Positions 1 to 64,000 of a stretch of DNA of 64,000 nt are shown piece by piece. The notes under the pieces are model-generated. The model was not told the origin of the DNA, ran no database searches, and saw only the letters and a program-made list of their open reading frames with translations. The translations under genes were made by a program, and so were the position numbers. Source of the DNA: Rhinopithecimicrobium faecis (lineage in GTDB: Bacteria; Bacteroidota; Bacteroidia; Sphingobacteriales; Sphingobacteriaceae); contig JAGKSB010000002.1 in the NCBI GenBank assembly GCA_017942165.1, positions 186,001-250,000 of the forward strand, written 5' to 3'. How positions within the stretch are numbered: position 1 is the stretch's first letter; each line of letters opens with the position of its first letter.

Positions 1-595
1 CTTGTAAAGATTGTAAAGTATTTTGGAACGCTTCTCTGAAATTCAGCTGTCCCGGAAAAGATGAACCATCCGCTAACCAAACAGTTAAAGCTTTAGAACC
101 TAAAGATACTCCCTGTTTAATAACATCAATATTATGATTAATAGCTTGCTGACGCACAGCAGGATTCACATGCTGCAAAGACCCATACTTATAGGAATGC
201 GTTTGCCCTTCTTGATCTTGAAAAGTGTTCGAGTTTACAGCGTCAAACACTAAGCCATATGAAGAAGCTAATGACTTTATAGTTTCAGTATCTTTCGGAA
301 TATCCCAGGGAATATGTAAGGATATTGCTCCTGAAGATTTATTTAGGGCATGCAGTAAGCCTACATCTTCAATTTTTTGTTCCAATGTTGCTGGCTCACC
401 AGGTCCTGAGAAACGGCCAAAGCGTGTTCCTCCAGTACCTAAAGCCCAAGAAGGAATAGCGATTTGAAAAGCTTGTAACTTTTGAATTATAGCCTCTAAA
501 TCTGAAATTTCAGACGCTATAAAGTCAAATTTTCTTTTATGTGTAACTAGATGAGATTCATTATAGGCACGAATCTGCTCTTGCTGTATTTTCAT
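1..595 (-). CDS. rhaI: L-rhamnose isomerase, partial (C-terminus beyond left edge)
   Basis: Interconverts L-rhamnose and L-rhamnulose, the first step of rhamnose breakdown in the cytoplasm. Only the first 198 codons lie in the window; the frame is open to base 1. The translation contains IPSWALGTGGTRFGRF, SLHIPWD, FDAVNSNTF and HSYKYGSLQH, which match in order the N-terminal half of the Pseudomonas stutzeri-type L-rhamnose isomerase (about 430 residues, TIM barrel, metal dependent), not the E. coli RhaA type. The start is the ATG at 593-595, giving MKIQQEQIRAYNESH. It lies 42 bp downstream of rhaEW on the same strand, so it is probably the third gene of a rhaT-rhaEW-rhaI operon; the kinase rhaK and a regulator would be expected further left but are not visible. 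Confidence 0.9.
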   Translation of the reverse strand, partial: MKIQQEQIRAYNESHLVTHKRKFDFIASEISDLEAIIQKLQAFQIAIPSWALGTGGTRFGRFSGPGEPATLEQKIEDVGLLHALNKSSGAISLHIPWDIPKDTETIKSLASSYGLVFDAVNSNTFQDQEGQTHSYKYGSLQHVNPAVRQQAINHNIDVIKQGVSLGSKALTVWLADGSSFPGQLNFREAFQNTLQSLQ

Positions 596-637
596 AATTA
601 AGGTTCAAAAAAGGTTTTTAAATATAGGAAATAGAAT

Positions 638-2752
638 TTAACGAACAAAGGCCATCGCCACACCACCATCCACATTTATAATATTACCTGTAGACTTATT
701 CAGTAATCCACCAGTGAAAGCAAAGCAAGCATTAGCAATATCCTCAGGCAAGATAATCTCATTCAAAAGCGTACGATTAGCATAATAAGCTGGTAATTCA
801 GCAACAGTTATTCCATATGCTTTAGCACGCCCCTCAGCCCAGCCTCCAGCCCAAATATTGGAATCTGAAATTACAGCATCAGGATTAATTACATTGACAC
901 GAATATGATCAGCTCCTAATTCCGTCGCATTTAGACGACTTAGATGAAGTTGTGCAGCCTTAGCAGATCCATAACCTGCGTTATTTGGTCCTGAAACCAG
1001 TGCATTCTTACTAACAATATTTATAATATCCCCTCCGATAGCTTGTTTTTTCATGGTAGTTACTGCAACCTGTGTGACGAAAAACTGCCCCTTCACGAGC
1101 ACATTATAAAGTGTATCCCAATCTTTCTCAGTATGTTCACCTATTGGCTTAGAGATAGAAAGGCCGGCATTATTAACGACAATATCAACCCCTCCAAAAG
1201 CTAATACGGCTGTATAAAAAGCGTTCTTTATACTCTCTTCATCTGTTACATCTAGACGAGAAATAGCAAATGAATCAATTCCGAACTCACTTGTAAATTC
1301 CTTTTCAGCTTCCGACAGACGCTCTTCATCCAAATCGTTTAATAAAACAACAGCACCTTCGCTAATAAATTTTTTTGCAATAGCCTTTCCAATGCCTCCA
1401 GCAGACCCTGTAACTAATGCCACCTTTCCTGATAAAGATTTAGCTTTGGGCATACGTTGTAATTTAGCTTCTTCTAATAACCAATATTCAATATTAAATG
1501 CTTCCTGCCTTGGTAGCGCCGTGTAGTTTGAGATGGCTTCAGCTCCTTTCATCACATTAATTGCATTGATATAAAATTCCGCGGCAACACGCGCCGTCTG
1601 CTTATCTTTAGAAAAAGCAAACATACCAACGCCAGGATACAAAATTATCACAGGATTGGCATCACGAATTGCAGGACTATTGTGATGCTTACAACTTTCA
1701 TAATAGGCTGTATACATTTCTCTATATGCTTTAAAAGCTGGTGCTAAAGTTGCTTTTACTGCTTCCACATCAGAAAGATCCATATTCGAAGAAATATCTA
1801 AAACTAAAGGCGATATTTTCGTGCGTAAGAAATGATCCGGACAAGAAGTGCCAAGAGGTGCTAGACGAGCTAGATCTTTAGAATTAATAAATTCTAACAC
1901 ACGTGCATCATCAGAAAAGTGACCAATCATGTGCTTCTGACTAGCGCAAAAACCTCGTAAAATGGGCGCTAAGAGTGACGCTTGCTTCTGCCTTTCAGCA
2001 GCTTCCAAACTTGCAATCTTATGACCTCCAAAAACTGGACCTTTCTTGCCATAATTAGCTTCTAAAAATGCGGCACACTGCTCTATCACGTCTAGCGTAT
2101 TAACATAACTTTCATAAGCTGTATCACCCCATGTAAAAAGACCGTGAGAACCTAACATAATCCCGTTTATTCCAGGATTTTCATCGAGACATTGCTTTAA
2201 TTGCAAGCCTAAGTCAAAACCAGGCTTTTGCCAATCAACCCACCCTATTTTACCCTTAAATAACGTCTTGGTAATCAGCTCTCCATCTTTAGAAGCAGCA
2301 ATTGCAATCGCTGCATCAGGATGTAAGTGATCAATATGTTTGAATGGTAAGAATCCGTGCAAAGGAGTGTCAATAGAAGGTGCTTTAGAAGCTAAATCAT
2401 AAATACAATGGTTAAATAACTCTACCATTTCATCTTCCTGATCAAGACCCTGATAGATATTCTTTAAATCTCGCAAACGATCTACGTACAAAGCGGCTAA
2501 TCCATCTTTGGTAAGCGTACCAATATCACCACCTGAGCCTTTAATCCACATTACTTCTGTCTCTACACCTGTTAGAGGATCTTTTGCCATTGATTTACAG
2601 GAAGTATTTCCACCACCATAATTCGTAATTCGTAAATCTGCGCCTAATAAATTTGATCGATAAATTAATAACGCGACCTCATCGCCTGCTAACGCTTGCG
2701 CTTTCTCATCATTCCATAGATAATCTACGTATTGATATGATTTTGTTTTCAT
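638..2752 (-). CDS. rhaEW: Bifunctional rhamnulose-1-phosphate aldolase / alcohol (lactaldehyde) dehydrogenase
   Basis: A natural fusion of 704 residues. The N-terminal part (about 20-420) is a class II aldolase domain with the metal-site segment HGFLPFKHIDHLHPDA and a second SHGLFTWG segment; it would split L-rhamnulose 1-phosphate into dihydroxyacetone phosphate and L-lactaldehyde. The C-terminal part (about 440-704) is a short-chain dehydrogenase with the nucleotide-binding motif TGSAGGIGKA, VNNAG and the catalytic YGSAKAA (YxxxK); it would oxidise the lactaldehyde with NAD. Family knowledge: this is the RhaEW arrangement described in non-enteric rhamnose pathways. It lies 20 bp after rhaT and 42 bp before rhaI. 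The stop at 638 and start at 2752 give the full family length, with no sign of damage. Confidence 0.92.
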   Translation of the reverse strand: MKTKSYQYVDYLWNDEKAQALAGDEVALLIYRSNLLGADLRITNYGGGNTSCKSMAKDPLTGVETEVMWIKGSGGDIGTLTKDGLAALYVDRLRDLKNIYQGLDQEDEMVELFNHCIYDLASKAPSIDTPLHGFLPFKHIDHLHPDAAIAIAASKDGELITKTLFKGKIGWVDWQKPGFDLGLQLKQCLDENPGINGIMLGSHGLFTWGDTAYESYVNTLDVIEQCAAFLEANYGKKGPVFGGHKIASLEAAERQKQASLLAPILRGFCASQKHMIGHFSDDARVLEFINSKDLARLAPLGTSCPDHFLRTKISPLVLDISSNMDLSDVEAVKATLAPAFKAYREMYTAYYESCKHHNSPAIRDANPVIILYPGVGMFAFSKDKQTARVAAEFYINAINVMKGAEAISNYTALPRQEAFNIEYWLLEEAKLQRMPKAKSLSGKVALVTGSAGGIGKAIAKKFISEGAVVLLNDLDEERLSEAEKEFTSEFGIDSFAISRLDVTDEESIKNAFYTAVLAFGGVDIVVNNAGLSISKPIGEHTEKDWDTLYNVLVKGQFFVTQVAVTTMKKQAIGGDIINIVSKNALVSGPNNAGYGSAKAAQLHLSRLNATELGADHIRVNVINPDAVISDSNIWAGGWAEGRAKAYGITVAELPAYYANRTLLNEIILPEDIANACFAFTGGLLNKSTGNIINVDGGVAMAFVR

Positions 2753-2772
2753 AATATTTATATGTGAGTTAT

Positions 2773-3852
2773 TTATTCTAATGTTTTTGAAAATCCGACA
2801 ACGACAATGGATAGAATGATAACTACGATACCTGCAACAATCGTTCGATAGGCCTTCTTATCGACTCCCTTCCATTCTTTTAATAATACACCCCAAAGAT
2901 TGGAGAATAGAATAATGAAAGCCATGTGTAAAATCCAAGAACTCGCACCATTCCCTAAGCGGCTTTCGCCCATTCCATAGAAGAAAAATTGCAAATACCA
3001 AGTCGTACCAGCTAAAGCACATAATAGATAATTACGTCCAAGTGGAGTATTTTTATTACTGTAGTCCGAAAAGGTGCTGTTTTTAACATTTAGGTATATA
3101 CACCAAATTAAATTGGTCGTCAGTCCACCCCATAGAATAATTATATAGGTGACATTATTTTGAAATAGAAATTCACCCTGATTGGGATGTGTAGCCTTCC
3201 AAAGTTCATTCGCTTCGGTAGCCATCGATTTCCCGGCTTCTAAGCCAAAATTAAAACAAGCAGAAAGTATTCCAGAAACGATCGCTACAACTAGCCCTGC
3301 CTTCAAATTATAATCGACATTGACATCCCCTACAAGTACAGAAGACTTTAACCCCTTTTCTTTCTCTACACCAGCACGCCCACAGAGGATGACCCCAAGC
3401 AGACAGATTAACAAGCCTACCAAGACGCAAATGCCTGCTGTAGTCGTAAAAAAGTAATTTATATCTTGCTTACCAGCAGCAGGATATAAATAATAATAAA
3501 TAGAAGGCATTAAAGAGCCGAATACCATACTTAATCCAAGAATAATAGACCCTCCTAAAGAAACCCCCAGATAGCGTACCCCTAGGCCGTATGTCAATCC
3601 TCCTATTCCCCATAATAAGCCGAAAAAATACGTGTAAAATAAAGTAGACAAATCCGTAGCCAAGATAATATCCATAAAATTTGGAATCGTAGTGTAAGCG
3701 GCTAAAAAAGGAACTAAAAGCCAGGAAAACAACCCTCCTATTATCCAAAGGGATTCCCAAGACCAGCCTTTAACTTTTTTGAAAGGAACATAAAAACTAC
3801 CCGAGGCAAATCCTCCGATAAAATGAAAAATAACTCCAGCAAGTGCATTCAT
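2773..3852 (-). CDS. rhaT: L-rhamnose/proton symporter
   Basis: Inner-membrane permease of 359 residues with about ten hydrophobic segments, beginning MNALAGVIFHFIGGFASGSF and ending in a long hydrophobic helix (VVIILSIVVVGFS). The N-terminal GGFASGSFYVPFKKVKGWSWE and the internal YGLGVRYLGVSLGGSI are typical of the RhaT family of the drug/metabolite transporter superfamily. It would import L-rhamnose with a proton. It is the promoter-proximal gene of the rha operon; a TTATTGGTTATA element lies 7 bp upstream of its ATG. The family is normally dedicated to rhamnose or a closely related 6-deoxyhexose, so substrate confidence is good given its neighbours. Confidence 0.92.
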   Translation of the reverse strand: MNALAGVIFHFIGGFASGSFYVPFKKVKGWSWESLWIIGGLFSWLLVPFLAAYTTIPNFMDIILATDLSTLFYTYFFGLLWGIGGLTYGLGVRYLGVSLGGSIILGLSMVFGSLMPSIYYYLYPAAGKQDINYFFTTTAGICVLVGLLICLLGVILCGRAGVEKEKGLKSSVLVGDVNVDYNLKAGLVVAIVSGILSACFNFGLEAGKSMATEANELWKATHPNQGEFLFQNNVTYIIILWGGLTTNLIWCIYLNVKNSTFSDYSNKNTPLGRNYLLCALAGTTWYLQFFFYGMGESRLGNGASSWILHMAFIILFSNLWGVLLKEWKGVDKKAYRTIVAGIVVIILSIVVVGFSKTLE

Positions 3853-3859
3853 AGATATG

Positions 3860-3871
3860 TTATTGGTTATA
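3860..3871 (-). promoter_or_regulatory. 12-bp element shared by rhaT and GH29 fucosidase leaders
   Basis: TTATTGGTTATA (TATAACCAATAA on the coding strand) lies 7 bp upstream of the rhaT ATG. The identical 12-mer occurs at 45319-45330, 10 bp upstream of the GH29 fucosidase ATG. It could be part of the 5' leader or a regulator site common to deoxyhexose genes. The function is unknown and chance is possible in AT-rich DNA. Confidence 0.3.
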
Positions 3872-4095
3872 ATTAATTGGTATGCCTAATTTAAGATCAA
3901 TATTTCAATCAACTGTCATGTACTGTGATGAATGCCTTTAGAAATCATCCCTTAAATTAATTAATGAGAAAAAACATTTACATTAATATTTTAATAGGTG
4001 AAAACTTATAGTTATTTTTATAGAAACTATGGTAAGATCTGTGTAAAGATCTTGCAGCTATAAACATTACTAATAATCAAAATCTTATACGGACG

Positions 4096-4701
4096 ATGAA
4101 AGTTTTCACGCTATTACTGACCTCTTTATCCATTTTATTCTTTTCTTCCCTGCAAGCGCAAACGGCCGGTTTTAAATACTCCAATGCGGCCTTAAAAAAA
4201 GGGACTTTAGAATCTCAATTTCAACAGTTAAGTTATATCTCTAGAACTTCAGGTGACTACAAGCTTATTCGAAGAGAGAATTTAGATTTAGTAAAGGTGA
4301 ATGTTTTAGACTCCATTCAAGGGTATCGAAAACAAATTGCAAGCTTAAAAGACGCTTCAGGCTCACATGAAGGCAGCACCAAAGTACTTCAGGATAGTAT
4401 TCGCACCTTAAAAGAGCAGGTAACCGCAGAAGTTGCCAAGATAGACAGTATGTCATTCTTAGGTCTTTCCGTAGATAAAACAGTTTATAACACGGTTGTG
4501 TGGGCGATTATAGCCGTACTATTAGGTGCCGCAGCGTTATTCTTCAGCCTATTTACGAAGTCAAAGAATGACACATTAGAATATCAGCTTACCGCAGAGA
4601 AAACACAAGAAGAGTTTCAGACGTTACGCAAGAAGTCGATGGAACGAGAGCAGTCATTACGCCGTCAATTACAGGACGAATTAAACCGTAAAGACAATTA
4701 A
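4096..4701 (+). CDS. Membrane-anchored coiled-coil protein of unknown function
   Basis: 201 residues. An N-terminal signal sequence (MKVFTLLLTSLSILFFSSLQAQ, presumed cleavage after LQA) is followed by a polar helical region with coiled-coil character (about 75-125, DSIQGYRKQIASLKD and SIRTLKEQVTAEVAK). One membrane helix follows (about 133-155, VVWAIIAVLLGAAALFFSLF), then a very charged C-terminal helix ending RRQLQDELNRKDN. The predicted topology is periplasmic N-part and cytoplasmic tail. Similar Bacteroidota proteins are, as I recall, often labelled tRNA (guanine-N1)-methyltransferase, but nothing in this sequence resembles the TrmD fold, so I do not use that name. It stands alone between the rha operon and atpD, closed by a hairpin at 4779-4805. 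Confidence 0.75.
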   Translation: MKVFTLLLTSLSILFFSSLQAQTAGFKYSNAALKKGTLESQFQQLSYISRTSGDYKLIRRENLDLVKVNVLDSIQGYRKQIASLKDASGSHEGSTKVLQDSIRTLKEQVTAEVAKIDSMSFLGLSVDKTVYNTVVWAIIAVLLGAAALFFSLFTKSKNDTLEYQLTAEKTQEEFQTLRKKSMEREQSLRRQLQDELNRKDN

Positions 4702-4778
4702 AAAAGGCAGAAATAAGAGCTTTCAAAGTAAAAATAGGAGACTATAAATTTTATAATTTCTAATATTTCCCATATTAT

Positions 4779-4812
4779 AACGCCAATTTATTCAAAATTG
4801 GCGTTTCTTGTT
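4779..4812 (+). terminator. Hairpin terminator after the coiled-coil gene
   Basis: Arms AACGCCAATTT (4779-4789) and AAATTGGCGTT (4795-4805) are perfectly complementary across a 5-nt loop, followed by a weak T-rich run. This is the main structure in the 322-bp gap 4702-5023; the other recognisable element there is the atpD promoter. Confidence 0.7.
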
Positions 4813-4926
4813 ACGAAAGTTAGTAAGTATTAGCTCGCAAAAAACCTAATAATCAAATAGATTGCGCCATATACTTATTCAACTTTACCAGGAGTATAAA
4901 AAATATAGATTTAATTGCTAATCTGT

Positions 4927-4957
4927 TTTGCTTTTAATTATATAAAACTTATTTTTG
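4927..4957 (+). promoter_or_regulatory. Bacteroidota-type promoter of atpD-atpC
   Basis: TTTG at 4927-4930, a 19-bp spacer, then TATTTTTG at 4950-4957. This fits the Bacteroidota sigma-ABfr consensus (TTTG, 19-21 bp, TAnnTTTG) exactly. A start near 4962 would give a leader of about 60 nt before the atpD ATG at 5024. Confidence 0.75.
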
Positions 4958-5005
4958 CAAACCAAAAGAGGATGCTATTTGGCTCCTTATAAATTTGATT
5001 AATAA

Positions 5006-6526
<1,521 letters not shown>

Positions 6527-6538
6527 TTTTTGAACGAT

Positions 6539-6787
6539 ATGAAACTTACTATAATCACTCCCGATAAGTTAGCATTCGAAGGTGACGTCACTTCTGTAAC
6601 GGTACCAGGTTCCGCGGGTTCTTTTGAAATATTAAATGACCACGCAGCTATCGTGTCTACTTTAGAGGATGGAAAAGTTATTATTCGTCAAGGAAAAGCT
6701 GAACAAGTTTTAAATATTATTGGTGGTGTAGTAGAGGTCATCGATAATAAAATTACCGTTTTAGCTGAAGGAATTTTAGACAAATAA
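6539..6787 (+). CDS. atpC: F0F1 ATP synthase subunit epsilon (short form)
   Basis: Central-stalk subunit. The ATG at 6539 gives MKLTIITPDKLAFEGDVTSV, the conserved family start; an in-frame TTG at 6530 is possible but only adds four residues. The 82-residue product is the N-terminal beta-sandwich domain only (PGSAGSFEILNDHAAIVSTL, then GGVVEVIDNKITVLAE). The C-terminal two-helix domain that can inhibit ATP hydrolysis in many bacteria (about 135 residues in total there) is absent. Short epsilon subunits are common in Bacteroidota, so this is not a truncation. It is the last gene of the atpDC transcript, ended by the hairpin at 6811. Confidence 0.93.
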   Translation: MKLTIITPDKLAFEGDVTSVTVPGSAGSFEILNDHAAIVSTLEDGKVIIRQGKAEQVLNIIGGVVEVIDNKITVLAEGILDK

Positions 6788-6810
6788 TTTCTCCCAAAAC
6801 ATGATATTTT

Positions 6811-6846
6811 AAGCCCTTAAAGCATATGCTTTAAGGGCTTTTTTTT
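6811..6846 (+). terminator. Strong intrinsic terminator of atpDC
   Basis: Perfect inverted repeat AAGCCCTTAAAGCAT (6811-6825) / ATGCTTTAAGGGCTT (6826-6840) followed by a run of T (6839-6846). Confidence 0.9.
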
Positions 6847-7196
6847 ATTGCGATTTTTTCAAGAAATTTCAGCTTTTTTTCAATTTTACGCAGAATTCTA
6901 TCCGCTAAAGCAAAAAATATAATTCACTACAGATAGACCAATTTTAAATTTGGTCTACCTTGATAGTTATAAAGTATCTGTATTTGTAAAATATGCCAAA
7001 TTTAATTTTGCACTATCATAAAATACGAAATTATATACTAATTGGAAAAAAGACCACTCCCCTATTGACCACAACAAAGAAAGATATTAACTTAAAGGAA
7101 TGATTTTCATAACGCCTAAAACGTTGAGAAAATAACAAAAATCAGAAGTTCAAAATTCTGCAAATATTGGACACAACTAATAAGTAAATAATTCGC
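6847..7196. other. Intergenic region ahead of the ilv-leu cluster
   Basis: AT-rich region with no credible gene. It holds a palindrome at 6934-6957 and a 36-codon open frame (6993-7103) rich in Leu and Ile that could at most be a leader peptide. No exact TAnnTTTG promoter was found. The long leader is compatible with control of the downstream amino-acid operon, but no attenuator hairpin is evident. Confidence 0.4.
6934..6957. promoter_or_regulatory. Palindrome, possible operator of the ilv cluster
   Basis: TAGACCAA (6934-6941) and TTGGTCTA (6950-6957) form an 8-bp inverted repeat around an AT-rich centre that is itself mostly symmetric. No T-run follows, so an operator or mRNA hairpin is more likely than a terminator. 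Confidence 0.35.
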
Positions 7197-8087
7197 ATGA
7201 AATATTACGATAATGACACCCTAATTTACCTCAATGGCAGCTTTGAAAAAGCTTCCGTTACAGGCATTGACTTTTATGGTCAGGCCTTGCACTACGGGTA
7301 TGGTGCATTTGAAGGATTACGTGCCTACAATACGCATTTAGGAACCCGTATTTTCAAAGCAGAAGAACACTTTGAACGCTTGAAATTATCCTGTGAAGCC
7401 ATTGATATCCCCTACCGTTGGGATAATAATGAATTGATTGAACAGGCTTATGAATTATTAGCGGTAAATAACTTACGCTCGGCCTATATACGTCCCTTAG
7501 TGGTATCGGGGGCCAACATGCACCTAACAGCATCCAAGGAAGCAAGCATTATGATGGCTGCCTGGGAATGGGGCCCTTACTTAGGACAGAATTTACTACG
7601 TGTATGCGTATCGAGTATTGAACGCCCTAACCCTAAATCCTGCCGTGTAGACGCCAAGATTTGTGGGCAATATATCAATTCCATTCTAGCGAGTTCGGAC
7701 GCCTTAAACAAAGGTTTTGATGAAGCCCTGCTTTTAGATCAAAATGGGTATGTAGCACAGGCCTCCTCAGAGAATCTTTTTATAGAGAAAGATGGCCTGA
7801 TCTATACGCCTCCATTGGCCAATGTATTTCCAGGAATCACTCGCCAAACAGTAGCGGAAATATGCAAAAGTTTACATATTGAACTTATTGAACGCCCCTT
7901 AACGATACAAGATATTTATCAAGCCGATGCCGCCTTCCTTTCAGGAACAGCCGCAGAGATTATAGGAATTAAAGAAGTCGATCATATCGTCTACCAAGAA
8001 GATTGGGAGCACAGCTTAAGTGCCACCATTCAAAGAAAATATAAAAATTTAGTATTAGAGAACGAAAACTATGAAGTCATCATCTGA
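7197..8087 (+). CDS. ilvE: Branched-chain amino acid aminotransferase
   Basis: PLP enzyme, class IV aminotransferase fold, 296 residues. It performs the last step of isoleucine, valine and leucine synthesis, moving the amino group from glutamate to the 2-oxo acids. Motifs include [12 protein letters not shown] near residue 33, the presumed PLP-lysine segment [15 protein letters not shown] near 150, [20 protein letters not shown], and [16 protein letters not shown]. These favour a branched-chain enzyme over D-amino acid transaminase or aminodeoxychorismate lyase. It opens the ilv cluster, and its last 17 bases overlap ilvD, which suggests translational coupling. Confidence 0.93.
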
Positions 8088-9771
8088 GAACGAGCAAGTA
8101 TTAAATAAATACAGCCGGACTTTTACACAAGATGCAACACAGCCTGCTGCAAAAGCTATGTTGTACGGAATTGGATTAACGGATGCTGATATGGACAAAG
8201 CACAAGTCGGTATCGCAAGCATGGGTTATGATGGAAACACTTGTAATATGCACCTGAATGATTTAGCTCAGGTCGTAAAAAAAGGTGTCTGGAGTAATGA
8301 CTTAGTAGGGCTAACCTTTGGAACAATTGGTGTTTCCGATGGGATGAGTAACGGTACCGAAGGTATGCGCTATTCCCTCGTGAGCCGCGATGTAATTGCC
8401 GACTCTATCGAAACAATCTGTGGTGGTCAATATTATGATGGCTTAATTGCAATCCCTGGATGTGATAAGAATATGCCGGGTGCCCTAATTGCCATGGGTA
8501 GATTAAATCGCCCTGCATTAATGGTCTACGGTGGAACAATTGCTCCTGGAAAATATAAAGGTGAAGACCTCAATATCGTCTCTGCTTTTGAAGCTTTAGG
8601 ACAGAAAATATGCGGCAACCTATCCGATGAAGATTATGACGGCATCATCCGCCATACTTGCCCAGGAGCGGGAGCTTGCGGTGGTATGTACACGGCAAAT
8701 ACCATGGCCTCAGCGATTGAAGCCCTAGGCATGAGTCTACCGTATTCATCTTCCAACCCTGCTGTTTCTCCCGAGAAAGAAGCCGAGTGTATAGAAGCGG
8801 GTAAATACATCAAAATTCTCTTAGAAAAAGATATTAAGCCTTCGGATATTATGACACGCGAAGCATTTGAAAATGCTATCCGGACCATTATTATCTTAGG
8901 GGGATCGACTAATGCGGTATTACACTTTATTGCTATGGGTAAATCTGTCGGCGTAGAAATCACGCAAGATGATTTCCAACGCTTCTCAAATAATACCCCA
9001 GTATTAGCAGATTTCAAACCTTCGGGTCAATATTTAATGCAGGATTTACATCAGTATGGTGGTATCCCTTCGGTATTAAAATATTTATTAGATGAAGGTT
9101 TATTACATGGGGATTGTATCACTGTTACGGGTAAGACATTAGCGGAGAACCTAGCCGATGTAAAATCTATTATAGACTACAATCAACCTATTATCAAAAA
9201 ATTATCAGAACCTATTAAAGCAAATGGTCACCTACAAATCTTGTATGGAAACTTAGCAGAAAAAGGCTCTGTAGCGAAGATCTCCGGTAAAGAAGGAGAA
9301 CGCTTCGTAGGTCCTGCAAGAGTATTCGATGGCGAGCAAGATTTGATCGCTGGAATCTCAAATGGACGGGTGAAGAAAGGTGATGTTGTAGTTATCAAAA
9401 ATGAAGGCCCTATGGGTGCTCCAGGGATGCCAGAGATGCTAAAACCAACATCTGCAATTATCGGCGCTGGCTTAGGAAAGTCTGTAGCTTTAATCACTGA
9501 TGGACGCTTTTCAGGTGGTACTCACGGTTTTGTCGTAGGACACATCACCCCTGAAGCCTATAAAGGAGGGCTTATAGGATTAGTAGAAGACGATGACATC
9601 ATTGAACTAGATTCTGTAAATAACACCATCAACTTAAAGGTATCGGAGGAAATCATTGCCCAACGTCGTGCAAGATGGACGCAGCCGGCCTTAAAAGTTA
9701 GCAAAGGTGTATTGTATAAATACGCTAAATCAGTTTCAGATGCCTCTGAAGGTTGTGTAACCGACTTATAG
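8071..9771 (+). CDS. ilvD: Dihydroxy-acid dehydratase
   Basis: Iron-sulfur enzyme of 566 residues that dehydrates 2,3-dihydroxy-isovalerate and -methylvalerate to the 2-oxo acids. Cysteine motifs for the cluster are visible: [10 protein letters not shown] (near 50), PGCDKNMPG (near 130) and [18 protein letters not shown] (near 200). The C-terminal [17 protein letters not shown] is characteristic of the IlvD/Edd family and, with the neighbours, identifies IlvD rather than phosphogluconate dehydratase. The start [15 protein letters not shown] overlaps ilvE; the next gene begins 54 bp later. Confidence 0.96.
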
Positions 9772-9825
9772 TAACAAGAACCGAATAATCAACTTAAACA
9801 ATACTAATAGAATAAATAAATTATA

Positions 9826-11571
9826 ATGAGTACGTTGGAAAAAACTGAAAATAAGGAATGTACCAAGGGCACACAACCTACTAAGCAATTAAAAGGTTCA
9901 CAAGCCGTTTTGGAAGCCTTATTATGCGAAGGTGTAGACACCGTATTTGGATATCCTGGAGGCGCAATTATGCCTATTTATGATGCCTTATATGATTATA
10001 ACGACCGTTTAAATCATATTTTGGTACGTCATGAACAAGGTGGTATTCATGCGGCACAAGGCTATGCCCGTACTTCAGGACGCACAGGTGTTGTCTTTGC
10101 AACTTCGGGCCCTGGAGCCACTAATTTAGTAACGGGATTAGCCGATGCGATGATCGATAGTAATCCGATTGTATGTGTCACAGGTCAAGTATTTGCCAGC
10201 CTTTTGGGGACCGATGCTTTTCAAGAGACAGATGTGATTAATATTACCGCACCGGTCACCAAATGGAGCTACCAAGTAACCGAAGCATCAGAAATTCCAC
10301 AAGCCCTAGCTAAAGCATTTTATATCGCTAGCACTGGCCGTCCTGGTCCTGTGTTAATCGATATCACAAAAAATGCGCAAATGGAGCTCTTTGATTATCC
10401 AGGCTATAAGAAATGTACACATATCCGCTCCTACCGTCCTGCGCCAATCGTTCGTAAGGAATACGTGGAAGAAGCAGCTGCGTTAATTAACGGTGCCAAA
10501 AAACCGTTTATCTTATTCGGTCAGGGTATTATATTAGGGAGAGCCGAGGAGGAGTTCAAGACTTTCTTAGCGAAATCTGGCATTCCTGCTGCAGCCACAG
10601 TAATGGGCTTAAGTGCGCTGGAAACAGACCACCCACAGCATGTCGGCATGCTTGGAATGCACGGAAACTATGCGCCCAATGTAATGACCAACGAATGTGA
10701 TGTATTAATTGCTATAGGTATGCGTTTCGATGACCGTGTTACGGGACGTTTAGACAAATATGCTAAACAAGCAAAACTTATCCATTTAGACATTGACCCT
10801 GCCGAGATTGATAAGAATGTTAAAGCGACGGTACCTGTGTGGGGCGACTGTAAAGAAACCTTACCCTTATTAACAGCTTTAGTCGATAAAGCGGATCACA
10901 GCGCTTGGTTACAGCAGTTCCGTGAACTGGAGAAGGAAGAAGTTAAAGAAGTTATTCAAGATGAGCTACACCCAACATCCGAAGTGATGACCATGGGTGA
11001 AGTGGTAAATATTTTAAATGAATTAACAGGTGGTGATGCCATTATTACCACAGATGTTGGTCAGCACCAAATGGTGGCTTGTAGATACGCTAAATTTAAC
11101 CAGTCGAAGTCAAATGTCACTTCTGGCGGTTTAGGAACGATGGGCTTCGGGCTTCCGGCAGCAATTGGAGCTTGGTATGGAGCGCCTGAGCGTACCGTAG
11201 TCGCTATTATCGGAGATGGTGGTTTTCAAATGACCTTACAGGAATTAGGAACCATTATGCAGTTTGGCGCCAAGGTTAAAATACTCATCTTAAACAACCA
11301 GTTTTTAGGTATGGTACGCCAATGGCAGCAGCTATTTAACGATAGACGCTATTCCTTTGTGAATATCACCAGCCCAGACTTTGTCGCAGTAGCTAAAGGC
11401 TATGGCATCTCAGGAAATAAAATCTCCGATAGATCGGTGTTAAAGACCGCGTTAAAAGCAATGTTAGACCATGATGGAGCATACCTGTTAGAGGTCATGG
11501 TAGGAAAAGAAAATAACGTCTTCCCAATGGTTGCTCAAGGTACATCTGTTTCTGAAATCCGTTTAAAATAA
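9826..11571 (+). CDS. ilvB: Acetolactate synthase large subunit
   Basis: Thiamine-diphosphate enzyme of 581 residues forming acetolactate from pyruvate and acetohydroxybutyrate from pyruvate plus 2-oxobutyrate. Motifs: FGYPGGAIMPIYDAL near residue 44, VRHEQGGIHAAQGYAR with the catalytic glutamate, FQETDVINITAPVTKWSY, and the ThDP/Mg motif GDGGFQMTLQELGT about 460 continuing to ILNNQFLGMVRQWQ. A polar extension of about 25 residues precedes the first conserved segment. The regulatory subunit ilvN follows after 11 bp. The presence of that subunit and the anabolic context argue against the catabolic AlsS type. Confidence 0.96.
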   Translation: MSTLEKTENKECTKGTQPTKQLKGSQAVLEALLCEGVDTVFGYPGGAIMPIYDALYDYNDRLNHILVRHEQGGIHAAQGYARTSGRTGVVFATSGPGATNLVTGLADAMIDSNPIVCVTGQVFASLLGTDAFQETDVINITAPVTKWSYQVTEASEIPQALAKAFYIASTGRPGPVLIDITKNAQMELFDYPGYKKCTHIRSYRPAPIVRKEYVEEAAALINGAKKPFILFGQGIILGRAEEEFKTFLAKSGIPAAATVMGLSALETDHPQHVGMLGMHGNYAPNVMTNECDVLIAIGMRFDDRVTGRLDKYAKQAKLIHLDIDPAEIDKNVKATVPVWGDCKETLPLLTALVDKADHSAWLQQFRELEKEEVKEVIQDELHPTSEVMTMGEVVNILNELTGGDAIITTDVGQHQMVACRYAKFNQSKSNVTSGGLGTMGFGLPAAIGAWYGAPERTVVAIIGDGGFQMTLQELGTIMQFGAKVKILILNNQFLGMVRQWQQLFNDRRYSFVNITSPDFVAVAKGYGISGNKISDRSVLKTALKAMLDHDGAYLLEVMVGKENNVFPMVAQGTSVSEIRLK

Positions 11572-11582
11572 GGCTTATTATC

Positions 11583-12173
11583 ATGGAAAAACAAGAATAT
11601 ACAATCACCCTATATACAGAAAATTCAATCGGTTTAATCGGTAGAATTTCGACCATTTTCTCGAGAAGAAAGATTAATATCGAAAGCTTAAACACCTCTC
11701 CTTCGGAAGTGGAAGGTATTCACCGCTTCACCATTTTAATTACGGAAACTGAAGAAGTATTACGTAAGCTATGTCGTCAAATTGAAAAACAAATAGACGT
11801 ACTTAAAGCCTACTATAACACCAATGATGAAGTAATCTGGCAAGAGCAAGCTTTATATAAAGTTCCTACAGACATCGTGACAGAAGAGTTATATGTAGAG
11901 CGTTTATTACGTCAATATGGTGCTTCAGCGGTCGTAATACGTAAAGATTATACGGTATTTGAAACGGCAGGTCACCGCGAAGAAATTGACAACCTAACAC
12001 AAGAATTAACGAAGTACAACCTCATTGAATTCGTGCGTGGCGCCCGTATTGCCATCATCAAGAACTCCGCAGGATTCCACGCGAAGCTGAAGAAATTTGA
12101 AGAGCATGAACCTTCGGAGGAAATTATTGAAAATGAATTCTTAGAAAAAGGTGAGTCTGTATTTACGATGTAA
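11583..12173 (+). CDS. ilvN: Acetolactate synthase small (regulatory) subunit
   Basis: 196 residues. The N-terminal ACT domain (about 5-80; YTITLYTENSIGLIGRI, INIESLNTSPSEVEGIHRF) would bind valine for feedback inhibition and activate the large subunit. The C-terminal half (about 85-165) is the second domain of the family (VTEELYVERLLRQYGASAVV). The final 30 residues are acidic (KKFEEHEPSEEIIENEF). The stop codon overlaps the ATG of the DinB-like gene by one base (TAATG), indicating coupling. Confidence 0.94.
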   Translation: MEKQEYTITLYTENSIGLIGRISTIFSRRKINIESLNTSPSEVEGIHRFTILITETEEVLRKLCRQIEKQIDVLKAYYNTNDEVIWQEQALYKVPTDIVTEELYVERLLRQYGASAVVIRKDYTVFETAGHREEIDNLTQELTKYNLIEFVRGARIAIIKNSAGFHAKLKKFEEHEPSEEIIENEFLEKGESVFTM

Positions 12174-12649
12174 TGAACATGGAAAACGTATTAAATTTTA
12201 TCAAAGACGAACGCCGTGCCTTTATCGAATTGATCGATGGCCTAACGGTCGATCAACTCAACGAAGTGCCTGCAGGATTTAACAATAACATCATCTGGAA
12301 CTTTGGACATATCGTCGTGACCACGCAAGCTTTAAGCTACCTGCGCACAGGCGTACGTACAGATGCAAGCTTCATAAAGTATTTTAGCGCTTACGCAAAG
12401 GGTACAAAACCGACCTATGCAGTAGATGCTGAAGAAATTGCGGAGCTTAAAGGATTAGCCTTACAGACCATTGATCAGCTGGCAGCAGACTATCAAGCAG
12501 GCGTATTTGCAGAAATACAGCCCTTTGCTACAGATACCTTCAAAGCTACGCTATCTACCATCGAAGATGTGCTTATTACCACCGCAGGTCACGATACCAT
12601 CCACTATGGCTATGCCATGGCACAGAAAAGAATAATCAACAACAAATAA
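12173..12649 (+). CDS. DinB-family protein inside the ilv cluster
   Basis: 158 residues predicted to form the DinB/YfiT four-helix bundle. The start MNMENVLNFIKDERRAF and the segment FNNNIIWNFGHIVVTTQAL are typical. His in NFGH (about 46) and two His in AGHDTIHYGYAMAQ (about 139-144) match the three-histidine metal site of the fold. Members act as thiol-dependent transferases or have unknown roles; no branched-chain amino acid function is known to me. It overlaps ilvN by one base and lies 71 bp before ilvC, so it is co-transcribed with the pathway genes. An alternative ATG at 12179 would shorten it by two residues. Confidence 0.85.
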   Translation: MNMENVLNFIKDERRAFIELIDGLTVDQLNEVPAGFNNNIIWNFGHIVVTTQALSYLRTGVRTDASFIKYFSAYAKGTKPTYAVDAEEIAELKGLALQTIDQLAADYQAGVFAEIQPFATDTFKATLSTIEDVLITTAGHDTIHYGYAMAQKRIINNK

Positions 12650-12720
12650 ACTAACCTAGCTATTTAGCTTCGGCGAAAATGGCTTTTGAAAAGAAACAAA
12701 GCAATTAAATAATTAAAACA

Positions 12721-14202
12721 ATGGCAAATTATTTTAACACATTACCACTTAGAGAGAAATTAAACCAATTAGGTGTTGCAGAATTTATGGATATCACCCA
12801 ATTTGGGGATGGCGTAAATGCCCTTAAAGGTAAGAAAATTGTTATCGTAGGTTGTGGTGCTCAAGGCTTAAATCAAGGTTTAAACTTAAGAGATAGTGGT
12901 TTAGATGTGTCTTATGCTTTACGTAAAGAAGCGATTGAACAAAAAAGAGATTCTTGGAAAAATGCTACTGACAATAATTTTACGGTAGGTACTTACGAAG
13001 AATTAATCCCTGCTGCGGATTTAGTTATCAACTTAACGCCAGATAAACAACATACTTCAGTAATCAATGCTGTCATGCCATTGATGAAACAAGACGCTAC
13101 ACTTTCTTACTCCCACGGTTTTAACATCGTTGAAGAAGGTATGCAAATAAGAAAAGATATTACCGTAATCATGGTAGCGCCAAAATGTCCAGGTTCGGAA
13201 GTGCGCGCGGAATATGTACGTGGCTTCGGGGTACCTACATTAATCGCTGTACACCCTGAGAATGACCCACAAGGTAAAGGATTAGCAGAAGCTAAAGCTT
13301 ACTGTGTCGGAACAGGTGGTCACCGTGCTGGTGTCTTAAAATCATCGTTCGTAGCAGAAGTAAAATCTGACTTAATGGGTGAGCAAACCATCCTTTGTGG
13401 TTTATTACAAACGGGTTCCATCTTATCTTTCGACAAGATGGTAGAAAAAGGAATCGATGCAGGTTACGCTTCGAAATTAGTACAGTACGGTGTAGAAGTA
13501 ATTACAGAAGCCTTAAAACAAGGTGGTGTTACAGCTATGATGGACCGTCTTTCGAATGTAGCGAAAATCAAAGCTTTCAATGTAGCGGAAGAGTTAAAGC
13601 AAATTATGCGTCCCTTATTCCAAAAACACCAAGATGATATTATGTCTGGTGAATTCAGTGCTACGATGATGGCTGACTGGGCTAACGACGATAAGAACTT
13701 ATTAACTTGGAGAGCAGCAACAGGAGAGACAGCGTTTGAAAAAACAGCTGCTGGCGACGTAAAAATCGGTGAGCAAGAATACTTCGACAACGCTTTATTT
13801 ATGGTTGCTTACATCAAAGCAGGTGTGGAATTAGCCTTCGAAACAATGGTTGAAGCAGGCATCAAACCTGAATCAGCATACTACGAGTCCTTACACGAAA
13901 CGCCTTTAATTGCGAATACCATCGCACGTAAGAAATTATTCGAAATGAACCGTGTAATCTCTGATACAGCAGAATACGGTTGTTACTTATTCGATCACGC
14001 TTGTAAACCATTATTAGCGGATTTCATGACTACTGTAGAAACAGATATCATCGGTAAAAACTACAATGACGGCAAAGACGGCGCTGTAGACAACCAAGAA
14101 TTAATCGCTGTAAATGAAGCTATTCGTACACACCAAGTAGAACAAGTTGGTGCGGTATTACGCAAGGCTATGACAGCAATGAAAGCAATTAAAACGGCAT
14201 AA
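12721..14202 (+). CDS. ilvC: Ketol-acid reductoisomerase, class II (long form)
   Basis: 493 residues, the long class II form with a duplicated C-terminal knotted domain (class I is about 330). It performs the Mg-dependent alkyl migration and NADPH reduction that turns acetolactate into dihydroxy-isovalerate, and acts likewise in the isoleucine branch. The Rossmann motif is [19 protein letters not shown] (about 43-62), with the arginine-containing SYALRKEAI after it suggesting NADPH preference. [20 protein letters not shown] and [13 protein letters not shown] follow. Biased codons suggest strong expression. A 12-bp-stem hairpin follows at 14215. Confidence 0.96.
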
Positions 14203-14214
14203 TTATAACAATCT

Positions 14215-14246
14215 AAACCGAATAGGCTTCGTCACCTATTCGGTTT
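14215..14246 (+). terminator. Hairpin between ilvC and leuC
   Basis: AAACCGAATAGG (14215-14226) and CCTATTCGGTTT (14235-14246) pair perfectly over an 8-nt loop. Only a short T-run follows and leuC starts 18 bp later, so partial termination or an mRNA-processing/stability element that separates ilv from leu expression is more likely than a full stop. Confidence 0.65.
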
Positions 14247-14264
14247 CTAAATACGTAGAGCAAA

Positions 14265-15662
14265 ATGGCAAAAACATTAGTAGAGAAAATTTGGGATGCG
14301 CATGTCGTCAAGAGTGAAGAGGGATTTCCAGATATCTTATATATTGATACTCACCTAATTCATGAGGTAACATCACCTCAAGCGTTTGACGGCCTTCGTA
14401 AACGAGGTATCCCTGTATTTCGTCCGCAACAAACAGTTGCTACAGCAGATCACAACGTTCCAACCTTAGATCAACATTTACCAATAAAAGAAGAATTGTC
14501 AAGATACCAAGTGGATATGTTGACAAAAAACTGTGCTGAATTTGGGATTAACCTATATGGATTAGGACATCCGTACCAAGGTATTGTCCATGTTATAGGC
14601 CCCGAGTTGGGAATTACCCTTCCGGGTAAGACGATGGTTTGTGGGGATAGCCACACCTCTACACACGGTGCTTTTGGGGCAATAGCTTTCGGTATAGGAA
14701 CTTCGCAGGTAGAACAAGTATTTGCTACGCAATGTCTGTTACTACAGAAGCCTAAGACCATGAAAATAGAAGTGAATGGTACCCTAGGAAAAGGTGTAGG
14801 AGCAAAAGATATCATCTTGTATATCATCGCGAAAATATCTGCTGCAGGAGGTACAGGATACTTCATTGAATATGCTGGCTCAGCGATTGAATCCTTAAGT
14901 ATGGAGGCGCGTATGACCATCTGTAACATGAGTATTGAGATGGGTGCTCGTGGCGGCTTAATTGCACCGGATCAAATTACTTTCGACTATGTGGAAGGCC
15001 GTGAATTTGCCCCTAAAGGTGAAGAATGGGATAAATCGTTGGCTTACTGGAAGACTTTATACTCCGATGCAGATGCGGTATTCGATCAGGTATTAACCTT
15101 TGATGCGGCAGATATTGCCCCAATGATTACTTATGGTACCAACCCAGGGATGGGTATGGGTATTGCTGAGCAAATTCCTGCGACCGCGGCTCAACCAGAA
15201 TCAGAACAACCTTCGTATCAGAAAGCCTTAACCTATATGGGCTTCCAAGATAATGCAGGCATCTTAGGGAAGCCTGTAGACTACGTATTTATCGGCTCTT
15301 GTACCAACTCAAGGATTGAAGATTTACGCGAAGTAGCGGCCTTTGTAAAAGGGAAGCAGAAAGCGCCTGAAGTGGAAGTATGGATTGTTCCAGGCTCCAA
15401 GCAAGTAGAAGCACAAGCGAAGGAAGAGCAGCTTGATAAAATCTTTGAAGAGGCAGGATTCCAACTCCGTGAACCTGGATGTTCCGCATGTTTAGGGATG
15501 AATGAAGATAAAATACCTGCCGGCAAATACTGCGTTTCCACTTCCAACAGAAACTTTGAGGGCCGCCAAGGTCCGAATGCGCGTACCCTGCTGGTATCGC
15601 CATTAACGGCAGCAGCAGCAGCCGTGACAGGAAAGATTTCAGATGTTAGAGAATTGTTGTAA
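14265..15662 (+). CDS. leuC: 3-isopropylmalate dehydratase large subunit
   Basis: Aconitase-family iron-sulfur subunit, 465 residues, isomerising 2- to 3-isopropylmalate with LeuD. Motifs: [21 protein letters not shown] (about 125-145), [16 protein letters not shown] with the first cluster cysteine (about 345), and [10 protein letters not shown] with the other two cysteines (about 405). The ending [11 protein letters not shown] is normal for the bacterial LeuC type. leuD follows after 18 bp. Confidence 0.96.
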
Positions 15663-15680
15663 GCGTAAATTGTAGAAAGC

Positions 15681-16259
15681 ATGAAAAAATTTGAAAAATT
15701 AACTTCACAGGTAGTACCCCTACCCATTGAAAATATTGATACCGATCAGATCATTCCCGCACGTTTCTTAAAAGCTACGACGAGGGACGGTTTTGGTGAC
15801 AACTTATTCCGCGACTGGCGCTTCGACAGCAACAATCAACCGAAAGTAGATTTTGTGATGAACGACAGCACCTACAGTGGAAAAGTCCTTGTAGCAGGAA
15901 AGAATTTCGGCTGCGGATCTTCGCGTGAGCATGCCGCATGGGCGATTCAAGATTATGGCTTTGACGTCGTAATCTCCTCATTCTTCGCCGATATCTTCAA
16001 AGGCAATGCCTTGAACAACGGTGTGTTGCCGATCCAAGTAACCGACGAGTTTTTAGAGTTCATCTTTGAAACAGTCTTAAAAAACCCTACAACACAGATT
16101 GTCGTGGACTTAGAAGAGCAGTCAGTGACTATTGAAGGGCGCACAGAGTCTTTTGAAATCAATCCGTACAAGAAATCTTGTTTAATAAATGGCTACGATG
16201 ATATCGATTTCATCTTAAACCAAAAGGAGCAAATTTTAACTTTTGAAGCTTCCAGATAA
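15681..16259 (+). CDS. leuD: 3-isopropylmalate dehydratase small subunit
   Basis: 192 residues, the swivelling domain that completes the LeuCD active site. It contains [16 protein letters not shown] near the N-terminus and the conserved [18 protein letters not shown] (about 74-91). The stop TAA shares its last base with the ATG of the following ABC ATPase, so translation of the two genes is probably coupled. Confidence 0.96.
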
Positions 16260-17719
16260 TGAAGCAAGCGATGGTACATAGTGTCAATTTAAATCTTAAA
16301 TACGGTAGCAATACCGTGTTGAAGGATTTGAATTGGCAGATTTTTCCTGGACAGCATTGGGTGATTGGCGGTCCCTCGGGAACAGGGAAGACCTCCTTAG
16401 CGAAAGCCTTGGCGGGGGTAAACCATTTTCAAGGAGCTATCAGCTTCCATTACCAACCTGAAAATCCTCACCACCTATTGTATGTCTCCAACTGGTACCA
16501 GTTTACCAATTTAGAAGGCGACAGGAATTTCTATTACCAACAGCGCTATAATAAGTCGCAGGTAAAGGAAACCCTTTCTGTATATGCTGAATTACAGCAT
16601 TATGCGGATACGGAAAACTTACTTTTCAGCGATGCCGAAGCACATTTAAAAGCTTTTGGCTTTGAGAATTTTAAGGAAGCACAGTTGTTTGAGCTTTCCT
16701 CGGGAGAGCACAAGAAATTACAGTTAATAAAAGCGCTGTGGTTAAAGCCACAGCTACTCATAATTGATCAGCCCTACACCGGATTAGATGCGCAGTCGCG
16801 TAGCTACCTAAATACGGCGTTCGATCAGTTAGCAGCCCAAGGCACCACCTTAGTCCTACTAGCTAGCGACCAAGATTTACCTAGCTGCATACAGCATTTT
16901 GCGGAGATTAAAGATGGAAAGCTCGTGGAGCGTGCCTCGGCACAAGCATTTTCTAAGGCGCCGCAGCGCACGAAGAAAAGCTTACCCTACTTCCTACAGC
17001 AAGCTCCCTTAGTTGCTTCAGAAATTATGGTCCGCATGAAAGATGTCAGCATCAATTACGGAGCGAAGCAGGTCTTAAAAAATATCAATTGGGAGGTAAA
17101 GGCTGGTGAAAAATGGTTATTGCAGGGTCATAATGGCTCGGGTAAATCAACCCTACTGTCCTTAATAAATGCGGATCACCCGCAGGCCTATGCCAATGAT
17201 ATTACCCTTTTTGGGAATAAAAGAGGTTCTGGCGAGTCTATTTGGGAAATTAAAGCCCACCTAGGGATTATCTCCCCAGAGATGCATTGGTACTTCGACC
17301 CAACGGCGAAGGTATGGCAATGTATAGCTTCTGGATTTTTTGATAGTGTAGGCTTATTTCAAAATTTAGGTTATGAGAGACAGCAAAAAGTCAATCAGAT
17401 TTTAGATTTCTTTGAGCTTACCGCCTATAAAGATCAACTCCTGAACACCCTTCCCTTAGGTAAGCAACGCCTAGCCCTGCTAGCGCGCACGATTATTAAA
17501 AACCCAGAGTTATTAATTCTCGATGAGCCTTGCCAAGGATTAGATTTGGAACAAACGACACATTTCAATGCCGTCGTAGATGAGCTTTGTGGCTACGGAA
17601 AGACCCTAATTTATGTAGGGCACTTCGAAACACAGCTCCCTTCCTGCATTGAAAAGAAACTGATATTAGAAAATGGCGCAGTAATAGCCAACGAAACAAT
17701 TTTTGAAAGCGTAATATAA
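16259..17719 (+). CDS. Twin ABC-ATPase of ModF type inside the leu operon
   Basis: 486 residues with two ATP-binding cassettes in tandem and no membrane segments. The first domain has Walker A GPSGTGKTS (about 38), the signature-like LSSGEHKKL and Walker B LLIIDQPYTGLD, where the usual catalytic Glu after Asp is Gln. The second has Walker A GHNGSGKST, PLGKQRLALLAR in place of LSGGQ, and Walker B LLILDEPCQGLD with Glu intact. One site may therefore be non-hydrolytic. The layout resembles ModF/PhrA-like soluble ABC proteins, whose function is poorly defined; no permease gene is nearby. It overlaps leuD by one base and is 1 bp from leuB. Confidence 0.82.
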   Translation: MKQAMVHSVNLNLKYGSNTVLKDLNWQIFPGQHWVIGGPSGTGKTSLAKALAGVNHFQGAISFHYQPENPHHLLYVSNWYQFTNLEGDRNFYYQQRYNKSQVKETLSVYAELQHYADTENLLFSDAEAHLKAFGFENFKEAQLFELSSGEHKKLQLIKALWLKPQLLIIDQPYTGLDAQSRSYLNTAFDQLAAQGTTLVLLASDQDLPSCIQHFAEIKDGKLVERASAQAFSKAPQRTKKSLPYFLQQAPLVASEIMVRMKDVSINYGAKQVLKNINWEVKAGEKWLLQGHNGSGKSTLLSLINADHPQAYANDITLFGNKRGSGESIWEIKAHLGIISPEMHWYFDPTAKVWQCIASGFFDSVGLFQNLGYERQQKVNQILDFFELTAYKDQLLNTLPLGKQRLALLARTIIKNPELLILDEPCQGLDLEQTTHFNAVVDELCGYGKTLIYVGHFETQLPSCIEKKLILENGAVIANETIFESVI

Positions 17720-17720
17720 A

Positions 17721-18794
17721 ATGAAAAAAAATATTTTAGTAATCCCTGGAGATGGAATTGGTCAAGAGGTTACCACTTGGGGAAAGAAAGTTTTAGAGAA
17801 AATTGCTGAAAAATATAACCATGAATTTGCCTTCGATGAAGCGATCATGGGGCATGCAGCCATAGAGGTTACGGGCAACCCCCTACCGGATGAAACTTTA
17901 GAAAAAGCTAAGGCATCGGATGCCATTTTATTTGGCGCCATAGGTCATATCAAGTATGATAATGACCCGACAGCAAAAGTACGCCCAGAGCAAGGTCTCC
18001 TAAAAATCCGTAAGGAACTAGGCCTCTATGCCAACTTACGTCCGATCTTATTATTTGATGAGCTCTTAGATGCTTCTAGCTTAAAACCAGAAATATTAAA
18101 AGGCACGGATATCTTATTCTTCCGCGAATTAACAGGAGACGTTTATTTTGGCGAGAAAAAGCGTTCTGAAGATAACAACTTCGCTTCCGACTTAATGAAT
18201 TACAACCGCTACGAAGTGGAGCGCATTGCACGCAAAGCATTTGAAGCAGCACGCACACGTGGCAAGAAATTATGCTCCGTAGATAAAGCCAATGTATTGG
18301 AGACTTCCCGCCTTTGGAGAGAAGTGGTACAAGAGTTAGCCAAAGAGTATAGCGACGTAGAGACAGAGCATATGTTTATTGACAATGCCGCTATGCAGCT
18401 CGTAAAGAATCCAAAGAAATTTGACGTTGTATTAACGGCCAACCTATTTGGGGACATCCTGACCGATGAGGCTTCACAAATTGCAGGCTCTATGGGTATG
18501 TTAGCTTCCGCTTCCATTGGAGATGGCACCGGATTCTTTGAGCCTATTCACGGTTCCGCGCATGATATCGCGGGACAGAATAAAGCGAATCCTTTAGCGT
18601 CTATCCTATCCGTAGCGCTGATGTTAGATATCTCTTTCGGCCTTCAGGAAGAAGCCAAAACGGTTACTACAGCTGTAGCTGACACGTTAAAAGCTGGCTG
18701 GAGAACAGGTGACATCGCCAATGCGCAGACCCCAGCTGACAAAATATTAGGCACCGTAGAGATGGGTGAAAAAGTATTAGCATTTATTAACTAG
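17721..18794 (+). CDS. leuB: 3-isopropylmalate dehydrogenase
   Basis: 357 residues. It oxidises and decarboxylates 3-isopropylmalate to 2-oxoisocaproate with NAD and Mg or Mn. Motifs: IPGDGIGQEV at the N-terminus, RPEQGLLKIRKELGLYANLRP, and SQIAGSMGMLASASIGDGTG with FEPIHGSAHDIAGQNKANP. The last segment is the substrate/NAD region of the isocitrate/isopropylmalate dehydrogenase family. It is preceded by the ABC ATPase (1 bp) and followed by leuA (33 bp). Confidence 0.95.
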   Translation: MKKNILVIPGDGIGQEVTTWGKKVLEKIAEKYNHEFAFDEAIMGHAAIEVTGNPLPDETLEKAKASDAILFGAIGHIKYDNDPTAKVRPEQGLLKIRKELGLYANLRPILLFDELLDASSLKPEILKGTDILFFRELTGDVYFGEKKRSEDNNFASDLMNYNRYEVERIARKAFEAARTRGKKLCSVDKANVLETSRLWREVVQELAKEYSDVETEHMFIDNAAMQLVKNPKKFDVVLTANLFGDILTDEASQIAGSMGMLASASIGDGTGFFEPIHGSAHDIAGQNKANPLASILSVALMLDISFGLQEEAKTVTTAVADTLKAGWRTGDIANAQTPADKILGTVEMGEKVLAFIN

Positions 18795-18827
18795 AAAAAA
18801 TTAAGGTTCAACATAAAAAATAACACT

Positions 18828-19994
18828 ATGTTACACGATCCAAATCACTTATATATCTTCGATACTACACTTCGCGATGGCGAGCAAGTACCGGGATGCC
18901 AATTGACTACTCCAGAAAAAATCGATATTGCAAGAGATTTGGAACGCCTAGGAGTGGATGTTATTGAGGCTGGTTTTCCCGTATCTAGCCCGGGAGACTT
19001 CCAATCTGTAGTTGAATTATCTAAAGCTGTAGATAACGTAATTATCTGTGCGCTAACGCGTGCTAACAAAAATGATATCGCCGTCGCTGCTGAGGCGCTA
19101 CAATATGCTAAAAGACCCCGTATCCACACAGGGATAGGTGCTTCTGATATGCATATAAAATATAAGTTTAACTCTACGCGGGAGGAAATCTTAGCACGCG
19201 CTGTAGACGCCGTAAAATATGCGAAATCTTTCGTGGAAGATGTGGAGTTTTATGCCGAAGATGCAGGACGTGCTGATGTTGTCTTCTTAGCACAAATGGT
19301 GGAAGCTGTGATCGCTGCAGGAGCTACCGTGGTGAACATTCCCGATACCAATGGCTACTGCTTACCGGATCAATACGGTGCAAAAATAAAGTTCTTAAAG
19401 GAAAATGTACGTAATATCGATCAAGCCATTATCTCAGCACACTGTCACAATGATTTAGGTCTTGCTACAGCGAATTCCATTGCGGCGATTCAAAATGGTG
19501 CACGCCAGATTGAATGTACGATAAATGGTATTGGCGAACGTGCTGGGAATACTTCCCTCGAGGAGGTAGCTATGATTATGAAAGTGCACAATGAATATAT
19601 GGGTGGTCTGACGAACAACATTGATAGCCGCATGTTTACGGAATTATCCCGTAAGGTTGCTGATATGATGAATATGCCTGTGCAGCCCAACAAAGCTATC
19701 GTTGGAAAAAATGCCTTTGCGCATAGCTCCGGTATCCACCAAGATGGCTTCTTGAAGCATCGTGAAAACTACGAAATTATTAAACCTGAAGATGTAGGGC
19801 TCCTAGAAGCGGGAATTATATTAACTGCACGCTCCGGACGTCATGCCCTGAAGCATCACTTAGAACGCTTAGGCCATCAGCTCGATAAAGAAGAATTAGC
19901 AAGTTGCTACGAACGTTTCTTAGTCGTTGCAGATGCAAAAAAAGAAATTCAAGATACGGACTTATTAGCCTTAGTCAGTAAAACAAACGCATAA
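18828..19994 (+). CDS. leuA: 2-isopropylmalate synthase, short form without regulatory domain
   Basis: 388 residues, catalysing condensation of acetyl-CoA with 2-oxoisovalerate, the committed step to leucine. Catalytic TIM-barrel motifs: [44 protein letters not shown] (metal His-x-His), and [15 protein letters not shown]. The C-terminal LeuA dimer domain that binds leucine in the roughly 510-residue enzymes is missing; after the barrel there is only the linker with [12 protein letters not shown] and a short helical tail. Homocitrate or citramalate synthase is possible from sequence alone, but the position next to leuB, leuC and leuD favours LeuA. Confidence 0.9.
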
Positions 19995-20002
19995 TACAAG
20001 TT

Positions 20003-20032
20003 CAAAGGCTGCATCTTACCCTGCAGCCTTTG
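20003..20032 (+). terminator. Hairpin between leuA and ilvA
   Basis: CAAAGGCTGCA (20003-20013) pairs perfectly with TGCAGCCTTTG (20022-20032). No T-run follows, so termination would be weak or factor-assisted; ilvA begins 26 bp later. Confidence 0.6.
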
Positions 20033-20058
20033 TCGCACTATTTTAAAACAAACAACAC

Positions 20059-21312
20059 ATGAGTTTAGATCTTTCAACCCTACACATCGACTCAGAAGAA
20101 ACATTGGAAAGAATCAAGGGTGTGGTCAACCGCACTCCCCTACAGTTCAATCGTCATTTATCTGAGAAATATCAAGCTGAAGTTTATTTAAAACGGGAAG
20201 ACCTACAAGTGGTACGCTCTTATAAATTACGGGGCGCATACAATAAAATCATCTCCCTTTCTGCTACAGATGCCGCAAAAGGGGTCGTTTGTGCTTCCGC
20301 AGGAAACCATGCCCAAGGGGTGGCATTTTCATGCAATAAATTAGCAATTAAAGGGGTTATCTTTATGCCTGGACCAACGCCAAAACAAAAGATTACCCAA
20401 ACAGAAATGTGGGGTAATGGCTGCGTTGAGATTGTGCTTACGGGAGACACCTTTGACGACTGTCAGAAAGCGGCTTTAGCCTATTCCGAAGAATATGGAA
20501 TGACCTTTATTGCGCCGTTCGATGACCTGAAGGTTATTGAAGGACAGGGTACCGTAGCGGTAGAAATCCTACAGGATCTACCCAATGTGGACGCTGTATT
20601 TATCCCCATTGGGGGGGGAGGCTTAGCTGCAGGAACGACCTATTACCTAAAAAATAAAAGGCCGACGATAAAGTGCTATGGCATTGAGCCTAGAGGAGCG
20701 GCTTCCATGCAAGCAGCACAAGCTGCAGGCGTACCTGTGGAGCTGGCGGAAATTAATAGGTTTGTCGATGGTGCAGCGGTAAAGAAAATCGGCGCTACGA
20801 CCTTCGCTATAGCCAACCAGCTGCTGGATGATGTACGCTCTGTCGATGAAGGTAAGATCTGTACCTGTATTCTAGAGCTCTATAATAAAGATGCCATTGT
20901 TGCGGAGCCCGCGGGAGCACTTTCCGTAGCAGCCTTAGAGTTTCATAAAGAGGAAATTAAAGGTAAGAAGGTCGTGTGCATTATTTCCGGAGGTAATAAT
21001 GATATCGACCGCATGTCGGAAATTAAAGAACTTTCGCTGTTATATGAAGGCGTTAAGCATTACTTTATTGTGCGCTTCCCCAATCGTCCAGGAGCGCTGA
21101 AATTATTTGTATCAGAGGTGTTAGGTCCTAAAGATGATATCACGCGCTTTGAATTTATTAAAAAGACCGAGCGTGAGCGCGGGCCAGCATTAATAGGTCT
21201 TGAACTTAACTCATCTGCAGAATATCAAGCCCTCTTAGCACGCATGACGGCGAATAACTTTGAATATATCGAGCTGAATAAAGATCAAACGCTTTTTGAA
21301 TATTTAGTGTAA
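20059..21312 (+). CDS. ilvA: Threonine ammonia-lyase (threonine dehydratase)
   Basis: PLP enzyme of 417 residues that converts threonine to 2-oxobutyrate, the entry to isoleucine. Motifs: the PLP-lysine segment VRSYKLRGAYN near 55, SAGNHAQGVAFS, and the phosphate-binding GGGGLAAGTTYY. The C-terminal 90 residues (YFIVRFPNRPGALKLFVSEV and following) form one ACT-like domain, the short biosynthetic form rather than the two-ACT E. coli form. This domain is the expected site of isoleucine/valine control. It is the last gene of the cluster, ended by the terminator at 21367. Confidence 0.93.
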   Translation: MSLDLSTLHIDSEETLERIKGVVNRTPLQFNRHLSEKYQAEVYLKREDLQVVRSYKLRGAYNKIISLSATDAAKGVVCASAGNHAQGVAFSCNKLAIKGVIFMPGPTPKQKITQTEMWGNGCVEIVLTGDTFDDCQKAALAYSEEYGMTFIAPFDDLKVIEGQGTVAVEILQDLPNVDAVFIPIGGGGLAAGTTYYLKNKRPTIKCYGIEPRGAASMQAAQAAGVPVELAEINRFVDGAAVKKIGATTFAIANQLLDDVRSVDEGKICTCILELYNKDAIVAEPAGALSVAALEFHKEEIKGKKVVCIISGGNNDIDRMSEIKELSLLYEGVKHYFIVRFPNRPGALKLFVSEVLGPKDDITRFEFIKKTERERGPALIGLELNSSAEYQALLARMTANNFEYIELNKDQTLFEYLV

Positions 21313-21366
21313 CAACTTCTTTGTTAGCAGTCCTTAGAGACCTTCTAACGAGCCGAGTAAACCCTT

Positions 21367-21393
21367 AAAGACAGCCTCTAGCTGTCTTTTTTT
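21367..21393 (+). terminator. Intrinsic terminator after ilvA
   Basis: AAAGACAGC (21367-21375) / GCTGTCTTT (21381-21389) with a 5-nt loop and a T-run to 21393. Confidence 0.88.
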
Positions 21394-21774
21394 ATGACCT
21401 AAAACCTACAAGTGTACGCCTCATAATATATTAAAAATTACGTATATTTAACTTAAAATAATTGCTATTTTTTTGTCAATAAATTTGCTTTTTTGATCGA
21501 AAATTTATTGTTACAAAAGAAAAAAAAAGTTTTCAACATATTTGTAATATATTGATTTTTAAGTATTTAATTTTACATGAATGGGTCTAAACGAACTAGA
21601 GGCGCATCAAAAAAAATGATTGTGGAAAATGTGGAAAAGTAGATTTCACCTTCAATTTTAAATAGCTGATATTTGTCTAAGCGAAGAGAGAAATATCATT
21701 TCTGTCTTCCTCCAAAAAGTTCAATACAATGCTAAAGGCGTATTGACATGTACTACATCAAAACTTCATATATC
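21394..21774. other. Long leader region upstream of nrdHIEF
   Basis: No gene is seen here. Structures present are a 10-bp inverted repeat CAATAAATTT / AAATTTATTG (21477-21486 and 21501-21510), two adjacent DnaA-box-like 9-mers at 21621-21638, and an 8-bp stem TGATATTT / AAATATCA (21667-21674 and 21691-21698). CATATTTG (21537-21544) and GATATTTG (21668-21675) each miss the TAnnTTTG -7 consensus by one base. I could not recognise NrdR boxes. Confidence 0.5.
21621..21638 (-). promoter_or_regulatory. Two adjacent DnaA-box-like 9-mers before nrdHIEF
   Basis: TGTGGAAAA occurs twice head-to-tail with no spacer. On the minus strand each reads TTTTCCACA, an exact match to the relaxed DnaA box TTWTNCACA. 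DnaA is known to regulate nrdAB in E. coli; a similar role here is inference. Confidence 0.45.
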
Positions 21775-22008
21775 ATGGCAAGAATCATCAAATTCGAAAA
21801 AAATGACTGTGCACCTTGTACACAAGTATCGGCATATTTAGATCAAAAAGGTCTAACATACGAAACTGTTAATCCTTTTGATGCGCCTGAATTAGCTATA
21901 AAATTCAAAGTGCGTACCGTTCCTACGGTAATCGTCTTAGAAGAAGATGAAGTAAAACAACGAATCATAGGATTTAAACCCGAAGAGTTAGCGCTTATTG
22001 AAGCGTAA
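21775..22008 (+). CDS. nrdH: NrdH-type glutaredoxin-like redoxin
   Basis: 77 residues with a thioredoxin fold. MARIIKFEKNDCAPCTQVSAY carries the redox CxxC (CAPC), followed by the cis-proline segment VRTVPTVIVL and IGFKPEEL, which resembles the GFRPD segment of NrdH. It would reduce the disulfide formed in NrdE at each turnover. The ATG at 21775 is preferred over the in-frame ATG at 21748, because family members begin just before the first beta strand. It is the first gene of a complete class Ib ribonucleotide reductase operon; nrdI follows after 22 bp. Confidence 0.85.
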   Translation: MARIIKFEKNDCAPCTQVSAYLDQKGLTYETVNPFDAPELAIKFKVRTVPTVIVLEEDEVKQRIIGFKPEELALIEA

Positions 22009-22030
22009 ACTCGAACAATAAGCTAACAAT

Positions 22031-22444
22031 ATGGTGCATATTTATTTCGATTCAAAAACCGGAAATGTGCAGCGATTTATGGACAAGGTGACGCAAATTA
22101 CAGGCTGGAAAGCGTACAAAATCGGTCCTACAACCACTGCAAAAGTTCCGGGACATCTGGTTACCTTCACCACAAGGTTTGGTGATGTACCCGATACCAC
22201 ACGTGAATTTATGAATCGCGAAGCGAAACAGATTTTCACGGTTTCATCCAGTGGAAATACAAACTGGGGAAGAAATTTTGCCCTGGCAGCAGAAAAAATT
22301 GCTACTGACTACTCGGTGCCTATAGCACTAAAGTTTGAGTTGTCAGGAACAATGAATGATATTAATCAATTTATTGAAATTATAAAGAAGAATAATTACT
22401 ACTATGAGTGTAAACACGGGAGCATTAAGCTGGATATTGCTTAA
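22031..22444 (+). CDS. nrdI: Ribonucleotide reductase assembly flavoprotein NrdI
   Basis: 137 residues with a flavodoxin-like fold. The N-terminal IYFDSKTGNVQRF is the FMN phosphate loop, FTTRFGDVPDTTREFM is the region near the flavin, and SSSGNTNWGRNFALAAEKIA is the conserved glycine-rich loop of NrdI. Family knowledge: NrdI supplies an oxidant to the dimanganese centre of NrdF. The last 41 bases overlap the start of nrdE, implying translational coupling. Its presence supports a manganese-using class Ib enzyme. Confidence 0.92.
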   Translation: MVHIYFDSKTGNVQRFMDKVTQITGWKAYKIGPTTTAKVPGHLVTFTTRFGDVPDTTREFMNREAKQIFTVSSSGNTNWGRNFALAAEKIATDYSVPIALKFELSGTMNDINQFIEIIKKNNYYYECKHGSIKLDIA

Positions 22445-24509
22445 TAATGAAATCATGATTAAACATGAGGATGAATTCAGTCTTCATAAAGATAAAGAAG
22501 CTGTACGTGCTTACTTCTTAGAGTATGTAAACAAAAATACAGTCTTCTTCTATACCTTAAAAGAAAAAATCGATTACTTAATCGAGCAAAATTATTACGT
22601 TAACTTCTACGAGTTCTTCAGCTTTGAAGAAATGGAGCGTGTATACAAATTTGTCTTTGACAAAAAGTTTCGCTTCCAATCGTTTATGTCAGCATTTAAA
22701 TTCTTCCAAAGTTACGCCCTACGTGATGACTCTGGGGAGAAATTCTTAGAACGCTATGAAGACAGGGTCGTAGCGGTATCTTTATTCTTAGCGCGTAAAG
22801 AAGGTGTTGAGAAAGCCTTGGAATATGCAGAGATCTTTATTAACCAAGAATATCAACCGGCAACACCGACGTTCTTAAATGCCGGAAAAAAACGTTCTGG
22901 CGAGTTAGTTTCCTGTTTTTTAGATGAAATTGGGGATAACTTAAACGGTATCGGCTATGCCGTAGATTCAGCGATGAAGTTATCTTCTATCGGTGGTGGT
23001 GTATCTTTTAACATCTCCAAAATCCGTGCTCGTGGAGAAGCAATTAAAGGGGTTGAAGGCCGCGCAGGTGGTGTACTTCCCATTATGAAAATTATGGAAG
23101 ATACCTTCTCTTACGCTAATCAACTTGGGCAACGCCCAGGAGCGGGAGCGGTATATCTAAACATTTTCCATACTGATATCGAGGAGTTCTTAGACTGTAA
23201 GAAAATTAATGTCGATGAGAAAGTGCGTATTAAATCCCTTTCTATTGGTATTATTGTGCCCGATAAGTTTATGGAATTAGCGGAAAAAGATGAAGCTTGC
23301 TACTTAATCCACCCCCATACCGTCATGCAGGAGTATGGTACTTATTTCGATGATATGGATATGGATAAGATGTACGATGAGCTAATCAACAATCCAAGAA
23401 TTAAGAAAAAGAAAATTAATGCCCGTCACTTGTTAGTGAAAATTGCGCAAACGCAAAAAGAATCGGGATACCCCTATATCTTCTTTAAGGAAAATGCCAA
23501 TCGTCACCACGCTTTAAATGGAGTCGGTAAAGTGAAGTTCTCAAACTTATGTACAGAGATTATGCAAATTTCTGAAGTTTCAGACATCAATATCTACGGT
23601 GAAGAGGATACCATCCGCTACGGTATTTCCTGTAACTTAGGATCCTTAAATATCGCTACGGTGATGGACAACAAACGTATGGCGCAGACCATTAAGACGG
23701 CTATGCGCGCGTTGACAGTGGTATCCGATGAGACCGATATCAAAATGGTGCCTTCCATCGCGAAAGCGAATAAAGAATTGCATTCTGTCGGTCTAGGCGC
23801 AATGAACTTACACGGTTACTTAGCGAAAAACTTCATTATGTATGAGTCCGATGAAGCCTTAGACTTCGCAAATACATTCTTTATGATGATGAATTACTAT
23901 TCATTAGAAGCTTCGATGGAAATTGCGAAAGAAAGAAAACGTACGTTTGTAGGATTCGAGAAATCGGCTTATGCGGATGGCACCTATTTCGATGCTTACA
24001 CAAGCAGAGAATATGCACCACAAACAGACCGTGTAAAAGAGCTTTTCGAAGGCGTTAATATCCCTTCAAGTGCTGATTGGGCAAACTTAAAGGCCGCAGT
24101 AAAAGAACATGGTATCTTCCATGCTTACCGCTTAGCCATTGCTCCAAATCAATCAACATCATATATTATGAATGCCACAGCTTCGGTGATGCCTATTGTA
24201 GATATTATTGAAGTGCGTGAGTATGGAGATTCTACCACTTACTATCCGATGCCATATTTAACGAATGACAACTACTTCTACTTCAAATCAGCATACGATA
24301 TGGATCAGATGAAAGTCTTACGTTTAATTTCTGTCATCCAACGTCATATTGATCAAGGGGTAAGTACAATCTTACATACCAACTCTAAAGATACGACACG
24401 AGATTTATCGAAATACTATATCTACGCACATAAATTAGGGTTAAAATCCCTTTATTACACGCGTACACGTAAATCTAGTATCGATGAATGTGTATCATGC
24501 TCCGCATAA
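22404..24509 (+). CDS. nrdE: Class Ib ribonucleoside-diphosphate reductase alpha subunit
   Basis: Catalytic subunit, 701 residues, making deoxyribonucleoside diphosphates. The start at 22404 (SWILLNNEIMI) matches the N-terminus of B. subtilis NrdE, so the overlap with nrdI is real. Visible are ELVSCFLDE with the first redox Cys, GGGVSFNISKIRARGEAIKG, FSNLCTEIMQ with the Asn-Cys-Glu catalytic triad, ISCNLGSLNI with the second redox Cys, the NATASVMPI loop, and the C-terminal shuttle pair in DECVSCSA. There is no N-terminal ATP-cone, as usual for class Ib. Confidence 0.96.
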   Translation: MSVNTGALSWILLNNEIMIKHEDEFSLHKDKEAVRAYFLEYVNKNTVFFYTLKEKIDYLIEQNYYVNFYEFFSFEEMERVYKFVFDKKFRFQSFMSAFKFFQSYALRDDSGEKFLERYEDRVVAVSLFLARKEGVEKALEYAEIFINQEYQPATPTFLNAGKKRSGELVSCFLDEIGDNLNGIGYAVDSAMKLSSIGGGVSFNISKIRARGEAIKGVEGRAGGVLPIMKIMEDTFSYANQLGQRPGAGAVYLNIFHTDIEEFLDCKKINVDEKVRIKSLSIGIIVPDKFMELAEKDEACYLIHPHTVMQEYGTYFDDMDMDKMYDELINNPRIKKKKINARHLLVKIAQTQKESGYPYIFFKENANRHHALNGVGKVKFSNLCTEIMQISEVSDINIYGEEDTIRYGISCNLGSLNIATVMDNKRMAQTIKTAMRALTVVSDETDIKMVPSIAKANKELHSVGLGAMNLHGYLAKNFIMYESDEALDFANTFFMMMNYYSLEASMEIAKERKRTFVGFEKSAYADGTYFDAYTSREYAPQTDRVKELFEGVNIPSSADWANLKAAVKEHGIFHAYRLAIAPNQSTSYIMNATASVMPIVDIIEVREYGDSTTYYPMPYLTNDNYFYFKSAYDMDQMKVLRLISVIQRHIDQGVSTILHTNSKDTTRDLSKYYIYAHKLGLKSLYYTRTRKSSIDECVSCSA

Positions 24510-24536
24510 TATTAGGAATAATTAATTGATAATTAT

Positions 24537-24567
24537 GCTCCATATCTACTAATAATGGATATGGAGC
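24537..24567 (+). other. Hairpin in the nrdE-nrdF spacer
   Basis: GCTCCATATC (24537-24546) and GATATGGAGC (24558-24567) form a 10-bp stem with an 11-nt loop and no T-run. A second perfect inverted repeat, CGATTATTT/AAATAATCG, lies at 24584-24602, just upstream of nrdF. They may adjust relative NrdE/NrdF levels through mRNA stability. Confidence 0.6.
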
Positions 24568-24617
24568 TTACAAATATATTCAGCGATTATTTTAAATAAT
24601 CGTCCTAAAAATTTAAA

Positions 24618-25604
24618 ATGAGTAAAAAATTTACCGCTGTAAACTGGAATACCCCAGAGAATGATTATGCCTTATTATTTTGGGAACAAAATATTAAGCA
24701 ATTTTGGATTGATACAGAATATATCCCCTCTAAGGATATTGATAGTTGGAAGCGCATTAGCCCAGAAATAAAAGAAGCTTATAAAAAAGCTTTAGGGGGA
24801 TTAACGCTTTTAGATACCTTGCAGTCACATACAGGGATGCCTAAGATTATCGATCATATCACATGTTTACAAAACAAGGCTGTATTATCGTATATGTGTA
24901 TGATGGAAGCGATCCATGCTAAATCTTATTCTACGATCTTCTCCACCGTATCTTCTACAGCGGAAATTAATGAAATTTTTAGTTGGGTAGAGGAAAATAA
25001 ACATCTGCAATTTAAAGCAGCTACCATCGATGCATTCTACCGGGCTATTGATAAAGAGAATCCCACAGATGAAGAGGTTTATATGGCTATTGCAGCCTCT
25101 GTATTATTAGAATCTTTCCTATTCTATTCCGGCTTCTTCCTACCATTATGGTTATGTGGTCAAGGAGAAATGGTGGCATCTGCGGATATTATCAAGAAAA
25201 TTATTGCTGATGAGTCTATTCACGGTATTTTCGTAGGATTGATCGGTCAGGATATCTTCAAAAAACTTCCTAACCAAGCAGCTGTTAAAGAACGTGTAAT
25301 CGCCCTACTACATCATTTATATGAAAATGAATTAAAATATACCGAAGAAGTATATACAGAGGTAGGCTTAACAGCGGATGTCAAGGAATACGTGCGTTAC
25401 AATGCTAATAAAGCATTAATGAACCTCGGATTTGACGCTATTTTTGAGGTGAAGCAGGTGAACCCAATTGTATTAAACGGCTTAAATACAGAAACAACAC
25501 AGCATGATTTCTTCTCAAAGAAATCTACGAACTACGAAAAATCTACAGAAATTGTCCATCTTAAAAATGAGGATTTCGAGATGGATGCGACAGTGAATAT
25601 TTAA
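24618..25604 (+). CDS. nrdF: Class Ib ribonucleoside-diphosphate reductase beta subunit
   Basis: 328-residue radical-generating subunit with a ferritin-like fold. Metal ligands are all visible: Asp in LTLLDTLQ, Glu and His in MEAIHAKSYSTIF, Glu in LLESFLFYSGF, and Glu and His in IIADESIHG. The radical tyrosine is the Y of HAKSY. Because the three glutamates are intact, this is a normal metal-dependent class Ib protein, not the metal-free class Ie type with altered ligands. The C-terminal acidic tail (HLKNEDFEMDATVNI) would dock onto NrdE. A strong terminator follows. Confidence 0.96.
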   Translation: MSKKFTAVNWNTPENDYALLFWEQNIKQFWIDTEYIPSKDIDSWKRISPEIKEAYKKALGGLTLLDTLQSHTGMPKIIDHITCLQNKAVLSYMCMMEAIHAKSYSTIFSTVSSTAEINEIFSWVEENKHLQFKAATIDAFYRAIDKENPTDEEVYMAIAASVLLESFLFYSGFFLPLWLCGQGEMVASADIIKKIIADESIHGIFVGLIGQDIFKKLPNQAAVKERVIALLHHLYENELKYTEEVYTEVGLTADVKEYVRYNANKALMNLGFDAIFEVKQVNPIVLNGLNTETTQHDFFSKKSTNYEKSTEIVHLKNEDFEMDATVNI

Positions 25605-25617
25605 TATTTTCCTGTAT

Positions 25618-25671
25618 AAAAAAAGCCGCACAATAAACATGTGCGGCTTTTTTATTGCGTGCGGCTTTTTT
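25618..25671 (+). terminator. Terminator after nrdF with a duplicated 3' arm
   Basis: Stem AAAAAAAGCCGCAC (25618-25631) / GTGCGGCTTTTTT (25641-25653). The sequence GTGCGGCTTTTTT is repeated at 25659-25671, so the single 5' arm could pair with either copy, giving two alternative terminators. Confidence 0.88.
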
Positions 25672-25682
25672 CTGTGTGCTAG

Positions 25683-26390
25683 TTATTTCTTAACGTGAAA
25701 ACCAACTGTTTTCTTTAAAGAGTTTCCACGACTATTATTCACATCTATTCGCAATTCTAACTCTTCTCCTGCTTTTAATTTAAGATAATATAGCGGTATC
25801 TTTTGATCTAGTACCATAGTTTTAGAATGAACATGGGCTTTATGCGTCCATAAAACCGACTCATCCGATTTACGTACTAATTTAAAATCTCCGTTGTGCA
25901 TCTCAACAGCATCTTCAAAGATAAGATGTAATCTTGCTGTCGCTTCCAGTTCCTTTGTTGTAGGGGCAATAATTGCTAAATTGGGTTTTAAAGCATCCTT
26001 TACGACCGTTAGATTATGAGTAACTGTTTGGGTTAGCTTCTCCCCATTCTCAGCCCATAGCACCACATTTATCGCTTGATTATCCGAAAATGTGTGACTG
26101 CCAATAAGCACCTTTTCATGCAGGTGTATTTCAGCAGAATGGGCATGCTTACGAGCGACATACAGGGTGTCATTTTGCGGCATCGCTATTATATACGCTC
26201 GTGCATAGTGCAGTTCTTTCGTATCCTTAAATAATACGTTTAGGGCTAAGGAGTCGCCAAAATTCAACGTTTTTGGTACTGCTGTTTCAAGAATAATTTC
26301 TGGACTGTTTGTTGGTAAATCTTCCTTCTTATCCTTTTTACAAGAAGCCAATAGAAATAAAGAAAATGCGAGATATAGATATCTTTTCAT
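25683..26390 (-). CDS. His-rich lipoprotein, DUF4625-like
   Basis: 235 residues with a lipoprotein signal (MKRYLYLAFSLFLLASCKKD, lipidation at Cys 17), so probably attached to a periplasmic-facing membrane or exported to the surface. The rest looks like two Ig/cadherin-like beta domains. Two histidine clusters stand out, ARKHAHSAEIHLHEKV (about 97-112) and WTHKAHVHSKTM (about 184-195), suggesting metal binding. It resembles DUF4625 proteins by my recollection; no activity is known. It is a single gene converging on nrdF. Its promoter is covered by two palindromic operators (26409 and 26440), consistent with a metal-type repressor. Confidence 0.7.
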   Translation of the reverse strand: MKRYLYLAFSLFLLASCKKDKKEDLPTNSPEIILETAVPKTLNFGDSLALNVLFKDTKELHYARAYIIAMPQNDTLYVARKHAHSAEIHLHEKVLIGSHTFSDNQAINVVLWAENGEKLTQTVTHNLTVVKDALKPNLAIIAPTTKELEATARLHLIFEDAVEMHNGDFKLVRKSDESVLWTHKAHVHSKTMVLDQKIPLYYLKLKAGEELELRIDVNNSRGNSLKKTVGFHVKK

Positions 26391-26408
26391 ATTAAAGTAA
26401 TTTAGTTA

Positions 26409-26425
26409 TTGCAACAAAGTTACAT
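26409..26425. promoter_or_regulatory. Operator site 1 over the -7 element of the DUF4625-like gene
   Basis: TTGCAAC-AAA-GTTACAT is an imperfect 7-3-7 palindrome (ideal TTGCAAC-N3-GTTGCAA). It overlaps the minus-strand -7 element TAACTTTG (26415-26422). Confidence 0.6.
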
Positions 26426-26445
26426 TAACTAAATTACAAAAGCAA
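26415..26445 (-). promoter_or_regulatory. Promoter of the DUF4625-like lipoprotein gene
   Basis: On the minus strand TTG (26445-26443), a 20-bp spacer and TAACTTTG (26422-26415) fit the Bacteroidota promoter consensus. The predicted start is about 20 nt from the ATG at 26390. Confidence 0.65.
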
Positions 26446-26456
26446 CATTGTTGCAA
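26440..26456. promoter_or_regulatory. Operator site 2 over the -33 element of the DUF4625-like gene
   Basis: AAGCAAC-ATT-GTTGCAA has the same 7-3-7 layout as site 1, with its centre 31 bp away (about three helical turns). It covers the TTG of the -33 element. Two sites on one promoter face suggest cooperative repression. Confidence 0.6.
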
Positions 26457-26475
26457 TTAATTATTACCTAGCAAC

Positions 26476-26510
26476 AAAAAATCCCCGAAGACCTGCTCGT
26501 TCTTCGGGGA
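26476..26510 (-). terminator. Terminator of the first SusC-SusD operon
   Basis: TCCCCGAAGA (26482-26491) pairs with TCTTCGGGGA (26501-26510). In the minus-strand direction the stem is followed by six T (26481-26476). Confidence 0.88.
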
Positions 26511-26533
26511 ATAAAATCAAATTTGTTAGTAGA

Positions 26534-28183
26534 TTAATAGCCTGGATTCTGCACGAGATTCGGATTTATAGCAATCTGCTGCGCAGGGATAGCAAATAAT
26601 TCCTTATTAACATCTCCCGTAGCAGGGTGATCCCACCAGGTCGCTTTCACAAACTTATCAAAACGGATTAAATCGGTACGGCGTTTACCTTCGAAAATAA
26701 ATTCTCTACCACGTTCTGCGAGCAATTCATCCAAGTTAAGTGTCGCCGCTGTATACTGTGCTTTCGCCCAATCGTCGGCTTTAAAAGCGCGTTTTCGGGA
26801 GGCATTAATCAATTCAACCGCCTCAGCAGTAGCACGACCACCATTCTTACGCATAAGTGCTTCAGCTTTATTAAAATAAATTTCTGTTAAGCGGTAGATG
26901 ATATAGTCATTTTCTTGGTAGTTATTATCATCTAATGTCCCTGACTTATACTTATTAAAGCGTGCTCCGGAGTTTTCCTCCCCTTTACTCATGCCTCCTA
27001 CGGATGTAAAATCCCCTTCAGACTCCCTTCTAATGGAGTTCACATAGCTAAAAGGCTTCCCTGAGAATTCCTCTGTACCTAAGATTGGAGTCTTCGTACC
27101 ATATTTATATTGAGGGCCGAATAAGAACCAGTCTTTTTTGCGTAAATCATTTTCCGCAAAGGCATCAAAAGCCGAAGGAATTACCACAAAGGCGTTCCAT
27201 CCACCATATCCGACCTTTAATACATCTTTAATATTATCATAGCCCATAAAAAATCCTCCCCAATCAAAGGAAAATCCTGCCTTCCGAGAAAATTGAAATT
27301 GAAAGAGGGACTCTAGATTTCTATCATTGGTATTACTAAACAACGAATTAATATCAGGTGACAGTGCTGGAGTGCCGCCATTACCACCAGCTTTACCCGT
27401 AATAATTTGATCCGAGGCTGCAATACATTGATCCCACATCGGCTTACCTATCCATTTCTCCGCATTCAAATATAGTTCTGAAAGCATGGCATAGCCTGAA
27501 GCACGACTCACTTGACCAATATTATTCTTCACCTCTCCTGCAGTTTGGTTGAGCGTTAAGGGAAGTTTTGGAACAAAATCTTCCAATTCTTTCTGAATAA
27601 AAGCGAAGACCTCAGCACGGGGTTTTGTTGGAGGATTCAAGGGCAGGGCTACATCTGTAACAATAGGTACATTACCCCACAAATCCATGATTCGTAGATA
27701 ATGATATGCGCGCAACACGTGCAATTGCGCTAAGATATCGGCCTTCTCATCTTCTGTCATACCTACTCGAGCAACATCGAGAGCACTGATGTCAGCAAGC
27801 GCAGAATTCACATAGCCTACACCAGACCACATCAGCTCCCAAGCACCTCTTAGGCGTGATTCATTGGCTGTCCATGTATGATAGTGCTGACGGAAGTGGT
27901 CTCCACTATCATAGCCGTGGCGCCCTTTCTGAGGCCATGCTTGTTGATCGGCACTCAGCTCTGCATGGTAATAGAAAGCCGAGTTTCCAGTAGGCGCAAG
28001 CCAAGCTTGCATATGGGTAAAGGGACGCAAGGCAACCTGCATAACTTCCAATTTATTATTATAGAAAGTTTGCTTATTTAAATCTGAATAGACTTTCTCG
28101 TCTAATTTTGTACATGCTGTAAAGGAAGCCGCAGCAAAGCTAATTCCTAATAAATAGCTGAGATGTTTTTTAGTAAATTTCAT
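26534..28183 (-). CDS. SusD/RagB-family outer-membrane lipoprotein
   Basis: 549 residues. The lipoprotein signal is LLGISFAAASFTACTK, with lipidation at Cys 24. The family fold of tetratricopeptide-like helices is suggested by AYHYLRIMDLWGNVPIVTD (about 160-180), YRLTEIYFNKAEALMRKNGG, and the C-terminal ERGREFIFEGKRRTDLIRF, the best conserved segment of the family. It would sit on the cell surface as the lid of the SusC channel directly upstream (10-bp gap). The ligand cannot be read from the sequence. A terminator follows at 26476. Confidence 0.93.
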   Translation of the reverse strand: MKFTKKHLSYLLGISFAAASFTACTKLDEKVYSDLNKQTFYNNKLEVMQVALRPFTHMQAWLAPTGNSAFYYHAELSADQQAWPQKGRHGYDSGDHFRQHYHTWTANESRLRGAWELMWSGVGYVNSALADISALDVARVGMTEDEKADILAQLHVLRAYHYLRIMDLWGNVPIVTDVALPLNPPTKPRAEVFAFIQKELEDFVPKLPLTLNQTAGEVKNNIGQVSRASGYAMLSELYLNAEKWIGKPMWDQCIAASDQIITGKAGGNGGTPALSPDINSLFSNTNDRNLESLFQFQFSRKAGFSFDWGGFFMGYDNIKDVLKVGYGGWNAFVVIPSAFDAFAENDLRKKDWFLFGPQYKYGTKTPILGTEEFSGKPFSYVNSIRRESEGDFTSVGGMSKGEENSGARFNKYKSGTLDDNNYQENDYIIYRLTEIYFNKAEALMRKNGGRATAEAVELINASRKRAFKADDWAKAQYTAATLNLDELLAERGREFIFEGKRRTDLIRFDKFVKATWWDHPATGDVNKELFAIPAQQIAINPNLVQNPGY

Positions 28184-28193
28184 AGATCAATTA

Positions 28194-31100
28194 TTAAAAA
28201 CCAATATTTAAACCAACAGACCAAGATTGTGTACGTGGATAGAATCCGCGTCCATCAATACCTGACTCGAACCCTGTATCCTGCACCTCAGGATCCAAGC
28301 CTGAATAACCTGTAATGGTCGCGATATTACGTCCAGAGACATACACATATAAATTTCTCACATGTGGTGTCTTAAATTTAAAATTATACCCGAGGGTCAC
28401 ATTATCAAGTTTGACAAAAGAACCATTTTCTAGGTAGTAATCGGAAAACTGTGGACTGGCATCGAGCTTATCATGCTTTGTAAAAGCCGATTCTAAGACA
28501 TTGTTTGGCAACCATTTTTTATTTCCAAAAAACATATCCGATGTATTTAGGATATCAAATTTGAATTTTCCACGTAAGAAAATCGTTAAATCAAAACCTT
28601 TATAGGCAAATCGATTGGACAGTGAAGCTTGGAATTTAGGCACACCATTTCCGATATACGTCAAGTCGTCATTATTAATTTTATCAGAAGTAACTTTTGA
28701 TCCATCAGCCTTATAGAACAACCAATTTCCGTCATCTGTCAACCCAGCATAGCGCTTACCGTAGAAGGATCCTACTTGCCCCCCCTCTTCTAAGCGGATT
28801 GCATTCCCTAGATTTCCGGGCGAAGGAAGCCCTCCAAATTCTAAGAAGTTGGCTTTAAAGGTTTCATTGGAAAGACTGGTAAGTTTATACTTCTGATAAC
28901 TTCCTGTAAAATCTACATTCCACTGAAAATCTTGCTTTTGTACAGCTAGTGCTGACAACTGCAATTCTATTCCTTTATTATTTACTTTACCGACATTATA
29001 CCAAATTGAAGATTGCACATAGCCTGGTTGCTGTGCTTTATAGTCCAATAATAAATCGGTTGTATTTCTGCTGTAAATATCGAGTGCTCCAGTAAGTCGA
29101 TTATTAAATAATCCGAAGTCTACCCCAAGGTTAAGTTCTTGCTTTTGTTCCCATTTCAAATCTGGATTAGGATTTGATGCAGGACCGAACGTTTGATAAT
29201 AAACGCCATTTTGAGGATACACGCCCCCTGTACCTAAGAGAATTAACGACTTGTAGTTTGGAATATCTTGATTTCCTGTCACACCATATCCTACCCGTAA
29301 TTTCAATAAATTTATCGCTTGATAGTCTTTTAGGAATTCTTCATTGCTCAAGGTCCATCCGGCAGAAATTGCTGGAAAATTTCCCCATTTATGATTTGCT
29401 CCGAAGCGGGAAGAGCCCTCACGACGTAAGATTCCCGATACAAAATAGCGGTTGTCATAATTGTAGTTTACACGACCAAAGAAAGCGACCAATTTATTTC
29501 CCTCCTTATAGGAGCCCATTGTGGGCTTAGGTAATTTGTCATTCACTAAAGCGGTACCAGCCCCCATATTCCAATCCAGATAACCGTCTGTCGTAAAGCC
29601 ACTGTTGCTCATCTGAAAACGCTCATAGGCAAAATCTTGGTAGGAATACCCTAAGAGGGCCGTAAAATTATGCTTATCTCCGAAATTTGTCGCATAATCT
29701 ATCGTGGATTCAAAAGTCTTTGACCAGTTTAATTCATTTCTTTTAAAAGCATACGCTGTACCTAAGTAGTCCGAATTCACACGTTGATTCCAATCTTTCG
29801 TACCGCGGAATTCTCTATCATTCCAGGTATCACGTAGGTAGGATCCAAAAGCGGAAACTTTTAAGCCTTCTATAACTTTAAATTGTAATCGCGCATCTCC
29901 GGAAAATGATTGTTGGTCACGCGCACTCTGTCTGTAGGCTAGTCTACTCAATGGATTGTAATTATTAAAACCCTGAGTTTCAAAAAATGTACCGTCTACA
30001 TTATATAATGGAGCCGTTGGGTTACGCTGTATCGCTTGTTCAAAATCGCCCGTTTGACCACCTAATAAATCAGCTTTATTAAAATTTCCAGCCACATTTG
30101 CCGCAAAGGTAAGTCGATCGTTTAACCCTGTTTGCGTAATATTAAAACGCCCTCCAAATTGGTCACGTTCATTCTGCTTAGCAATCCCTTGAGCCTTTTG
30201 ATAGTTTATGGAGGCGCGATAGCTGGACTTCTCTCCCCCTCCAGAGGCAATGAAATTATGGAAATGTGAGAAGTTGTCCTTATTGATTAATTCTTCATAT
30301 AGATCTACTGAAGCGCCCAAATCTAAGGATGGATCAATTACACCCTTACTAATATAATTTCTAAAATCTGAGGCACTCAAATAGGTCGGTTTTCGAGCTA
30401 CAAATTCCCGCTGACCGTAGGTTAAATAATCAAATTGAGGTGTTCCAGCCTTTCCCTTTTTCGTGGTTACTAAGATGACACCACCATTTCCGCGCGTACC
30501 GTAAATTGCCGCTGCTGAACCATCTTTTAATACATCTATGGACTCAATGTCACCCTGTTTAATAAGGTCCAAATTCCCTCCAGGAATACCATCGACAACA
30601 ATGAGTGGTGAATTGGCCCCTTTAATAGAAGCCATACCACGCAGTTGTATACTTGTGCCACCATTCGGGTTAGAGCCTTGTGATTGCGTGATATTTAATC
30701 CCGCGACTTTACCTTGAATCAGCTGCATGGGATTTCGCATTCCCCCTTGATTAAAGTCTTTTTCTTTTACAGAAGCTACTGCGGAAGTAATTTCCTTCTT
30801 CTTCTGCGTACCATAGCCTACGACGACAACTTCCTCAATTTCCTCTGATATGGCCATTAGCGGAATAGCAATTCCAGCAGCTTGGTTAATAATAAACGAT
30901 TTGAGCTCATAGCCTATACTGGACACCTCCAGGATATCGCCGACTTTTGCAGTGATTGCAAATTTACCGTCCGCATCCGTCTGTACACCGACATTTGTAC
31001 CCTTTACCTTCACGGAGGCTCCGGCAATTTTACCTCCTGTAGAAGCATCTGTAATAGCACCCGTTACCTGCTGCTGCATACCAAGATTAACCGCCAGCGT

Positions 31101-31238
31101 AGTCGCACTCTTCCCTCCCAAAGAAACTGCGGATTTGACGCCCCCCTGCGCTGCTTGATAGGCAAACGCCATCATTGGAAAAACGATCCACTTGGCGTAA
31201 TTGGGCTTAAATCGATTTGAAAAATGTTTGTAACTCAT
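28194..31238 (-). CDS. SusC/RagA-family TonB-linked outer-membrane transporter
   Basis: 1014 residues. After an atypical N-terminus (MSYKHFSNRFKPNYAKWIVF) and hydrophobic signal there is a carboxypeptidase-D-like domain (about 55-130, VTGAITDASTGGKIAGASVKV), the junction EEVVVVGYGTQKKKEITSAV, the plug with PLIVVDGIPGG and IDVLKDGSAAAIYGTRGNGG (about 205-260), and a long beta barrel ending in an aromatic-rich strand (SWSVGLNIGF). It imports an oligomeric nutrient through the outer membrane with TonB energy. The upstream promoter carries a LacI-type palindrome. The substrate is unknown; the GMC oxidoreductase genes just upstream hint at a glycoside. Confidence 0.95.
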   Translation of the reverse strand: MSYKHFSNRFKPNYAKWIVFPMMAFAYQAAQGGVKSAVSLGGKSATTLAVNLGMQQQVTGAITDASTGGKIAGASVKVKGTNVGVQTDADGKFAITAKVGDILEVSSIGYELKSFIINQAAGIAIPLMAISEEIEEVVVVGYGTQKKKEITSAVASVKEKDFNQGGMRNPMQLIQGKVAGLNITQSQGSNPNGGTSIQLRGMASIKGANSPLIVVDGIPGGNLDLIKQGDIESIDVLKDGSAAAIYGTRGNGGVILVTTKKGKAGTPQFDYLTYGQREFVARKPTYLSASDFRNYISKGVIDPSLDLGASVDLYEELINKDNFSHFHNFIASGGGEKSSYRASINYQKAQGIAKQNERDQFGGRFNITQTGLNDRLTFAANVAGNFNKADLLGGQTGDFEQAIQRNPTAPLYNVDGTFFETQGFNNYNPLSRLAYRQSARDQQSFSGDARLQFKVIEGLKVSAFGSYLRDTWNDREFRGTKDWNQRVNSDYLGTAYAFKRNELNWSKTFESTIDYATNFGDKHNFTALLGYSYQDFAYERFQMSNSGFTTDGYLDWNMGAGTALVNDKLPKPTMGSYKEGNKLVAFFGRVNYNYDNRYFVSGILRREGSSRFGANHKWGNFPAISAGWTLSNEEFLKDYQAINLLKLRVGYGVTGNQDIPNYKSLILLGTGGVYPQNGVYYQTFGPASNPNPDLKWEQKQELNLGVDFGLFNNRLTGALDIYSRNTTDLLLDYKAQQPGYVQSSIWYNVGKVNNKGIELQLSALAVQKQDFQWNVDFTGSYQKYKLTSLSNETFKANFLEFGGLPSPGNLGNAIRLEEGGQVGSFYGKRYAGLTDDGNWLFYKADGSKVTSDKINNDDLTYIGNGVPKFQASLSNRFAYKGFDLTIFLRGKFKFDILNTSDMFFGNKKWLPNNVLESAFTKHDKLDASPQFSDYYLENGSFVKLDNVTLGYNFKFKTPHVRNLYVYVSGRNIATITGYSGLDPEVQDTGFESGIDGRGFYPRTQSWSVGLNIGF

Positions 31239-31264
31239 AATAAGTAGGTTTAATTAAAATTTTG

Positions 31265-31272
31265 CAAAACTA
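31265..31272 (-). promoter_or_regulatory. -7 element of the susC promoter
   Basis: The minus strand reads TAGTTTTG, an exact TAnnTTTG match, placing the transcription start about 20 nt before the ATG at 31238. A clear -33 TTTG is not visible, as may be expected for a regulated promoter. Confidence 0.6.
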
Positions 31273-31276
31273 ATTA

Positions 31277-31290
31277 CTAAAACGTTTTAG
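31277..31290. promoter_or_regulatory. LacI-type operator in the susC promoter
   Basis: CTAAAACGTTTTAG is a perfect 14-bp palindrome with the central CG typical of LacI/PurR-family operators. It lies 5 bp upstream of the -7 element, between -7 and -33, where a bound repressor would block RNA polymerase. No LacI-family gene is in the window. Confidence 0.6.
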
Positions 31291-31420
31291 CGATATACTT
31301 TAAATATGGCCTATTTAGAAATTATTGTTTAGCATATAATTGGTTCTCTAATAATACTAAAAATCCTTGATAGTAAAACTATTTTTCAATTAATTATTTA
31401 ATAACTAGCGGCATACAGTC

Positions 31421-31461
31421 AAAAAATAAGCCTTACTGCGATCTACACAGTAAGGCTTATT
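31421..31461 (-). terminator. Terminator after the GMC oxidoreductase gene
   Basis: AATAAGCCTTACTG (31425-31438) pairs with CAGTAAGGCTTATT (31448-31461). On the minus strand the stem runs into a T-run (31426-31421). It separates the oxidoreductase transcript from the SusCD operon, though A-runs on the other side could also serve. Confidence 0.82.
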
Positions 31462-31500
31462 GTAACAAAAAAAAATGCTTGCTAATAGCGCTATTAAAGG

Positions 31501-33213
31501 CTATAAATTACCTTTTTTCATTTCTTGTACCGCATAATCTACAGCACGGGCCGCAAAGGCCATATAGGTTAATGAAGGGTTCTGTGTAGCGGTAGAAGTC
31601 ATACTTGCTCCATCAGTCACAAAGACATTGGGACAACTGTGTACTTGATTCCATTTATTTAGGATGGACGTCTTGGGATCTAAGCCCATACGTGCCCCCC
31701 CCATTTCATGGATATCCAGTCCTGGTGCTTGGCTGGAGACATTGGCTTGAATATTTGTAAAGCCTGCCTGCGTAAACATATCCGTCATAGTCGCTATATA
31801 ATCCTTTTTCATTTTCTCATCATTCTCATCGTATGCAACGGCAATTTTCAGCTGTGGCACCCCCCAAGCATCTTTAAGGGAGCGATCAAGGCTTACCGTA
31901 CCGGACTCCTTAGGGATGGTTTCACCCATCATATGGGACCCTACCTGCCAGCGGCCTAATTTAGGGTTTAGCAAACTTTCCTTAAGCGACTTTCCGAGGC
32001 CAGCTTTATCGGAATTTGAGGGTCTATAAGCTGAAAAACCGGCTGCATACCCGCGTAGATAATCTGTTTCTTGCGAGTGTAAATTACGGAACCTAGGGAT
32101 ATAACCTCCACCTGCGGGGTTACGACCTTCGGTTTTAAAATCCGCATAGCCTTCATACTCTGCGGATATTCTTGCGGAATAATTATGGAAAGCTACGTAT
32201 TTTCCCAGAACACCGGAATCATTTCCTAAGCCCTCTGGGAAGCGCTTAGATTTAGAATTTAATAGAATTAGGTTGGTATTCAATGCTGCCGCGTTCACAA
32301 AGATTACGCGCGCATAAAAGTCAATAGCGTCTTTGGTTTCATTATCTATTACGCGTACGCCTACAGCTTTTCCTTTTTCATCGTCGTAAATAATAGATTC
32401 TACGATAGAATGGGGTCTTACTGTTAGGTTTCCTGTCTTTGCGGCCCAGGGTAACGTCGAAGAGTTGGAGGAAAAATAACCTCCAAACGGACAGCCACGT
32501 TGACATAGTGTACGATTTTGACATTGTACACGCCCTTGGTCGATATGAATTTGATTAGGCTTGGAGAGATGCGCACAGCGCGCAGAGATAACTTTCCGTT
32601 GCGGAAAATTCTTAGCTACTGACTGTTGAAAATATTTTTCCACGATGTTCAAAGGGTAAGCGGGTAGAAATTCGCCATCCGGCAATTCTGGAAGCCCATC
32701 TTTATTTCCGGCAATGCCCGCGAAGCGTTCGACATGATCATACCAGGGAGCAATATCCGCATAGCGTATAGGCCAGTCTACAGCGAATCCATCCCGTGCA
32801 GGGCCTGTAAAGTCTAAGTCTGACCAGCGTTGCGTTTGACGTGCCCATAGCAGCGACTTTCCGCCTACTTGGTAGCCACGAATCCAATCAAAGGGCTTTT
32901 CTTGTACGTAAGGATGTTCCTGATCTTTCACGAAAAAATGTGCCGCATCTTCATGAAAAGCATAGCATCGATTGATAATAGGATTTGCCTGCTGTACAGC
33001 ATAGGGCATTTCTCCACGGTGTTCAAATTCCCAAGGGTATAAATTCGTGGTTGGATAGTCTTTGATATGTTGCACATCACGTCCTCGCTCTAAGACGAGT
33101 GTTTTAAGTCCCTTTTCAGTTAACTCTTTGGCAGCCCATCCCCCGGAAATCCCCGATCCGATTACAATCGCATCATAGCTGCGCGCTTGCGCATCTGCAT
33201 TTAAATTAGCCAT
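31501..33213 (-). CDS. GMC-family FAD oxidoreductase (glucoside dehydrogenase-like)
   Basis: 570 residues. The FAD-binding Rossmann motif is AIVIGSGISGGWAAKELTEKG (about 15-35), continuing to LVLERG; GGKSLLWARQTQRWS is the second flavin segment. The C-terminal active-site parts are DIHEMGGARMG and TQNPSLTYMAFAARA with the expected His and Asn. A cysteine-rich stretch (CQNRTLCQRGCPFGGYFS, about 235-252) is typical of the gluconate/glucoside 3-dehydrogenase branch that works with a small subunit. It lies 3 bp after such a subunit. A likely role is oxidation of a sugar or glycoside, for example to a 3-keto glycoside. No cytochrome c subunit is present, so the electron acceptor is unclear. Confidence 0.85.
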   Translation of the reverse strand: MANLNADAQARSYDAIVIGSGISGGWAAKELTEKGLKTLVLERGRDVQHIKDYPTTNLYPWEFEHRGEMPYAVQQANPIINRCYAFHEDAAHFFVKDQEHPYVQEKPFDWIRGYQVGGKSLLWARQTQRWSDLDFTGPARDGFAVDWPIRYADIAPWYDHVERFAGIAGNKDGLPELPDGEFLPAYPLNIVEKYFQQSVAKNFPQRKVISARCAHLSKPNQIHIDQGRVQCQNRTLCQRGCPFGGYFSSNSSTLPWAAKTGNLTVRPHSIVESIIYDDEKGKAVGVRVIDNETKDAIDFYARVIFVNAAALNTNLILLNSKSKRFPEGLGNDSGVLGKYVAFHNYSARISAEYEGYADFKTEGRNPAGGGYIPRFRNLHSQETDYLRGYAAGFSAYRPSNSDKAGLGKSLKESLLNPKLGRWQVGSHMMGETIPKESGTVSLDRSLKDAWGVPQLKIAVAYDENDEKMKKDYIATMTDMFTQAGFTNIQANVSSQAPGLDIHEMGGARMGLDPKTSILNKWNQVHSCPNVFVTDGASMTSTATQNPSLTYMAFAARAVDYAVQEMKKGNL

Positions 33214-33216
33214 AAA

Positions 33217-33687
33217 TTATGCTTGTACTTTTACTTCCCCGAGGTAGCGTCCGGGAATGAGTTCATATTTCAGTTTATTTTTCATCACATATTCCGAGTT
33301 TAGGTATCCCTGAATCGTGCGTCGTTTGATAATTGCTAGGGCCTCCACATAGGCTGACTCCTTGAGAAAGGCTTCTATGGCTGTCGGACTATTGGCATCT
33401 GCATTTTTCTTTAAAGCGCTAATTACAAGCTGCTGATCTTCGGGAGAATGGCAGTCGTCAAGCATTTTCAAAACAAATAAATGAAGATTTAAGGATTTGG
33501 CTCCCGGGCTATCTGTTTCCGGAATAATAGCGTCCACCAAATCCCCAAGAAAAGCTTCTTCGGCGGCGCTAATTTGTATATTTTCTAGGGCGATAGAGGC
33601 TTCACCTACACTCCCTCTGCAGGAAGGTAAAAGTGCTAAACCTCCTGCAACGATCATCAGTTGCTTGATGGCGGTTCTCCGATTCAT
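33217..33687 (-). CDS. Gluconate 2-dehydrogenase subunit 3-like small subunit
   Basis: 156 residues. The N-terminus MNRRTAIKQLMIVAGGLALL has a twin arginine and hydrophobic core, followed by a cysteine in LLPSCRGS, so export by Tat (and perhaps lipidation) is plausible. The body is predicted helical, with EAFLGDLVDAIIPETDSPGAKSLNLHLFV (about 44-72) resembling the Gluconate_2-dh3 family. Family knowledge: this subunit helps export or maturation of the partner GMC flavoprotein, here the next gene 3 bp downstream. It is the first gene of a two-gene transcript. Confidence 0.85.
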   Translation of the reverse strand: MNRRTAIKQLMIVAGGLALLPSCRGSVGEASIALENIQISAAEEAFLGDLVDAIIPETDSPGAKSLNLHLFVLKMLDDCHSPEDQQLVISALKKNADANSPTAIEAFLKESAYVEALAIIKRRTIQGYLNSEYVMKNKLKYELIPGRYLGEVKVQA

Positions 33688-33770
33688 AATTTTAAGTTAA
33701 TACCGTAATATTAAGGAATAATTATGAAAAGGGGAAATGCTAAATCGTTTAACAACACGCTTTATCAGGA

Positions 33771-34433
33771 TTAATACCCTGACTCTGCCAACTCTTTATA
33801 AACCTGTTGAAGATCATCAAAAAGGGGAACACTTTTGGCTAATCGGCTCCGTTCTGCGGCATGCTTGGAGACTCCAAAGCAGGTAAGATTCGCTGCTAAT
33901 GCCGCTGAAGCTCCCGTTACAGTATCTTCAATAACTAAAATTTCCGATGCTGGAACATGGCAGAGCTCCTGAGCACGGAGATAACATTCCGGCTTGGGCT
34001 TCGGCTCCTGCACATCTTCACGCGTAACAAAGAAGTTAAAATAATTATAGAGCTTATGATTTTTTAAGATTTCGGAGACAACTCCCTTAAAGTTACTCGT
34101 TACCAAGCCTATCTGAATATGATTCTCCGCTAGGTAGCTTATAAGCTCTCCAGCAAAAGGCATCAACTGAATACTTAATAGATCCTGATCGGCGTAGGCT
34201 TCACGGGTACGTTTCCACATATGCTCATCCGTGGTCTCAATGCCATAATTACTTTTCAAAAACTGCACATTACGCTGTAAGGTGTGTCCCGCAAAAGATG
34301 CTATCCAATCGTCAAAAGTTATTTCCAACTGAAAATCTTGAGATAAAATAGGACCCCAAGCTTCAAAATAGAAACGTTCGGAATCGATGAGTGTTCCATC
34401 GAAATCAAATAATACAGCTGATAGTTTGTTCAT
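33771..34433 (-). CDS. HAD-superfamily hydrolase, phosphoglucomutase-like
   Basis: 220 residues with the four HAD motifs: DFDGTLIDSE (nucleophile Asp 10 and general acid Asp 12), VTSNFKG (motif II), KPKPECYLRAQEL (motif III Lys), and VIEDTVTGASAALAA (motif IV). The helical cap after motif I places it with beta-phosphoglucomutase or small phosphate-ester phosphatases. The substrate cannot be inferred. It is a lone gene divergent from the FAH-family gene. Confidence 0.85.
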   Translation of the reverse strand: MNKLSAVLFDFDGTLIDSERFYFEAWGPILSQDFQLEITFDDWIASFAGHTLQRNVQFLKSNYGIETTDEHMWKRTREAYADQDLLSIQLMPFAGELISYLAENHIQIGLVTSNFKGVVSEILKNHKLYNYFNFFVTREDVQEPKPKPECYLRAQELCHVPASEILVIEDTVTGASAALAANLTCFGVSKHAAERSRLAKSVPLFDDLQQVYKELAESGY

Positions 34434-34479
34434 AGCACAAAAATCTTGATTGTTATAAAGTTATCCTTTACTAACAAGC

Positions 34480-34499
34480 TTTCCACATAATGTGGATAA
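34480..34499. promoter_or_regulatory. DnaA-box palindrome between divergent genes
   Basis: TGTGGATAA at 34491-34499 is the exact complement of the E. coli DnaA box TTATCCACA. It is mirrored by TTTCCACA at 34480-34487, giving a palindrome. It could be a DnaA binding site or an unrelated operator of the HAD or FAH gene. Confidence 0.4.
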
Positions 34500-34533
34500 C
34501 TAATTTAAAGAACGCCCTTTATTTAATTATTTC

Positions 34534-34541
34534 TATTTTTG
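34534..34541 (+). promoter_or_regulatory. -7 element upstream of the FAH-family gene
   Basis: TATTTTTG matches TAnnTTTG and lies 24 bp before the ATG at 34566. The -33 element is weak. Confidence 0.5.
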
Positions 34542-34565
34542 TTTATACTTTAAATTTAATCCATT

Positions 34566-35177
34566 ATGAAAGTTATTGCTATTGGACGCAACTATATAGA
34601 TCACGCTAAAGAGTTAAATAATCCTGTTCCTGAAAATCCGATTATCTTTATGAAGCCTGACACGGCTATATTAAAGGATAATAAAGACTTCTACTACCCC
34701 GAATTCTCAAAAAATATTCAGTTTGAAACAGAGGTCGTCCTAAGAATCTGTAAAGAAGGAAAGCATGTAACGAAAAAATTTGCCTCAAACTATTACGATG
34801 CCATTGGTTTAGGCATAGATTTTACTGCGCGCGATGTGCAAAAGGAAATGAAGGAGAAAAGCCTTCCTTGGGAACTAGCTAAATCATTCGACCACTCCGC
34901 AGTTATATCCCCTTTAATTCCAAAAGAAGAATTTGAAGATATCTATGCGCTAGACTTCTCCTTAAAACAAAATGGTGCTGTGGCACAACAAGGAAATACG
35001 AAAGACGTTATATTTAACTACGAGGACTTAATTGTTTTTATCTCCAAATATATAACCTTACGCAAGGGAGACTTAATTTACACAGGTACTCCAGCAGGGG
35101 TAGGTTCGGTCGCAATAGGTGATGTCCTAGAAGGCTATATCAATGAGCAGCACATGTTTAGCTGCACGATTAAATAA
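34566..35177 (+). CDS. Fumarylacetoacetate hydrolase-family protein (FAHD1-like)
   Basis: 203 residues, a single FAH domain. MKVIAIGRNYIDHAKELN begins the fold, FETEVVLRI supplies the acidic metal ligands, GIDFTARDVQ the third, and YTGTPAGVGSVAIGD the conserved C-terminal loop. The length fits FAHD1/acylpyruvase or oxaloacetate decarboxylase-like enzymes rather than the 420-residue tyrosine-pathway hydrolase. The following M23 peptidase gene begins 8 bp downstream and is probably co-transcribed. Confidence 0.88.
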   Translation: MKVIAIGRNYIDHAKELNNPVPENPIIFMKPDTAILKDNKDFYYPEFSKNIQFETEVVLRICKEGKHVTKKFASNYYDAIGLGIDFTARDVQKEMKEKSLPWELAKSFDHSAVISPLIPKEEFEDIYALDFSLKQNGAVAQQGNTKDVIFNYEDLIVFISKYITLRKGDLIYTGTPAGVGSVAIGDVLEGYINEQHMFSCTIK

Positions 35178-35185
35178 GGATACAG

Positions 35186-36922
35186 ATGAAGTCATGGAAC
35201 ATACTTTGGGGGGCCTTGCTCCTCAGCCCTACCTTGTTAGCGATCCCCGTGAAGCTGCAAGCGCAGGATATTATTAAAGCTAGAAATTACCCACAGCAAT
35301 ATTTCCGTAGCCCCTTGGATATTACGCCCCAAGCTTCGGGCACCTTTGGCGAGCTGCGTAGCACGCACTTTCATGCCGGCAATGACTACCGTACGCAACA
35401 GCGTGTAGGCTTAAATGTCTATGCTGTAGCGGATGGCTATGTGAGTCGTGTACGTGTACAAATTGGAGGAGGAGGACTTTCGGTATATATCACCCATCCG
35501 AATGGCTATACCTCAGTATATCTGCATATGGATCGTTTTAACGCTAGCTTAGCAAAACTTGTTAAGGAGGAGCAATACCGCTTAAAGCGCTACGATGTAG
35601 ACATGGCGTTAACGGCGAAGCAGGTACCCTTAACAAAGGGACAGATTATAGGTCTTTCAGGGAATACGGGCGGCTCCGGAGGGCCCCATTTACACTTTGA
35701 AATCCGTGATACAAAGACGCAGAACACCTTAAACTCACAGCTTTTCGGTCTTCAATTTGCGGATAATATCCCACCAACAATTCGAGGTATTACCCTATAT
35801 GACTTGGAAGACCCTATTGTCAATGAGCATACTCCACGCCGTCATCCGCAAGTAAAAGCCCTTGCTACAGGGAAATATGGGCTTGTAAACACCGGAGTTA
35901 TCCCTGTAAACGGAAAATTCTCTGTAGGCATCAACACGAATGATAGACATAGTGGAACGACCTTTACAAATGGCATTTATTCAATCGAACTAACCTTAGA
36001 TAACAAACCCGTATCTACGGTTGTCTTTGAGGAGCTCTCATTTGCTTCTACGCGTGCTATTTACTCGTATGTAGATTACGCTTATCAGCTAAAGACGAAA
36101 GTAAAAATTCAAAAAAGCTTCAGAGATCCTGGAAACCCAGTAAATATTTTCAAATACCTCGCTAACAACGGCATCATGGAATTGAAAGATCAGGATGTTC
36201 ACGAGCTTAAATATGTGGTTAAGGATGTGAAAGGAAATAGCTCCGAGCTATCCTTTAAAGTCCAGAATAAAGAGAGCTATCAACCCGTTTACAAGCAGGT
36301 CGCAGGAGTAAAACTCTTAAAATATAATGCGGAGAATACATTTTCCAGTGATAATCTATCCCTAAAAATGGGGAAAAATGTACTTTATAACGACTTGAAC
36401 TTACTTTACAGTCAGGGGGCAAAACCGGCTAATGGGTATTCGCAGGTTCAGCATGTACATAACACCTATATCCCCGTATTAGAGTCGTATAAATTAGGGA
36501 TTAAGGCCGACAGCAGCCTCCCAAAAAGCTTAACCAGCAAAGCACTGATTGTATCTACACAGGGTGGTGCTCAGGGCGGATTCTATGAAAATGGCTGGGT
36601 GACAGCCTCTGTGCGCACCTTCGGATCCTTTTATATTGCAGTCGATACCATTGCGCCAAAAATTGTTGCTCGTAACCTAACAGCAGGCAAGCATGTCGCT
36701 GCCCAAAAAAGTATTAACTTCACCATCTCTGACAACCTTTCAGGTATTCAGTCTATAAATGGATATGTAGATGGAAAATGGGTGCTTTTTGAGTATGACC
36801 CTAAAAACAGACATATCTGGCATACCTTCGATGACCTTCCTGCCGGCAGCCATGAGTTGCGCCTTGAGGCGACCGATTGGAAAGATAATACGGGTGTATA
36901 CACCGCAAAATTCACCCGTTAA
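35186..36922 (+). CDS. M23-family metallopeptidase with C-terminal beta domains
   Basis: 578 residues with a cleavable signal ending LQAQDI. The M23 (LytM-like) domain is at about 45-200: HFHAGNDYR provides the first His and the Asp, GPHLHFEI the HxH pair, and LHMDRF a further conserved His. All zinc ligands are present, so activity is likely, probably as a peptidoglycan or other peptide-bond endopeptidase in the periplasm. A spacer helix (LAKLVKEEQYRLKRYDVDMA) interrupts the domain. The remaining 370 residues are beta-rich; the last 80 (DTIAPKIVARNL, ISDNLSGIQSINGYVDG) look Ig-like. It sits 8 bp after the FAH-family gene. Confidence 0.9.
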   Translation: MKSWNILWGALLLSPTLLAIPVKLQAQDIIKARNYPQQYFRSPLDITPQASGTFGELRSTHFHAGNDYRTQQRVGLNVYAVADGYVSRVRVQIGGGGLSVYITHPNGYTSVYLHMDRFNASLAKLVKEEQYRLKRYDVDMALTAKQVPLTKGQIIGLSGNTGGSGGPHLHFEIRDTKTQNTLNSQLFGLQFADNIPPTIRGITLYDLEDPIVNEHTPRRHPQVKALATGKYGLVNTGVIPVNGKFSVGINTNDRHSGTTFTNGIYSIELTLDNKPVSTVVFEELSFASTRAIYSYVDYAYQLKTKVKIQKSFRDPGNPVNIFKYLANNGIMELKDQDVHELKYVVKDVKGNSSELSFKVQNKESYQPVYKQVAGVKLLKYNAENTFSSDNLSLKMGKNVLYNDLNLLYSQGAKPANGYSQVQHVHNTYIPVLESYKLGIKADSSLPKSLTSKALIVSTQGGAQGGFYENGWVTASVRTFGSFYIAVDTIAPKIVARNLTAGKHVAAQKSINFTISDNLSGIQSINGYVDGKWVLFEYDPKNRHIWHTFDDLPAGSHELRLEATDWKDNTGVYTAKFTR

Positions 36923-36972
36923 GCATAAATTTTACTATCTTGTATATGTTTACACGCTAAATACACAGAAAA

Positions 36973-37434
36973 ATGACAGCATTAGAAGTAGGACAACAGG
37001 CACCTGATTTTCAAGCTAAGAATCAAGCTGGGGAGCAGGTTTCGCTTGCCGTTTGGAAAGGCAAGAAGATTATCTTATATTTTTACCCAAAAGATAATAC
37101 CCCAGGCTGCACAACGGAAGCTTGTAACTTTAGGGACAACTACCAAGCTTTAAAAAAAGATGGCTTTGAAGTCATTGGGGTTTCTGTGGATGGAGAAGCC
37201 TCCCATCAGAAGTTTATCAGCAAGCATGAACTACCCTTTCAGCTGCTAACCGATGAAGCGCATGAAATCGTGGAGAAGTATGGCGTCTGGGTGGAGAAGA
37301 ATATGTATGGCAAAAAATATATGGGTACAGCCCGTACGACTTTTATCATTGATGAGGCCGGTATCATCCAGCATATTATCAAAAAAGTAGACAATAAAAA
37401 CGCGACACAACAAATCCGAGATTTAATCGCTTAA
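36973..37434 (+). CDS. bcp: Thioredoxin-dependent thiol peroxidase (Bcp/PrxQ)
   Basis: 153 residues of the AhpC/TSA family, reducing hydroperoxides in the cytoplasm. The peroxidatic Cys is in NTPGCTTEACNFRDNY (about 42-57), with the second Cys five residues later, as in PrxQ. ARTTFIIDEAGIIQHI is the conserved C-terminal strand-turn. There is a 50-bp gap after the M23 peptidase gene. Confidence 0.94.
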   Translation: MTALEVGQQAPDFQAKNQAGEQVSLAVWKGKKIILYFYPKDNTPGCTTEACNFRDNYQALKKDGFEVIGVSVDGEASHQKFISKHELPFQLLTDEAHEIVEKYGVWVEKNMYGKKYMGTARTTFIIDEAGIIQHIIKKVDNKNATQQIRDLIA

Positions 37435-37483
37435 GAATTTTTCCTAAGCCTTAAAATCTCCGTTAATAATCTTAAAAAATAGC

Positions 37484-37491
37484 TATATTTG
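37484..37491 (+). promoter_or_regulatory. -7 element immediately before glyS
   Basis: TATATTTG matches TAnnTTTG and ends only 6 bp before the glyS ATG (37498), predicting a very short or absent 5' leader. The -33 element is poor. Confidence 0.5.
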
Positions 37492-37497
37492 CCCCTT

Positions 37498-38967
37498 ATG
37501 AGCAAACAAACGGACGACTTATTCAAAAGTGTAGTATCACATGCGAAAGAATACGGTTTTGTATTCCCATCTAGCGAAATATATGACGGCTTATCGGCTG
37601 TTTATGATTACGGTCAATTAGGTGCTGAGTTAAAGAATAACTTAAAGACTTATTGGTGGAAATCGATGGTTCAATTAAATGAAAATATTGTAGGTATTGA
37701 TTCTGCAATTTTCATGCACCCTTCGGTATGGAAAGCTTCGGGCCACGTAGATGGCTTCAGTGATCCTATGATCGATAATAAAGATTCTAAAAAACGTTAC
37801 CGTGCGGATCAATTAATCGAAGATAAAATTGAACGCTACCAAAAAGATGGTAAGGACGATAAAGCTGCGGCTTTACAAACGGATTTAGATACGGCTTTAA
37901 ATAACGACGATTTACCTCGCTTAAAAGAAATTATCGAGGAACATAATATTGTATGTCCAATCTCTGGCACAAAAAATTGGACCGACGTACGTCAGTTCAA
38001 CTTAATGTTCGCTACGCAGATGGGCGCTATGGCTGACGGCGCTGAACAAGTATACCTACGCCCTGAAACGGCACAAGGTATCTTTGTGAACTTCTTAAAT
38101 GTTCAAAAAACAGGCCGCATGAAAATCCCTTTCGGGATTGCTCAAATTGGTAAAGCCTTTCGTAACGAAGTAATTGCGCGTCAATTTATCATCCGTATGC
38201 GTGAGTTTGAACAAATGGAAATGCAATATTTTGTACGCCCAGGCACAGAGATGGAATGGTATAATAAGTGGAAAGAAACACGCTTAAAATGGCACTTAGC
38301 CCTAGGCTTCAATGCGGACAACTACCGTTACCATGACCACGTAAAATTAGCTCACTATGCGAATGCTGCTGTAGATATCGAGTACAACTTCCCTTTTGGA
38401 TTCAAAGAGGTAGAGGGTATCCACTCGCGTACAGATTTTGATTTAAAGCAACATCAGGAGTTTTCCGGTAAGAAATTACAGTATTTCGATACCGAGATTA
38501 ACCAAAACTATGTCCCTTACGTAATCGAAACGTCCATCGGTCTTGACCGCTTGTTCTTAACGTTATTATGTAACGCCCTAGTACATGAAGATTTAAGTAC
38601 TGAAGAACGTACTGATGCGCGTGTAGTGTTGAAATTCCCTGCGCCATTAGCGCCAGTGAAAGCAGCCATCTTACCGCTGACGAAAAAAGACGGACTACCC
38701 GAGAAAGCTCGTGAGATTATGGCTCAATTAAAATTAGACCATAATGTGCAGTACGATGAGAAAGACTCTATCGGTAAACGCTACCGCCGTCAAGATGCCA
38801 TTGGTACGCCAATCTGTATCACCGTAGATCACCAAACATTAGAAGATAATACCCTAACTATTCGTCACCGCGACTCCATGCTACAAGAGCGTATCGCGGT
38901 AGCAGATTTAGAGAAATTTGTCGCTGACCTAGTTAGTTGGTCACCAATGTTGAAACAATTAATCTAA
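37498..38967 (+). CDS. glyS: Glycyl-tRNA synthetase (single-chain, alpha2 type)
   Basis: Class II aminoacyl-tRNA synthetase, 489 residues from the ATG at 37498 (MSKQTDDLFKSVVSHAKEYG). The in-frame TTG at 37489 belongs to the -7 promoter element and is not a likely start. Motifs: SSEIYDGLSAVYDYGQLGAELKNNLK, VYLRPETAQGIFVNF (motif 2 region), FGIAQIGKAFRNEV, FEQMEMQYFV, and YVIETSIGLDRLFLTLL (motif 3). The anticodon-binding domain is at about 385-480. This is the eukaryote/archaea-like homodimer type normal for Bacteroidota. A terminator follows at 38997. Confidence 0.97.
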   Translation: MSKQTDDLFKSVVSHAKEYGFVFPSSEIYDGLSAVYDYGQLGAELKNNLKTYWWKSMVQLNENIVGIDSAIFMHPSVWKASGHVDGFSDPMIDNKDSKKRYRADQLIEDKIERYQKDGKDDKAAALQTDLDTALNNDDLPRLKEIIEEHNIVCPISGTKNWTDVRQFNLMFATQMGAMADGAEQVYLRPETAQGIFVNFLNVQKTGRMKIPFGIAQIGKAFRNEVIARQFIIRMREFEQMEMQYFVRPGTEMEWYNKWKETRLKWHLALGFNADNYRYHDHVKLAHYANAAVDIEYNFPFGFKEVEGIHSRTDFDLKQHQEFSGKKLQYFDTEINQNYVPYVIETSIGLDRLFLTLLCNALVHEDLSTEERTDARVVLKFPAPLAPVKAAILPLTKKDGLPEKAREIMAQLKLDHNVQYDEKDSIGKRYRRQDAIGTPICITVDHQTLEDNTLTIRHRDSMLQERIAVADLEKFVADLVSWSPMLKQLI

Positions 38968-38996
38968 GGATTTAGCGCTCCATAAAGAGTACACTT

Positions 38997-39030
38997 AAAA
39001 GGTTAGTAACTTAGGTTGCTAACCTTTTTT
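38997..39030 (+). terminator. Terminator after glyS
   Basis: AAAAGGTTAG (38997-39006) and CTAACCTTTT (39019-39028) form the stem, extended inward by partial pairing, with a T-run to 39030. Confidence 0.88.
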
Positions 39031-39033
39031 ATG

Positions 39034-39064
39034 TTGTGAACTTTATTTAGAAGCTGTACATTTG
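39034..39064 (+). promoter_or_regulatory. Promoter of the VF530-like gene
   Basis: TTG at 39034-39036, a 20-bp spacer and TACATTTG at 39057-39064 fit the Bacteroidota consensus. The leader would be about 15 nt. Confidence 0.7.
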
Positions 39065-39083
39065 AACTATATCATCAAAAAAA

Positions 39084-39299
39084 ATGGAAACACAACCCAA
39101 CAATCCTTTACATGGCAAGACCTTGGAAAGAATTATTACGGAATTACATGCCCATTATGGATGGAAAGAGCTTGCTCGCCTAATCCGTATTAACAGTTTT
39201 AGTAATAACCCCAGCCTCAAATCTAGTCTCGCTTTCTTACGTCGCACGGAATGGGCACGCAAAAAAGTCGAAGAGCTTTATATTGATACCTTCCATTAA
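39084..39299 (+). CDS. VF530-family DNA-binding protein (DUF2132)
   Basis: 71 residues. [46 protein letters not shown] and KVEELY follow the VF530 family closely over its whole length. Family knowledge: VF530 from Vibrio fischeri has a helical fold and was reported to bind DNA; its cellular role is not known. It is a single gene with its own promoter and a short hairpin across its stop codon. Confidence 0.88.
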
Positions 39300-39308
39300 T
39301 TGGAAGGT
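39288..39308 (+). terminator. Short hairpin overlapping the VF530 stop codon
   Basis: ACCTTCCA (39288-39295) / TGGAAGGT (39301-39308) with a 5-nt loop containing the stop. No T-run is present, so termination strength is doubtful. Confidence 0.45.
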
Positions 39309-39373
39309 TATCTATAGAAGATTTCTTTTGGGAAGGCTTTTATTTTAAATTTTAGGGCTCGTATTATAATTAA

Positions 39374-40918
39374 CTAAAAAGAGCCTTCTTTGAGCCAGCC
39401 CCATTCTTCCTGAATGGACAGTTGGAATTCCTGATCTGTCGTATCATATAAACGGCCAGAAAATAGCAACTGTACATTATTCGTAATTTCCTCTGAAAGC
39501 GTAAAAGCCCGAATTAAAGAGCCGTCCCTCGAAAATATGGCTACATCATAGCTTAGCAGTACAGGTTCATCGAGCAGCCCCAGAAATTGATTAAAAAGCA
39601 GCATATTTCCTGTAAACTCAAAATATGGAGCGACGGAGAGCTGCTGCACGGCATAAAAAGGCTGCGTAATAGCCGCATTCCCGATGGCATAGAAGTCATG
39701 GTTATGCCTTTTGGTAATTTGCACCTCGCCTACTTCCGAGAAATCCCGATTATCGGTAAAGAGAATCTGCACCTCGCTGTAATAACGGTGTAAAGGTATT
39801 GTCTGCAATGCATCACTCAGTATGGCGACATCTGTCAGTAAAGCTCCATAAATCTGTGCATAGCTATTGTCAAAAGAGTTTCCAACAACAAATTCTGAAA
39901 AGGTAGTCAATGGGCTACCATACAACAGGGACGCGTTAGATTGGTTGTATAGAAAGTGGAAATGGTATCTACCACGTGGGAGTTCGATGTCTAAGTCGAG
40001 CCTAGGGAGTGGCTCCTCCAATGTAAGGTTGACATTTCTAACAATCGCTCCAGTTTCGGCATCAAATATAAAATAGCTAAATACAGCCATCGTAAGATTA
40101 TTAGGCGGATATATATCCGCAGGATCAATCACACCAAGCACACGGAAATTGTCAATACGTATTCTCCCTGCAGTGGCGTTGTACTCATTGCCGCCATTAC
40201 GAGGACCTTCCGCAAAGGATAATTTAAATAGGACAGCACTAGCTCCCCAAGAGATATCCTGAAGGTTATATTCCATAAGCTGATTGGTATTTACGCCAAT
40301 TAGCGTGTCCGCAGCGGAAATGGAAGTTAAGGCAATAAAATCAGCTGATAGCGCATCCACAAACTGATAGCTTAATAACACTTCCTGTGGACCTGTAGTG
40401 GTTGTATTCGCGTTAAACGATAAATAGTTTAATTGGAGCATGCTGCGTGCAGGAATTTCTATATACAGTTCCGTTTGACCATTGACCGAAAGGGCATCGC
40501 CTGCGGGAAATAGAAAGTCTGCATCAGCCATTGCTCCTGTGCTTGAAAAAGAATACCCTTCAACAGGATTTGTGTAACACTGCACGAGCGTAGGCACTAA
40601 AGCAATGTCAGGCTGTAGATTACGCGCATTAAAAGACCAGAAATAAAGTAGCTCGCCCGAGGAATTAACGGAAGTATTCGCTGAAGTACTCGCTAAAGTA
40701 CTCGCTCTTAGATTGGTTGAAGTCACGCTCCTGGATACCAGAGAGATTGGAAACGGATTTATTGCCGATTGAAAACTGGTAAAGGAGAATGATAATTTAT
40801 AAATAGCACGGTCATCATCTTCTACATTAAAGTCGAACGTTCTTCGACAAGAGCTGATGACAAATAGCAGCAAAAGAAGGAATAACCCCTGCAGCACATA
40901 GATACGGTGTCTTTGCAT
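39374..40918 (-). CDS. Lipoprotein of unknown function with beta-rich domains
   Basis: 514 residues, not recognised with certainty. A lipoprotein signal (LFLLLLLFVISSCRRTF) puts lipidation near Cys 24. A low-complexity linker (RASTLASTSANTSVNSS, about 71-87) is encoded by three 12-bp tandem repeats at 40671-40706. Residues about 90-260 look like a beta-sandwich (SFNANTTTTGPQEVLLSYQF). From about 270 the pattern of short strands, with FDAETGAIVRNVNLTLEE and PRGRYHFHFLYNQSNA, recalls FimB/Mfa2-type pilus-anchor lipoproteins, but this is only a resemblance. It lies downstream of the fucosidase pair with a 126-bp gap. There are no catalytic motifs. Confidence 0.6.
   Translation of the reverse strand: MQRHRIYVLQGLFLLLLLFVISSCRRTFDFNVEDDDRAIYKLSFSFTSFQSAINPFPISLVSRSVTSTNLRASTLASTSANTSVNSSGELLYFWSFNARNLQPDIALVPTLVQCYTNPVEGYSFSSTGAMADADFLFPAGDALSVNGQTELYIEIPARSMLQLNYLSFNANTTTTGPQEVLLSYQFVDALSADFIALTSISAADTLIGVNTNQLMEYNLQDISWGASAVLFKLSFAEGPRNGGNEYNATAGRIRIDNFRVLGVIDPADIYPPNNLTMAVFSYFIFDAETGAIVRNVNLTLEEPLPRLDLDIELPRGRYHFHFLYNQSNASLLYGSPLTTFSEFVVGNSFDNSYAQIYGALLTDVAILSDALQTIPLHRYYSEVQILFTDNRDFSEVGEVQITKRHNHDFYAIGNAAITQPFYAVQQLSVAPYFEFTGNMLLFNQFLGLLDEPVLLSYDVAIFSRDGSLIRAFTLSEEITNNVQLLFSGRLYDTTDQEFQLSIQEEWGWLKEGSF
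40671..40706. repeat. Three 12-bp tandem repeats inside the lipoprotein gene
   Basis: GAAGTATTCGCT, GAAGTACTCGCT and AAAGTACTCGCT follow each other without spacers, encoding the Ser/Thr/Ala/Asn-rich linker in units of four residues. Slippage would change linker length without frameshift. Confidence 0.75.
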
Positions 40919-41044
40919 AACGAATGGTATGTTGGTAAAACCGTAGATTGTACATAACAGAGGTTGTTTTCTTCTTTAAAAATAAGGATTTAAACGTTAT
41001 AATTACTTATTATATTTTTTGCAGATCCTTTTGCATTGGAAATT

Positions 41045-43423
41045 TTATAGTTTATAACTGCTTTTCTTCCCGTTTACGAGTACATCTACAGCTTCCCCTT
41101 TATTTCCAGTAATCTTATAGCTTGTCACAAGTCCATTTTCCCAGCTAACATCCACCGTATATCCTCCACGCGCTTTCAATCCGCTATAGGACCCTGAAGA
41201 CCAGCTTTCCGGCAATGCAGGTAGCAGATGAATAAATCCTGCGTGGGATTGAATGAGCATTTCAGCAATTCCTGCAGAGCCCCCAAAATTTCCATCAATC
41301 TGAAAAGGTGGGTGTGCGCAGAATAAGTTTGGATAAGTTCCAGCGCCAACTTTCGTCGGATTCTCCGCCGTGTATGCTGGCTGCAGAAGCTGTCTAAGGA
41401 TTTCCAGGGAATGGTTGCCATCTTGAAGACGCGCCCAAAAGAGTAGTTTCCATGCCCGCGACCAACCTGTGCCCTCGTCCCCACGAACGGTCAATGTTTT
41501 CCGTGCCGCTTCCGCCCACTCAGGACTCGTTTGTGGAGAAATAAAGGCTGCCGGGTAGAGGCCATACAGATGGGATACATGTCTATGCTTAGGCTCTACC
41601 TCTTCATAATCTTGCAACCATTCCATCACACGCCCAGACTTACTTACCTGCACTGCAGGAGGAATTTCTGTTAGCTGCTGCGCTAACACCTCCGCATAAG
41701 AGTCATTTAGAGCGAGGATTTTATTGGCCGCTAGCACAGCGCCATAGAGTTCCCTTACAATTTGGTTATCTATTGTTGGTCCCATTACGATGGAGGCTAC
41801 CTGACCACTAGGGAGGCGAAAAGCATTTTCCGGAGATACCGAAGGGGAAGTTACCCACCAGCCTGTCACGGGATCTTTCACCATGGTGTGGGCATAGAAT
41901 GTTGCCGCATTTTTTAAAATAGGATATATTTCCTTTAAGTAAGCTTTATCTTTTGTGAATAAATAGTGTTCCCAAAGGTGATTACAAAGCCAGCCCGAGG
42001 CTGTGGAAGCGCCCCAAGATGCGGACTCCCCAGGGGCCGTGTAGCCCCAAACATTCGTCATCATATAGACCACCCAACCGGGTGCATTATAATACGCCTT
42101 AGCGGTCTTCTCCCCTTCCTTCGCTAGGCGCTTTATCATCGCTATAAAAGGCAGATGATACTCCGAAAGGTTGGACACCTCCACGCCCCAATGATTCATT
42201 TGCGCATTGACATTCAGGTGATAGTCACCATTCCAAGGTGTATTTATCTCGTGGGCCCAAAGCCCCTGTAAGTTGGGAGGAAGGGCATTAGCCATCTTTG
42301 GTGCAGTGCTACTGATCGTTAGATAACGGCCAAATTGATAGTATAAGCTTGCCATCTCATTGTCCAGCTGCGGAGCCTTATAGAAGGCCGCTAAACGCTG
42401 ATCCGTAGGGATTGAAATCTTTGAGCCTGCGCCTTCCAGGGAGTTTCCAGGGTTTAATTGGAGACGCACTCGATTAAATACGCTGTGATAGGCTTTTTTA
42501 TGTTCCTTAAGCAGTTTTTCCGTAGCGCTATTTTGCGCATTTTTAAGACGTCCTTCGAGGGTTTCCACAAGCGGCAGACCATAGTATGAAGTCGTAGCAG
42601 CAAATAAAATAGTTGCTTGATCTGCGTCTTCAACCATTAAGGAGGATCCTTCTTTACGTAGCGTTCCACCTTTAATATTCAGTGTAATCTGTGCCGCAAA
42701 AGTCAGCCCTTTGCCTCCTTTACCATCCGTGAGTTGCCCTTGAATAGTTAGGGTATTTCCGCGTATTTCCGCTGAGGTAACCGCTTCCTTTCTGCTGAAG
42801 TCAAGTTTAAAGCTGATGGATTTCTTACGGTCCGCCGTCAGGGAAACTAAGCCAAAATTTTCATCCTGAGAAGTAAAATAGGTGCGCTGATAAGTCGTAC
42901 CATTTGCCTCAAAGGAGGTGTATGCAACCGCATCTTGGATATCCAATGAGCGCTCGTAGTTTTCCACCTTTCCAGGAATTTGATGCTTCAGCTTCAGAAA
43001 ACCGAAATTCTGATAAGACCCATAAGGCGCCGTAGCGCCATTTCCAAAATTGGATCCTAAGCCCTGACAGATAAAATTCTGATCAACTAATTTTTCAGCT
43101 TCTTTATTTTTCCCGGAAAATAGTAATTGCTGAATCGTGCTCACCTGCTTATAGGCGCTGTAGTTGTTTGGATCTTCAGGAGATCCCGACCACATACTAA
43201 TTTCATTAAGCACAATAGACTCCTGCTGTACCTGCCCATCGGGCATCATCCCAATCGATCCATTTCCGATTGGCAGAGTTTCCTCCCAGCGTGCCGCAGG
43301 CTGCGCATACCAGAGCTGCAGGCTATGGCGCTTGGGCAGCGATTCCTTGGCCTTCAGCGGCGTGCTAGGCTGTAAGCTTAGCGTAACGACAAGCGTAACT
43401 AGGCTACTTAGTATCTTCTTCAT
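41045..43423 (-). CDS. Glycoside hydrolase family 95 alpha-L-fucosidase
   Basis: 792 residues with a signal peptide (LSSLVTLVVTLSLQPST). The N-terminal beta domain (LWYAQPAARWEETLPIGNGS, about 37-56, then EISMWSGSPEDPNNY) and the (alpha/alpha)6 barrel with NLQGLWAHEINTPWNGDYHL and TSPSVSPENAF are diagnostic of GH95. The Glu of SPENAF corresponds to the catalytic acid of AfcA. Family members remove alpha-1,2-linked L-fucose, with some alpha-galactosidases known. The gene start overlaps the end of the GH29 gene by 20 bp, so the two are translated together. The product is probably periplasmic. Confidence 0.93.
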   Translation of the reverse strand: MKKILSSLVTLVVTLSLQPSTPLKAKESLPKRHSLQLWYAQPAARWEETLPIGNGSIGMMPDGQVQQESIVLNEISMWSGSPEDPNNYSAYKQVSTIQQLLFSGKNKEAEKLVDQNFICQGLGSNFGNGATAPYGSYQNFGFLKLKHQIPGKVENYERSLDIQDAVAYTSFEANGTTYQRTYFTSQDENFGLVSLTADRKKSISFKLDFSRKEAVTSAEIRGNTLTIQGQLTDGKGGKGLTFAAQITLNIKGGTLRKEGSSLMVEDADQATILFAATTSYYGLPLVETLEGRLKNAQNSATEKLLKEHKKAYHSVFNRVRLQLNPGNSLEGAGSKISIPTDQRLAAFYKAPQLDNEMASLYYQFGRYLTISSTAPKMANALPPNLQGLWAHEINTPWNGDYHLNVNAQMNHWGVEVSNLSEYHLPFIAMIKRLAKEGEKTAKAYYNAPGWVVYMMTNVWGYTAPGESASWGASTASGWLCNHLWEHYLFTKDKAYLKEIYPILKNAATFYAHTMVKDPVTGWWVTSPSVSPENAFRLPSGQVASIVMGPTIDNQIVRELYGAVLAANKILALNDSYAEVLAQQLTEIPPAVQVSKSGRVMEWLQDYEEVEPKHRHVSHLYGLYPAAFISPQTSPEWAEAARKTLTVRGDEGTGWSRAWKLLFWARLQDGNHSLEILRQLLQPAYTAENPTKVGAGTYPNLFCAHPPFQIDGNFGGSAGIAEMLIQSHAGFIHLLPALPESWSSGSYSGLKARGGYTVDVSWENGLVTSYKITGNKGEAVDVLVNGKKSSYKL

Positions 43424-45308
43424 AGAATATGATATCCGCTAAGTTCACTTCATTGGATTGCACTAATGCCGTAGGGACAAATTTCAAGAATTTCACTTTT
43501 TGTAAATTTAAAGGGAGCTCCTGAGGAATTGGATTGGCTTTAATATTCGCAAACTCACCCTGTTGGACTTCGGTAAATTTCTTACCATCTTCCGAGCGGT
43601 AGATGGTATACTTCGCAATAGCTTGCTGTGGCATATTCCCCGTAGGCGTGTAGCGGAGACCTCGCACATTAGTTTCCTTTGGAAAAGCGAAGATAAAACC
43701 TTGCGCATATTTTTTCGTTTGTACCGTGGTCGCTGAATTATTATCTAATAGTGCTTCCGCTTTAATGCCTAATTGTGCCGCATTGGTAAGCGTTACCTTA
43801 GCATTTTTATAGTTTTCTTGCGTTTTTGTGGTAAATGAGAAAGGCGCTTCTGCGACTTTAAACAAACCGATATCTGACACTGTAATCGCGACAGGGGCAA
43901 AAAAATGAAATCTTAATTTTGCTGTTTTCACCTCTTTGGAAAGGTGGATTAACCGGTTTGCACCTATGCTTGTTGCTTTAGCTAGCGGCTTCCATTGCGT
44001 ACCCTCAGCGACTTCTACAAGCACTGAGTCTAGGCGTTGGCCAAGTTTAATATTTTCCCGAATTTGGATTAAATCGAACGATTGTTGTTCTGGGAGGGTC
44101 AGCTCTAGGGAGGCTTGATGCACACCATCTTTCGTCGCCCAGTAGCTGTATCGATCGGCATCTAATACCGCTTCTACCGGTTGACCATCGCGCGTGTTGG
44201 AAGCTTTTAGCTGCGCATTCTTAGCGTAGTTTCGTGAAAATGTTTTCTTTAACTTATCTCCAAAAGCAACTAAAGACTGCACATCATTAGCATGCAGAAT
44301 CCCTTCCGGTGTTGGCGCTAAGCCCAGGTTCATCGCTCCTCCACGGCCTACAGACTCGACGTAGATAGCGAATAGCTGATTTGGTGTTTTCACTTTTAAA
44401 TCCTGGTCAGCATGATAAAACCATCCTGGACGCTGTGGCACATCACATTCCGCAGGAATCCACTGCTCCCCTAAACGATCTCCAGAAGTAAGATTTTTTT
44501 CTTGCACTAAGCCTGGAACGGGAGGTTTGCCGTCAATACCTTTTGGGGTTAACGTCGACCAAGAGGTTTCTCCCGCCATCCCACGTTCATTACCCACCCA
44601 ACGCATATCTGGACCTACATCGGAAAATATCATGGCATTTGGCTGTAAGGATCTTACAATCGGCCAGGTCTTCTCATGCCAAGCATAATAGGTGGAACGG
44701 TCGATGACACGCTTTTCATTAAGTCCCCCATAATAGCCATCTCCGCCATTAGCACCGTCATGCCAAGAGGTAAATAATGGTCCATAGTTGGTCATCAACT
44801 CCGTTAACTGTGCACGGTAAGCGTCGGCATAAGCTGCTGTGCCATAGCGCGTATCATTACGATCCCAAGCAGAGAGATAAACACCAAATGCTAACTGTGC
44901 TTTGTGTGAAGCTTTCATAAAATCGGCAACCATATCTCCCTTACCCTGCTTCCAAGGGCTGCTAGCTACGGAATAATTCGTGGTCTTCGTTGGCCACAAA
45001 CAGAATCCATCGTGATGCTTAGCAACAGAAATTAACCCTTTAAAACCGCCAGCAGCGGCCGCATTTGCAATCTGCTGCGCATCGAATTTGGAAGGATTAA
45101 AAATCTTCGGGTCGGCATCCCCGTAGCCCCATTCTTTATTTTGATAGGTGGTAGGTGTAAAATGTATTAAGCAATACATTTCCATTTCATGCCATTTCAA
45201 CTGGCGTTCGGAAGGAACGGCACCAAAAGGTTTTAATGGCTGATCAGGAATTGCAGAGCCTGGTAATAAGAGTCCTGCAAACAATAAATTGAGGGCTGAT
45301 AAAAACAT
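43404..45308 (-). CDS. Glycoside hydrolase family 29 alpha-L-fucosidase
   Basis: 634 residues with a signal peptide (MFLSALNLLFAGLLLPGSA). The catalytic domain (about 25-350) has WHEMEMYCLIHFTPTTYQNKE, VAKHHDGFCLWPTKTTNYSV and SWHDGANGGDGYYGG, where the Asp of WHDGANG is the expected nucleophile. The C-terminal 280 residues are beta-rich, including discoidin/F5-8-type-C-like parts (SYWATKDGVHQASLELTLP). It is the first gene of the fucosidase pair. Two 19-bp direct repeats lie just upstream. Together with GH95 it would release L-fucose from host or algal/plant glycans. Confidence 0.93.
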   Translation of the reverse strand: MFLSALNLLFAGLLLPGSAIPDQPLKPFGAVPSERQLKWHEMEMYCLIHFTPTTYQNKEWGYGDADPKIFNPSKFDAQQIANAAAAGGFKGLISVAKHHDGFCLWPTKTTNYSVASSPWKQGKGDMVADFMKASHKAQLAFGVYLSAWDRNDTRYGTAAYADAYRAQLTELMTNYGPLFTSWHDGANGGDGYYGGLNEKRVIDRSTYYAWHEKTWPIVRSLQPNAMIFSDVGPDMRWVGNERGMAGETSWSTLTPKGIDGKPPVPGLVQEKNLTSGDRLGEQWIPAECDVPQRPGWFYHADQDLKVKTPNQLFAIYVESVGRGGAMNLGLAPTPEGILHANDVQSLVAFGDKLKKTFSRNYAKNAQLKASNTRDGQPVEAVLDADRYSYWATKDGVHQASLELTLPEQQSFDLIQIRENIKLGQRLDSVLVEVAEGTQWKPLAKATSIGANRLIHLSKEVKTAKLRFHFFAPVAITVSDIGLFKVAEAPFSFTTKTQENYKNAKVTLTNAAQLGIKAEALLDNNSATTVQTKKYAQGFIFAFPKETNVRGLRYTPTGNMPQQAIAKYTIYRSEDGKKFTEVQQGEFANIKANPIPQELPLNLQKVKFLKFVPTALVQSNEVNLADIIFYEEDTK

Positions 45309-45311
45309 AAT

Positions 45312-45368
45312 AAAAGTATTATTGGTTATAGATGTAGGTACGATTACTTAAAAGTATTACTGGTTAAA
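45312..45368 (-). promoter_or_regulatory. Direct 19-bp repeats upstream of the GH29 gene
   Basis: AAAAGTATTATTGGTTATA (45312-45330) and AAAAGTATTACTGGTTAAA (45350-45368) differ at two positions and are 38 bp apart. Directly repeated sites are typical for AraC-type or hybrid two-component regulators; none is encoded in the window. The proximal copy contains the 12-mer shared with rhaT. Confidence 0.45.
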
Positions 45369-45531
45369 TATACTTCAAAATAAATAAATATTACAGTAAA
45401 TAATTTCACTGAAGACAATTCTACAAGGTATTAATTCTTCTTTTATAACAATAATAACTAACTTTATATAAAGCATATAACAAGCATTCTAGCAGCTTAA
45501 AACGAAAAAAACAAACTTAAATAACTGTAAA

Positions 45532-47031
45532 ATGGATACCAATTCAAACAAAAAAATTACAACAGCCTCCGGAGCACCTGTTGTTAATTATGAGGATACA
45601 ATGACGGTGGGTCCCCGTGGGCCTGTACTTTTACAAGACTACTTCTTACACGAAAAGTTAGCACACTTTAATCGCGAGCGAATTCCGGAACGTATCGTCC
45701 ACGCAAAAGGATCTGGTGCTTATGGAACCTTTACAGTTACCGGAGATATTAGCCAATATACCCGTGCGAAGTTATTTAATACGCTAGGTAAACAAACGAA
45801 AGTTTTCGCTCGTTTCTCTACGGTAGGTGGAGAGAAAGGATCCGCAGATTCAGAACGTGATCCACGTGGCTTTGCAATCAAATTCTACAGTGAAGATGGA
45901 AACTATGACTTAGTAGGTAACAATACACCGGTGTTCTTTATAAAAGATGCTAAGAAATTCCCTGATTTTATTCATACCCAAAAAAGAGATCCTCATACAA
46001 ACTGCAAGTCGCCAACGATGATGTGGGACTTCTGGTCATTAAACCCAGAATCTTTGCACCAAGTAACGACCTTAATGTCCGACCGTGGTACTCCTTTCGG
46101 CTACCGACATATGCATGGCTATGGCTCACATACCTACTCCATGATTAATGCGGCCAATGAACGTGTATACGTAAAATATCACTTCAGAACACAGCAGGGT
46201 ATTAAAAACTTAACTAATGAGGAAGCGGAGCAAATGCGTGGTAAAGACCCTGATTATGCTCAACGTGATCTTGTAGACGCGATTAAAGAAGGAAACTTTC
46301 CAAAATGGACCTTACATATTCAGGTGATGACGGAAGAGCAAACAAAGACCTTCCGTTGGAATCCTTTTGACTTAACAAAAGTATGGTCTCAAAAGGAATA
46401 TCCTTTAATTGAAGTCGGTGTAATGGAGCTGAATGAAATCCCTGACAACTACTTCGCACATGTGGAGCAAGCAGCTTTTGCTCCTGCACACGTGGTCGAT
46501 GGAATCTCCTTCTCACCAGACAAAATGCTGCAAGGAAGAATCCTCTCCTACCCGGATGCTCAACGCTATCGCTTAGGAGGAAATTACGAGCAGATTCCGG
46601 TAAATAGATGTCCTTTTATGGTCAACAACTATCAGCGTGATGGCGCGATGCGCACAGACGGTAATTATGGGGATACGCCAAACTATTTTCCAAATAGCTT
46701 TGATGGTAGCTATCAAGACCAAAGCTATAAAGAACCTGCACAGCAGCTGGAAAGCTTAATTGCAGATCATTACGACAGAAATGCTCCTGGAGAGAATGAC
46801 CACTATACGCAGCCTGGGGATTTATACCGCTTATTAGATGAGGAACAAAAACAACACCTTATTCAAAATATTGTGGGCGCTATGTCCGGTATTGAAGGCC
46901 CTAAAAAAGCGCAAATTGTTAATTTACAACTCTGCCACTGGTTTAGAGCAGATATCAACCTAGGTATGGGCGTAGCGCAAGGCTTAGGCGTTGATATGAA
47001 TGCCCTATCGCAGCATATGCCTAACAAATAA
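45532..47031 (+). CDS. katA: Monofunctional haem catalase, small-subunit type
   Basis: 499 residues, disproportionating hydrogen peroxide. The active-site His is in RIVHAKGSGAYGTF (about 54-67), ARFSTVGGEKGSADSERDPRG follows, the distal Asn is in YDLVGNNTPVFFI, and the haem-ligand Tyr is in GRILSYPDAQRYRLGGNY (about 339-356). The length corresponds to clade 3 small-subunit catalases. It is a single gene, divergent from the fucosidases. A weak inverted repeat (AATTAGCA/TGCTAATT) follows the stop. Confidence 0.96.
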   Translation: MDTNSNKKITTASGAPVVNYEDTMTVGPRGPVLLQDYFLHEKLAHFNRERIPERIVHAKGSGAYGTFTVTGDISQYTRAKLFNTLGKQTKVFARFSTVGGEKGSADSERDPRGFAIKFYSEDGNYDLVGNNTPVFFIKDAKKFPDFIHTQKRDPHTNCKSPTMMWDFWSLNPESLHQVTTLMSDRGTPFGYRHMHGYGSHTYSMINAANERVYVKYHFRTQQGIKNLTNEEAEQMRGKDPDYAQRDLVDAIKEGNFPKWTLHIQVMTEEQTKTFRWNPFDLTKVWSQKEYPLIEVGVMELNEIPDNYFAHVEQAAFAPAHVVDGISFSPDKMLQGRILSYPDAQRYRLGGNYEQIPVNRCPFMVNNYQRDGAMRTDGNYGDTPNYFPNSFDGSYQDQSYKEPAQQLESLIADHYDRNAPGENDHYTQPGDLYRLLDEEQKQHLIQNIVGAMSGIEGPKKAQIVNLQLCHWFRADINLGMGVAQGLGVDMNALSQHMPNK

Positions 47032-47100
47032 TTAGCAAGTAACTAGTACAAGGATGCTAATTACTGAATTAGAATATACTTATTAAAACTAATTATAAAG

Positions 47101-47576
47101 GGGTAGCATCCCGCTAACGGTGTAAGTTGAAAAGTTATTTTGAAAAATTATGAGCCCTCAAAGCTCAAATAATTTTTCGGAATAACTTTTTATTATTTTT
47201 AAACGTTACATAGTTATGATGGATAAAGAAGATTTATTGAACAACAAGGATGTTAATAAGTCCATTAATTATGGATAAGATTTAACTTCATTCTTCAAAG
47301 TACTGCATAAAAAAGCAGTTGAGAATATGTTAGATGCTGAGTTAGACAGCCATCTTGACAATGAAAAACATGAAAAAACGTTAAGCGGAAATTACCGTAA
47401 TGAACACGGAATCAAGAAAATAAAATCCTCTTTTGGAGCATCTGAGATCAACGTTCTTAGAGACCGTGAAGGTAGTTTTGAGCCAGCTTTAGTTCCTAGA
47501 AGGCACAATATCATTGATGGTTTAGAGAATATCATCATCTCTTTTTATGCGAAAGGAATGAGTGTTTCGGATATTA
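47101..47576 (+). mobile_element. Remnant of an IS256-family insertion sequence (5' part)
   Basis: Begins near GGGTAGCATCCCGCTAACGG and includes a large subterminal hairpin, AAAAGTTATT (47130-47139) to AATAACTTTT (47181-47190), then the 5' third of an IS256-type transposase. The similarity ends near 47576, where a host-type hairpin begins; the right end of the element is missing. Such hairpins before transposase genes can shield them from outside transcription. Confidence 0.7.
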
Positions 47577-47602
47577 AAGGAGTTTTATCTAACCATAGAT
47601 AA
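47216..47602 (+). pseudogene. IS256-family transposase, broken
   Basis: Reading from the ATG at 47216 (MMDKEDLLNNKDVNKSINYG) there is an in-frame TAA at 47276-47278, where relatives have Glu in GEDLTSFF. The frame continues as DLTSFFKVLHKKAVENMLDAELDSHLDN and FEPALVPRRHNIIDGLENIIISFYAKGMSVSDI, both standard for the family's N-terminal region. It then runs into unrelated sequence and stops at 47602. About 130 codons remain of about 400, and the DDE catalytic domain is absent. It is therefore inactive through one nonsense change plus a 3' deletion. Confidence 0.85.
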
Positions 47603-47613
47603 GACTCCTTTTT
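47577..47613. terminator. Bidirectional hairpin between the IS remnant and the DUF6607-like gene
   Basis: AAGGAGTTTTATCT (47577-47590) pairs with AGATAAGACTCCTT (47597-47610) with one wobble, followed by T to 47613. It probably terminates the DUF6607-like gene on the minus strand and marks the right boundary of the IS remnant. Confidence 0.65.
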
Positions 47614-47633
47614 AGTATAATTAATAAAGCCTA

Positions 47634-48560
47634 CTAAACTTCGCGCTCTATATAAGTGCCGATCATTTTCAATAGTGCCTCTTTGCGTTTAACTCCAGTA
47701 AGATTCTGCTCATAAAGGCCATCTAGTGCTTGGTATAACAGCAAGCCATTGACTTTTTTATGCAATTTGATACGTTTTGCATCCTGCATAAGCAGCGACC
47801 ATGCTTCACGTGTATCAGTCCAGAAATCCTGCGCTGCTACAGACCAATATTTTCGCGCCTGAGCACAATCGGCATCTGCTAATCGGATGTAAGTATTAAA
47901 CCCCTTTTCCTCCGCAATAAGTTGATCCACTTTCCCGGGATTTCTTAGAATTTTGAGATTATCTTGCTCATGGTTATAGCCCTGCCCTGTAAAGACTATT
48001 TTATTACTGCGCTGCAAGATATTATAATCACTGCGCTTCGTAAATTCCCTTCTAGGAAGTGGTGCATCAGTCGTGTTAAGCCAAAATAATTGCTTATTCG
48101 TATTTACCCAGTTCGAGGAACCTGCATAGCGCGGTGCATCGTCTACCTCCCAGACAGTTTGCACCCATTGCCCTTTGACAGCTGCTTTAGGAACCGTTAC
48201 TTTCGTCCACTCCTGATCGTTGGTAAAGTTCCACCAACTCGTCTGCTCATATTCCCAATCCTCACGCCAATGTTTAATAACCGTACCTTTTCCATCGGGA
48301 ATTACTAAGAGATGTTGAATAACGATCTTTTGAGGACTTTCCTCAATTGGAAATGCATACTCCACCACGCTAGCCGTCTTTCGGGGCTTAGCAAAATGCT
48401 TAGTTACGGTATCCGTACTAAAAGTTTCCGCATAATTAAATGTCACCGCAAAACATCCACATAGCTGTTTAATAGCTTGCTGATCCGATGGAGATTGTGC
48501 CTGTGCCGAAGCTGCTAATAATAGGCCTGCAAGAAAGAGAGGCAATTTTGGTTTTTTCAT
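47634..48560 (-). CDS. DUF6607-like exported protein
   Basis: 308 residues with a signal peptide (LPLFLAGLLLAASAQAQSP). The conserved start of the mature part, QLCGCFAVTFNYAETFS (about 32-48), EDWEYEQTSWWNFTNDQEW and WEVDDAPRYAGSSNW fit, to my recollection, the DUF6607 family. The activity is unknown. The protein has two Cys in CGC near its N-terminus and many aromatic residues, and looks like a soluble periplasmic beta protein. It is divergent from the SusC-SusD-M16-ChaN operon. Two related repeats lie in the shared 181-bp spacer, suggesting joint control. Confidence 0.7.
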   Translation of the reverse strand: MKKPKLPLFLAGLLLAASAQAQSPSDQQAIKQLCGCFAVTFNYAETFSTDTVTKHFAKPRKTASVVEYAFPIEESPQKIVIQHLLVIPDGKGTVIKHWREDWEYEQTSWWNFTNDQEWTKVTVPKAAVKGQWVQTVWEVDDAPRYAGSSNWVNTNKQLFWLNTTDAPLPRREFTKRSDYNILQRSNKIVFTGQGYNHEQDNLKILRNPGKVDQLIAEEKGFNTYIRLADADCAQARKYWSVAAQDFWTDTREAWSLLMQDAKRIKLHKKVNGLLLYQALDGLYEQNLTGVKRKEALLKMIGTYIEREV

Positions 48561-48617
48561 ATCACTTTTATTGAATTCGATAGCCTTCTTTACCCATTCT
48601 TGTGAAAAATTATTTCC

Positions 48618-48694
48618 ACTAGATTATAAATAGGCAATACGAACGTAATTAAATTTCCACAATAATAACATTAATTTAGACTAGATTAAAATAA
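48618..48694. promoter_or_regulatory. Paired operator-like repeats between the DUF6607-like gene and susC
   Basis: ACTAGATTATAAATA (48618-48632) and ACTAGATTAAAATAA (48680-48694) share 12 of 15 positions and are 62 bp apart. The second sits in ATTTAGACTAGATTAAAAT, a partial palindrome, and overlaps the expected -33/spacer region of a TATTATTG -7-like element at 48700-48707. An iron-dependent DtxR/Fur-like regulator is conceivable but not shown. Confidence 0.4.
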
Positions 48695-48741
48695 AGTAGT
48701 ATTATTGCGCAAATTAACTATTTTAATTAAGAGCTGGTCTC

Positions 48742-51700
48742 ATGAAACTTTTACTTCCAACATATCTATTAATTCATCTTTTATTCTTTCTTACCCCCTT
48801 AGCATACACACAGACTAAAAGCTATTCAGGGGTCCTAATAAATAGCGCTAATAATCAGCCTGTGGAAGGAGCAACCTTCTTTATAGGGACAAATAAAACG
48901 GCTATTGGAACTTCAAAAGCAGATGGAAGCTATCGCTTTAATATGGATTATGCGGCCAACAACGTAGATCCTGTTGCCAAATTAAAAATTCATCATATTA
49001 GCTACCGAGACACTGTTTTAGTCCTAAAGCAAGGCTATCAACAAATCTACCTGCAGCCAAAAGCCAATATGCTGGAAGAGGTCGTAATACAGCAGAAGAA
49101 TATCAATGATATTGACATCCGAAATCTCGTAGGATCCGTATATGAAGTTGACATAAAAAAACTTAGTGAGCGATCAGAGCTGGATATGGGGAAATTATTG
49201 GAAGGCCAAGTTCCAGGGCTAACGGTCAAATTCTCCGGCGAGCTAGGCTCCAAACCTGAAATTCGCATTCGTGGTAATGCCTCCTTTGCGTATGCCCAAA
49301 ATGCCAATCAGCCACTTTTTGTGATGGATGGAATGATTATTTCTGCGGAGAATTTTCTAACATTAAATCCACAAGATTTCGCCAGCATAAAGGTGCTAAA
49401 GGATGCGCCAGCAACAGCATTATATGGAATAAAAGCCGCCAATGGTGTCATAGAACTAACTTCAAAAAAAGGATTTCACGGATCCCCTGATATAACGCTG
49501 TCCCTGAATCAGGGGATAACCTTTCGCGGAGAACGTACGGTAGAAATGATGGGGACAACGGAGAAATTAGCCTTTGAAGAAAGCATACAGGCCATTAGCA
49601 CCCCAGGATATCGGTATTCACCAAGCTATATCCGCCGACAGTATACGAATCCGGAAGAACTAGAAAGGCAGTTAGCACGTGGGGCATATTATTTAGATTC
49701 GCTGCAACAGTATAATACGGATTGGTTCAGGGAGCTCGTGAAGCCCAATACCTTCCAATCTTATAATCTTGGTATACGTGGGGGTACGGAAAAAAATTCG
49801 TACTTCTATTCTGCAAACTACAGCAAGCAAGGGGGACGCATGCCCGGAAATGCGATAAACCAATTTACCGCACGTGCCAACTTAGACTATATCCTTACAG
49901 ATCGCCTAAGTATATCCCTTAATAACTCATTTGGACTCTCGACTACAAGAAGCCAAAATGGGGAAAATAATGACCCTAGTACCCTTGTATACGCCTTGAA
50001 CCCCTACGAAACAAGAGAATCAGGAAAACTAACCAGCTACGATGGCAGATCGTTTAGTAATCTCATCGACCAGTTTCATAAAAGGTCTACCTCTAAAAGA
50101 TTTAGCTCCAGCTTAATTGCCCATTGGGATGTACTTCGGGGGCTTAATATATCCGGAATTATTGGTATAGATTACGGACTAGAGGAAATCTATGAACGTA
50201 TTTATGCAGACGCCTTTAGCCAACGTAATGAGCCTAACAATGCTAAGGGATTCTTAAAGGAAGGGGATCGTAAAAATTTTGGCTTGACAAATAATATCCG
50301 CGCCAACTACCAACGTCAATTTGGGGATCATGATCTTTATGCAGGCTTTAATGTCGATTACTACTATAACTCTTGGAAGAGCTTGGAGGCTGAAGGTAAG
50401 GGGATCTCCGATGATATGGAAAGCCTCTCGGGAGTAAACGCTAGCCTACTCCATGGGAATCAACCGAAGATTGCAGGCAATAAAGTCGCCGATAAACAGC
50501 TCGGATTTGGCGCAGCCATGGGATACACCTTTCAAAATCGATACGCCTTTTACGCCAGCATCAAAAGAGATGGCTCTTCGATGCTTCCGCAGGAGAAACG
50601 TTGGAACAATGCATGGTCCACAGGCTTGGGGTGGACTCCCAGTGCTTATGCCTTTTTTAAAGAACAACATATCGTAACAAATTTAGCTTTCAAGCATTCC
50701 ATAGGCTACACAGCGAGCATGGCAGGAATTAATAGGCGCGATATACAAACTTCCTTTCTTCAGGACAACAACTTTTATGGCGCCAACCGGGTGCTCGAAC
50801 TTATTGCTCTGCCCAATAAACAATTAATTCCCCAGCAGACCTATACCGCCAATAGCAGCATGGATTTAGGCCTCTTCAACCGCATAAATTTAAGTGTCAA
50901 TCGCTATACGCATATCACCAAACAAGCTATTATTCAAGTTCCTATTGCCAGCAGCAATGGCTTCAAATCCTACGCCCAAAATATTGGAGAACTACAAAAC
51001 TCAGGCATAGAAATAGCCCTCTCAGGAGATATAATACGTAAAAAATCCTGGCGATGGAATAGCTCCATAGCCATCTCACACAATAAAAATAGGGTCAACA
51101 AATTATATGGTGGCGACAAGTTATATCTCAATGCGCGTTCCGTAATACCGGATTATGAAGTTGGTCAGCCACTAGGGATTATTTATGGCTTACAAAGCCA
51201 TGGTATTCATCCCTTAACAGGGATCCCACAGTATGTGAATCAGCAAGGAGCTACGATTGATTACAATCGACCCGTAGAAGCACATTATTTCAATAATTTA
51301 GGTCTGTCCATTGCGCCATATTCCGGCTATTTCAACCATTATATTGTTTATAAAAACTGGTCTTTTACCATGAATATAAATTTTGGCTTTGGGGGTATAG
51401 CAGCCTACAGTAAATCCTATGTGCGGGATGCTAAATCAGCGAATTATAATGCCTTAAAAGGACAGCTTCAGCAGATGTGGTTTGAAATTGGGGATGAAAA
51501 TAAAATTTACCCCATCAAAGATCTACCGACAAATATCAACGATCTATACCAATCATATGCCAATAACAAAACCATTTATAAAACCGATTTCATAAAATTA
51601 AATCACCTCCAGCTTAGCTATGCGATAAACTCCTTCACAGGAATGCTAAAATACCTTAAAAATCCAAAAATCAGATTACAGGCTGACAACCTATATACCT

Positions 51701-51780
51701 TGCGCTTTGAACAAGATCGTGGATCGCTCAACGATGTACTACAGCCCGTACTAACATTTTCCTTAACGACCAGCTTCTAA
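48742..51780 (+). CDS. SusC/RagA-family TonB-linked transporter of the peptidase/haem locus
   Basis: 1012 residues. Signal peptide (LLIHLLFFLTPLAYTQTKS), a carboxypeptidase-D-like domain (about 27-110, YSGVLINSANNQPVEGATFF), the junction LEEVVIQQKNINDIDIRN, the plug with PLFVMDGMIISAENF and IKVLKDAPATALYGIKAANG (about 193-240), then a 22-strand-type barrel ending LQPVLTFSLTTSF. The plug is somewhat divergent from glycan SusC proteins (no GYG at the TonB-box region). It starts an operon with SusD (1 bp), a lipoprotein, an M16 peptidase and a ChaN-like protein, so the cargo is more likely a peptide, protein or haem than a sugar. Confidence 0.93.
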   Translation: MKLLLPTYLLIHLLFFLTPLAYTQTKSYSGVLINSANNQPVEGATFFIGTNKTAIGTSKADGSYRFNMDYAANNVDPVAKLKIHHISYRDTVLVLKQGYQQIYLQPKANMLEEVVIQQKNINDIDIRNLVGSVYEVDIKKLSERSELDMGKLLEGQVPGLTVKFSGELGSKPEIRIRGNASFAYAQNANQPLFVMDGMIISAENFLTLNPQDFASIKVLKDAPATALYGIKAANGVIELTSKKGFHGSPDITLSLNQGITFRGERTVEMMGTTEKLAFEESIQAISTPGYRYSPSYIRRQYTNPEELERQLARGAYYLDSLQQYNTDWFRELVKPNTFQSYNLGIRGGTEKNSYFYSANYSKQGGRMPGNAINQFTARANLDYILTDRLSISLNNSFGLSTTRSQNGENNDPSTLVYALNPYETRESGKLTSYDGRSFSNLIDQFHKRSTSKRFSSSLIAHWDVLRGLNISGIIGIDYGLEEIYERIYADAFSQRNEPNNAKGFLKEGDRKNFGLTNNIRANYQRQFGDHDLYAGFNVDYYYNSWKSLEAEGKGISDDMESLSGVNASLLHGNQPKIAGNKVADKQLGFGAAMGYTFQNRYAFYASIKRDGSSMLPQEKRWNNAWSTGLGWTPSAYAFFKEQHIVTNLAFKHSIGYTASMAGINRRDIQTSFLQDNNFYGANRVLELIALPNKQLIPQQTYTANSSMDLGLFNRINLSVNRYTHITKQAIIQVPIASSNGFKSYAQNIGELQNSGIEIALSGDIIRKKSWRWNSSIAISHNKNRVNKLYGGDKLYLNARSVIPDYEVGQPLGIIYGLQSHGIHPLTGIPQYVNQQGATIDYNRPVEAHYFNNLGLSIAPYSGYFNHYIVYKNWSFTMNINFGFGGIAAYSKSYVRDAKSANYNALKGQLQQMWFEIGDENKIYPIKDLPTNINDLYQSYANNKTIYKTDFIKLNHLQLSYAINSFTGMLKYLKNPKIRLQADNLYTLRFEQDRGSLNDVLQPVLTFSLTTSF

Positions 51781-51781
51781 T

Positions 51782-53155
51782 ATGAATATATCCTATCTTA
51801 TTCCCCTACTTCTGCTTGTCAGCGCATGTAACTTGGAAGTAAAACCTGAAAATGAAATCTCTGGGGATGCTATTATAAACACCATTCCCAAAGCGGAATC
51901 ACTCCTTTCTCAAGCTTACGTAAGCCTGCAATTCAGCCCCGAAGACTACAGCGTCCTAACGGAAGATTTTCAGCCTACATATCTCATCAGCTATCAGATA
52001 GACCTACAGCAATATCACGCCTGGAATGAAGCTGTTATTGAACGCCGTACAGCACAAATTTGGGAGGCCAATTACAATGCCCTTGTACATCTCAACACCC
52101 TCTTAAACTCGGAACCTTACCTCAATAGCGCGCAAGACAAATGGTCTACACTCAAAGGGCAAGCTTTAGTGCTGAAAGCATATATCTATTTTGACCTCTT
52201 ACAACTGTTTAGCAAGCGGTATGACCCCCAAGAGGCAGGTATTATCCTTAAGGAATCCAATATCTTGGCTACAAACCCTAGGCTGACACAGGCTGAAAGC
52301 TTAAAAGCTATCGAGAATTTCCTCTCTGAAGCGGTCGCTTTATTAAAAGATAATAATGACACACAAATTTATTATATGCAGCTCCCAGCAGCATACCTAC
52401 TCCAAGGTCAGGTCGCCCTATTCCAAAAAAAATATGCGGAGGCAGAACAACGGATAGCCCCTTTACTAGCTAAAAATAAAAGCTTACCGCAGCACAAGGA
52501 TGAGATTCGAATGTTGTGGAACAATAGTTTGACTGCACAGTCCCCCCACGTACTATGGGCCTATGACTACCGAACACACCCCAATAATTACCTGTATTAT
52601 ACCAATCGTAATGAAGGGGATTACTTTCAAGTAAACAACCTATTTTCCTTTGAAGAGCAAGACCTGAGAGCAACTATCAGCCTTTTTAAAATGGAAATGA
52701 AGACCCTTTCTGGCCAAACAGGTGTACGTCCCCTATTTGGGAAATACCGCAGTACCCTACAGGATCAGCTGGAGCGAATGCCTGTCATGATGCGCCTAAC
52801 GGAAGCACATTTCATCCTGCTAGAGTCTCTTATAGAACAGAATAAGCTCCCCGAAGCGGTAGCCACGTTGAATAGATTCTTTACCTCTGTAGGCCTAACG
52901 ACAATTCCTAGCCAGCAATCGCAGCAGTCCCTCAGACTTAGACTCAGACATGAAAAACAAAAAGAATTTATAGGGGAGAAAATAAACTTCTTAGACTTAA
53001 AAAGATGGAATAAGTCCATCTCACGCTACCTTCCCGATAGCAATACGCTAAGCGTAACGATTCAAGCCAGTGATTACCGATGGACTTGGCCAATTCCAAC
53101 TTCAGAAAGACGCTACAACACCTTGGTAAGCCAAAATCCAGGCTGGCTATTCTAA
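51782..53155 (+). CDS. SusD/RagB-family lipoprotein of the peptidase/haem locus
   Basis: 457 residues, shorter than the glycan-type SusD in this window (549). Lipoprotein signal YLIPLLLLVSACNLE, lipidation at Cys 16. Family segments are IWEANYNALVHLNTLLNSEPYL, GQALVLKAYIYFDLLQLFSKRY (about 126-147), LTEAHFILLESLIEQNKLPEA and the C-terminal RHEKQKEFIGEKINFLDLKRW. It lies 1 bp after its susC. The RagAB pair of Porphyromonas, which takes up peptides, is a functional precedent for a non-glycan cargo. Confidence 0.9.
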   Translation: MNISYLIPLLLLVSACNLEVKPENEISGDAIINTIPKAESLLSQAYVSLQFSPEDYSVLTEDFQPTYLISYQIDLQQYHAWNEAVIERRTAQIWEANYNALVHLNTLLNSEPYLNSAQDKWSTLKGQALVLKAYIYFDLLQLFSKRYDPQEAGIILKESNILATNPRLTQAESLKAIENFLSEAVALLKDNNDTQIYYMQLPAAYLLQGQVALFQKKYAEAEQRIAPLLAKNKSLPQHKDEIRMLWNNSLTAQSPHVLWAYDYRTHPNNYLYYTNRNEGDYFQVNNLFSFEEQDLRATISLFKMEMKTLSGQTGVRPLFGKYRSTLQDQLERMPVMMRLTEAHFILLESLIEQNKLPEAVATLNRFFTSVGLTTIPSQQSQQSLRLRLRHEKQKEFIGEKINFLDLKRWNKSISRYLPDSNTLSVTIQASDYRWTWPIPTSERRYNTLVSQNPGWLF

Positions 53156-53183
53156 TAGTATATACTTATTAATTTATTAATGC

Positions 53184-54395
53184 ATGAAAAATTCAAAAAT
53201 TACCTTACTGCTGCTAACCCTGATCACCCTAGGCACTTCATCCTGCGAAAAGAATAAGAATGAACAAGAATTTCTGGGTAAAAATAAGATTGTATTAAAA
53301 TCCAACAACAGCAACGTACTTCAAAATAATGGGTACGACAAGATCCTTATTGATGTGATGCTGATTACGGCAGCTGCGGAAACAATAGATCTAGAATTTT
53401 CGTTAGATCAACCTGCAGCACCTGGAGATAGCAGCGGTAGGAAGGATATTCTGACAATAGAAAACCCTAAAATAACCCTTAAAGCAGGGGAGAAATTTGC
53501 CCAACTAACGATTAAAAGCCTTCCTGAAGTCCCGCTTACTGAAGCCGTAGATGTCCTGCTACAGCTGAAAACAAATTCTAGCAAAATACCCCTGGAAGGG
53601 CCTTTAAAATTAATCGTACAGCCAAATATAGCAACTGTAGCACTCTCCGAAGAGAAGATCCGCCTGCTAGAAATCTATAAGACCAAAGGTTTGGACTTAT
53701 ATCCTTTGATGGGCAACAAAAATCTGACCGGAAAAATCAATTTCCCAGGTGGTGGAAGCTTAATAAGCTTAATTGACAAAGCCGAAATAACCCTCAGTGG
53801 AAAGACACAAATTACCCTGAGCGACCTGGCGACAGCAGAACAGCCGGTCTTAAAGATGGTATCCAATGCAATGGGCATTGAAAATTACCTGTATACCTTA
53901 TTTCGTAATTTAACAATTGACGATTTAGAAATTTGGAATTCAATAAGTAAGGATGCTCCCCCAGCACCCAAGAAAATAATGGATTTAATCAAGCTATCCC
54001 GCAATTCCGCGGAAACATTTACAGTCTCCTTAGACGCTATAAAAATAGATCTCAACACGAAGAAAGTAACGTTTATACACGAATATCAAGACCTAAGATC
54101 CGATATCCTCATTCAAGCGGTACCCTTTGACTTCCACTATACAGCATGGGATCGCTTGCAAAAACTTATAGAGGCAAAGAATCCCATAGCGCTGGAAAAT
54201 ACAGAACAAGGGGGGTCCGTGAACCCCAGGGTATACCTAAATACAGAAGGTATCCTTGCCAATGAATATACTGATGGCATCAACTGGACGCCGTCCACAG
54301 CAACGCTAACGGAGCAGCTTCTAGCTTTTAAATTCTTGCTAGGCCATGAGAATATGAACGACTATATCCAAGTTTCTGTAGCTTACAACTTATAA
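53184..54395 (+). CDS. Surface/periplasmic lipoprotein, DUF4929-like
   Basis: 403 residues with lipoprotein signal LLLLTLITLGTSSCEKN, lipidation near Cys 21. The N-terminal half (about 30-150) looks like a calx-beta/Ig-type strand-rich domain (IDLEFSLDQPAAPGD, ITLKAGEKFAQLTIKSLPE). The C-terminal half has LMGNKNLTGKINFPGGGSLI, LSDLATAEQPVLKMVSNAMG and PFDFHYTAWDRLQKLIEAK, which I associate with DUF4929 with moderate certainty. No catalytic motif is visible. Placed between susD and the M16 peptidase (28 bp and 2 bp gaps), it is a candidate surface-exposed receptor component or cargo-binding protein. Confidence 0.65.
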   Translation: MKNSKITLLLLTLITLGTSSCEKNKNEQEFLGKNKIVLKSNNSNVLQNNGYDKILIDVMLITAAAETIDLEFSLDQPAAPGDSSGRKDILTIENPKITLKAGEKFAQLTIKSLPEVPLTEAVDVLLQLKTNSSKIPLEGPLKLIVQPNIATVALSEEKIRLLEIYKTKGLDLYPLMGNKNLTGKINFPGGGSLISLIDKAEITLSGKTQITLSDLATAEQPVLKMVSNAMGIENYLYTLFRNLTIDDLEIWNSISKDAPPAPKKIMDLIKLSRNSAETFTVSLDAIKIDLNTKKVTFIHEYQDLRSDILIQAVPFDFHYTAWDRLQKLIEAKNPIALENTEQGGSVNPRVYLNTEGILANEYTDGINWTPSTATLTEQLLAFKFLLGHENMNDYIQVSVAYNL

Positions 54396-54397
54396 TA

Positions 54398-57259
54398 ATG
54401 CGCTTTTTAGTACTACTTCTATGCTTTTGGCCCACATTTACTTGGGGCCAAAAGTTGAACCATAAATTACCCATATCAGCAGAATCCTGCATAGACAGCT
54501 TAAAAAATGGCTTTCAATATATCCTCCATCCCAGTAATGATGCAGGCATTGAAGTCCGATTGGTCATCCATGTAGGCTCGTTACAGGAAAATAGTAAACA
54601 ACTAGGATTTGCGCATTATTTAGAGCATATGCTCTTTAATAGTAACCAAGAATTCCCTAACAATACGCTCCGCGATCGTTTAGAAATGCTGGGCTATCGC
54701 TTTGGCAGAGACTTTAATGCCTATACCAATTATGATAGAACGGTATTGAGCTTTAAACTTATTGATAAAGCCCATCTCCCCCTGCTACTCGCTATTATTC
54801 AGCAGATGCTGCATACCGCAGAAATTAATGAACAAGAATTTGAAAAGGAGCGTAAGATTATTATCCAAGAAATCCATGATAACAGTGAGGAGACCATTTT
54901 TGTGGATGCCAAGATCGCGGGTACCCGCTATGCTGACAGACTCCCTATCGGAAACCCCGAAGCTATTTATAACGCCAAGGCTCCAGCCTTAAAGGAATTC
55001 TATAAAAAATGGTATCGGCCGGAGCTTTTTACACTTATTATCTGCGGCGATATAGCGCTCACAACTACCGAAGAGGCTATCAAACAAAAGTTTAGTGACC
55101 TCCAGCCCTCATTAATAAGAAAATCACGCCTGCAGAATCTCTATAGCTTTCAGCCTAGCTACACACGTCAATTTGACCAACGTATAGACAAGACTTTAAA
55201 GAGTAATAAACTTGAAATTACGTCCTTTTCAGTGGCGCCACCAGTTCGCAGAGTCCCTGACTTCCAAAGGCAGGTCTTGGAGGAGCTATACAAGAAATTT
55301 ATAGCTAAAAAATTAAACCAATTTCCCGATTTAGCAAAATACTTTATCAATTGGTTTCTACCGAATATGAATGAGGTTACCCTTGTGTTTTCTTCGGACT
55401 CAAGAAAAGATCTTCTCAAAAAGATTGAACAGACGGCACAGCTGATGACGACAATTTCCAATGAAGGGATTACCAGTGAAGAGTTTGAAACGCTAAAAGC
55501 TGATTATCTAGCGCATGCAGGTAGCTCTAAACAAATATATCCCGCCGCCGCCGTCGCTGACTATTATGTCGACCAAGCGGCCATTCAAGAGTATTTCCTA
55601 ACGAACAAGCAGCGGCTCCTCCTGATAACGCAGATTCTCCCGGAGATACAAGCTGCAGATTTACGCGAGATACATCAAAAAAGATGGTTCCCAAAAGAAA
55701 ATAAGCGCTTCTACTTAATGGATATTAACCCCTCCCTATTCGAGATTGAGGGCTTTGAAAACTTAGAGGAAGCCTGGCAGAAAGGAATAAACAGGAAGCA
55801 AACACTAAGACCGCCGGTGGGAGTAGGTAAACCATTTTCCGAAAAAAAAACTTCCACAGACTCCTTATCCTTTAAAAATTTCAGTTGGCAACAGCTGCCT
55901 GCGGTTCGTACAACCCATGCAAAGACTGGGATCGCCAAAGAGCAGTATTTTAGGGAGCTTAACTGTACGGAAATAACCCTGGATAATGGGCTTCGCATTG
56001 CACTAAAGCCGAATAAAAACACCAATAAAGAGATTGTCTTAGCATTTAGCACATCCAAAGGATTGCAGCAACTTAGTGCTAAAGCGTATCCATATTACCA
56101 AGAAATAAACTATTTCCTGAGCAACTCTTGGTTAAAAGGGCTCCATCAGGAAGCTAGTCAGGAGCTAGCCATGCAGAAAAATATAACAAGCTACCTCTAT
56201 ATAGATGACTTTGAAACTGTCCTACAGGCTTCCGTACGCCATACGGAAGGCGCCCTCACTGACCTTATAGAAATGTGCTATCGGAGGTTATACCTTTATG
56301 AGCAACCGAAAGCGGAGTTTAAAGAATTTAAACAAGCGGAAATTGCCAAGTTAACTAAACCTGCACACGTTGAGGACACGGTAAATTCGCCTTTTTTCAA
56401 GTACCCAAATTTGGATAAAAAACGCCGTATTCAAGCCTATAAATCCGCCTATAGAGAGTCCGTAGACTCCCTATGGATCGCTGAAGAACATGAACTGGAA
56501 AATGTAGATTGGCGAAAGGTAAAGCTCAGCAAGATGTTTTTATTTTTTGATGCACTAATAAGCCAGCCCACGGAAAATTATATCGTGCTTTCTGGAAACT
56601 TTGACCTGGCAGAAGCAAAATCACTTTTGTCGTCCTATTTTGGTGCAATTCCAACAGTCAAAAAAAATAAAAACCCCCACTATAAAAACAACAAAACCTA
56701 TCAAAAGAACAGAAGCACCGTTCAGCAACCCGAAAATACCGCTGAAAGGCAGGATTTCACGATCCTCTATCCAGGTGTATTTCAAAGAACCCTCAAGGCG
56801 CGTATTATCACGCAGATGATTACCGAACAGCTTACTATGGACTTAATAAATACTACACGTGAACAGCTAGGCCTAGTATACACTCCATCGGTAGACATTG
56901 AGCTGCTGATGAATCCGCAGCCTCGAAGTTTTCTATCAATCAATTTTTCTGCCCAAAGTAGCGATATCGCGCAGCTCCAAGAGGCCACGAAAAGACTATT
57001 ATCTAAGCTTCAGCAAGAGGAGCTCAGTAGCACGCAGCTGGTCAAACTAAAACGTAAAATTGCCATCAATAAACAGATACATTTAGACGACTCCTCGGCA
57101 CAAAAATGGGCAGAAACGCTTCAAGCGCAGTATCTCATGTTTGACAGCCTCACAGATTTTAACGATTATGAGCGCCTGCTAAAGGAGATTACCACAGCGG
57201 ATATTCGTGCTTGCGCCCAACAACTGTATGCCACAACAGCATTTCAACTTTTCTATTAA
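54398..57259 (+). CDS. M16-family metallopeptidase, PqqL/FusC-like architecture
   Basis: 953 residues with a signal peptide (MRFLVLLLCFWPTFTWGQ), hence periplasmic. The inverted zinc motif HxxEH is H73-Y-L-E76-H77 in LGFAHYLEHMLFN, and the third ligand is probably Glu 158 in ERKIIIQEIHDN, so the first of the four M16 domains should be active. The second half (about 520-953) begins CTEITLDNGLRIALKPNKN and has no HxxEH, as in clam-shell M16A/M16B enzymes. Such peptidases degrade unfolded or small substrates enclosed in a chamber. Length and signal match E. coli PqqL and Pectobacterium FusC, both linked to iron acquisition. It lies 2 bp after the lipoprotein gene. Confidence 0.9.
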   Translation: MRFLVLLLCFWPTFTWGQKLNHKLPISAESCIDSLKNGFQYILHPSNDAGIEVRLVIHVGSLQENSKQLGFAHYLEHMLFNSNQEFPNNTLRDRLEMLGYRFGRDFNAYTNYDRTVLSFKLIDKAHLPLLLAIIQQMLHTAEINEQEFEKERKIIIQEIHDNSEETIFVDAKIAGTRYADRLPIGNPEAIYNAKAPALKEFYKKWYRPELFTLIICGDIALTTTEEAIKQKFSDLQPSLIRKSRLQNLYSFQPSYTRQFDQRIDKTLKSNKLEITSFSVAPPVRRVPDFQRQVLEELYKKFIAKKLNQFPDLAKYFINWFLPNMNEVTLVFSSDSRKDLLKKIEQTAQLMTTISNEGITSEEFETLKADYLAHAGSSKQIYPAAAVADYYVDQAAIQEYFLTNKQRLLLITQILPEIQAADLREIHQKRWFPKENKRFYLMDINPSLFEIEGFENLEEAWQKGINRKQTLRPPVGVGKPFSEKKTSTDSLSFKNFSWQQLPAVRTTHAKTGIAKEQYFRELNCTEITLDNGLRIALKPNKNTNKEIVLAFSTSKGLQQLSAKAYPYYQEINYFLSNSWLKGLHQEASQELAMQKNITSYLYIDDFETVLQASVRHTEGALTDLIEMCYRRLYLYEQPKAEFKEFKQAEIAKLTKPAHVEDTVNSPFFKYPNLDKKRRIQAYKSAYRESVDSLWIAEEHELENVDWRKVKLSKMFLFFDALISQPTENYIVLSGNFDLAEAKSLLSSYFGAIPTVKKNKNPHYKNNKTYQKNRSTVQQPENTAERQDFTILYPGVFQRTLKARIITQMITEQLTMDLINTTREQLGLVYTPSVDIELLMNPQPRSFLSINFSAQSSDIAQLQEATKRLLSKLQQEELSSTQLVKLKRKIAINKQIHLDDSSAQKWAETLQAQYLMFDSLTDFNDYERLLKEITTADIRACAQQLYATTAFQLFY

Positions 57260-57284
57260 CTTACTGTAGTACTCAAAAAAAAAA

Positions 57285-58142
57285 ATGAAAAAACTATTTA
57301 TAATACTCCTTATGCTGCCCCTTTTTACGCAGGCACAAAATAAAGATTACAGAATTTATGCTGTTGCTAAACAGCAAGAAATAACAGTAAGCCAACTTGT
57401 TAGTGAGCTGAAGCAGGCCGATGTCATCTTCTTTGGTGAAGAGCATCAGGATTCCATCGCTCACCTGCTGGAGCTCGCCTTGCTCAAAGGCCTACATCAG
57501 CAGCAACCAAAGGTCACCCTTTCAATGGAAATGTTTCAGACAGATGTACAGCCTATCTTAAATGAGTATCTGCAAGATTTAATAAGTGAAAAAAACATGA
57601 TTCAAGAGGCCCGTGCATGGTCCAATTATAAAGACTATAGCCCTTTAGTAGCCTATGCAAAAAAACAAGGTATCCCTATTCTTGCTGCCAATGCGCCCTC
57701 CCGCTACACAAACCGTGTGACACGCCTCGGCCTTCAGAGTCTTTCACAGCTTAGTGAGGATGCAAAAGCCTGGCTTGCCCCGCTCCCCATTGACACCCTT
57801 ACTGGCGCCTATTATGAAAAATTTGTTTCCCTGCTCGGGGGGCATTCCTCCCTGGGATCATTTCAGCTTTATCAATCCCAAAATCTATGGGACGCCACCA
57901 TGGCATGGCAGCTTGCCACGCATAAAAAGCTGCAACAGCAGCAGCAGATATTACATATTAATGGAAAGTTCCATAGCGACGAAAGACTGGGCACCTACCT
58001 GCAGTTACAAAGGTATGCTCCGCAGTATAAGCTGCAAACGATCTCCTGTATGCCCGTGGAAGCATATCCACCTCCAGCTTGGCAGCAATGGCAATCGATT
58101 GCAGACTATATTATTCTTACGCAGTCAGCCACAATAGATTAA
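57285..58142 (+). CDS. ChaN-like haem-binding-family protein
   Basis: 285 residues with a signal peptide (MKKLFIILLMLPLFTQAQ). VIFFGEEHQDSIAHLLEL (about 48-65), LSMEMFQTDVQPILNEYL (about 79-96), YKDYSPLVAYAKKQGIPILAANAP (in two halves, about 112-135) and WDATMAWQLA match the order of motifs in the ChaN/cofacial haem-binding family (DUF399). Family knowledge: Campylobacter jejuni ChaN binds two stacked haems and is iron regulated; related EreA-like folds are hydrolases. No lipobox Cys is present, so this copy is probably soluble periplasmic. It is last in the SusCD-lipoprotein-M16 operon (25-bp gap). Confidence 0.85.
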   Translation: MKKLFIILLMLPLFTQAQNKDYRIYAVAKQQEITVSQLVSELKQADVIFFGEEHQDSIAHLLELALLKGLHQQQPKVTLSMEMFQTDVQPILNEYLQDLISEKNMIQEARAWSNYKDYSPLVAYAKKQGIPILAANAPSRYTNRVTRLGLQSLSQLSEDAKAWLAPLPIDTLTGAYYEKFVSLLGGHSSLGSFQLYQSQNLWDATMAWQLATHKKLQQQQQILHINGKFHSDERLGTYLQLQRYAPQYKLQTISCMPVEAYPPPAWQQWQSIADYIILTQSATID

Positions 58143-58213
58143 GTATTAAAAAAGGAAAGAGAAACACGTTAAAATTTATCCCTATATTTTTCGGATTAAA
58201 AATATGTAATCAT

Positions 58214-58221
58214 TAGATTTG
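58214..58221 (+). promoter_or_regulatory. -7 element immediately before metZ
   Basis: TAGATTTG matches TAnnTTTG and ends 4 bp before the ATG at 58226. Transcription would start at or next to the start codon. Confidence 0.5.
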
Positions 58222-58225
58222 TTAT

Positions 58226-59398
58226 ATGAACAATGACCAATCCAAAATTATAAGAGAACAAGCTCCACGCTCCGCAGTTCGTGAACACTCTGTACCCCTA
58301 TACTTAACATCTAGTTTTATATTTGATAGCGCAGAACAAGGAAGAGCGATTTTTGCCGATGAAGAAGAAGGTATGGTCTACTCTCGTTATGCAAACCCCA
58401 ATACCAGTGAACTAATAAATAAGGTTTGCATTATGGAAAATGCAGAAGCGGGCTTGTCCTTTGCTTCAGGAATGGCGGCGGTATTTGCCTCCTTTGCGGG
58501 ACTTGTTCAACAGGGGGATCATATTATTTCCTCACGTGCCATATTTGGCTCTACACATCAGCTATTCACACAGCTCTTTCCACGTTGGGGAGTAACTACG
58601 ACTTATGTAGATGCGATACATCCGGCAGAATGGGAACAAGCAATTCAAGAAAATACGAAAATTATATTTTTAGAGTCTCCATCGAATCCTGGACTAGAGC
58701 TCGTAGACCTCGCCTTTTTAGGGGAGCTAAAAAAGAAATACCCACATATTATATTTGCTATTGACAACTGCTTCGCGACGCCCTATTTACAAAAGCCCAT
58801 TGCATATGGATTTGACTTAGTCATTCACTCAGCAACAAAATATATGGATGGCCAAGGGCGCGTATTAGGCGGTCTTGTGGTCGGCAAAAAAGAGCTAATT
58901 GATAAATTGATGTTCTTTATCCGTCACACAGGCCCTTCACTCTCGCCCTTTAATGCGTGGGTAATTTCCAAAAGCTTGGATACCCTGGGCTTAAGAATGG
59001 ATAGACACTGTTCCAATGCATTAAGTCTAGCTACGACCTTAGAGCAGCATCCCGAAATTATAGCGGTGAAATACCCCTTCCTGCCTTCACATCCACAGTA
59101 TGAGTTGGCAAAGAAACAGATGAAAGCCGGAGGAGGGATTGTGACATTTGTTGTAAAAGGAGGATTTGAGCGCGCCAAGAACTTTATTGACGCATTGACA
59201 ATGATTCTATATACTTCCAATTTAGGCGATGCTCGATCGATTGCTACACACCCCGCATCCACCACACACTCTAAATTAACCGAAGATGAGCGTTTAAATT
59301 TAGGTATTCAACCGGGATCAATTCGTCTTTCCGTAGGTCTGGAAGATATTGAAGATATTATTAAGGATATCGAATCCGCCTTAGAGAAAAGTAAATAA
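58226..59398 (+). CDS. metZ: O-succinylhomoserine sulfhydrylase-like PLP enzyme
   Basis: 390 residues of the Cys/Met-metabolism PLP family. YSRYANPNTSELINKVCIME (about 50-70), SFASGMAAVFASFAGLVQQGD, FLESPSNPGLELVDL, the PLP-lysine segment IHSATKYMDGQGRVLGG (about 200-216) and the C-terminal IRLSVGLEDIEDIIKDIE are all present. MDGQGRVLGG after the lysine is typical of MetZ sulfhydrylases rather than cystathionine synthase or lyase. It would form homocysteine from activated homoserine and sulfide. It has its own promoter and a bidirectional terminator shared with tpx. Confidence 0.88.
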   Translation: MNNDQSKIIREQAPRSAVREHSVPLYLTSSFIFDSAEQGRAIFADEEEGMVYSRYANPNTSELINKVCIMENAEAGLSFASGMAAVFASFAGLVQQGDHIISSRAIFGSTHQLFTQLFPRWGVTTTYVDAIHPAEWEQAIQENTKIIFLESPSNPGLELVDLAFLGELKKKYPHIIFAIDNCFATPYLQKPIAYGFDLVIHSATKYMDGQGRVLGGLVVGKKELIDKLMFFIRHTGPSLSPFNAWVISKSLDTLGLRMDRHCSNALSLATTLEQHPEIIAVKYPFLPSHPQYELAKKQMKAGGGIVTFVVKGGFERAKNFIDALTMILYTSNLGDARSIATHPASTTHSKLTEDERLNLGIQPGSIRLSVGLEDIEDIIKDIESALEKSK

Positions 59399-59404
59399 CA
59401 GTAA

Positions 59405-59436
59405 AAAAGGGATCTAACAGCTATTAGATCCCTTTT
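59405..59436. terminator. Bidirectional terminator between metZ and tpx
   Basis: AAAAGGGATCTAA (59405-59417) and TTAGATCCCTTTT (59424-59436) are perfect complements, with A- and T-runs on the two sides suiting both convergent genes. Confidence 0.88.
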
Positions 59437-59457
59437 GTCTTATAAAAATACGCCTTA

Positions 59458-59955
59458 TTATAAAGAAGCTAAAGCAGCTTCATAATTAGGCTCTTCCGTA
59501 ATCTCTGCTACTTGTTCCGTATATAAAACTTTACCCTGCTCATCTAATACAATGACCACACGGCTTAATAAACCCGCTAATGGGCCATCTTGAATACGTA
59601 ATTGGTAAGCATCGGAGAAGTTGGTATCCTTAAATTCAGATAAAGTCTCTACATTTTCAATACCCTCAGCAGCACAAAAACGTCCTTGCGCAAAAGGTAG
59701 ATCTTTAGAAATATTTAATACAGCTGTATTTTCCAATGCTGCTGCTGCTTGATTAAAAGCACGTACCGAAGCTGCACAAGTACCTGTATCTATACTTGGA
59801 AAAATATTTAAAACAACCTTTTTACCCGCATAGTCTGCTAAGGATTTATCCGCTAGGTTACCTGCTGTTAATAAGAAGTTTGGAGCCTCTTGGCCTACTT
59901 GTGGAAGATCCCCGGATGTCTGTACTGGAGCGCCTTTAAATGTTATTGTTGCCAT
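59458..59955 (-). CDS. tpx: Thiol peroxidase (atypical 2-Cys peroxiredoxin)
   Basis: 165 residues from the ATG at 59953-59955 ([15 protein letters not shown]), which is the standard Tpx start; an in-frame ATG at 59982 would add nine unconserved residues. The peroxidatic Cys is in [16 protein letters not shown] (about 54-69) and the resolving Cys in [16 protein letters not shown]. It reduces lipid and alkyl hydroperoxides with thioredoxin. It is the third peroxide-removing enzyme in the window, with katA and bcp. Confidence 0.94.
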
Positions 59956-60300
59956 ATTTATTTTTTTAAGCAATTTAGTCATTTCCTACAAATTTCGGGT
60001 AGTAAATAGGAAGTAATGTTGCAATTCTAATAGCTAGAGAAATTATTACAAAAAAATATTTCTGTTGAAACAAACATAAACAGTCAAAAAAAAGTGGTTA
60101 TTTTGACAATATTTTATTTGTAAATAACTATCAGTTAATTTTTTGCTCAATGGTATTCATTCACATTTTGAAATCGGCAACATCGGGCAATTTTTATTTT
60201 AAGAACATGAATCAACACAATTCTAAATTAGTGATTTCAAAAAATAAATACTATGTTAGCATAGAATTGTCACATAATTCATTAACCAAATTATAACCAT
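59956..60300. other. AT-rich spacer between tpx and the FadL-type gene
   Basis: This divergent spacer contains no gene that I can support. A 7-bp inverted repeat GTCAAAA/TTTTGAC occurs at 60083-60089 and 60101-60107. ATTAACCAAATTATAACCAT precedes the ATG at 60301 and shares TATAACCA with the rhaT and GH29 leaders. No exact TAnnTTTG promoter was found. Confidence 0.4.
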
Positions 60301-61524
60301 ATGAAGAAGCTTTTACTAGGTATAGCCTTAGCTGCCCCTATCCTATTATTTGGACAAGGTTCGCAAGTAAACCTTCAAGGAATGAAACAAGTTGGGATGG
60401 GAGGTGCTGGTGCAGCACTAATCATCGATGAGTCGACTATTGTTTACAACCCTGGAGCCCTTTCAAGATTTCAATCCAACGGTATTCAGATTAATGGCGC
60501 TGCTGTTATGTATAAATCTGCGTTTCAAGAAGTAAACAGTGGTTCAGTAGCAAATACAAAAAATAGTATTTCCCCACCTTTTTCTGTTTTCGCTGCTTTT
60601 GGACCCCAAGCATCAAAATTTAAATTTGGCGTTGGTATCTACACGCCTTACGGTGGCGGTGTAGACTGGGGCACTGAATGGGAAGGAAAATATAATTTGG
60701 CTTCCTTAGCCTTACGTGCTATTTATATTCAGCCCACAGTGAGTTACCGTATTACAGACCGTTTGAGTATTGGAGGAGGATTTGTCTATAATATTGGGCA
60801 GGTGAATCTCGAGCGCTCCATACCTGTATTTTTTGAAGATGGCCGCGCAGGCTTAGCAACCTTAAAAGGTACGGGTACAGGCTTAGGCTATAATTTAGGG
60901 ATCCACTACCAGACGGAAAATAAGGTAGCTGTGATGGTAAATTATCGCTCAAGAGTACTTACTAAACTTAAAGATGGAGATGCCAATTTTGATGTCCCTA
61001 ACTCTGTAATACCTAATTTCCCTGCAGGAAATACCTTCAATGCTGAACTGCCACTTCCAGCAACCTTAGTTGCAGGGATCTCATTTCCATTAACGGAGCG
61101 CTTGGATATGGCTGTAGATGGTTCTTACGTATTCTACAACACCTATAAAGAGCTAAAATTCGATTATAAGACGAATACACCTTCTTTAGCGGATACCTAC
61201 TCCCTAAAAAACTACCGCAATGCGCAATCGATAAAAGTTGGTTTTCAACACAAGACCACGGATAAGTTAACCCTTCGTGCTGGAACAGGCTATGTGCGCA
61301 CCCCTGTACGTGTAGATTACGTATATCCAGAAACACCGGATAATGATCGTGTAATGGTGAATGCTGGATTGACTTATAGCGTGAGTGAGAAATGGGAAAT
61401 AACAGGAGCCTTTGCTTATCAGCACATCTTAAAACGTGAAGCGACAAATGTAGAGTCTCAATTAACAGGAACATATAAAACAAATATATATGCCCCTGGA
61501 ATTGCAGTTAGTTATAAATGGTAA
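60301..61524 (+). CDS. OmpP1/FadL-family outer-membrane channel
   Basis: 407 residues with a signal peptide (MKKLLLGIALAAPILLFGQ). The mature start GSQVNLQGMKQVGMGGAGAALIIDESTIVYNPGALSRF (in two halves, about 20-58) is the N-terminal hatch signature of the FadL family, and the rest is an amphipathic beta barrel ending in GIAVSYKW. It would let fatty acids or other hydrophobic compounds cross the outer membrane. The esterase-like gene follows after 22 bp, suggesting release and uptake of fatty acids as a unit. Confidence 0.92.
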   Translation: MKKLLLGIALAAPILLFGQGSQVNLQGMKQVGMGGAGAALIIDESTIVYNPGALSRFQSNGIQINGAAVMYKSAFQEVNSGSVANTKNSISPPFSVFAAFGPQASKFKFGVGIYTPYGGGVDWGTEWEGKYNLASLALRAIYIQPTVSYRITDRLSIGGGFVYNIGQVNLERSIPVFFEDGRAGLATLKGTGTGLGYNLGIHYQTENKVAVMVNYRSRVLTKLKDGDANFDVPNSVIPNFPAGNTFNAELPLPATLVAGISFPLTERLDMAVDGSYVFYNTYKELKFDYKTNTPSLADTYSLKNYRNAQSIKVGFQHKTTDKLTLRAGTGYVRTPVRVDYVYPETPDNDRVMVNAGLTYSVSEKWEITGAFAYQHILKREATNVESQLTGTYKTNIYAPGIAVSYKW

Positions 61525-61546
61525 ATAGGTTTTAAATCGTCAGATC

Positions 61547-62836
61547 ATGATTAAAAGATATCAATACTTTTTAGGTTTAGCAGCCCTACTGTTTACAGTA
61601 TCCTGCCAGCCTACCCTGGATGAATATAAACCGGAAGGAAATGCTTCCGTAGATTTTAAACACTTTATCGCTGTAGGAAACTCCCTGACATCGGGCTATG
61701 CCGATGGCGGACTATCACGCGCGGGTCAAGAAGTAGCTTTTCCAAATCTTATGGCCAAAAGTATGGCTGAAGTTGGCGGTGGAGAATTCCGTACGCCGCT
61801 CTTTACGGAAGAGCAGCGTAATGGTTCGGGATACATCCGACTGAAAGATTTAGTAAACGGAAATCCTGTGACAGAAGCAGTCACATCGAACTTAGCTTAT
61901 AGAGCGCCAAAACTGCTAACAAAATATACAGACCCTATTGAGAATTTAGGCGTTCCTGGCATGCGTCTGGACTTTGCCTTTGCCCCAGGTGTGGGTACCA
62001 CGGCAGGAAATATGTATTTTGAGCGCCTATTAAAAGAAGGCACCAGCCCAGCATATACTTACTTCACCCATGCGACCTCACAGGATCACACTTTCTTCTC
62101 CTTTTGGTTAGGAAATAATGACGTCCTATTATTTGCGACAAATGGAGGGGTTACGACAGATGCTACCAATCGTATTACAACGACAGCAGAATTTAGACAG
62201 CACTATACAAACTTTATCAATGCCCTAACGGCAAAAGGTCAAAAAGGTGTGGTGGCGACAATTCCTGAAGTTACGGCGACACCACATTTTACAACGGTAA
62301 CACGTGCTGCCCTGCTACAGGCTGTCAATGCGAATACGACGACCAAAGTGGAGAATATTTACATCAGCACCAAGGCAGGAACACGCCCAGCAACGGACGA
62401 TGACTTCTTCTTATTACCATTCAGCTCTAAAGGCTTATTAGGGAGTACGACAGCAGCCAATCCATACCCATATGGACTACACCCAAACAAGCCCGTTGAA
62501 GATATGTATGTCTTAGATAAGGCGGAAGCGGAAGAAGTGAAGCAACGTACAAAAGAATTTAACACCATTATTAAAGAAGTTGCTGAACAAAAAGGCTTAG
62601 CTTTAGCAGATGCACATGCTTATTTAAATCAGGTGAAAGCGGGGATATTCATAAATGGCATACAGCTGTCGGCGAGATTTATTCAAGGAAATGTATTCTC
62701 CTTAGATGGTATACATCTTACTCCCATGGGCAATGCCCTGCTGGCAAACTTATTTATTGATGCTATAAATAAAGAATACAATACACGCTTAACACGCGTA
62801 GATTTCACGAAGTTTAGAGGAGTTATCTACCCGTAA
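61547..62836 (+). CDS. SGNH/GDSL-family esterase-like lipoprotein
   Basis: 429 residues with a lipoprotein signal (FLGLAALLFTVSCQPTL, lipidation near Cys 20). Block I reads FIAVGNSLTSGYADGGLSRA (about 42-61), with the nucleophile Ser in GNSL instead of GDSL. FSFWLGNNDVLLFA is the block III GxND, and SLDGIHLTPMGNALLANLF supplies the Asp-x-x-His of block V. The catalytic Ser, Asp and His are therefore present. The Asp-to-Asn change at the GDS position is common in Bacteroidota members I recall. Paired with the FadL-type channel, a lipase or esterase role outside the inner membrane is likely. Confidence 0.87.
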   Translation: MIKRYQYFLGLAALLFTVSCQPTLDEYKPEGNASVDFKHFIAVGNSLTSGYADGGLSRAGQEVAFPNLMAKSMAEVGGGEFRTPLFTEEQRNGSGYIRLKDLVNGNPVTEAVTSNLAYRAPKLLTKYTDPIENLGVPGMRLDFAFAPGVGTTAGNMYFERLLKEGTSPAYTYFTHATSQDHTFFSFWLGNNDVLLFATNGGVTTDATNRITTTAEFRQHYTNFINALTAKGQKGVVATIPEVTATPHFTTVTRAALLQAVNANTTTKVENIYISTKAGTRPATDDDFFLLPFSSKGLLGSTTAANPYPYGLHPNKPVEDMYVLDKAEAEEVKQRTKEFNTIIKEVAEQKGLALADAHAYLNQVKAGIFINGIQLSARFIQGNVFSLDGIHLTPMGNALLANLFIDAINKEYNTRLTRVDFTKFRGVIYP

Positions 62837-62860
62837 ACGACGCTATTATTTTTATAACAC

Positions 62861-63277
62861 ATGAAAGTTAACTTACAACGAAAAAATAAGGAAGTTCATT
62901 TTGAAGCTTCGAGTGAACTATCCCCAATAAAAGTACATATTGATGGATCTCCAGAAATTGGAGGTGAAGGTTTAGGCGTACGTCCCATGGAACTTATTCT
63001 AATGGCACTGGGATCATGCTCCGTATTTGACCTCTCCACAATCTTAAAAAAGCAGCGTCAACAGCTGGATGATATTCAAGTCGAAGTAGCTGGTAAACGC
63101 CGCGATGAGGTACCTAATATATTCACAGATATTCACTTAAGCTTTTTTCTGAAAGGAGATATTGATGAAGCTAAAGCGCTGAAAGCGGCAGAATTAGCCG
63201 TTAAGAAGTACTGTTCTGTACACGATATGTTGGCTGCAGGAGGCGTAAATATCACCTATAGTTTAAAGATAAATTAA
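62861..63277 (+). CDS. OsmC-family protein
   Basis: 138 residues. VHIDGSPEIGGEGLGVRPMELILMALGSCSVFDLSTILKKQ (in two halves, about 25-65) holds the first conserved Cys, and KYCSVHDMLAAGGVNITYSL the second, as in OsmC/Ohr peroxidases. The YhfA-like branch also keeps two Cys with this spacing. It may reduce organic hydroperoxides. It lies 24 bp after the esterase gene and could be co-transcribed. A terminator at 63300 follows. Confidence 0.9.
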   Translation: MKVNLQRKNKEVHFEASSELSPIKVHIDGSPEIGGEGLGVRPMELILMALGSCSVFDLSTILKKQRQQLDDIQVEVAGKRRDEVPNIFTDIHLSFFLKGDIDEAKALKAAELAVKKYCSVHDMLAAGGVNITYSLKIN

Positions 63278-63299
63278 GGATCCTTCACGTATCCTTCAG

Positions 63300-63340
63300 A
63301 AACCGAAACCCTGTTTAAGACAAGGTTTCGGTTTTCTTTT
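63300..63340. terminator. Terminator between convergent genes, overlapping the membrane-protein gene end
   Basis: AAACCGAAACC (63300-63310) pairs with GGTTTCGGTTT (63324-63334), followed by CTTTT. The loop contains the stop codon of the minus-strand membrane-protein gene (63315-63317), so the stem encodes its last residues. Confidence 0.82.
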
Positions 63341-64000
63341 TGTGCCATATTTTCTCTGCCCATCGACCGACAAACCAAAAGGATAAGGCCAAAATTAAGA
63401 AGAATACCGCACGATTGATATTATCCCATAAATACTCAACATAGCGCGTATAGATATTTAATATTAAGAATACAAACCCGATTTCACGCATCTTATAGTC
63501 CTTATTTTTAAGCCCATACCAAACACAGCCTAAGCAGATTAAGATGGCCGCAATTCCCCAATATAAAATATGATACTGGCGTACAGCAGTCCAATCTTCA
63601 AAGTCACTGTAGTTCCCAAAAATGGAAAGCATCCATAAAGAGAGCATCAAATATAGGAGACCCATCAGCTGGCTGAGGCCTACAAAGGGCTTTAGCGCTG
63701 TCCAGCGCCCCTGCAGCAAGTACGCAAAGGCTGTCACGCAAAGACCAAATAGGGTAAAGCGTAGGGGAAAGTTCATCCCCCAAAATTTAAACCCCCAATT
63801 ACTACGGTAGGCCGTTTCTGTTCCAAACCAAACCCCTAAGCTGATAAGCATAAAAATCCAAATTAGCTGGGATCTTAATTTTACCGCGAGAAAGCCATAT
63901 ATTCCCACAGAGAGTAAAAATAACAAAGAGTAGTGCGTACTATTCTTATCAATAGTCTTCCCTAAAAATCCGACAGCTGCAGCCGTAGCAAATACGCCAA
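63315..64000 (-). CDS. Polytopic membrane protein, partial (DUF2157-like; N-terminus beyond right edge)
   Basis: The frame is open to the right edge; 228 codons are visible, reading GVFATAAAVGFLGKTIDKNS at the edge, so a TTG at 63926 is not the true start. At least six hydrophobic helices alternate with short loops (SLLFLLSVGIYGFLAVKL, IFMLISLGVWFG, MGLLYLMLSLWMLSIFG, ILYWGIAAILICLGCVWYG). The C-terminus RYVEYLWDNINRAVFFLILA and WFVGRWAEKIWHKKK resembles the DUF2157 membrane family. No function is known. Its end overlaps the terminator hairpin. Confidence 0.75.
   Translation of the reverse strand, partial: GVFATAAAVGFLGKTIDKNSTHYSLLFLLSVGIYGFLAVKLRSQLIWIFMLISLGVWFGTETAYRSNWGFKFWGMNFPLRFTLFGLCVTAFAYLLQGRWTALKPFVGLSQLMGLLYLMLSLWMLSIFGNYSDFEDWTAVRQYHILYWGIAAILICLGCVWYGLKNKDYKMREIGFVFLILNIYTRYVEYLWDNINRAVFFLILALSFWFVGRWAEKIWHKKKTETLS

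Follow-up and report, generated by a model that had tools for sequence, protein, structure and literature searches.

Positions 48742 to 58142 of the 64,000-nucleotide stretch of DNA that we analysed (the window) hold five + strand genes, encoding SusC, SusD, a DUF4929 lipoprotein, an M16 peptidase and a ChaN-family protein, with intergenic gaps of 1–28 bp in the list of open reading frames (ORFs). A sequence-only reading of this DNA had described five such same-strand genes with an intact M16 active site (HYLEH, Glu 158), and the ORFs and profiles bore out every detail that was checked. It had also claimed that the operon lacks a glycoside hydrolase; profile searches found neither a glycoside hydrolase nor a polysaccharide lyase among the five genes, and a polysaccharide utilisation locus was ranked lower. 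Besides ChaN, no haem or iron gene lies within the operon, and positions 45000 to 62000 hold no ORF for a TonB-like FusB partner. Judged by GC content, horizontal insertion left no signal (41–45% in the operon and 41% in its surroundings). Sigma-70 and terminator scans gave matches no commoner than in shuffled sequences.

The first two genes encode an outer-membrane pair. SusC (48742..51780, + strand, 1012 aa) is a SusC/RagA-type TonB-dependent transporter with a Plug domain (PF07715) and a TIGR04056 score of 457.8 bits against a cut-off of 368 bits; it is 56% identical to its S. humi counterpart and 34% identical to the SusC of the Sphingobacterium sp. JB170 operon. After a gap of 1 bp follows a SusD/RagB-type surface lipoprotein (51782..53155, + strand, 457 aa, lipobox VSAC), which scores above cut-off for PF07980 and PF14322 and whose PDB matches include SusD/RagB. 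By profile search, a barrel of the SusC subfamily thus stands beside a SusD/RagB lipoprotein, as defines SusCD/RagAB systems. The third product (53184..54395, + strand, 403 aa, lipobox TSSC) is a DUF4929 lipoprotein (PF16283, 204.7 bits) and presumably an accessory surface binding protein. Its comparison with the PDB returned only chance matches and no structural relative, and a single-sequence structure model (pLDDT 32) was discarded as unusable.

The fourth gene (54398..57259, + strand) encodes a single-chain M16 peptidase of 953 aa with a signal peptide and without a lipobox (PF00675, 86 bits; PF05193, 95 bits), which we presume to be a periplasmic processing protease. Its active site is intact: the zinc motif H73-Y-L-E-H77 (54614..54628, + strand) aligns with intact counterparts in S. 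humi (HFLEH) and JB170 (HYIEH), and the third ligand, Glu158, is encoded at 54869-54871. The spacing of 81 between HxxEH and Glu equals that of FusC, whose motif has been tabulated as 80HMVEH84-E165 (PMC12731061). A phmmer search of the PDB placed 9ldy nearest, with PqqL (6ofs, E 1.3e-39) and FusC (6b03, E 8e-27) also matched.

The last gene (57285..58142, + strand) encodes a ChaN-family protein of 285 aa (PF04187, 201 bits; cut-off 27.7 bits) with a signal peptide but no lipobox. Its AlphaFold model (pLDDT 88) has as best Foldseek match in the PDB the haem-bound ChaN of C. jejuni, 2g5g (E 5e-16, TM 0.71/0.79). Haem binding through a tyrosine, with dimer formation, is the criterion for a ChaN function; among the near-invariant tyrosines of the window protein, only Y118, itself invariant, has a tyrosine of 2g5g as its aligned partner. 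From sequence and model, we presume that this is a periplasmic haem-binding protein. Alternatively, it could be a hydrolase with the EreA/ChaN/TIKI fold, acting as the operon's second enzyme to complete digestion of the peptide or to cleave a haem-linked group; the residues G51-E52-x-H54, H60, E82, H187 and H230, invariant in 59/59 homologues, resemble an enzyme pocket, and 2g5g is followed in the structural ranking by EreC and Bcr135-type proteins. Yet EreC matches less well (E 5.6e-5, TM 0.48), its E-value lying eleven orders of magnitude above that of 2g5g, and the alignment of Y118 with a tyrosine of a haem-bound structure also argues against a hydrolase, which we regard as very improbable. 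An esterase role for ChaN and plain peptide nutrition were both considered and ranked below the haem reading.

Upstream of the operon, 48 bp before SusC, lies a degenerate Fur-like 23-bp palindrome, TAATTTAGACTAGATTAAAATAA (48672..48694, + strand), which is the top match to the genus iron-box matrix in the 64 kb. With a matrix built from other genomes it scores 13.9 bits (runner-up in the window, 8.2), and with a matrix from its own genome 19.7 bits (runner-up 9.9; training sites 24.9–31.2); 4 of 500 shuffles of its intergenic region attained its score. Sites with at most three mismatches number 128 genome-wide against 71 in a reversed control, and therefore about half of this degenerate class is noise. 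In the same genome, HmuT, a haem oxygenase, an ECF sigma gene and seven TonB-dependent receptors have near-perfect boxes 16–90 bp upstream. SusC of JB170 and SusC of S. humi are likewise preceded by a near-perfect box, which scores 28.3 bits in the former and 23.7 bits in the latter and in both cases ranks first in its 19.5-kb locus. The Bacteroidota -7 consensus is TAnnTTTG; 5 bp after the window box, a putative element of this type, TATTATTG (48700..48707, + strand), agrees with it at 7/8 positions and may mark the promoter, and a comparable element, TATCTTTG, follows the box in JB170. The putative box, strong in relatives and degenerate here, may allow higher expression of the operon under iron limitation.

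The five-gene operon is rare. Counting the present genome each time, DUF4929 occurs in 3/94 Sphingobacterium, 1/201 family and 1/396 phylum genomes; as a phylum-wide marker it thus picks out only the present genome among the 396 phylum and 201 family genomes, so that just the search within the genus was informative, and a profile search of viral contigs found none. Nevertheless, the set is not a chance assembly, because JB170 repeats all five genes in identical order and S. humi the first four. In JB170, a HmuY gene (PF14064, 44.8 bits) lies 101 bp before the SusC ORF, with a Peripla_BP_2 gene further upstream, while in S. humi ChaN is absent from the operon and sits in a haem operon elsewhere. 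A third locus, in Sphingobacterium sp. UT-1RO-CII-1, has the order ECF-FecR-SusC-SusD-lipoprotein-S8 peptidase-ChaN-PF01497-FecCD-ABC-HemS, with a ChaN orthologue 57% identical to that of the window. There a subtilase takes the slot of M16, and the genes downstream of ChaN are those of a haem ABC transporter and of HemS; the comparison points to proteolysis with subsequent haem transfer as the function common to the M16 and S8 loci.

These relatives also bear on a nutritional alternative, in which the operon imports peptides or proteins for carbon or nitrogen much as RagAB does, with M16 trimming the peptides and ChaN having no part in the process. Beyond the genus, the closest full-length relatives of M16 belong to ECF-FecR-SusC-SusD-TlpA thioredoxin-M16 operons without ChaN, so that SusCD-M16 in related Sphingobacteriaceae genera is paired with a thioredoxin; ChaN is missing from the S. 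humi operon, and ChaN orthologues outside Sphingobacterium stand alone, in an rnpA-yidD/mscL neighbourhood. Against this, ChaN follows SusCD and a protease in three loci, two of which carry HmuY or HmuTUV-HemS, and an iron-regulon box precedes SusC in both relatives and, more weakly, here. We judge the nutritional explanation unlikely. The sequence-only reading had made its case depend on homologous loci not consistently lacking ChaN, which holds for JB170 and fails for S. humi and the thioredoxin operons. The SusCD-M16-ChaN operon is thus a rare, specialised variant. Its pairing of genes may have arisen twice, in the window and in JB170, because their ChaNs fall apart in the tree and their M16 peptidases are only 20% identical; the window ChaN belongs to a 12-row clade with ChaNs from haem operons (support 99/93).

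Across the 94 Sphingobacterium genomes, all other ChaN copies (15/15) lie at or inside haem clusters, with HmuY, HmuTUV and HemS as neighbours. HemS is present in 14/14 other ChaN-positive genomes versus 24/79 ChaN-negative genomes (Fisher p 6.5e-7, uncorrected for relatedness). The present genome lacks HemS, which was accordingly dropped as the haem-degrading partner; it encodes two haem oxygenases along with HmuTUV (HmuU 56%) and HmuY-like proteins, and contig 12, away from the window operon, carries HmuTUV, HmuY-like and haem oxygenase genes. An iron box cannot discriminate haem from other iron, and the nearest solved M16 structures include PqqL and the ferredoxin cleaver FusC (PMC6071955, PMC6793856). 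Both facts would suit piracy of non-haem iron, the cargo being ferredoxin, some other Fe-S protein or a ferric peptide; M16 would then work precisely like FusC, and the ligand of ChaN would be a cofactor or chelate other than haem. However, the genus ChaNs do not cluster with siderophore or Fe-S genes, and the ChaN fold matches a haem-bound structure, which makes such piracy improbable.

The haem/iron direction, which had been drawn from family names, is supported at the level of sequence and models because the JB170 order is conserved together with HmuY, the UT-1RO-CII-1 sister locus exists, the genus ChaNs (15/15) keep to haem clusters and an iron box is present. Probably, then, the operon serves iron-controlled, haem-directed acquisition of protein or peptide. 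As in the sequence-only reading, we infer a metalloprotein or haem-peptide cargo, digestion by M16 and capture by ChaN. Low iron would relieve the box upstream of SusC of its Fur-type repression. SusC-SusD and the DUF4929 lipoprotein, going by their families, would bind a haem-carrying polypeptide or haem-loaded peptide, and TonB would power its import across the outer membrane through SusC-SusD. The clam-shell M16 peptidase would then cut the polypeptide in the periplasm and free the cofactor, in the way that FusC processes ferredoxin. The ChaN-like protein would take the haem and may hand it to HmuTUV, the ABC transporter encoded on contig 12, where the haem oxygenases of the same cluster would release the iron. 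A bolder proposal, which we hold only tentatively, is iron piracy in which SusCD brings in an entire haemoprotein or a large haem-peptide, M16 and S8 are interchangeable as the periplasmic protease and ChaN accepts the cofactor; such a system would be the Bacteroidota equivalent of Fus, derived from SusCD machinery for glycans or peptides.

Iron acquisition by importing and then cleaving proteins is known from FusA-type transporters of Proteobacteria; a survey of such systems searched FusA homologues and left SusCD outside (PMC6793856). Our literature text searches turned up no publication in which SusCD is combined with M16 or ChaN for haem. If the haem reading is true, SusCD function extends to haemoproteins, DUF4929 and a periplasmic ChaN gain a role, and the iron box and co-occurrence pattern can be used to find such loci in other genomes.

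Both the Pectobacterium Fus system (FusA-FusC) and E. coli YddB-PqqL combine a TonB-dependent transporter with an M16 peptidase (PMC6071955, PMC6793856). The window operon shares this combination, the single-chain M16 with intact HxxEH and, presumably, import followed by periplasmic cleavage; their iron-linked regulation may extend to it, going by its degenerate Fur-like box. It differs from Fus in that its transporter is a SusC-SusD (TIGR04056) rather than a FusA-family protein, two groups treated as distant (PMC6793856), in that a FusB-like TonB is missing and in that a DUF4929 lipoprotein and ChaN are added; moreover, its M16 is only distantly related to FusC and PqqL. With RagAB and other peptide-importing SusCD systems it shares the TIGR04056 SusC, the RagB-like SusD and the lack of a glycoside hydrolase, but it is set apart by its dedicated M16, its ChaN and its putative iron box. 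Hmu/Hfp clusters of Bacteroidota (PMC9331221) are linked to it by the Sphingobacterium ChaNs at or inside Hmu clusters, the HmuY of the JB170 operon and a common Fur-like box. Unlike those clusters, it has SusCD and a protease in place of a haem receptor of 680–870 aa, and it does not unite HmuY, receptor and HmuTUV/HemS in one operon, HmuTUV and haem oxygenase being encoded elsewhere. ChaN of the C. jejuni type is a lipoprotein whose gene is associated with that of a haem receptor, whereas the window ChaN lacks a lipobox and is partnered with SusCD. The thioredoxin operons of other Sphingobacteriaceae genera also align SusC, SusD, a third gene and M16, but their third gene is an AhpC/TSA thioredoxin, their regulation is by ECF-FecR and their M16 is about 25% identical. 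The UT-1RO-CII-1 locus carries SusCD, lipoprotein, peptidase and ChaN in matching slots, and differs in its S8 subtilase, in an unrelated 296-aa protein in place of DUF4929 and in having the haem ABC transporter and HemS within the operon.

The operon consists of five plus-strand genes with intergenic gaps of 1, 28, 2 and 25 bp: SusC (48742-51780; clear in Pfam and NCBIfam), SusD (51782-53155) and the DUF4929 lipoprotein (53184-54395), both clear in Pfam and each with a lipobox on reading the sequence, the M16 peptidase (54398-57259; clear in Pfam and NCBIfam) and the ChaN-family protein (57285-58142; clear in Pfam), the last two read as carrying a signal peptide and no lipobox. ORF coordinates and family assignments bear out the sequence-only reading's five same-strand genes with gaps of 1-28 bp, and the peptidase is intact as it had stated (HYLEH zinc motif at residues 73-77; Glu158 present). 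Within this 3.14 Mb genome, the operon is flanked 5′ by a divergent DUF6607 gene (47634-48560, minus strand) and 3′ by an O-succinylhomoserine sulfhydrylase-like gene, neither tied to it. The DUF6607 gene and SusC share an intergenic region with an iron box and are possibly co-controlled.

We found DUF4929 in 3 of 94 Sphingobacterium genomes, the window genome counted; the family (201 genomes) and phylum (396 genomes) samples yielded no further carrier. The expectation of a conserved SusCD-M16-ChaN neighbourhood held in Sphingobacterium sp. JB170, which keeps all five genes in the same order behind HmuY (identities: SusC 34%, SusD 26%, DUF4929 24%, ChaN 49%; M16 of 807 aa, overlapping ChaN by 4 bp), and failed in S. 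humi and in the operons of other genera. S. humi retains SusC-SusD-DUF4929-M16 (56%, 44%, 50% and 31-33%) with no ChaN beside them, its ChaN sitting in a separate haem operon; the remoter SusCD-M16 operons lack ChaN and encode a TlpA/AhpC thioredoxin. Across the three DUF4929 loci, the window M16 is 31-33% identical to that of S. humi and 20% to that of JB170, compared with 56% and 34% for SusC; this far lower conservation hints at replacement of the peptidase or its adaptation to other cargo. Genome UT-1RO-CII-1 encodes ECF-FecR-SusC-SusD-296-aa protein-S8 subtilase (PF00082, 166 bits)-ChaN (57% identical to the window ChaN)-Peripla_BP_2-FecCD-ABC ATPase-HemS, where FecCD, the ATPase and HemS were named by 56-79% identity to Pfam-tested genes of a Sphingobacterium haem operon (L191); a different protease therefore occupies the same operon slot. 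That locus (L190:657-14068) reads as a single operon behind FecR, a variant of the same scheme in which the protease is a subtilase and the haem ABC transporter genes follow in the operon. In other Sphingobacteriaceae genera (L149-L152), ECF-FecR-SusC-SusD-TlpA-M16 operons recur, and this joining of import to a thiol reductase and peptidase suggests a disulfide-bearing peptide cargo.

ChaN (PF04187) occurs in 15 of the 94 Sphingobacterium genomes, and, leaving the window genome aside, each of the 15 copies accompanies haem genes (HmuTUV and/or HemS; HmuY in JB170). HemS is present in 14/14 other ChaN-positive genomes versus 24/79 ChaN-negative ones (Fisher p 6.5e-7, kinship of genomes ignored). 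Outside the genus, 75 readable loci of ChaN orthologues show no haem-uptake set and mostly adjoin rnpA-yidD and mscL; the tie of these orthologues to haem genes is therefore a trait of Sphingobacterium. Paralogous ChaNs (30-41%) are the last gene of Hmu operons in several species. One ChaN, in an otherwise Hmu-type operon (G632, L200:8963-9786), spans two frames and is probably a pseudogene. In three haem operons (L191:12663-15700, also L189 and L192), the gene between those for an 864-aa TonB receptor and HmuY encodes a lipoprotein of 500-570 aa that matches no Pfam family.

The maximum-likelihood tree places the window ChaN in a 12-row clade (support 99/93) with Sphingobacterium haem-operon, Parapedobacter and Chitinophagaceae ChaNs; the ChaN of the JB170 M16 operon lies apart on a long branch. 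The M16-ChaN pairing is therefore either ancient and has diverged quickly, or has two separate origins. Nineteen positions are invariant across 59 homologues, including G51, E52, H54, H60, E82, Y118, H187 and H230. The sole PDB sequence relative is C. jejuni ChaN. An AlphaFold model (25 aligned orthologues as input, pLDDT 88) shows a predicted ChaN fold: in the PDB it best matches haem-bound ChaN 2g5g (E 5e-16, TM 0.71/0.79), followed by EreC (E 5.6e-5).

A 23-bp palindrome, TTATTTAGAATnATTnTAAATAA, precedes haem operons throughout the genus. In the window's genome, seven TonB-dependent receptors, HmuT, a haem oxygenase and an ECF sigma gene are preceded at 16-90 bp by near-perfect copies. The palindrome thus acts like an iron-regulon (Fur-type) box, presumably bound by Fur. 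It is the top site of the JB170 locus, between HmuY and SusC, and of the S. humi locus, 51 bp upstream of the SusC ORF. The best site of the window, TAATTTAGACTAGATTAAAATAA (48672-48694), lies 48 bp before the SusC start and is followed by a -7-like element, TATTATTG. It scores 13.9 or 19.7 bits under two matrices (next window site, 8.2 or 9.9; typical sites, about 25-31), a level reached by 4/500 shuffled intergenic sequences and 3 times in 868 kb of control loci. Given this score, and a mismatch class that is about half noise genome-wide, control of the operon by the predicted box is probable. On contig 29 (L305:13-1485), an ankyrin-repeat protein lies immediately 3′ of a perfect box.

Contig 12 encodes HmuTUV (HmuU 56%), a TonB receptor, two HmuY-like proteins and two haem oxygenases; thus, the genome has a route across the inner membrane and an enzyme that frees iron, both encoded outside the operon. 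There (L294:6746-16348), HmuTUV is divergent from the receptor, the HmuY-like lipoproteins are in tandem, and three strong iron boxes occur. HemS was not found in this genome.

We propose that SusCD, helped at the surface by the DUF4929 lipoprotein, would import a haem-carrying polypeptide or peptide by TonB-driven transport, that M16 would cleave it, and that ChaN would capture the haem and hand it over to HmuTUV. The closest PDB relative of the peptidase is 9ldy, titled just 'Peptidase, M16 family'; the solved structures nearest to the enzyme also include PqqL and FusC. Falcilysin, also an M16 enzyme, is listed as a complex with its haemoglobin substrate (PMC12731061), and a SusCD transporter importing whole small proteins is cited in PMC13142918 (its reference 43). 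A literature search, with subscription journals mostly outside its scope, found no paper joining SusCD with M16 or ChaN for haem. Proteobacterial precedents are YddB-PqqL (PMC6793856) and FusA-FusC (PMC6071955). The operon would work like Fus, but it is not a Fus member because its transporter belongs to a different family and it has no FusB, the TonB-like partner; we class it as a SusCD system that would handle its cargo in a new way.
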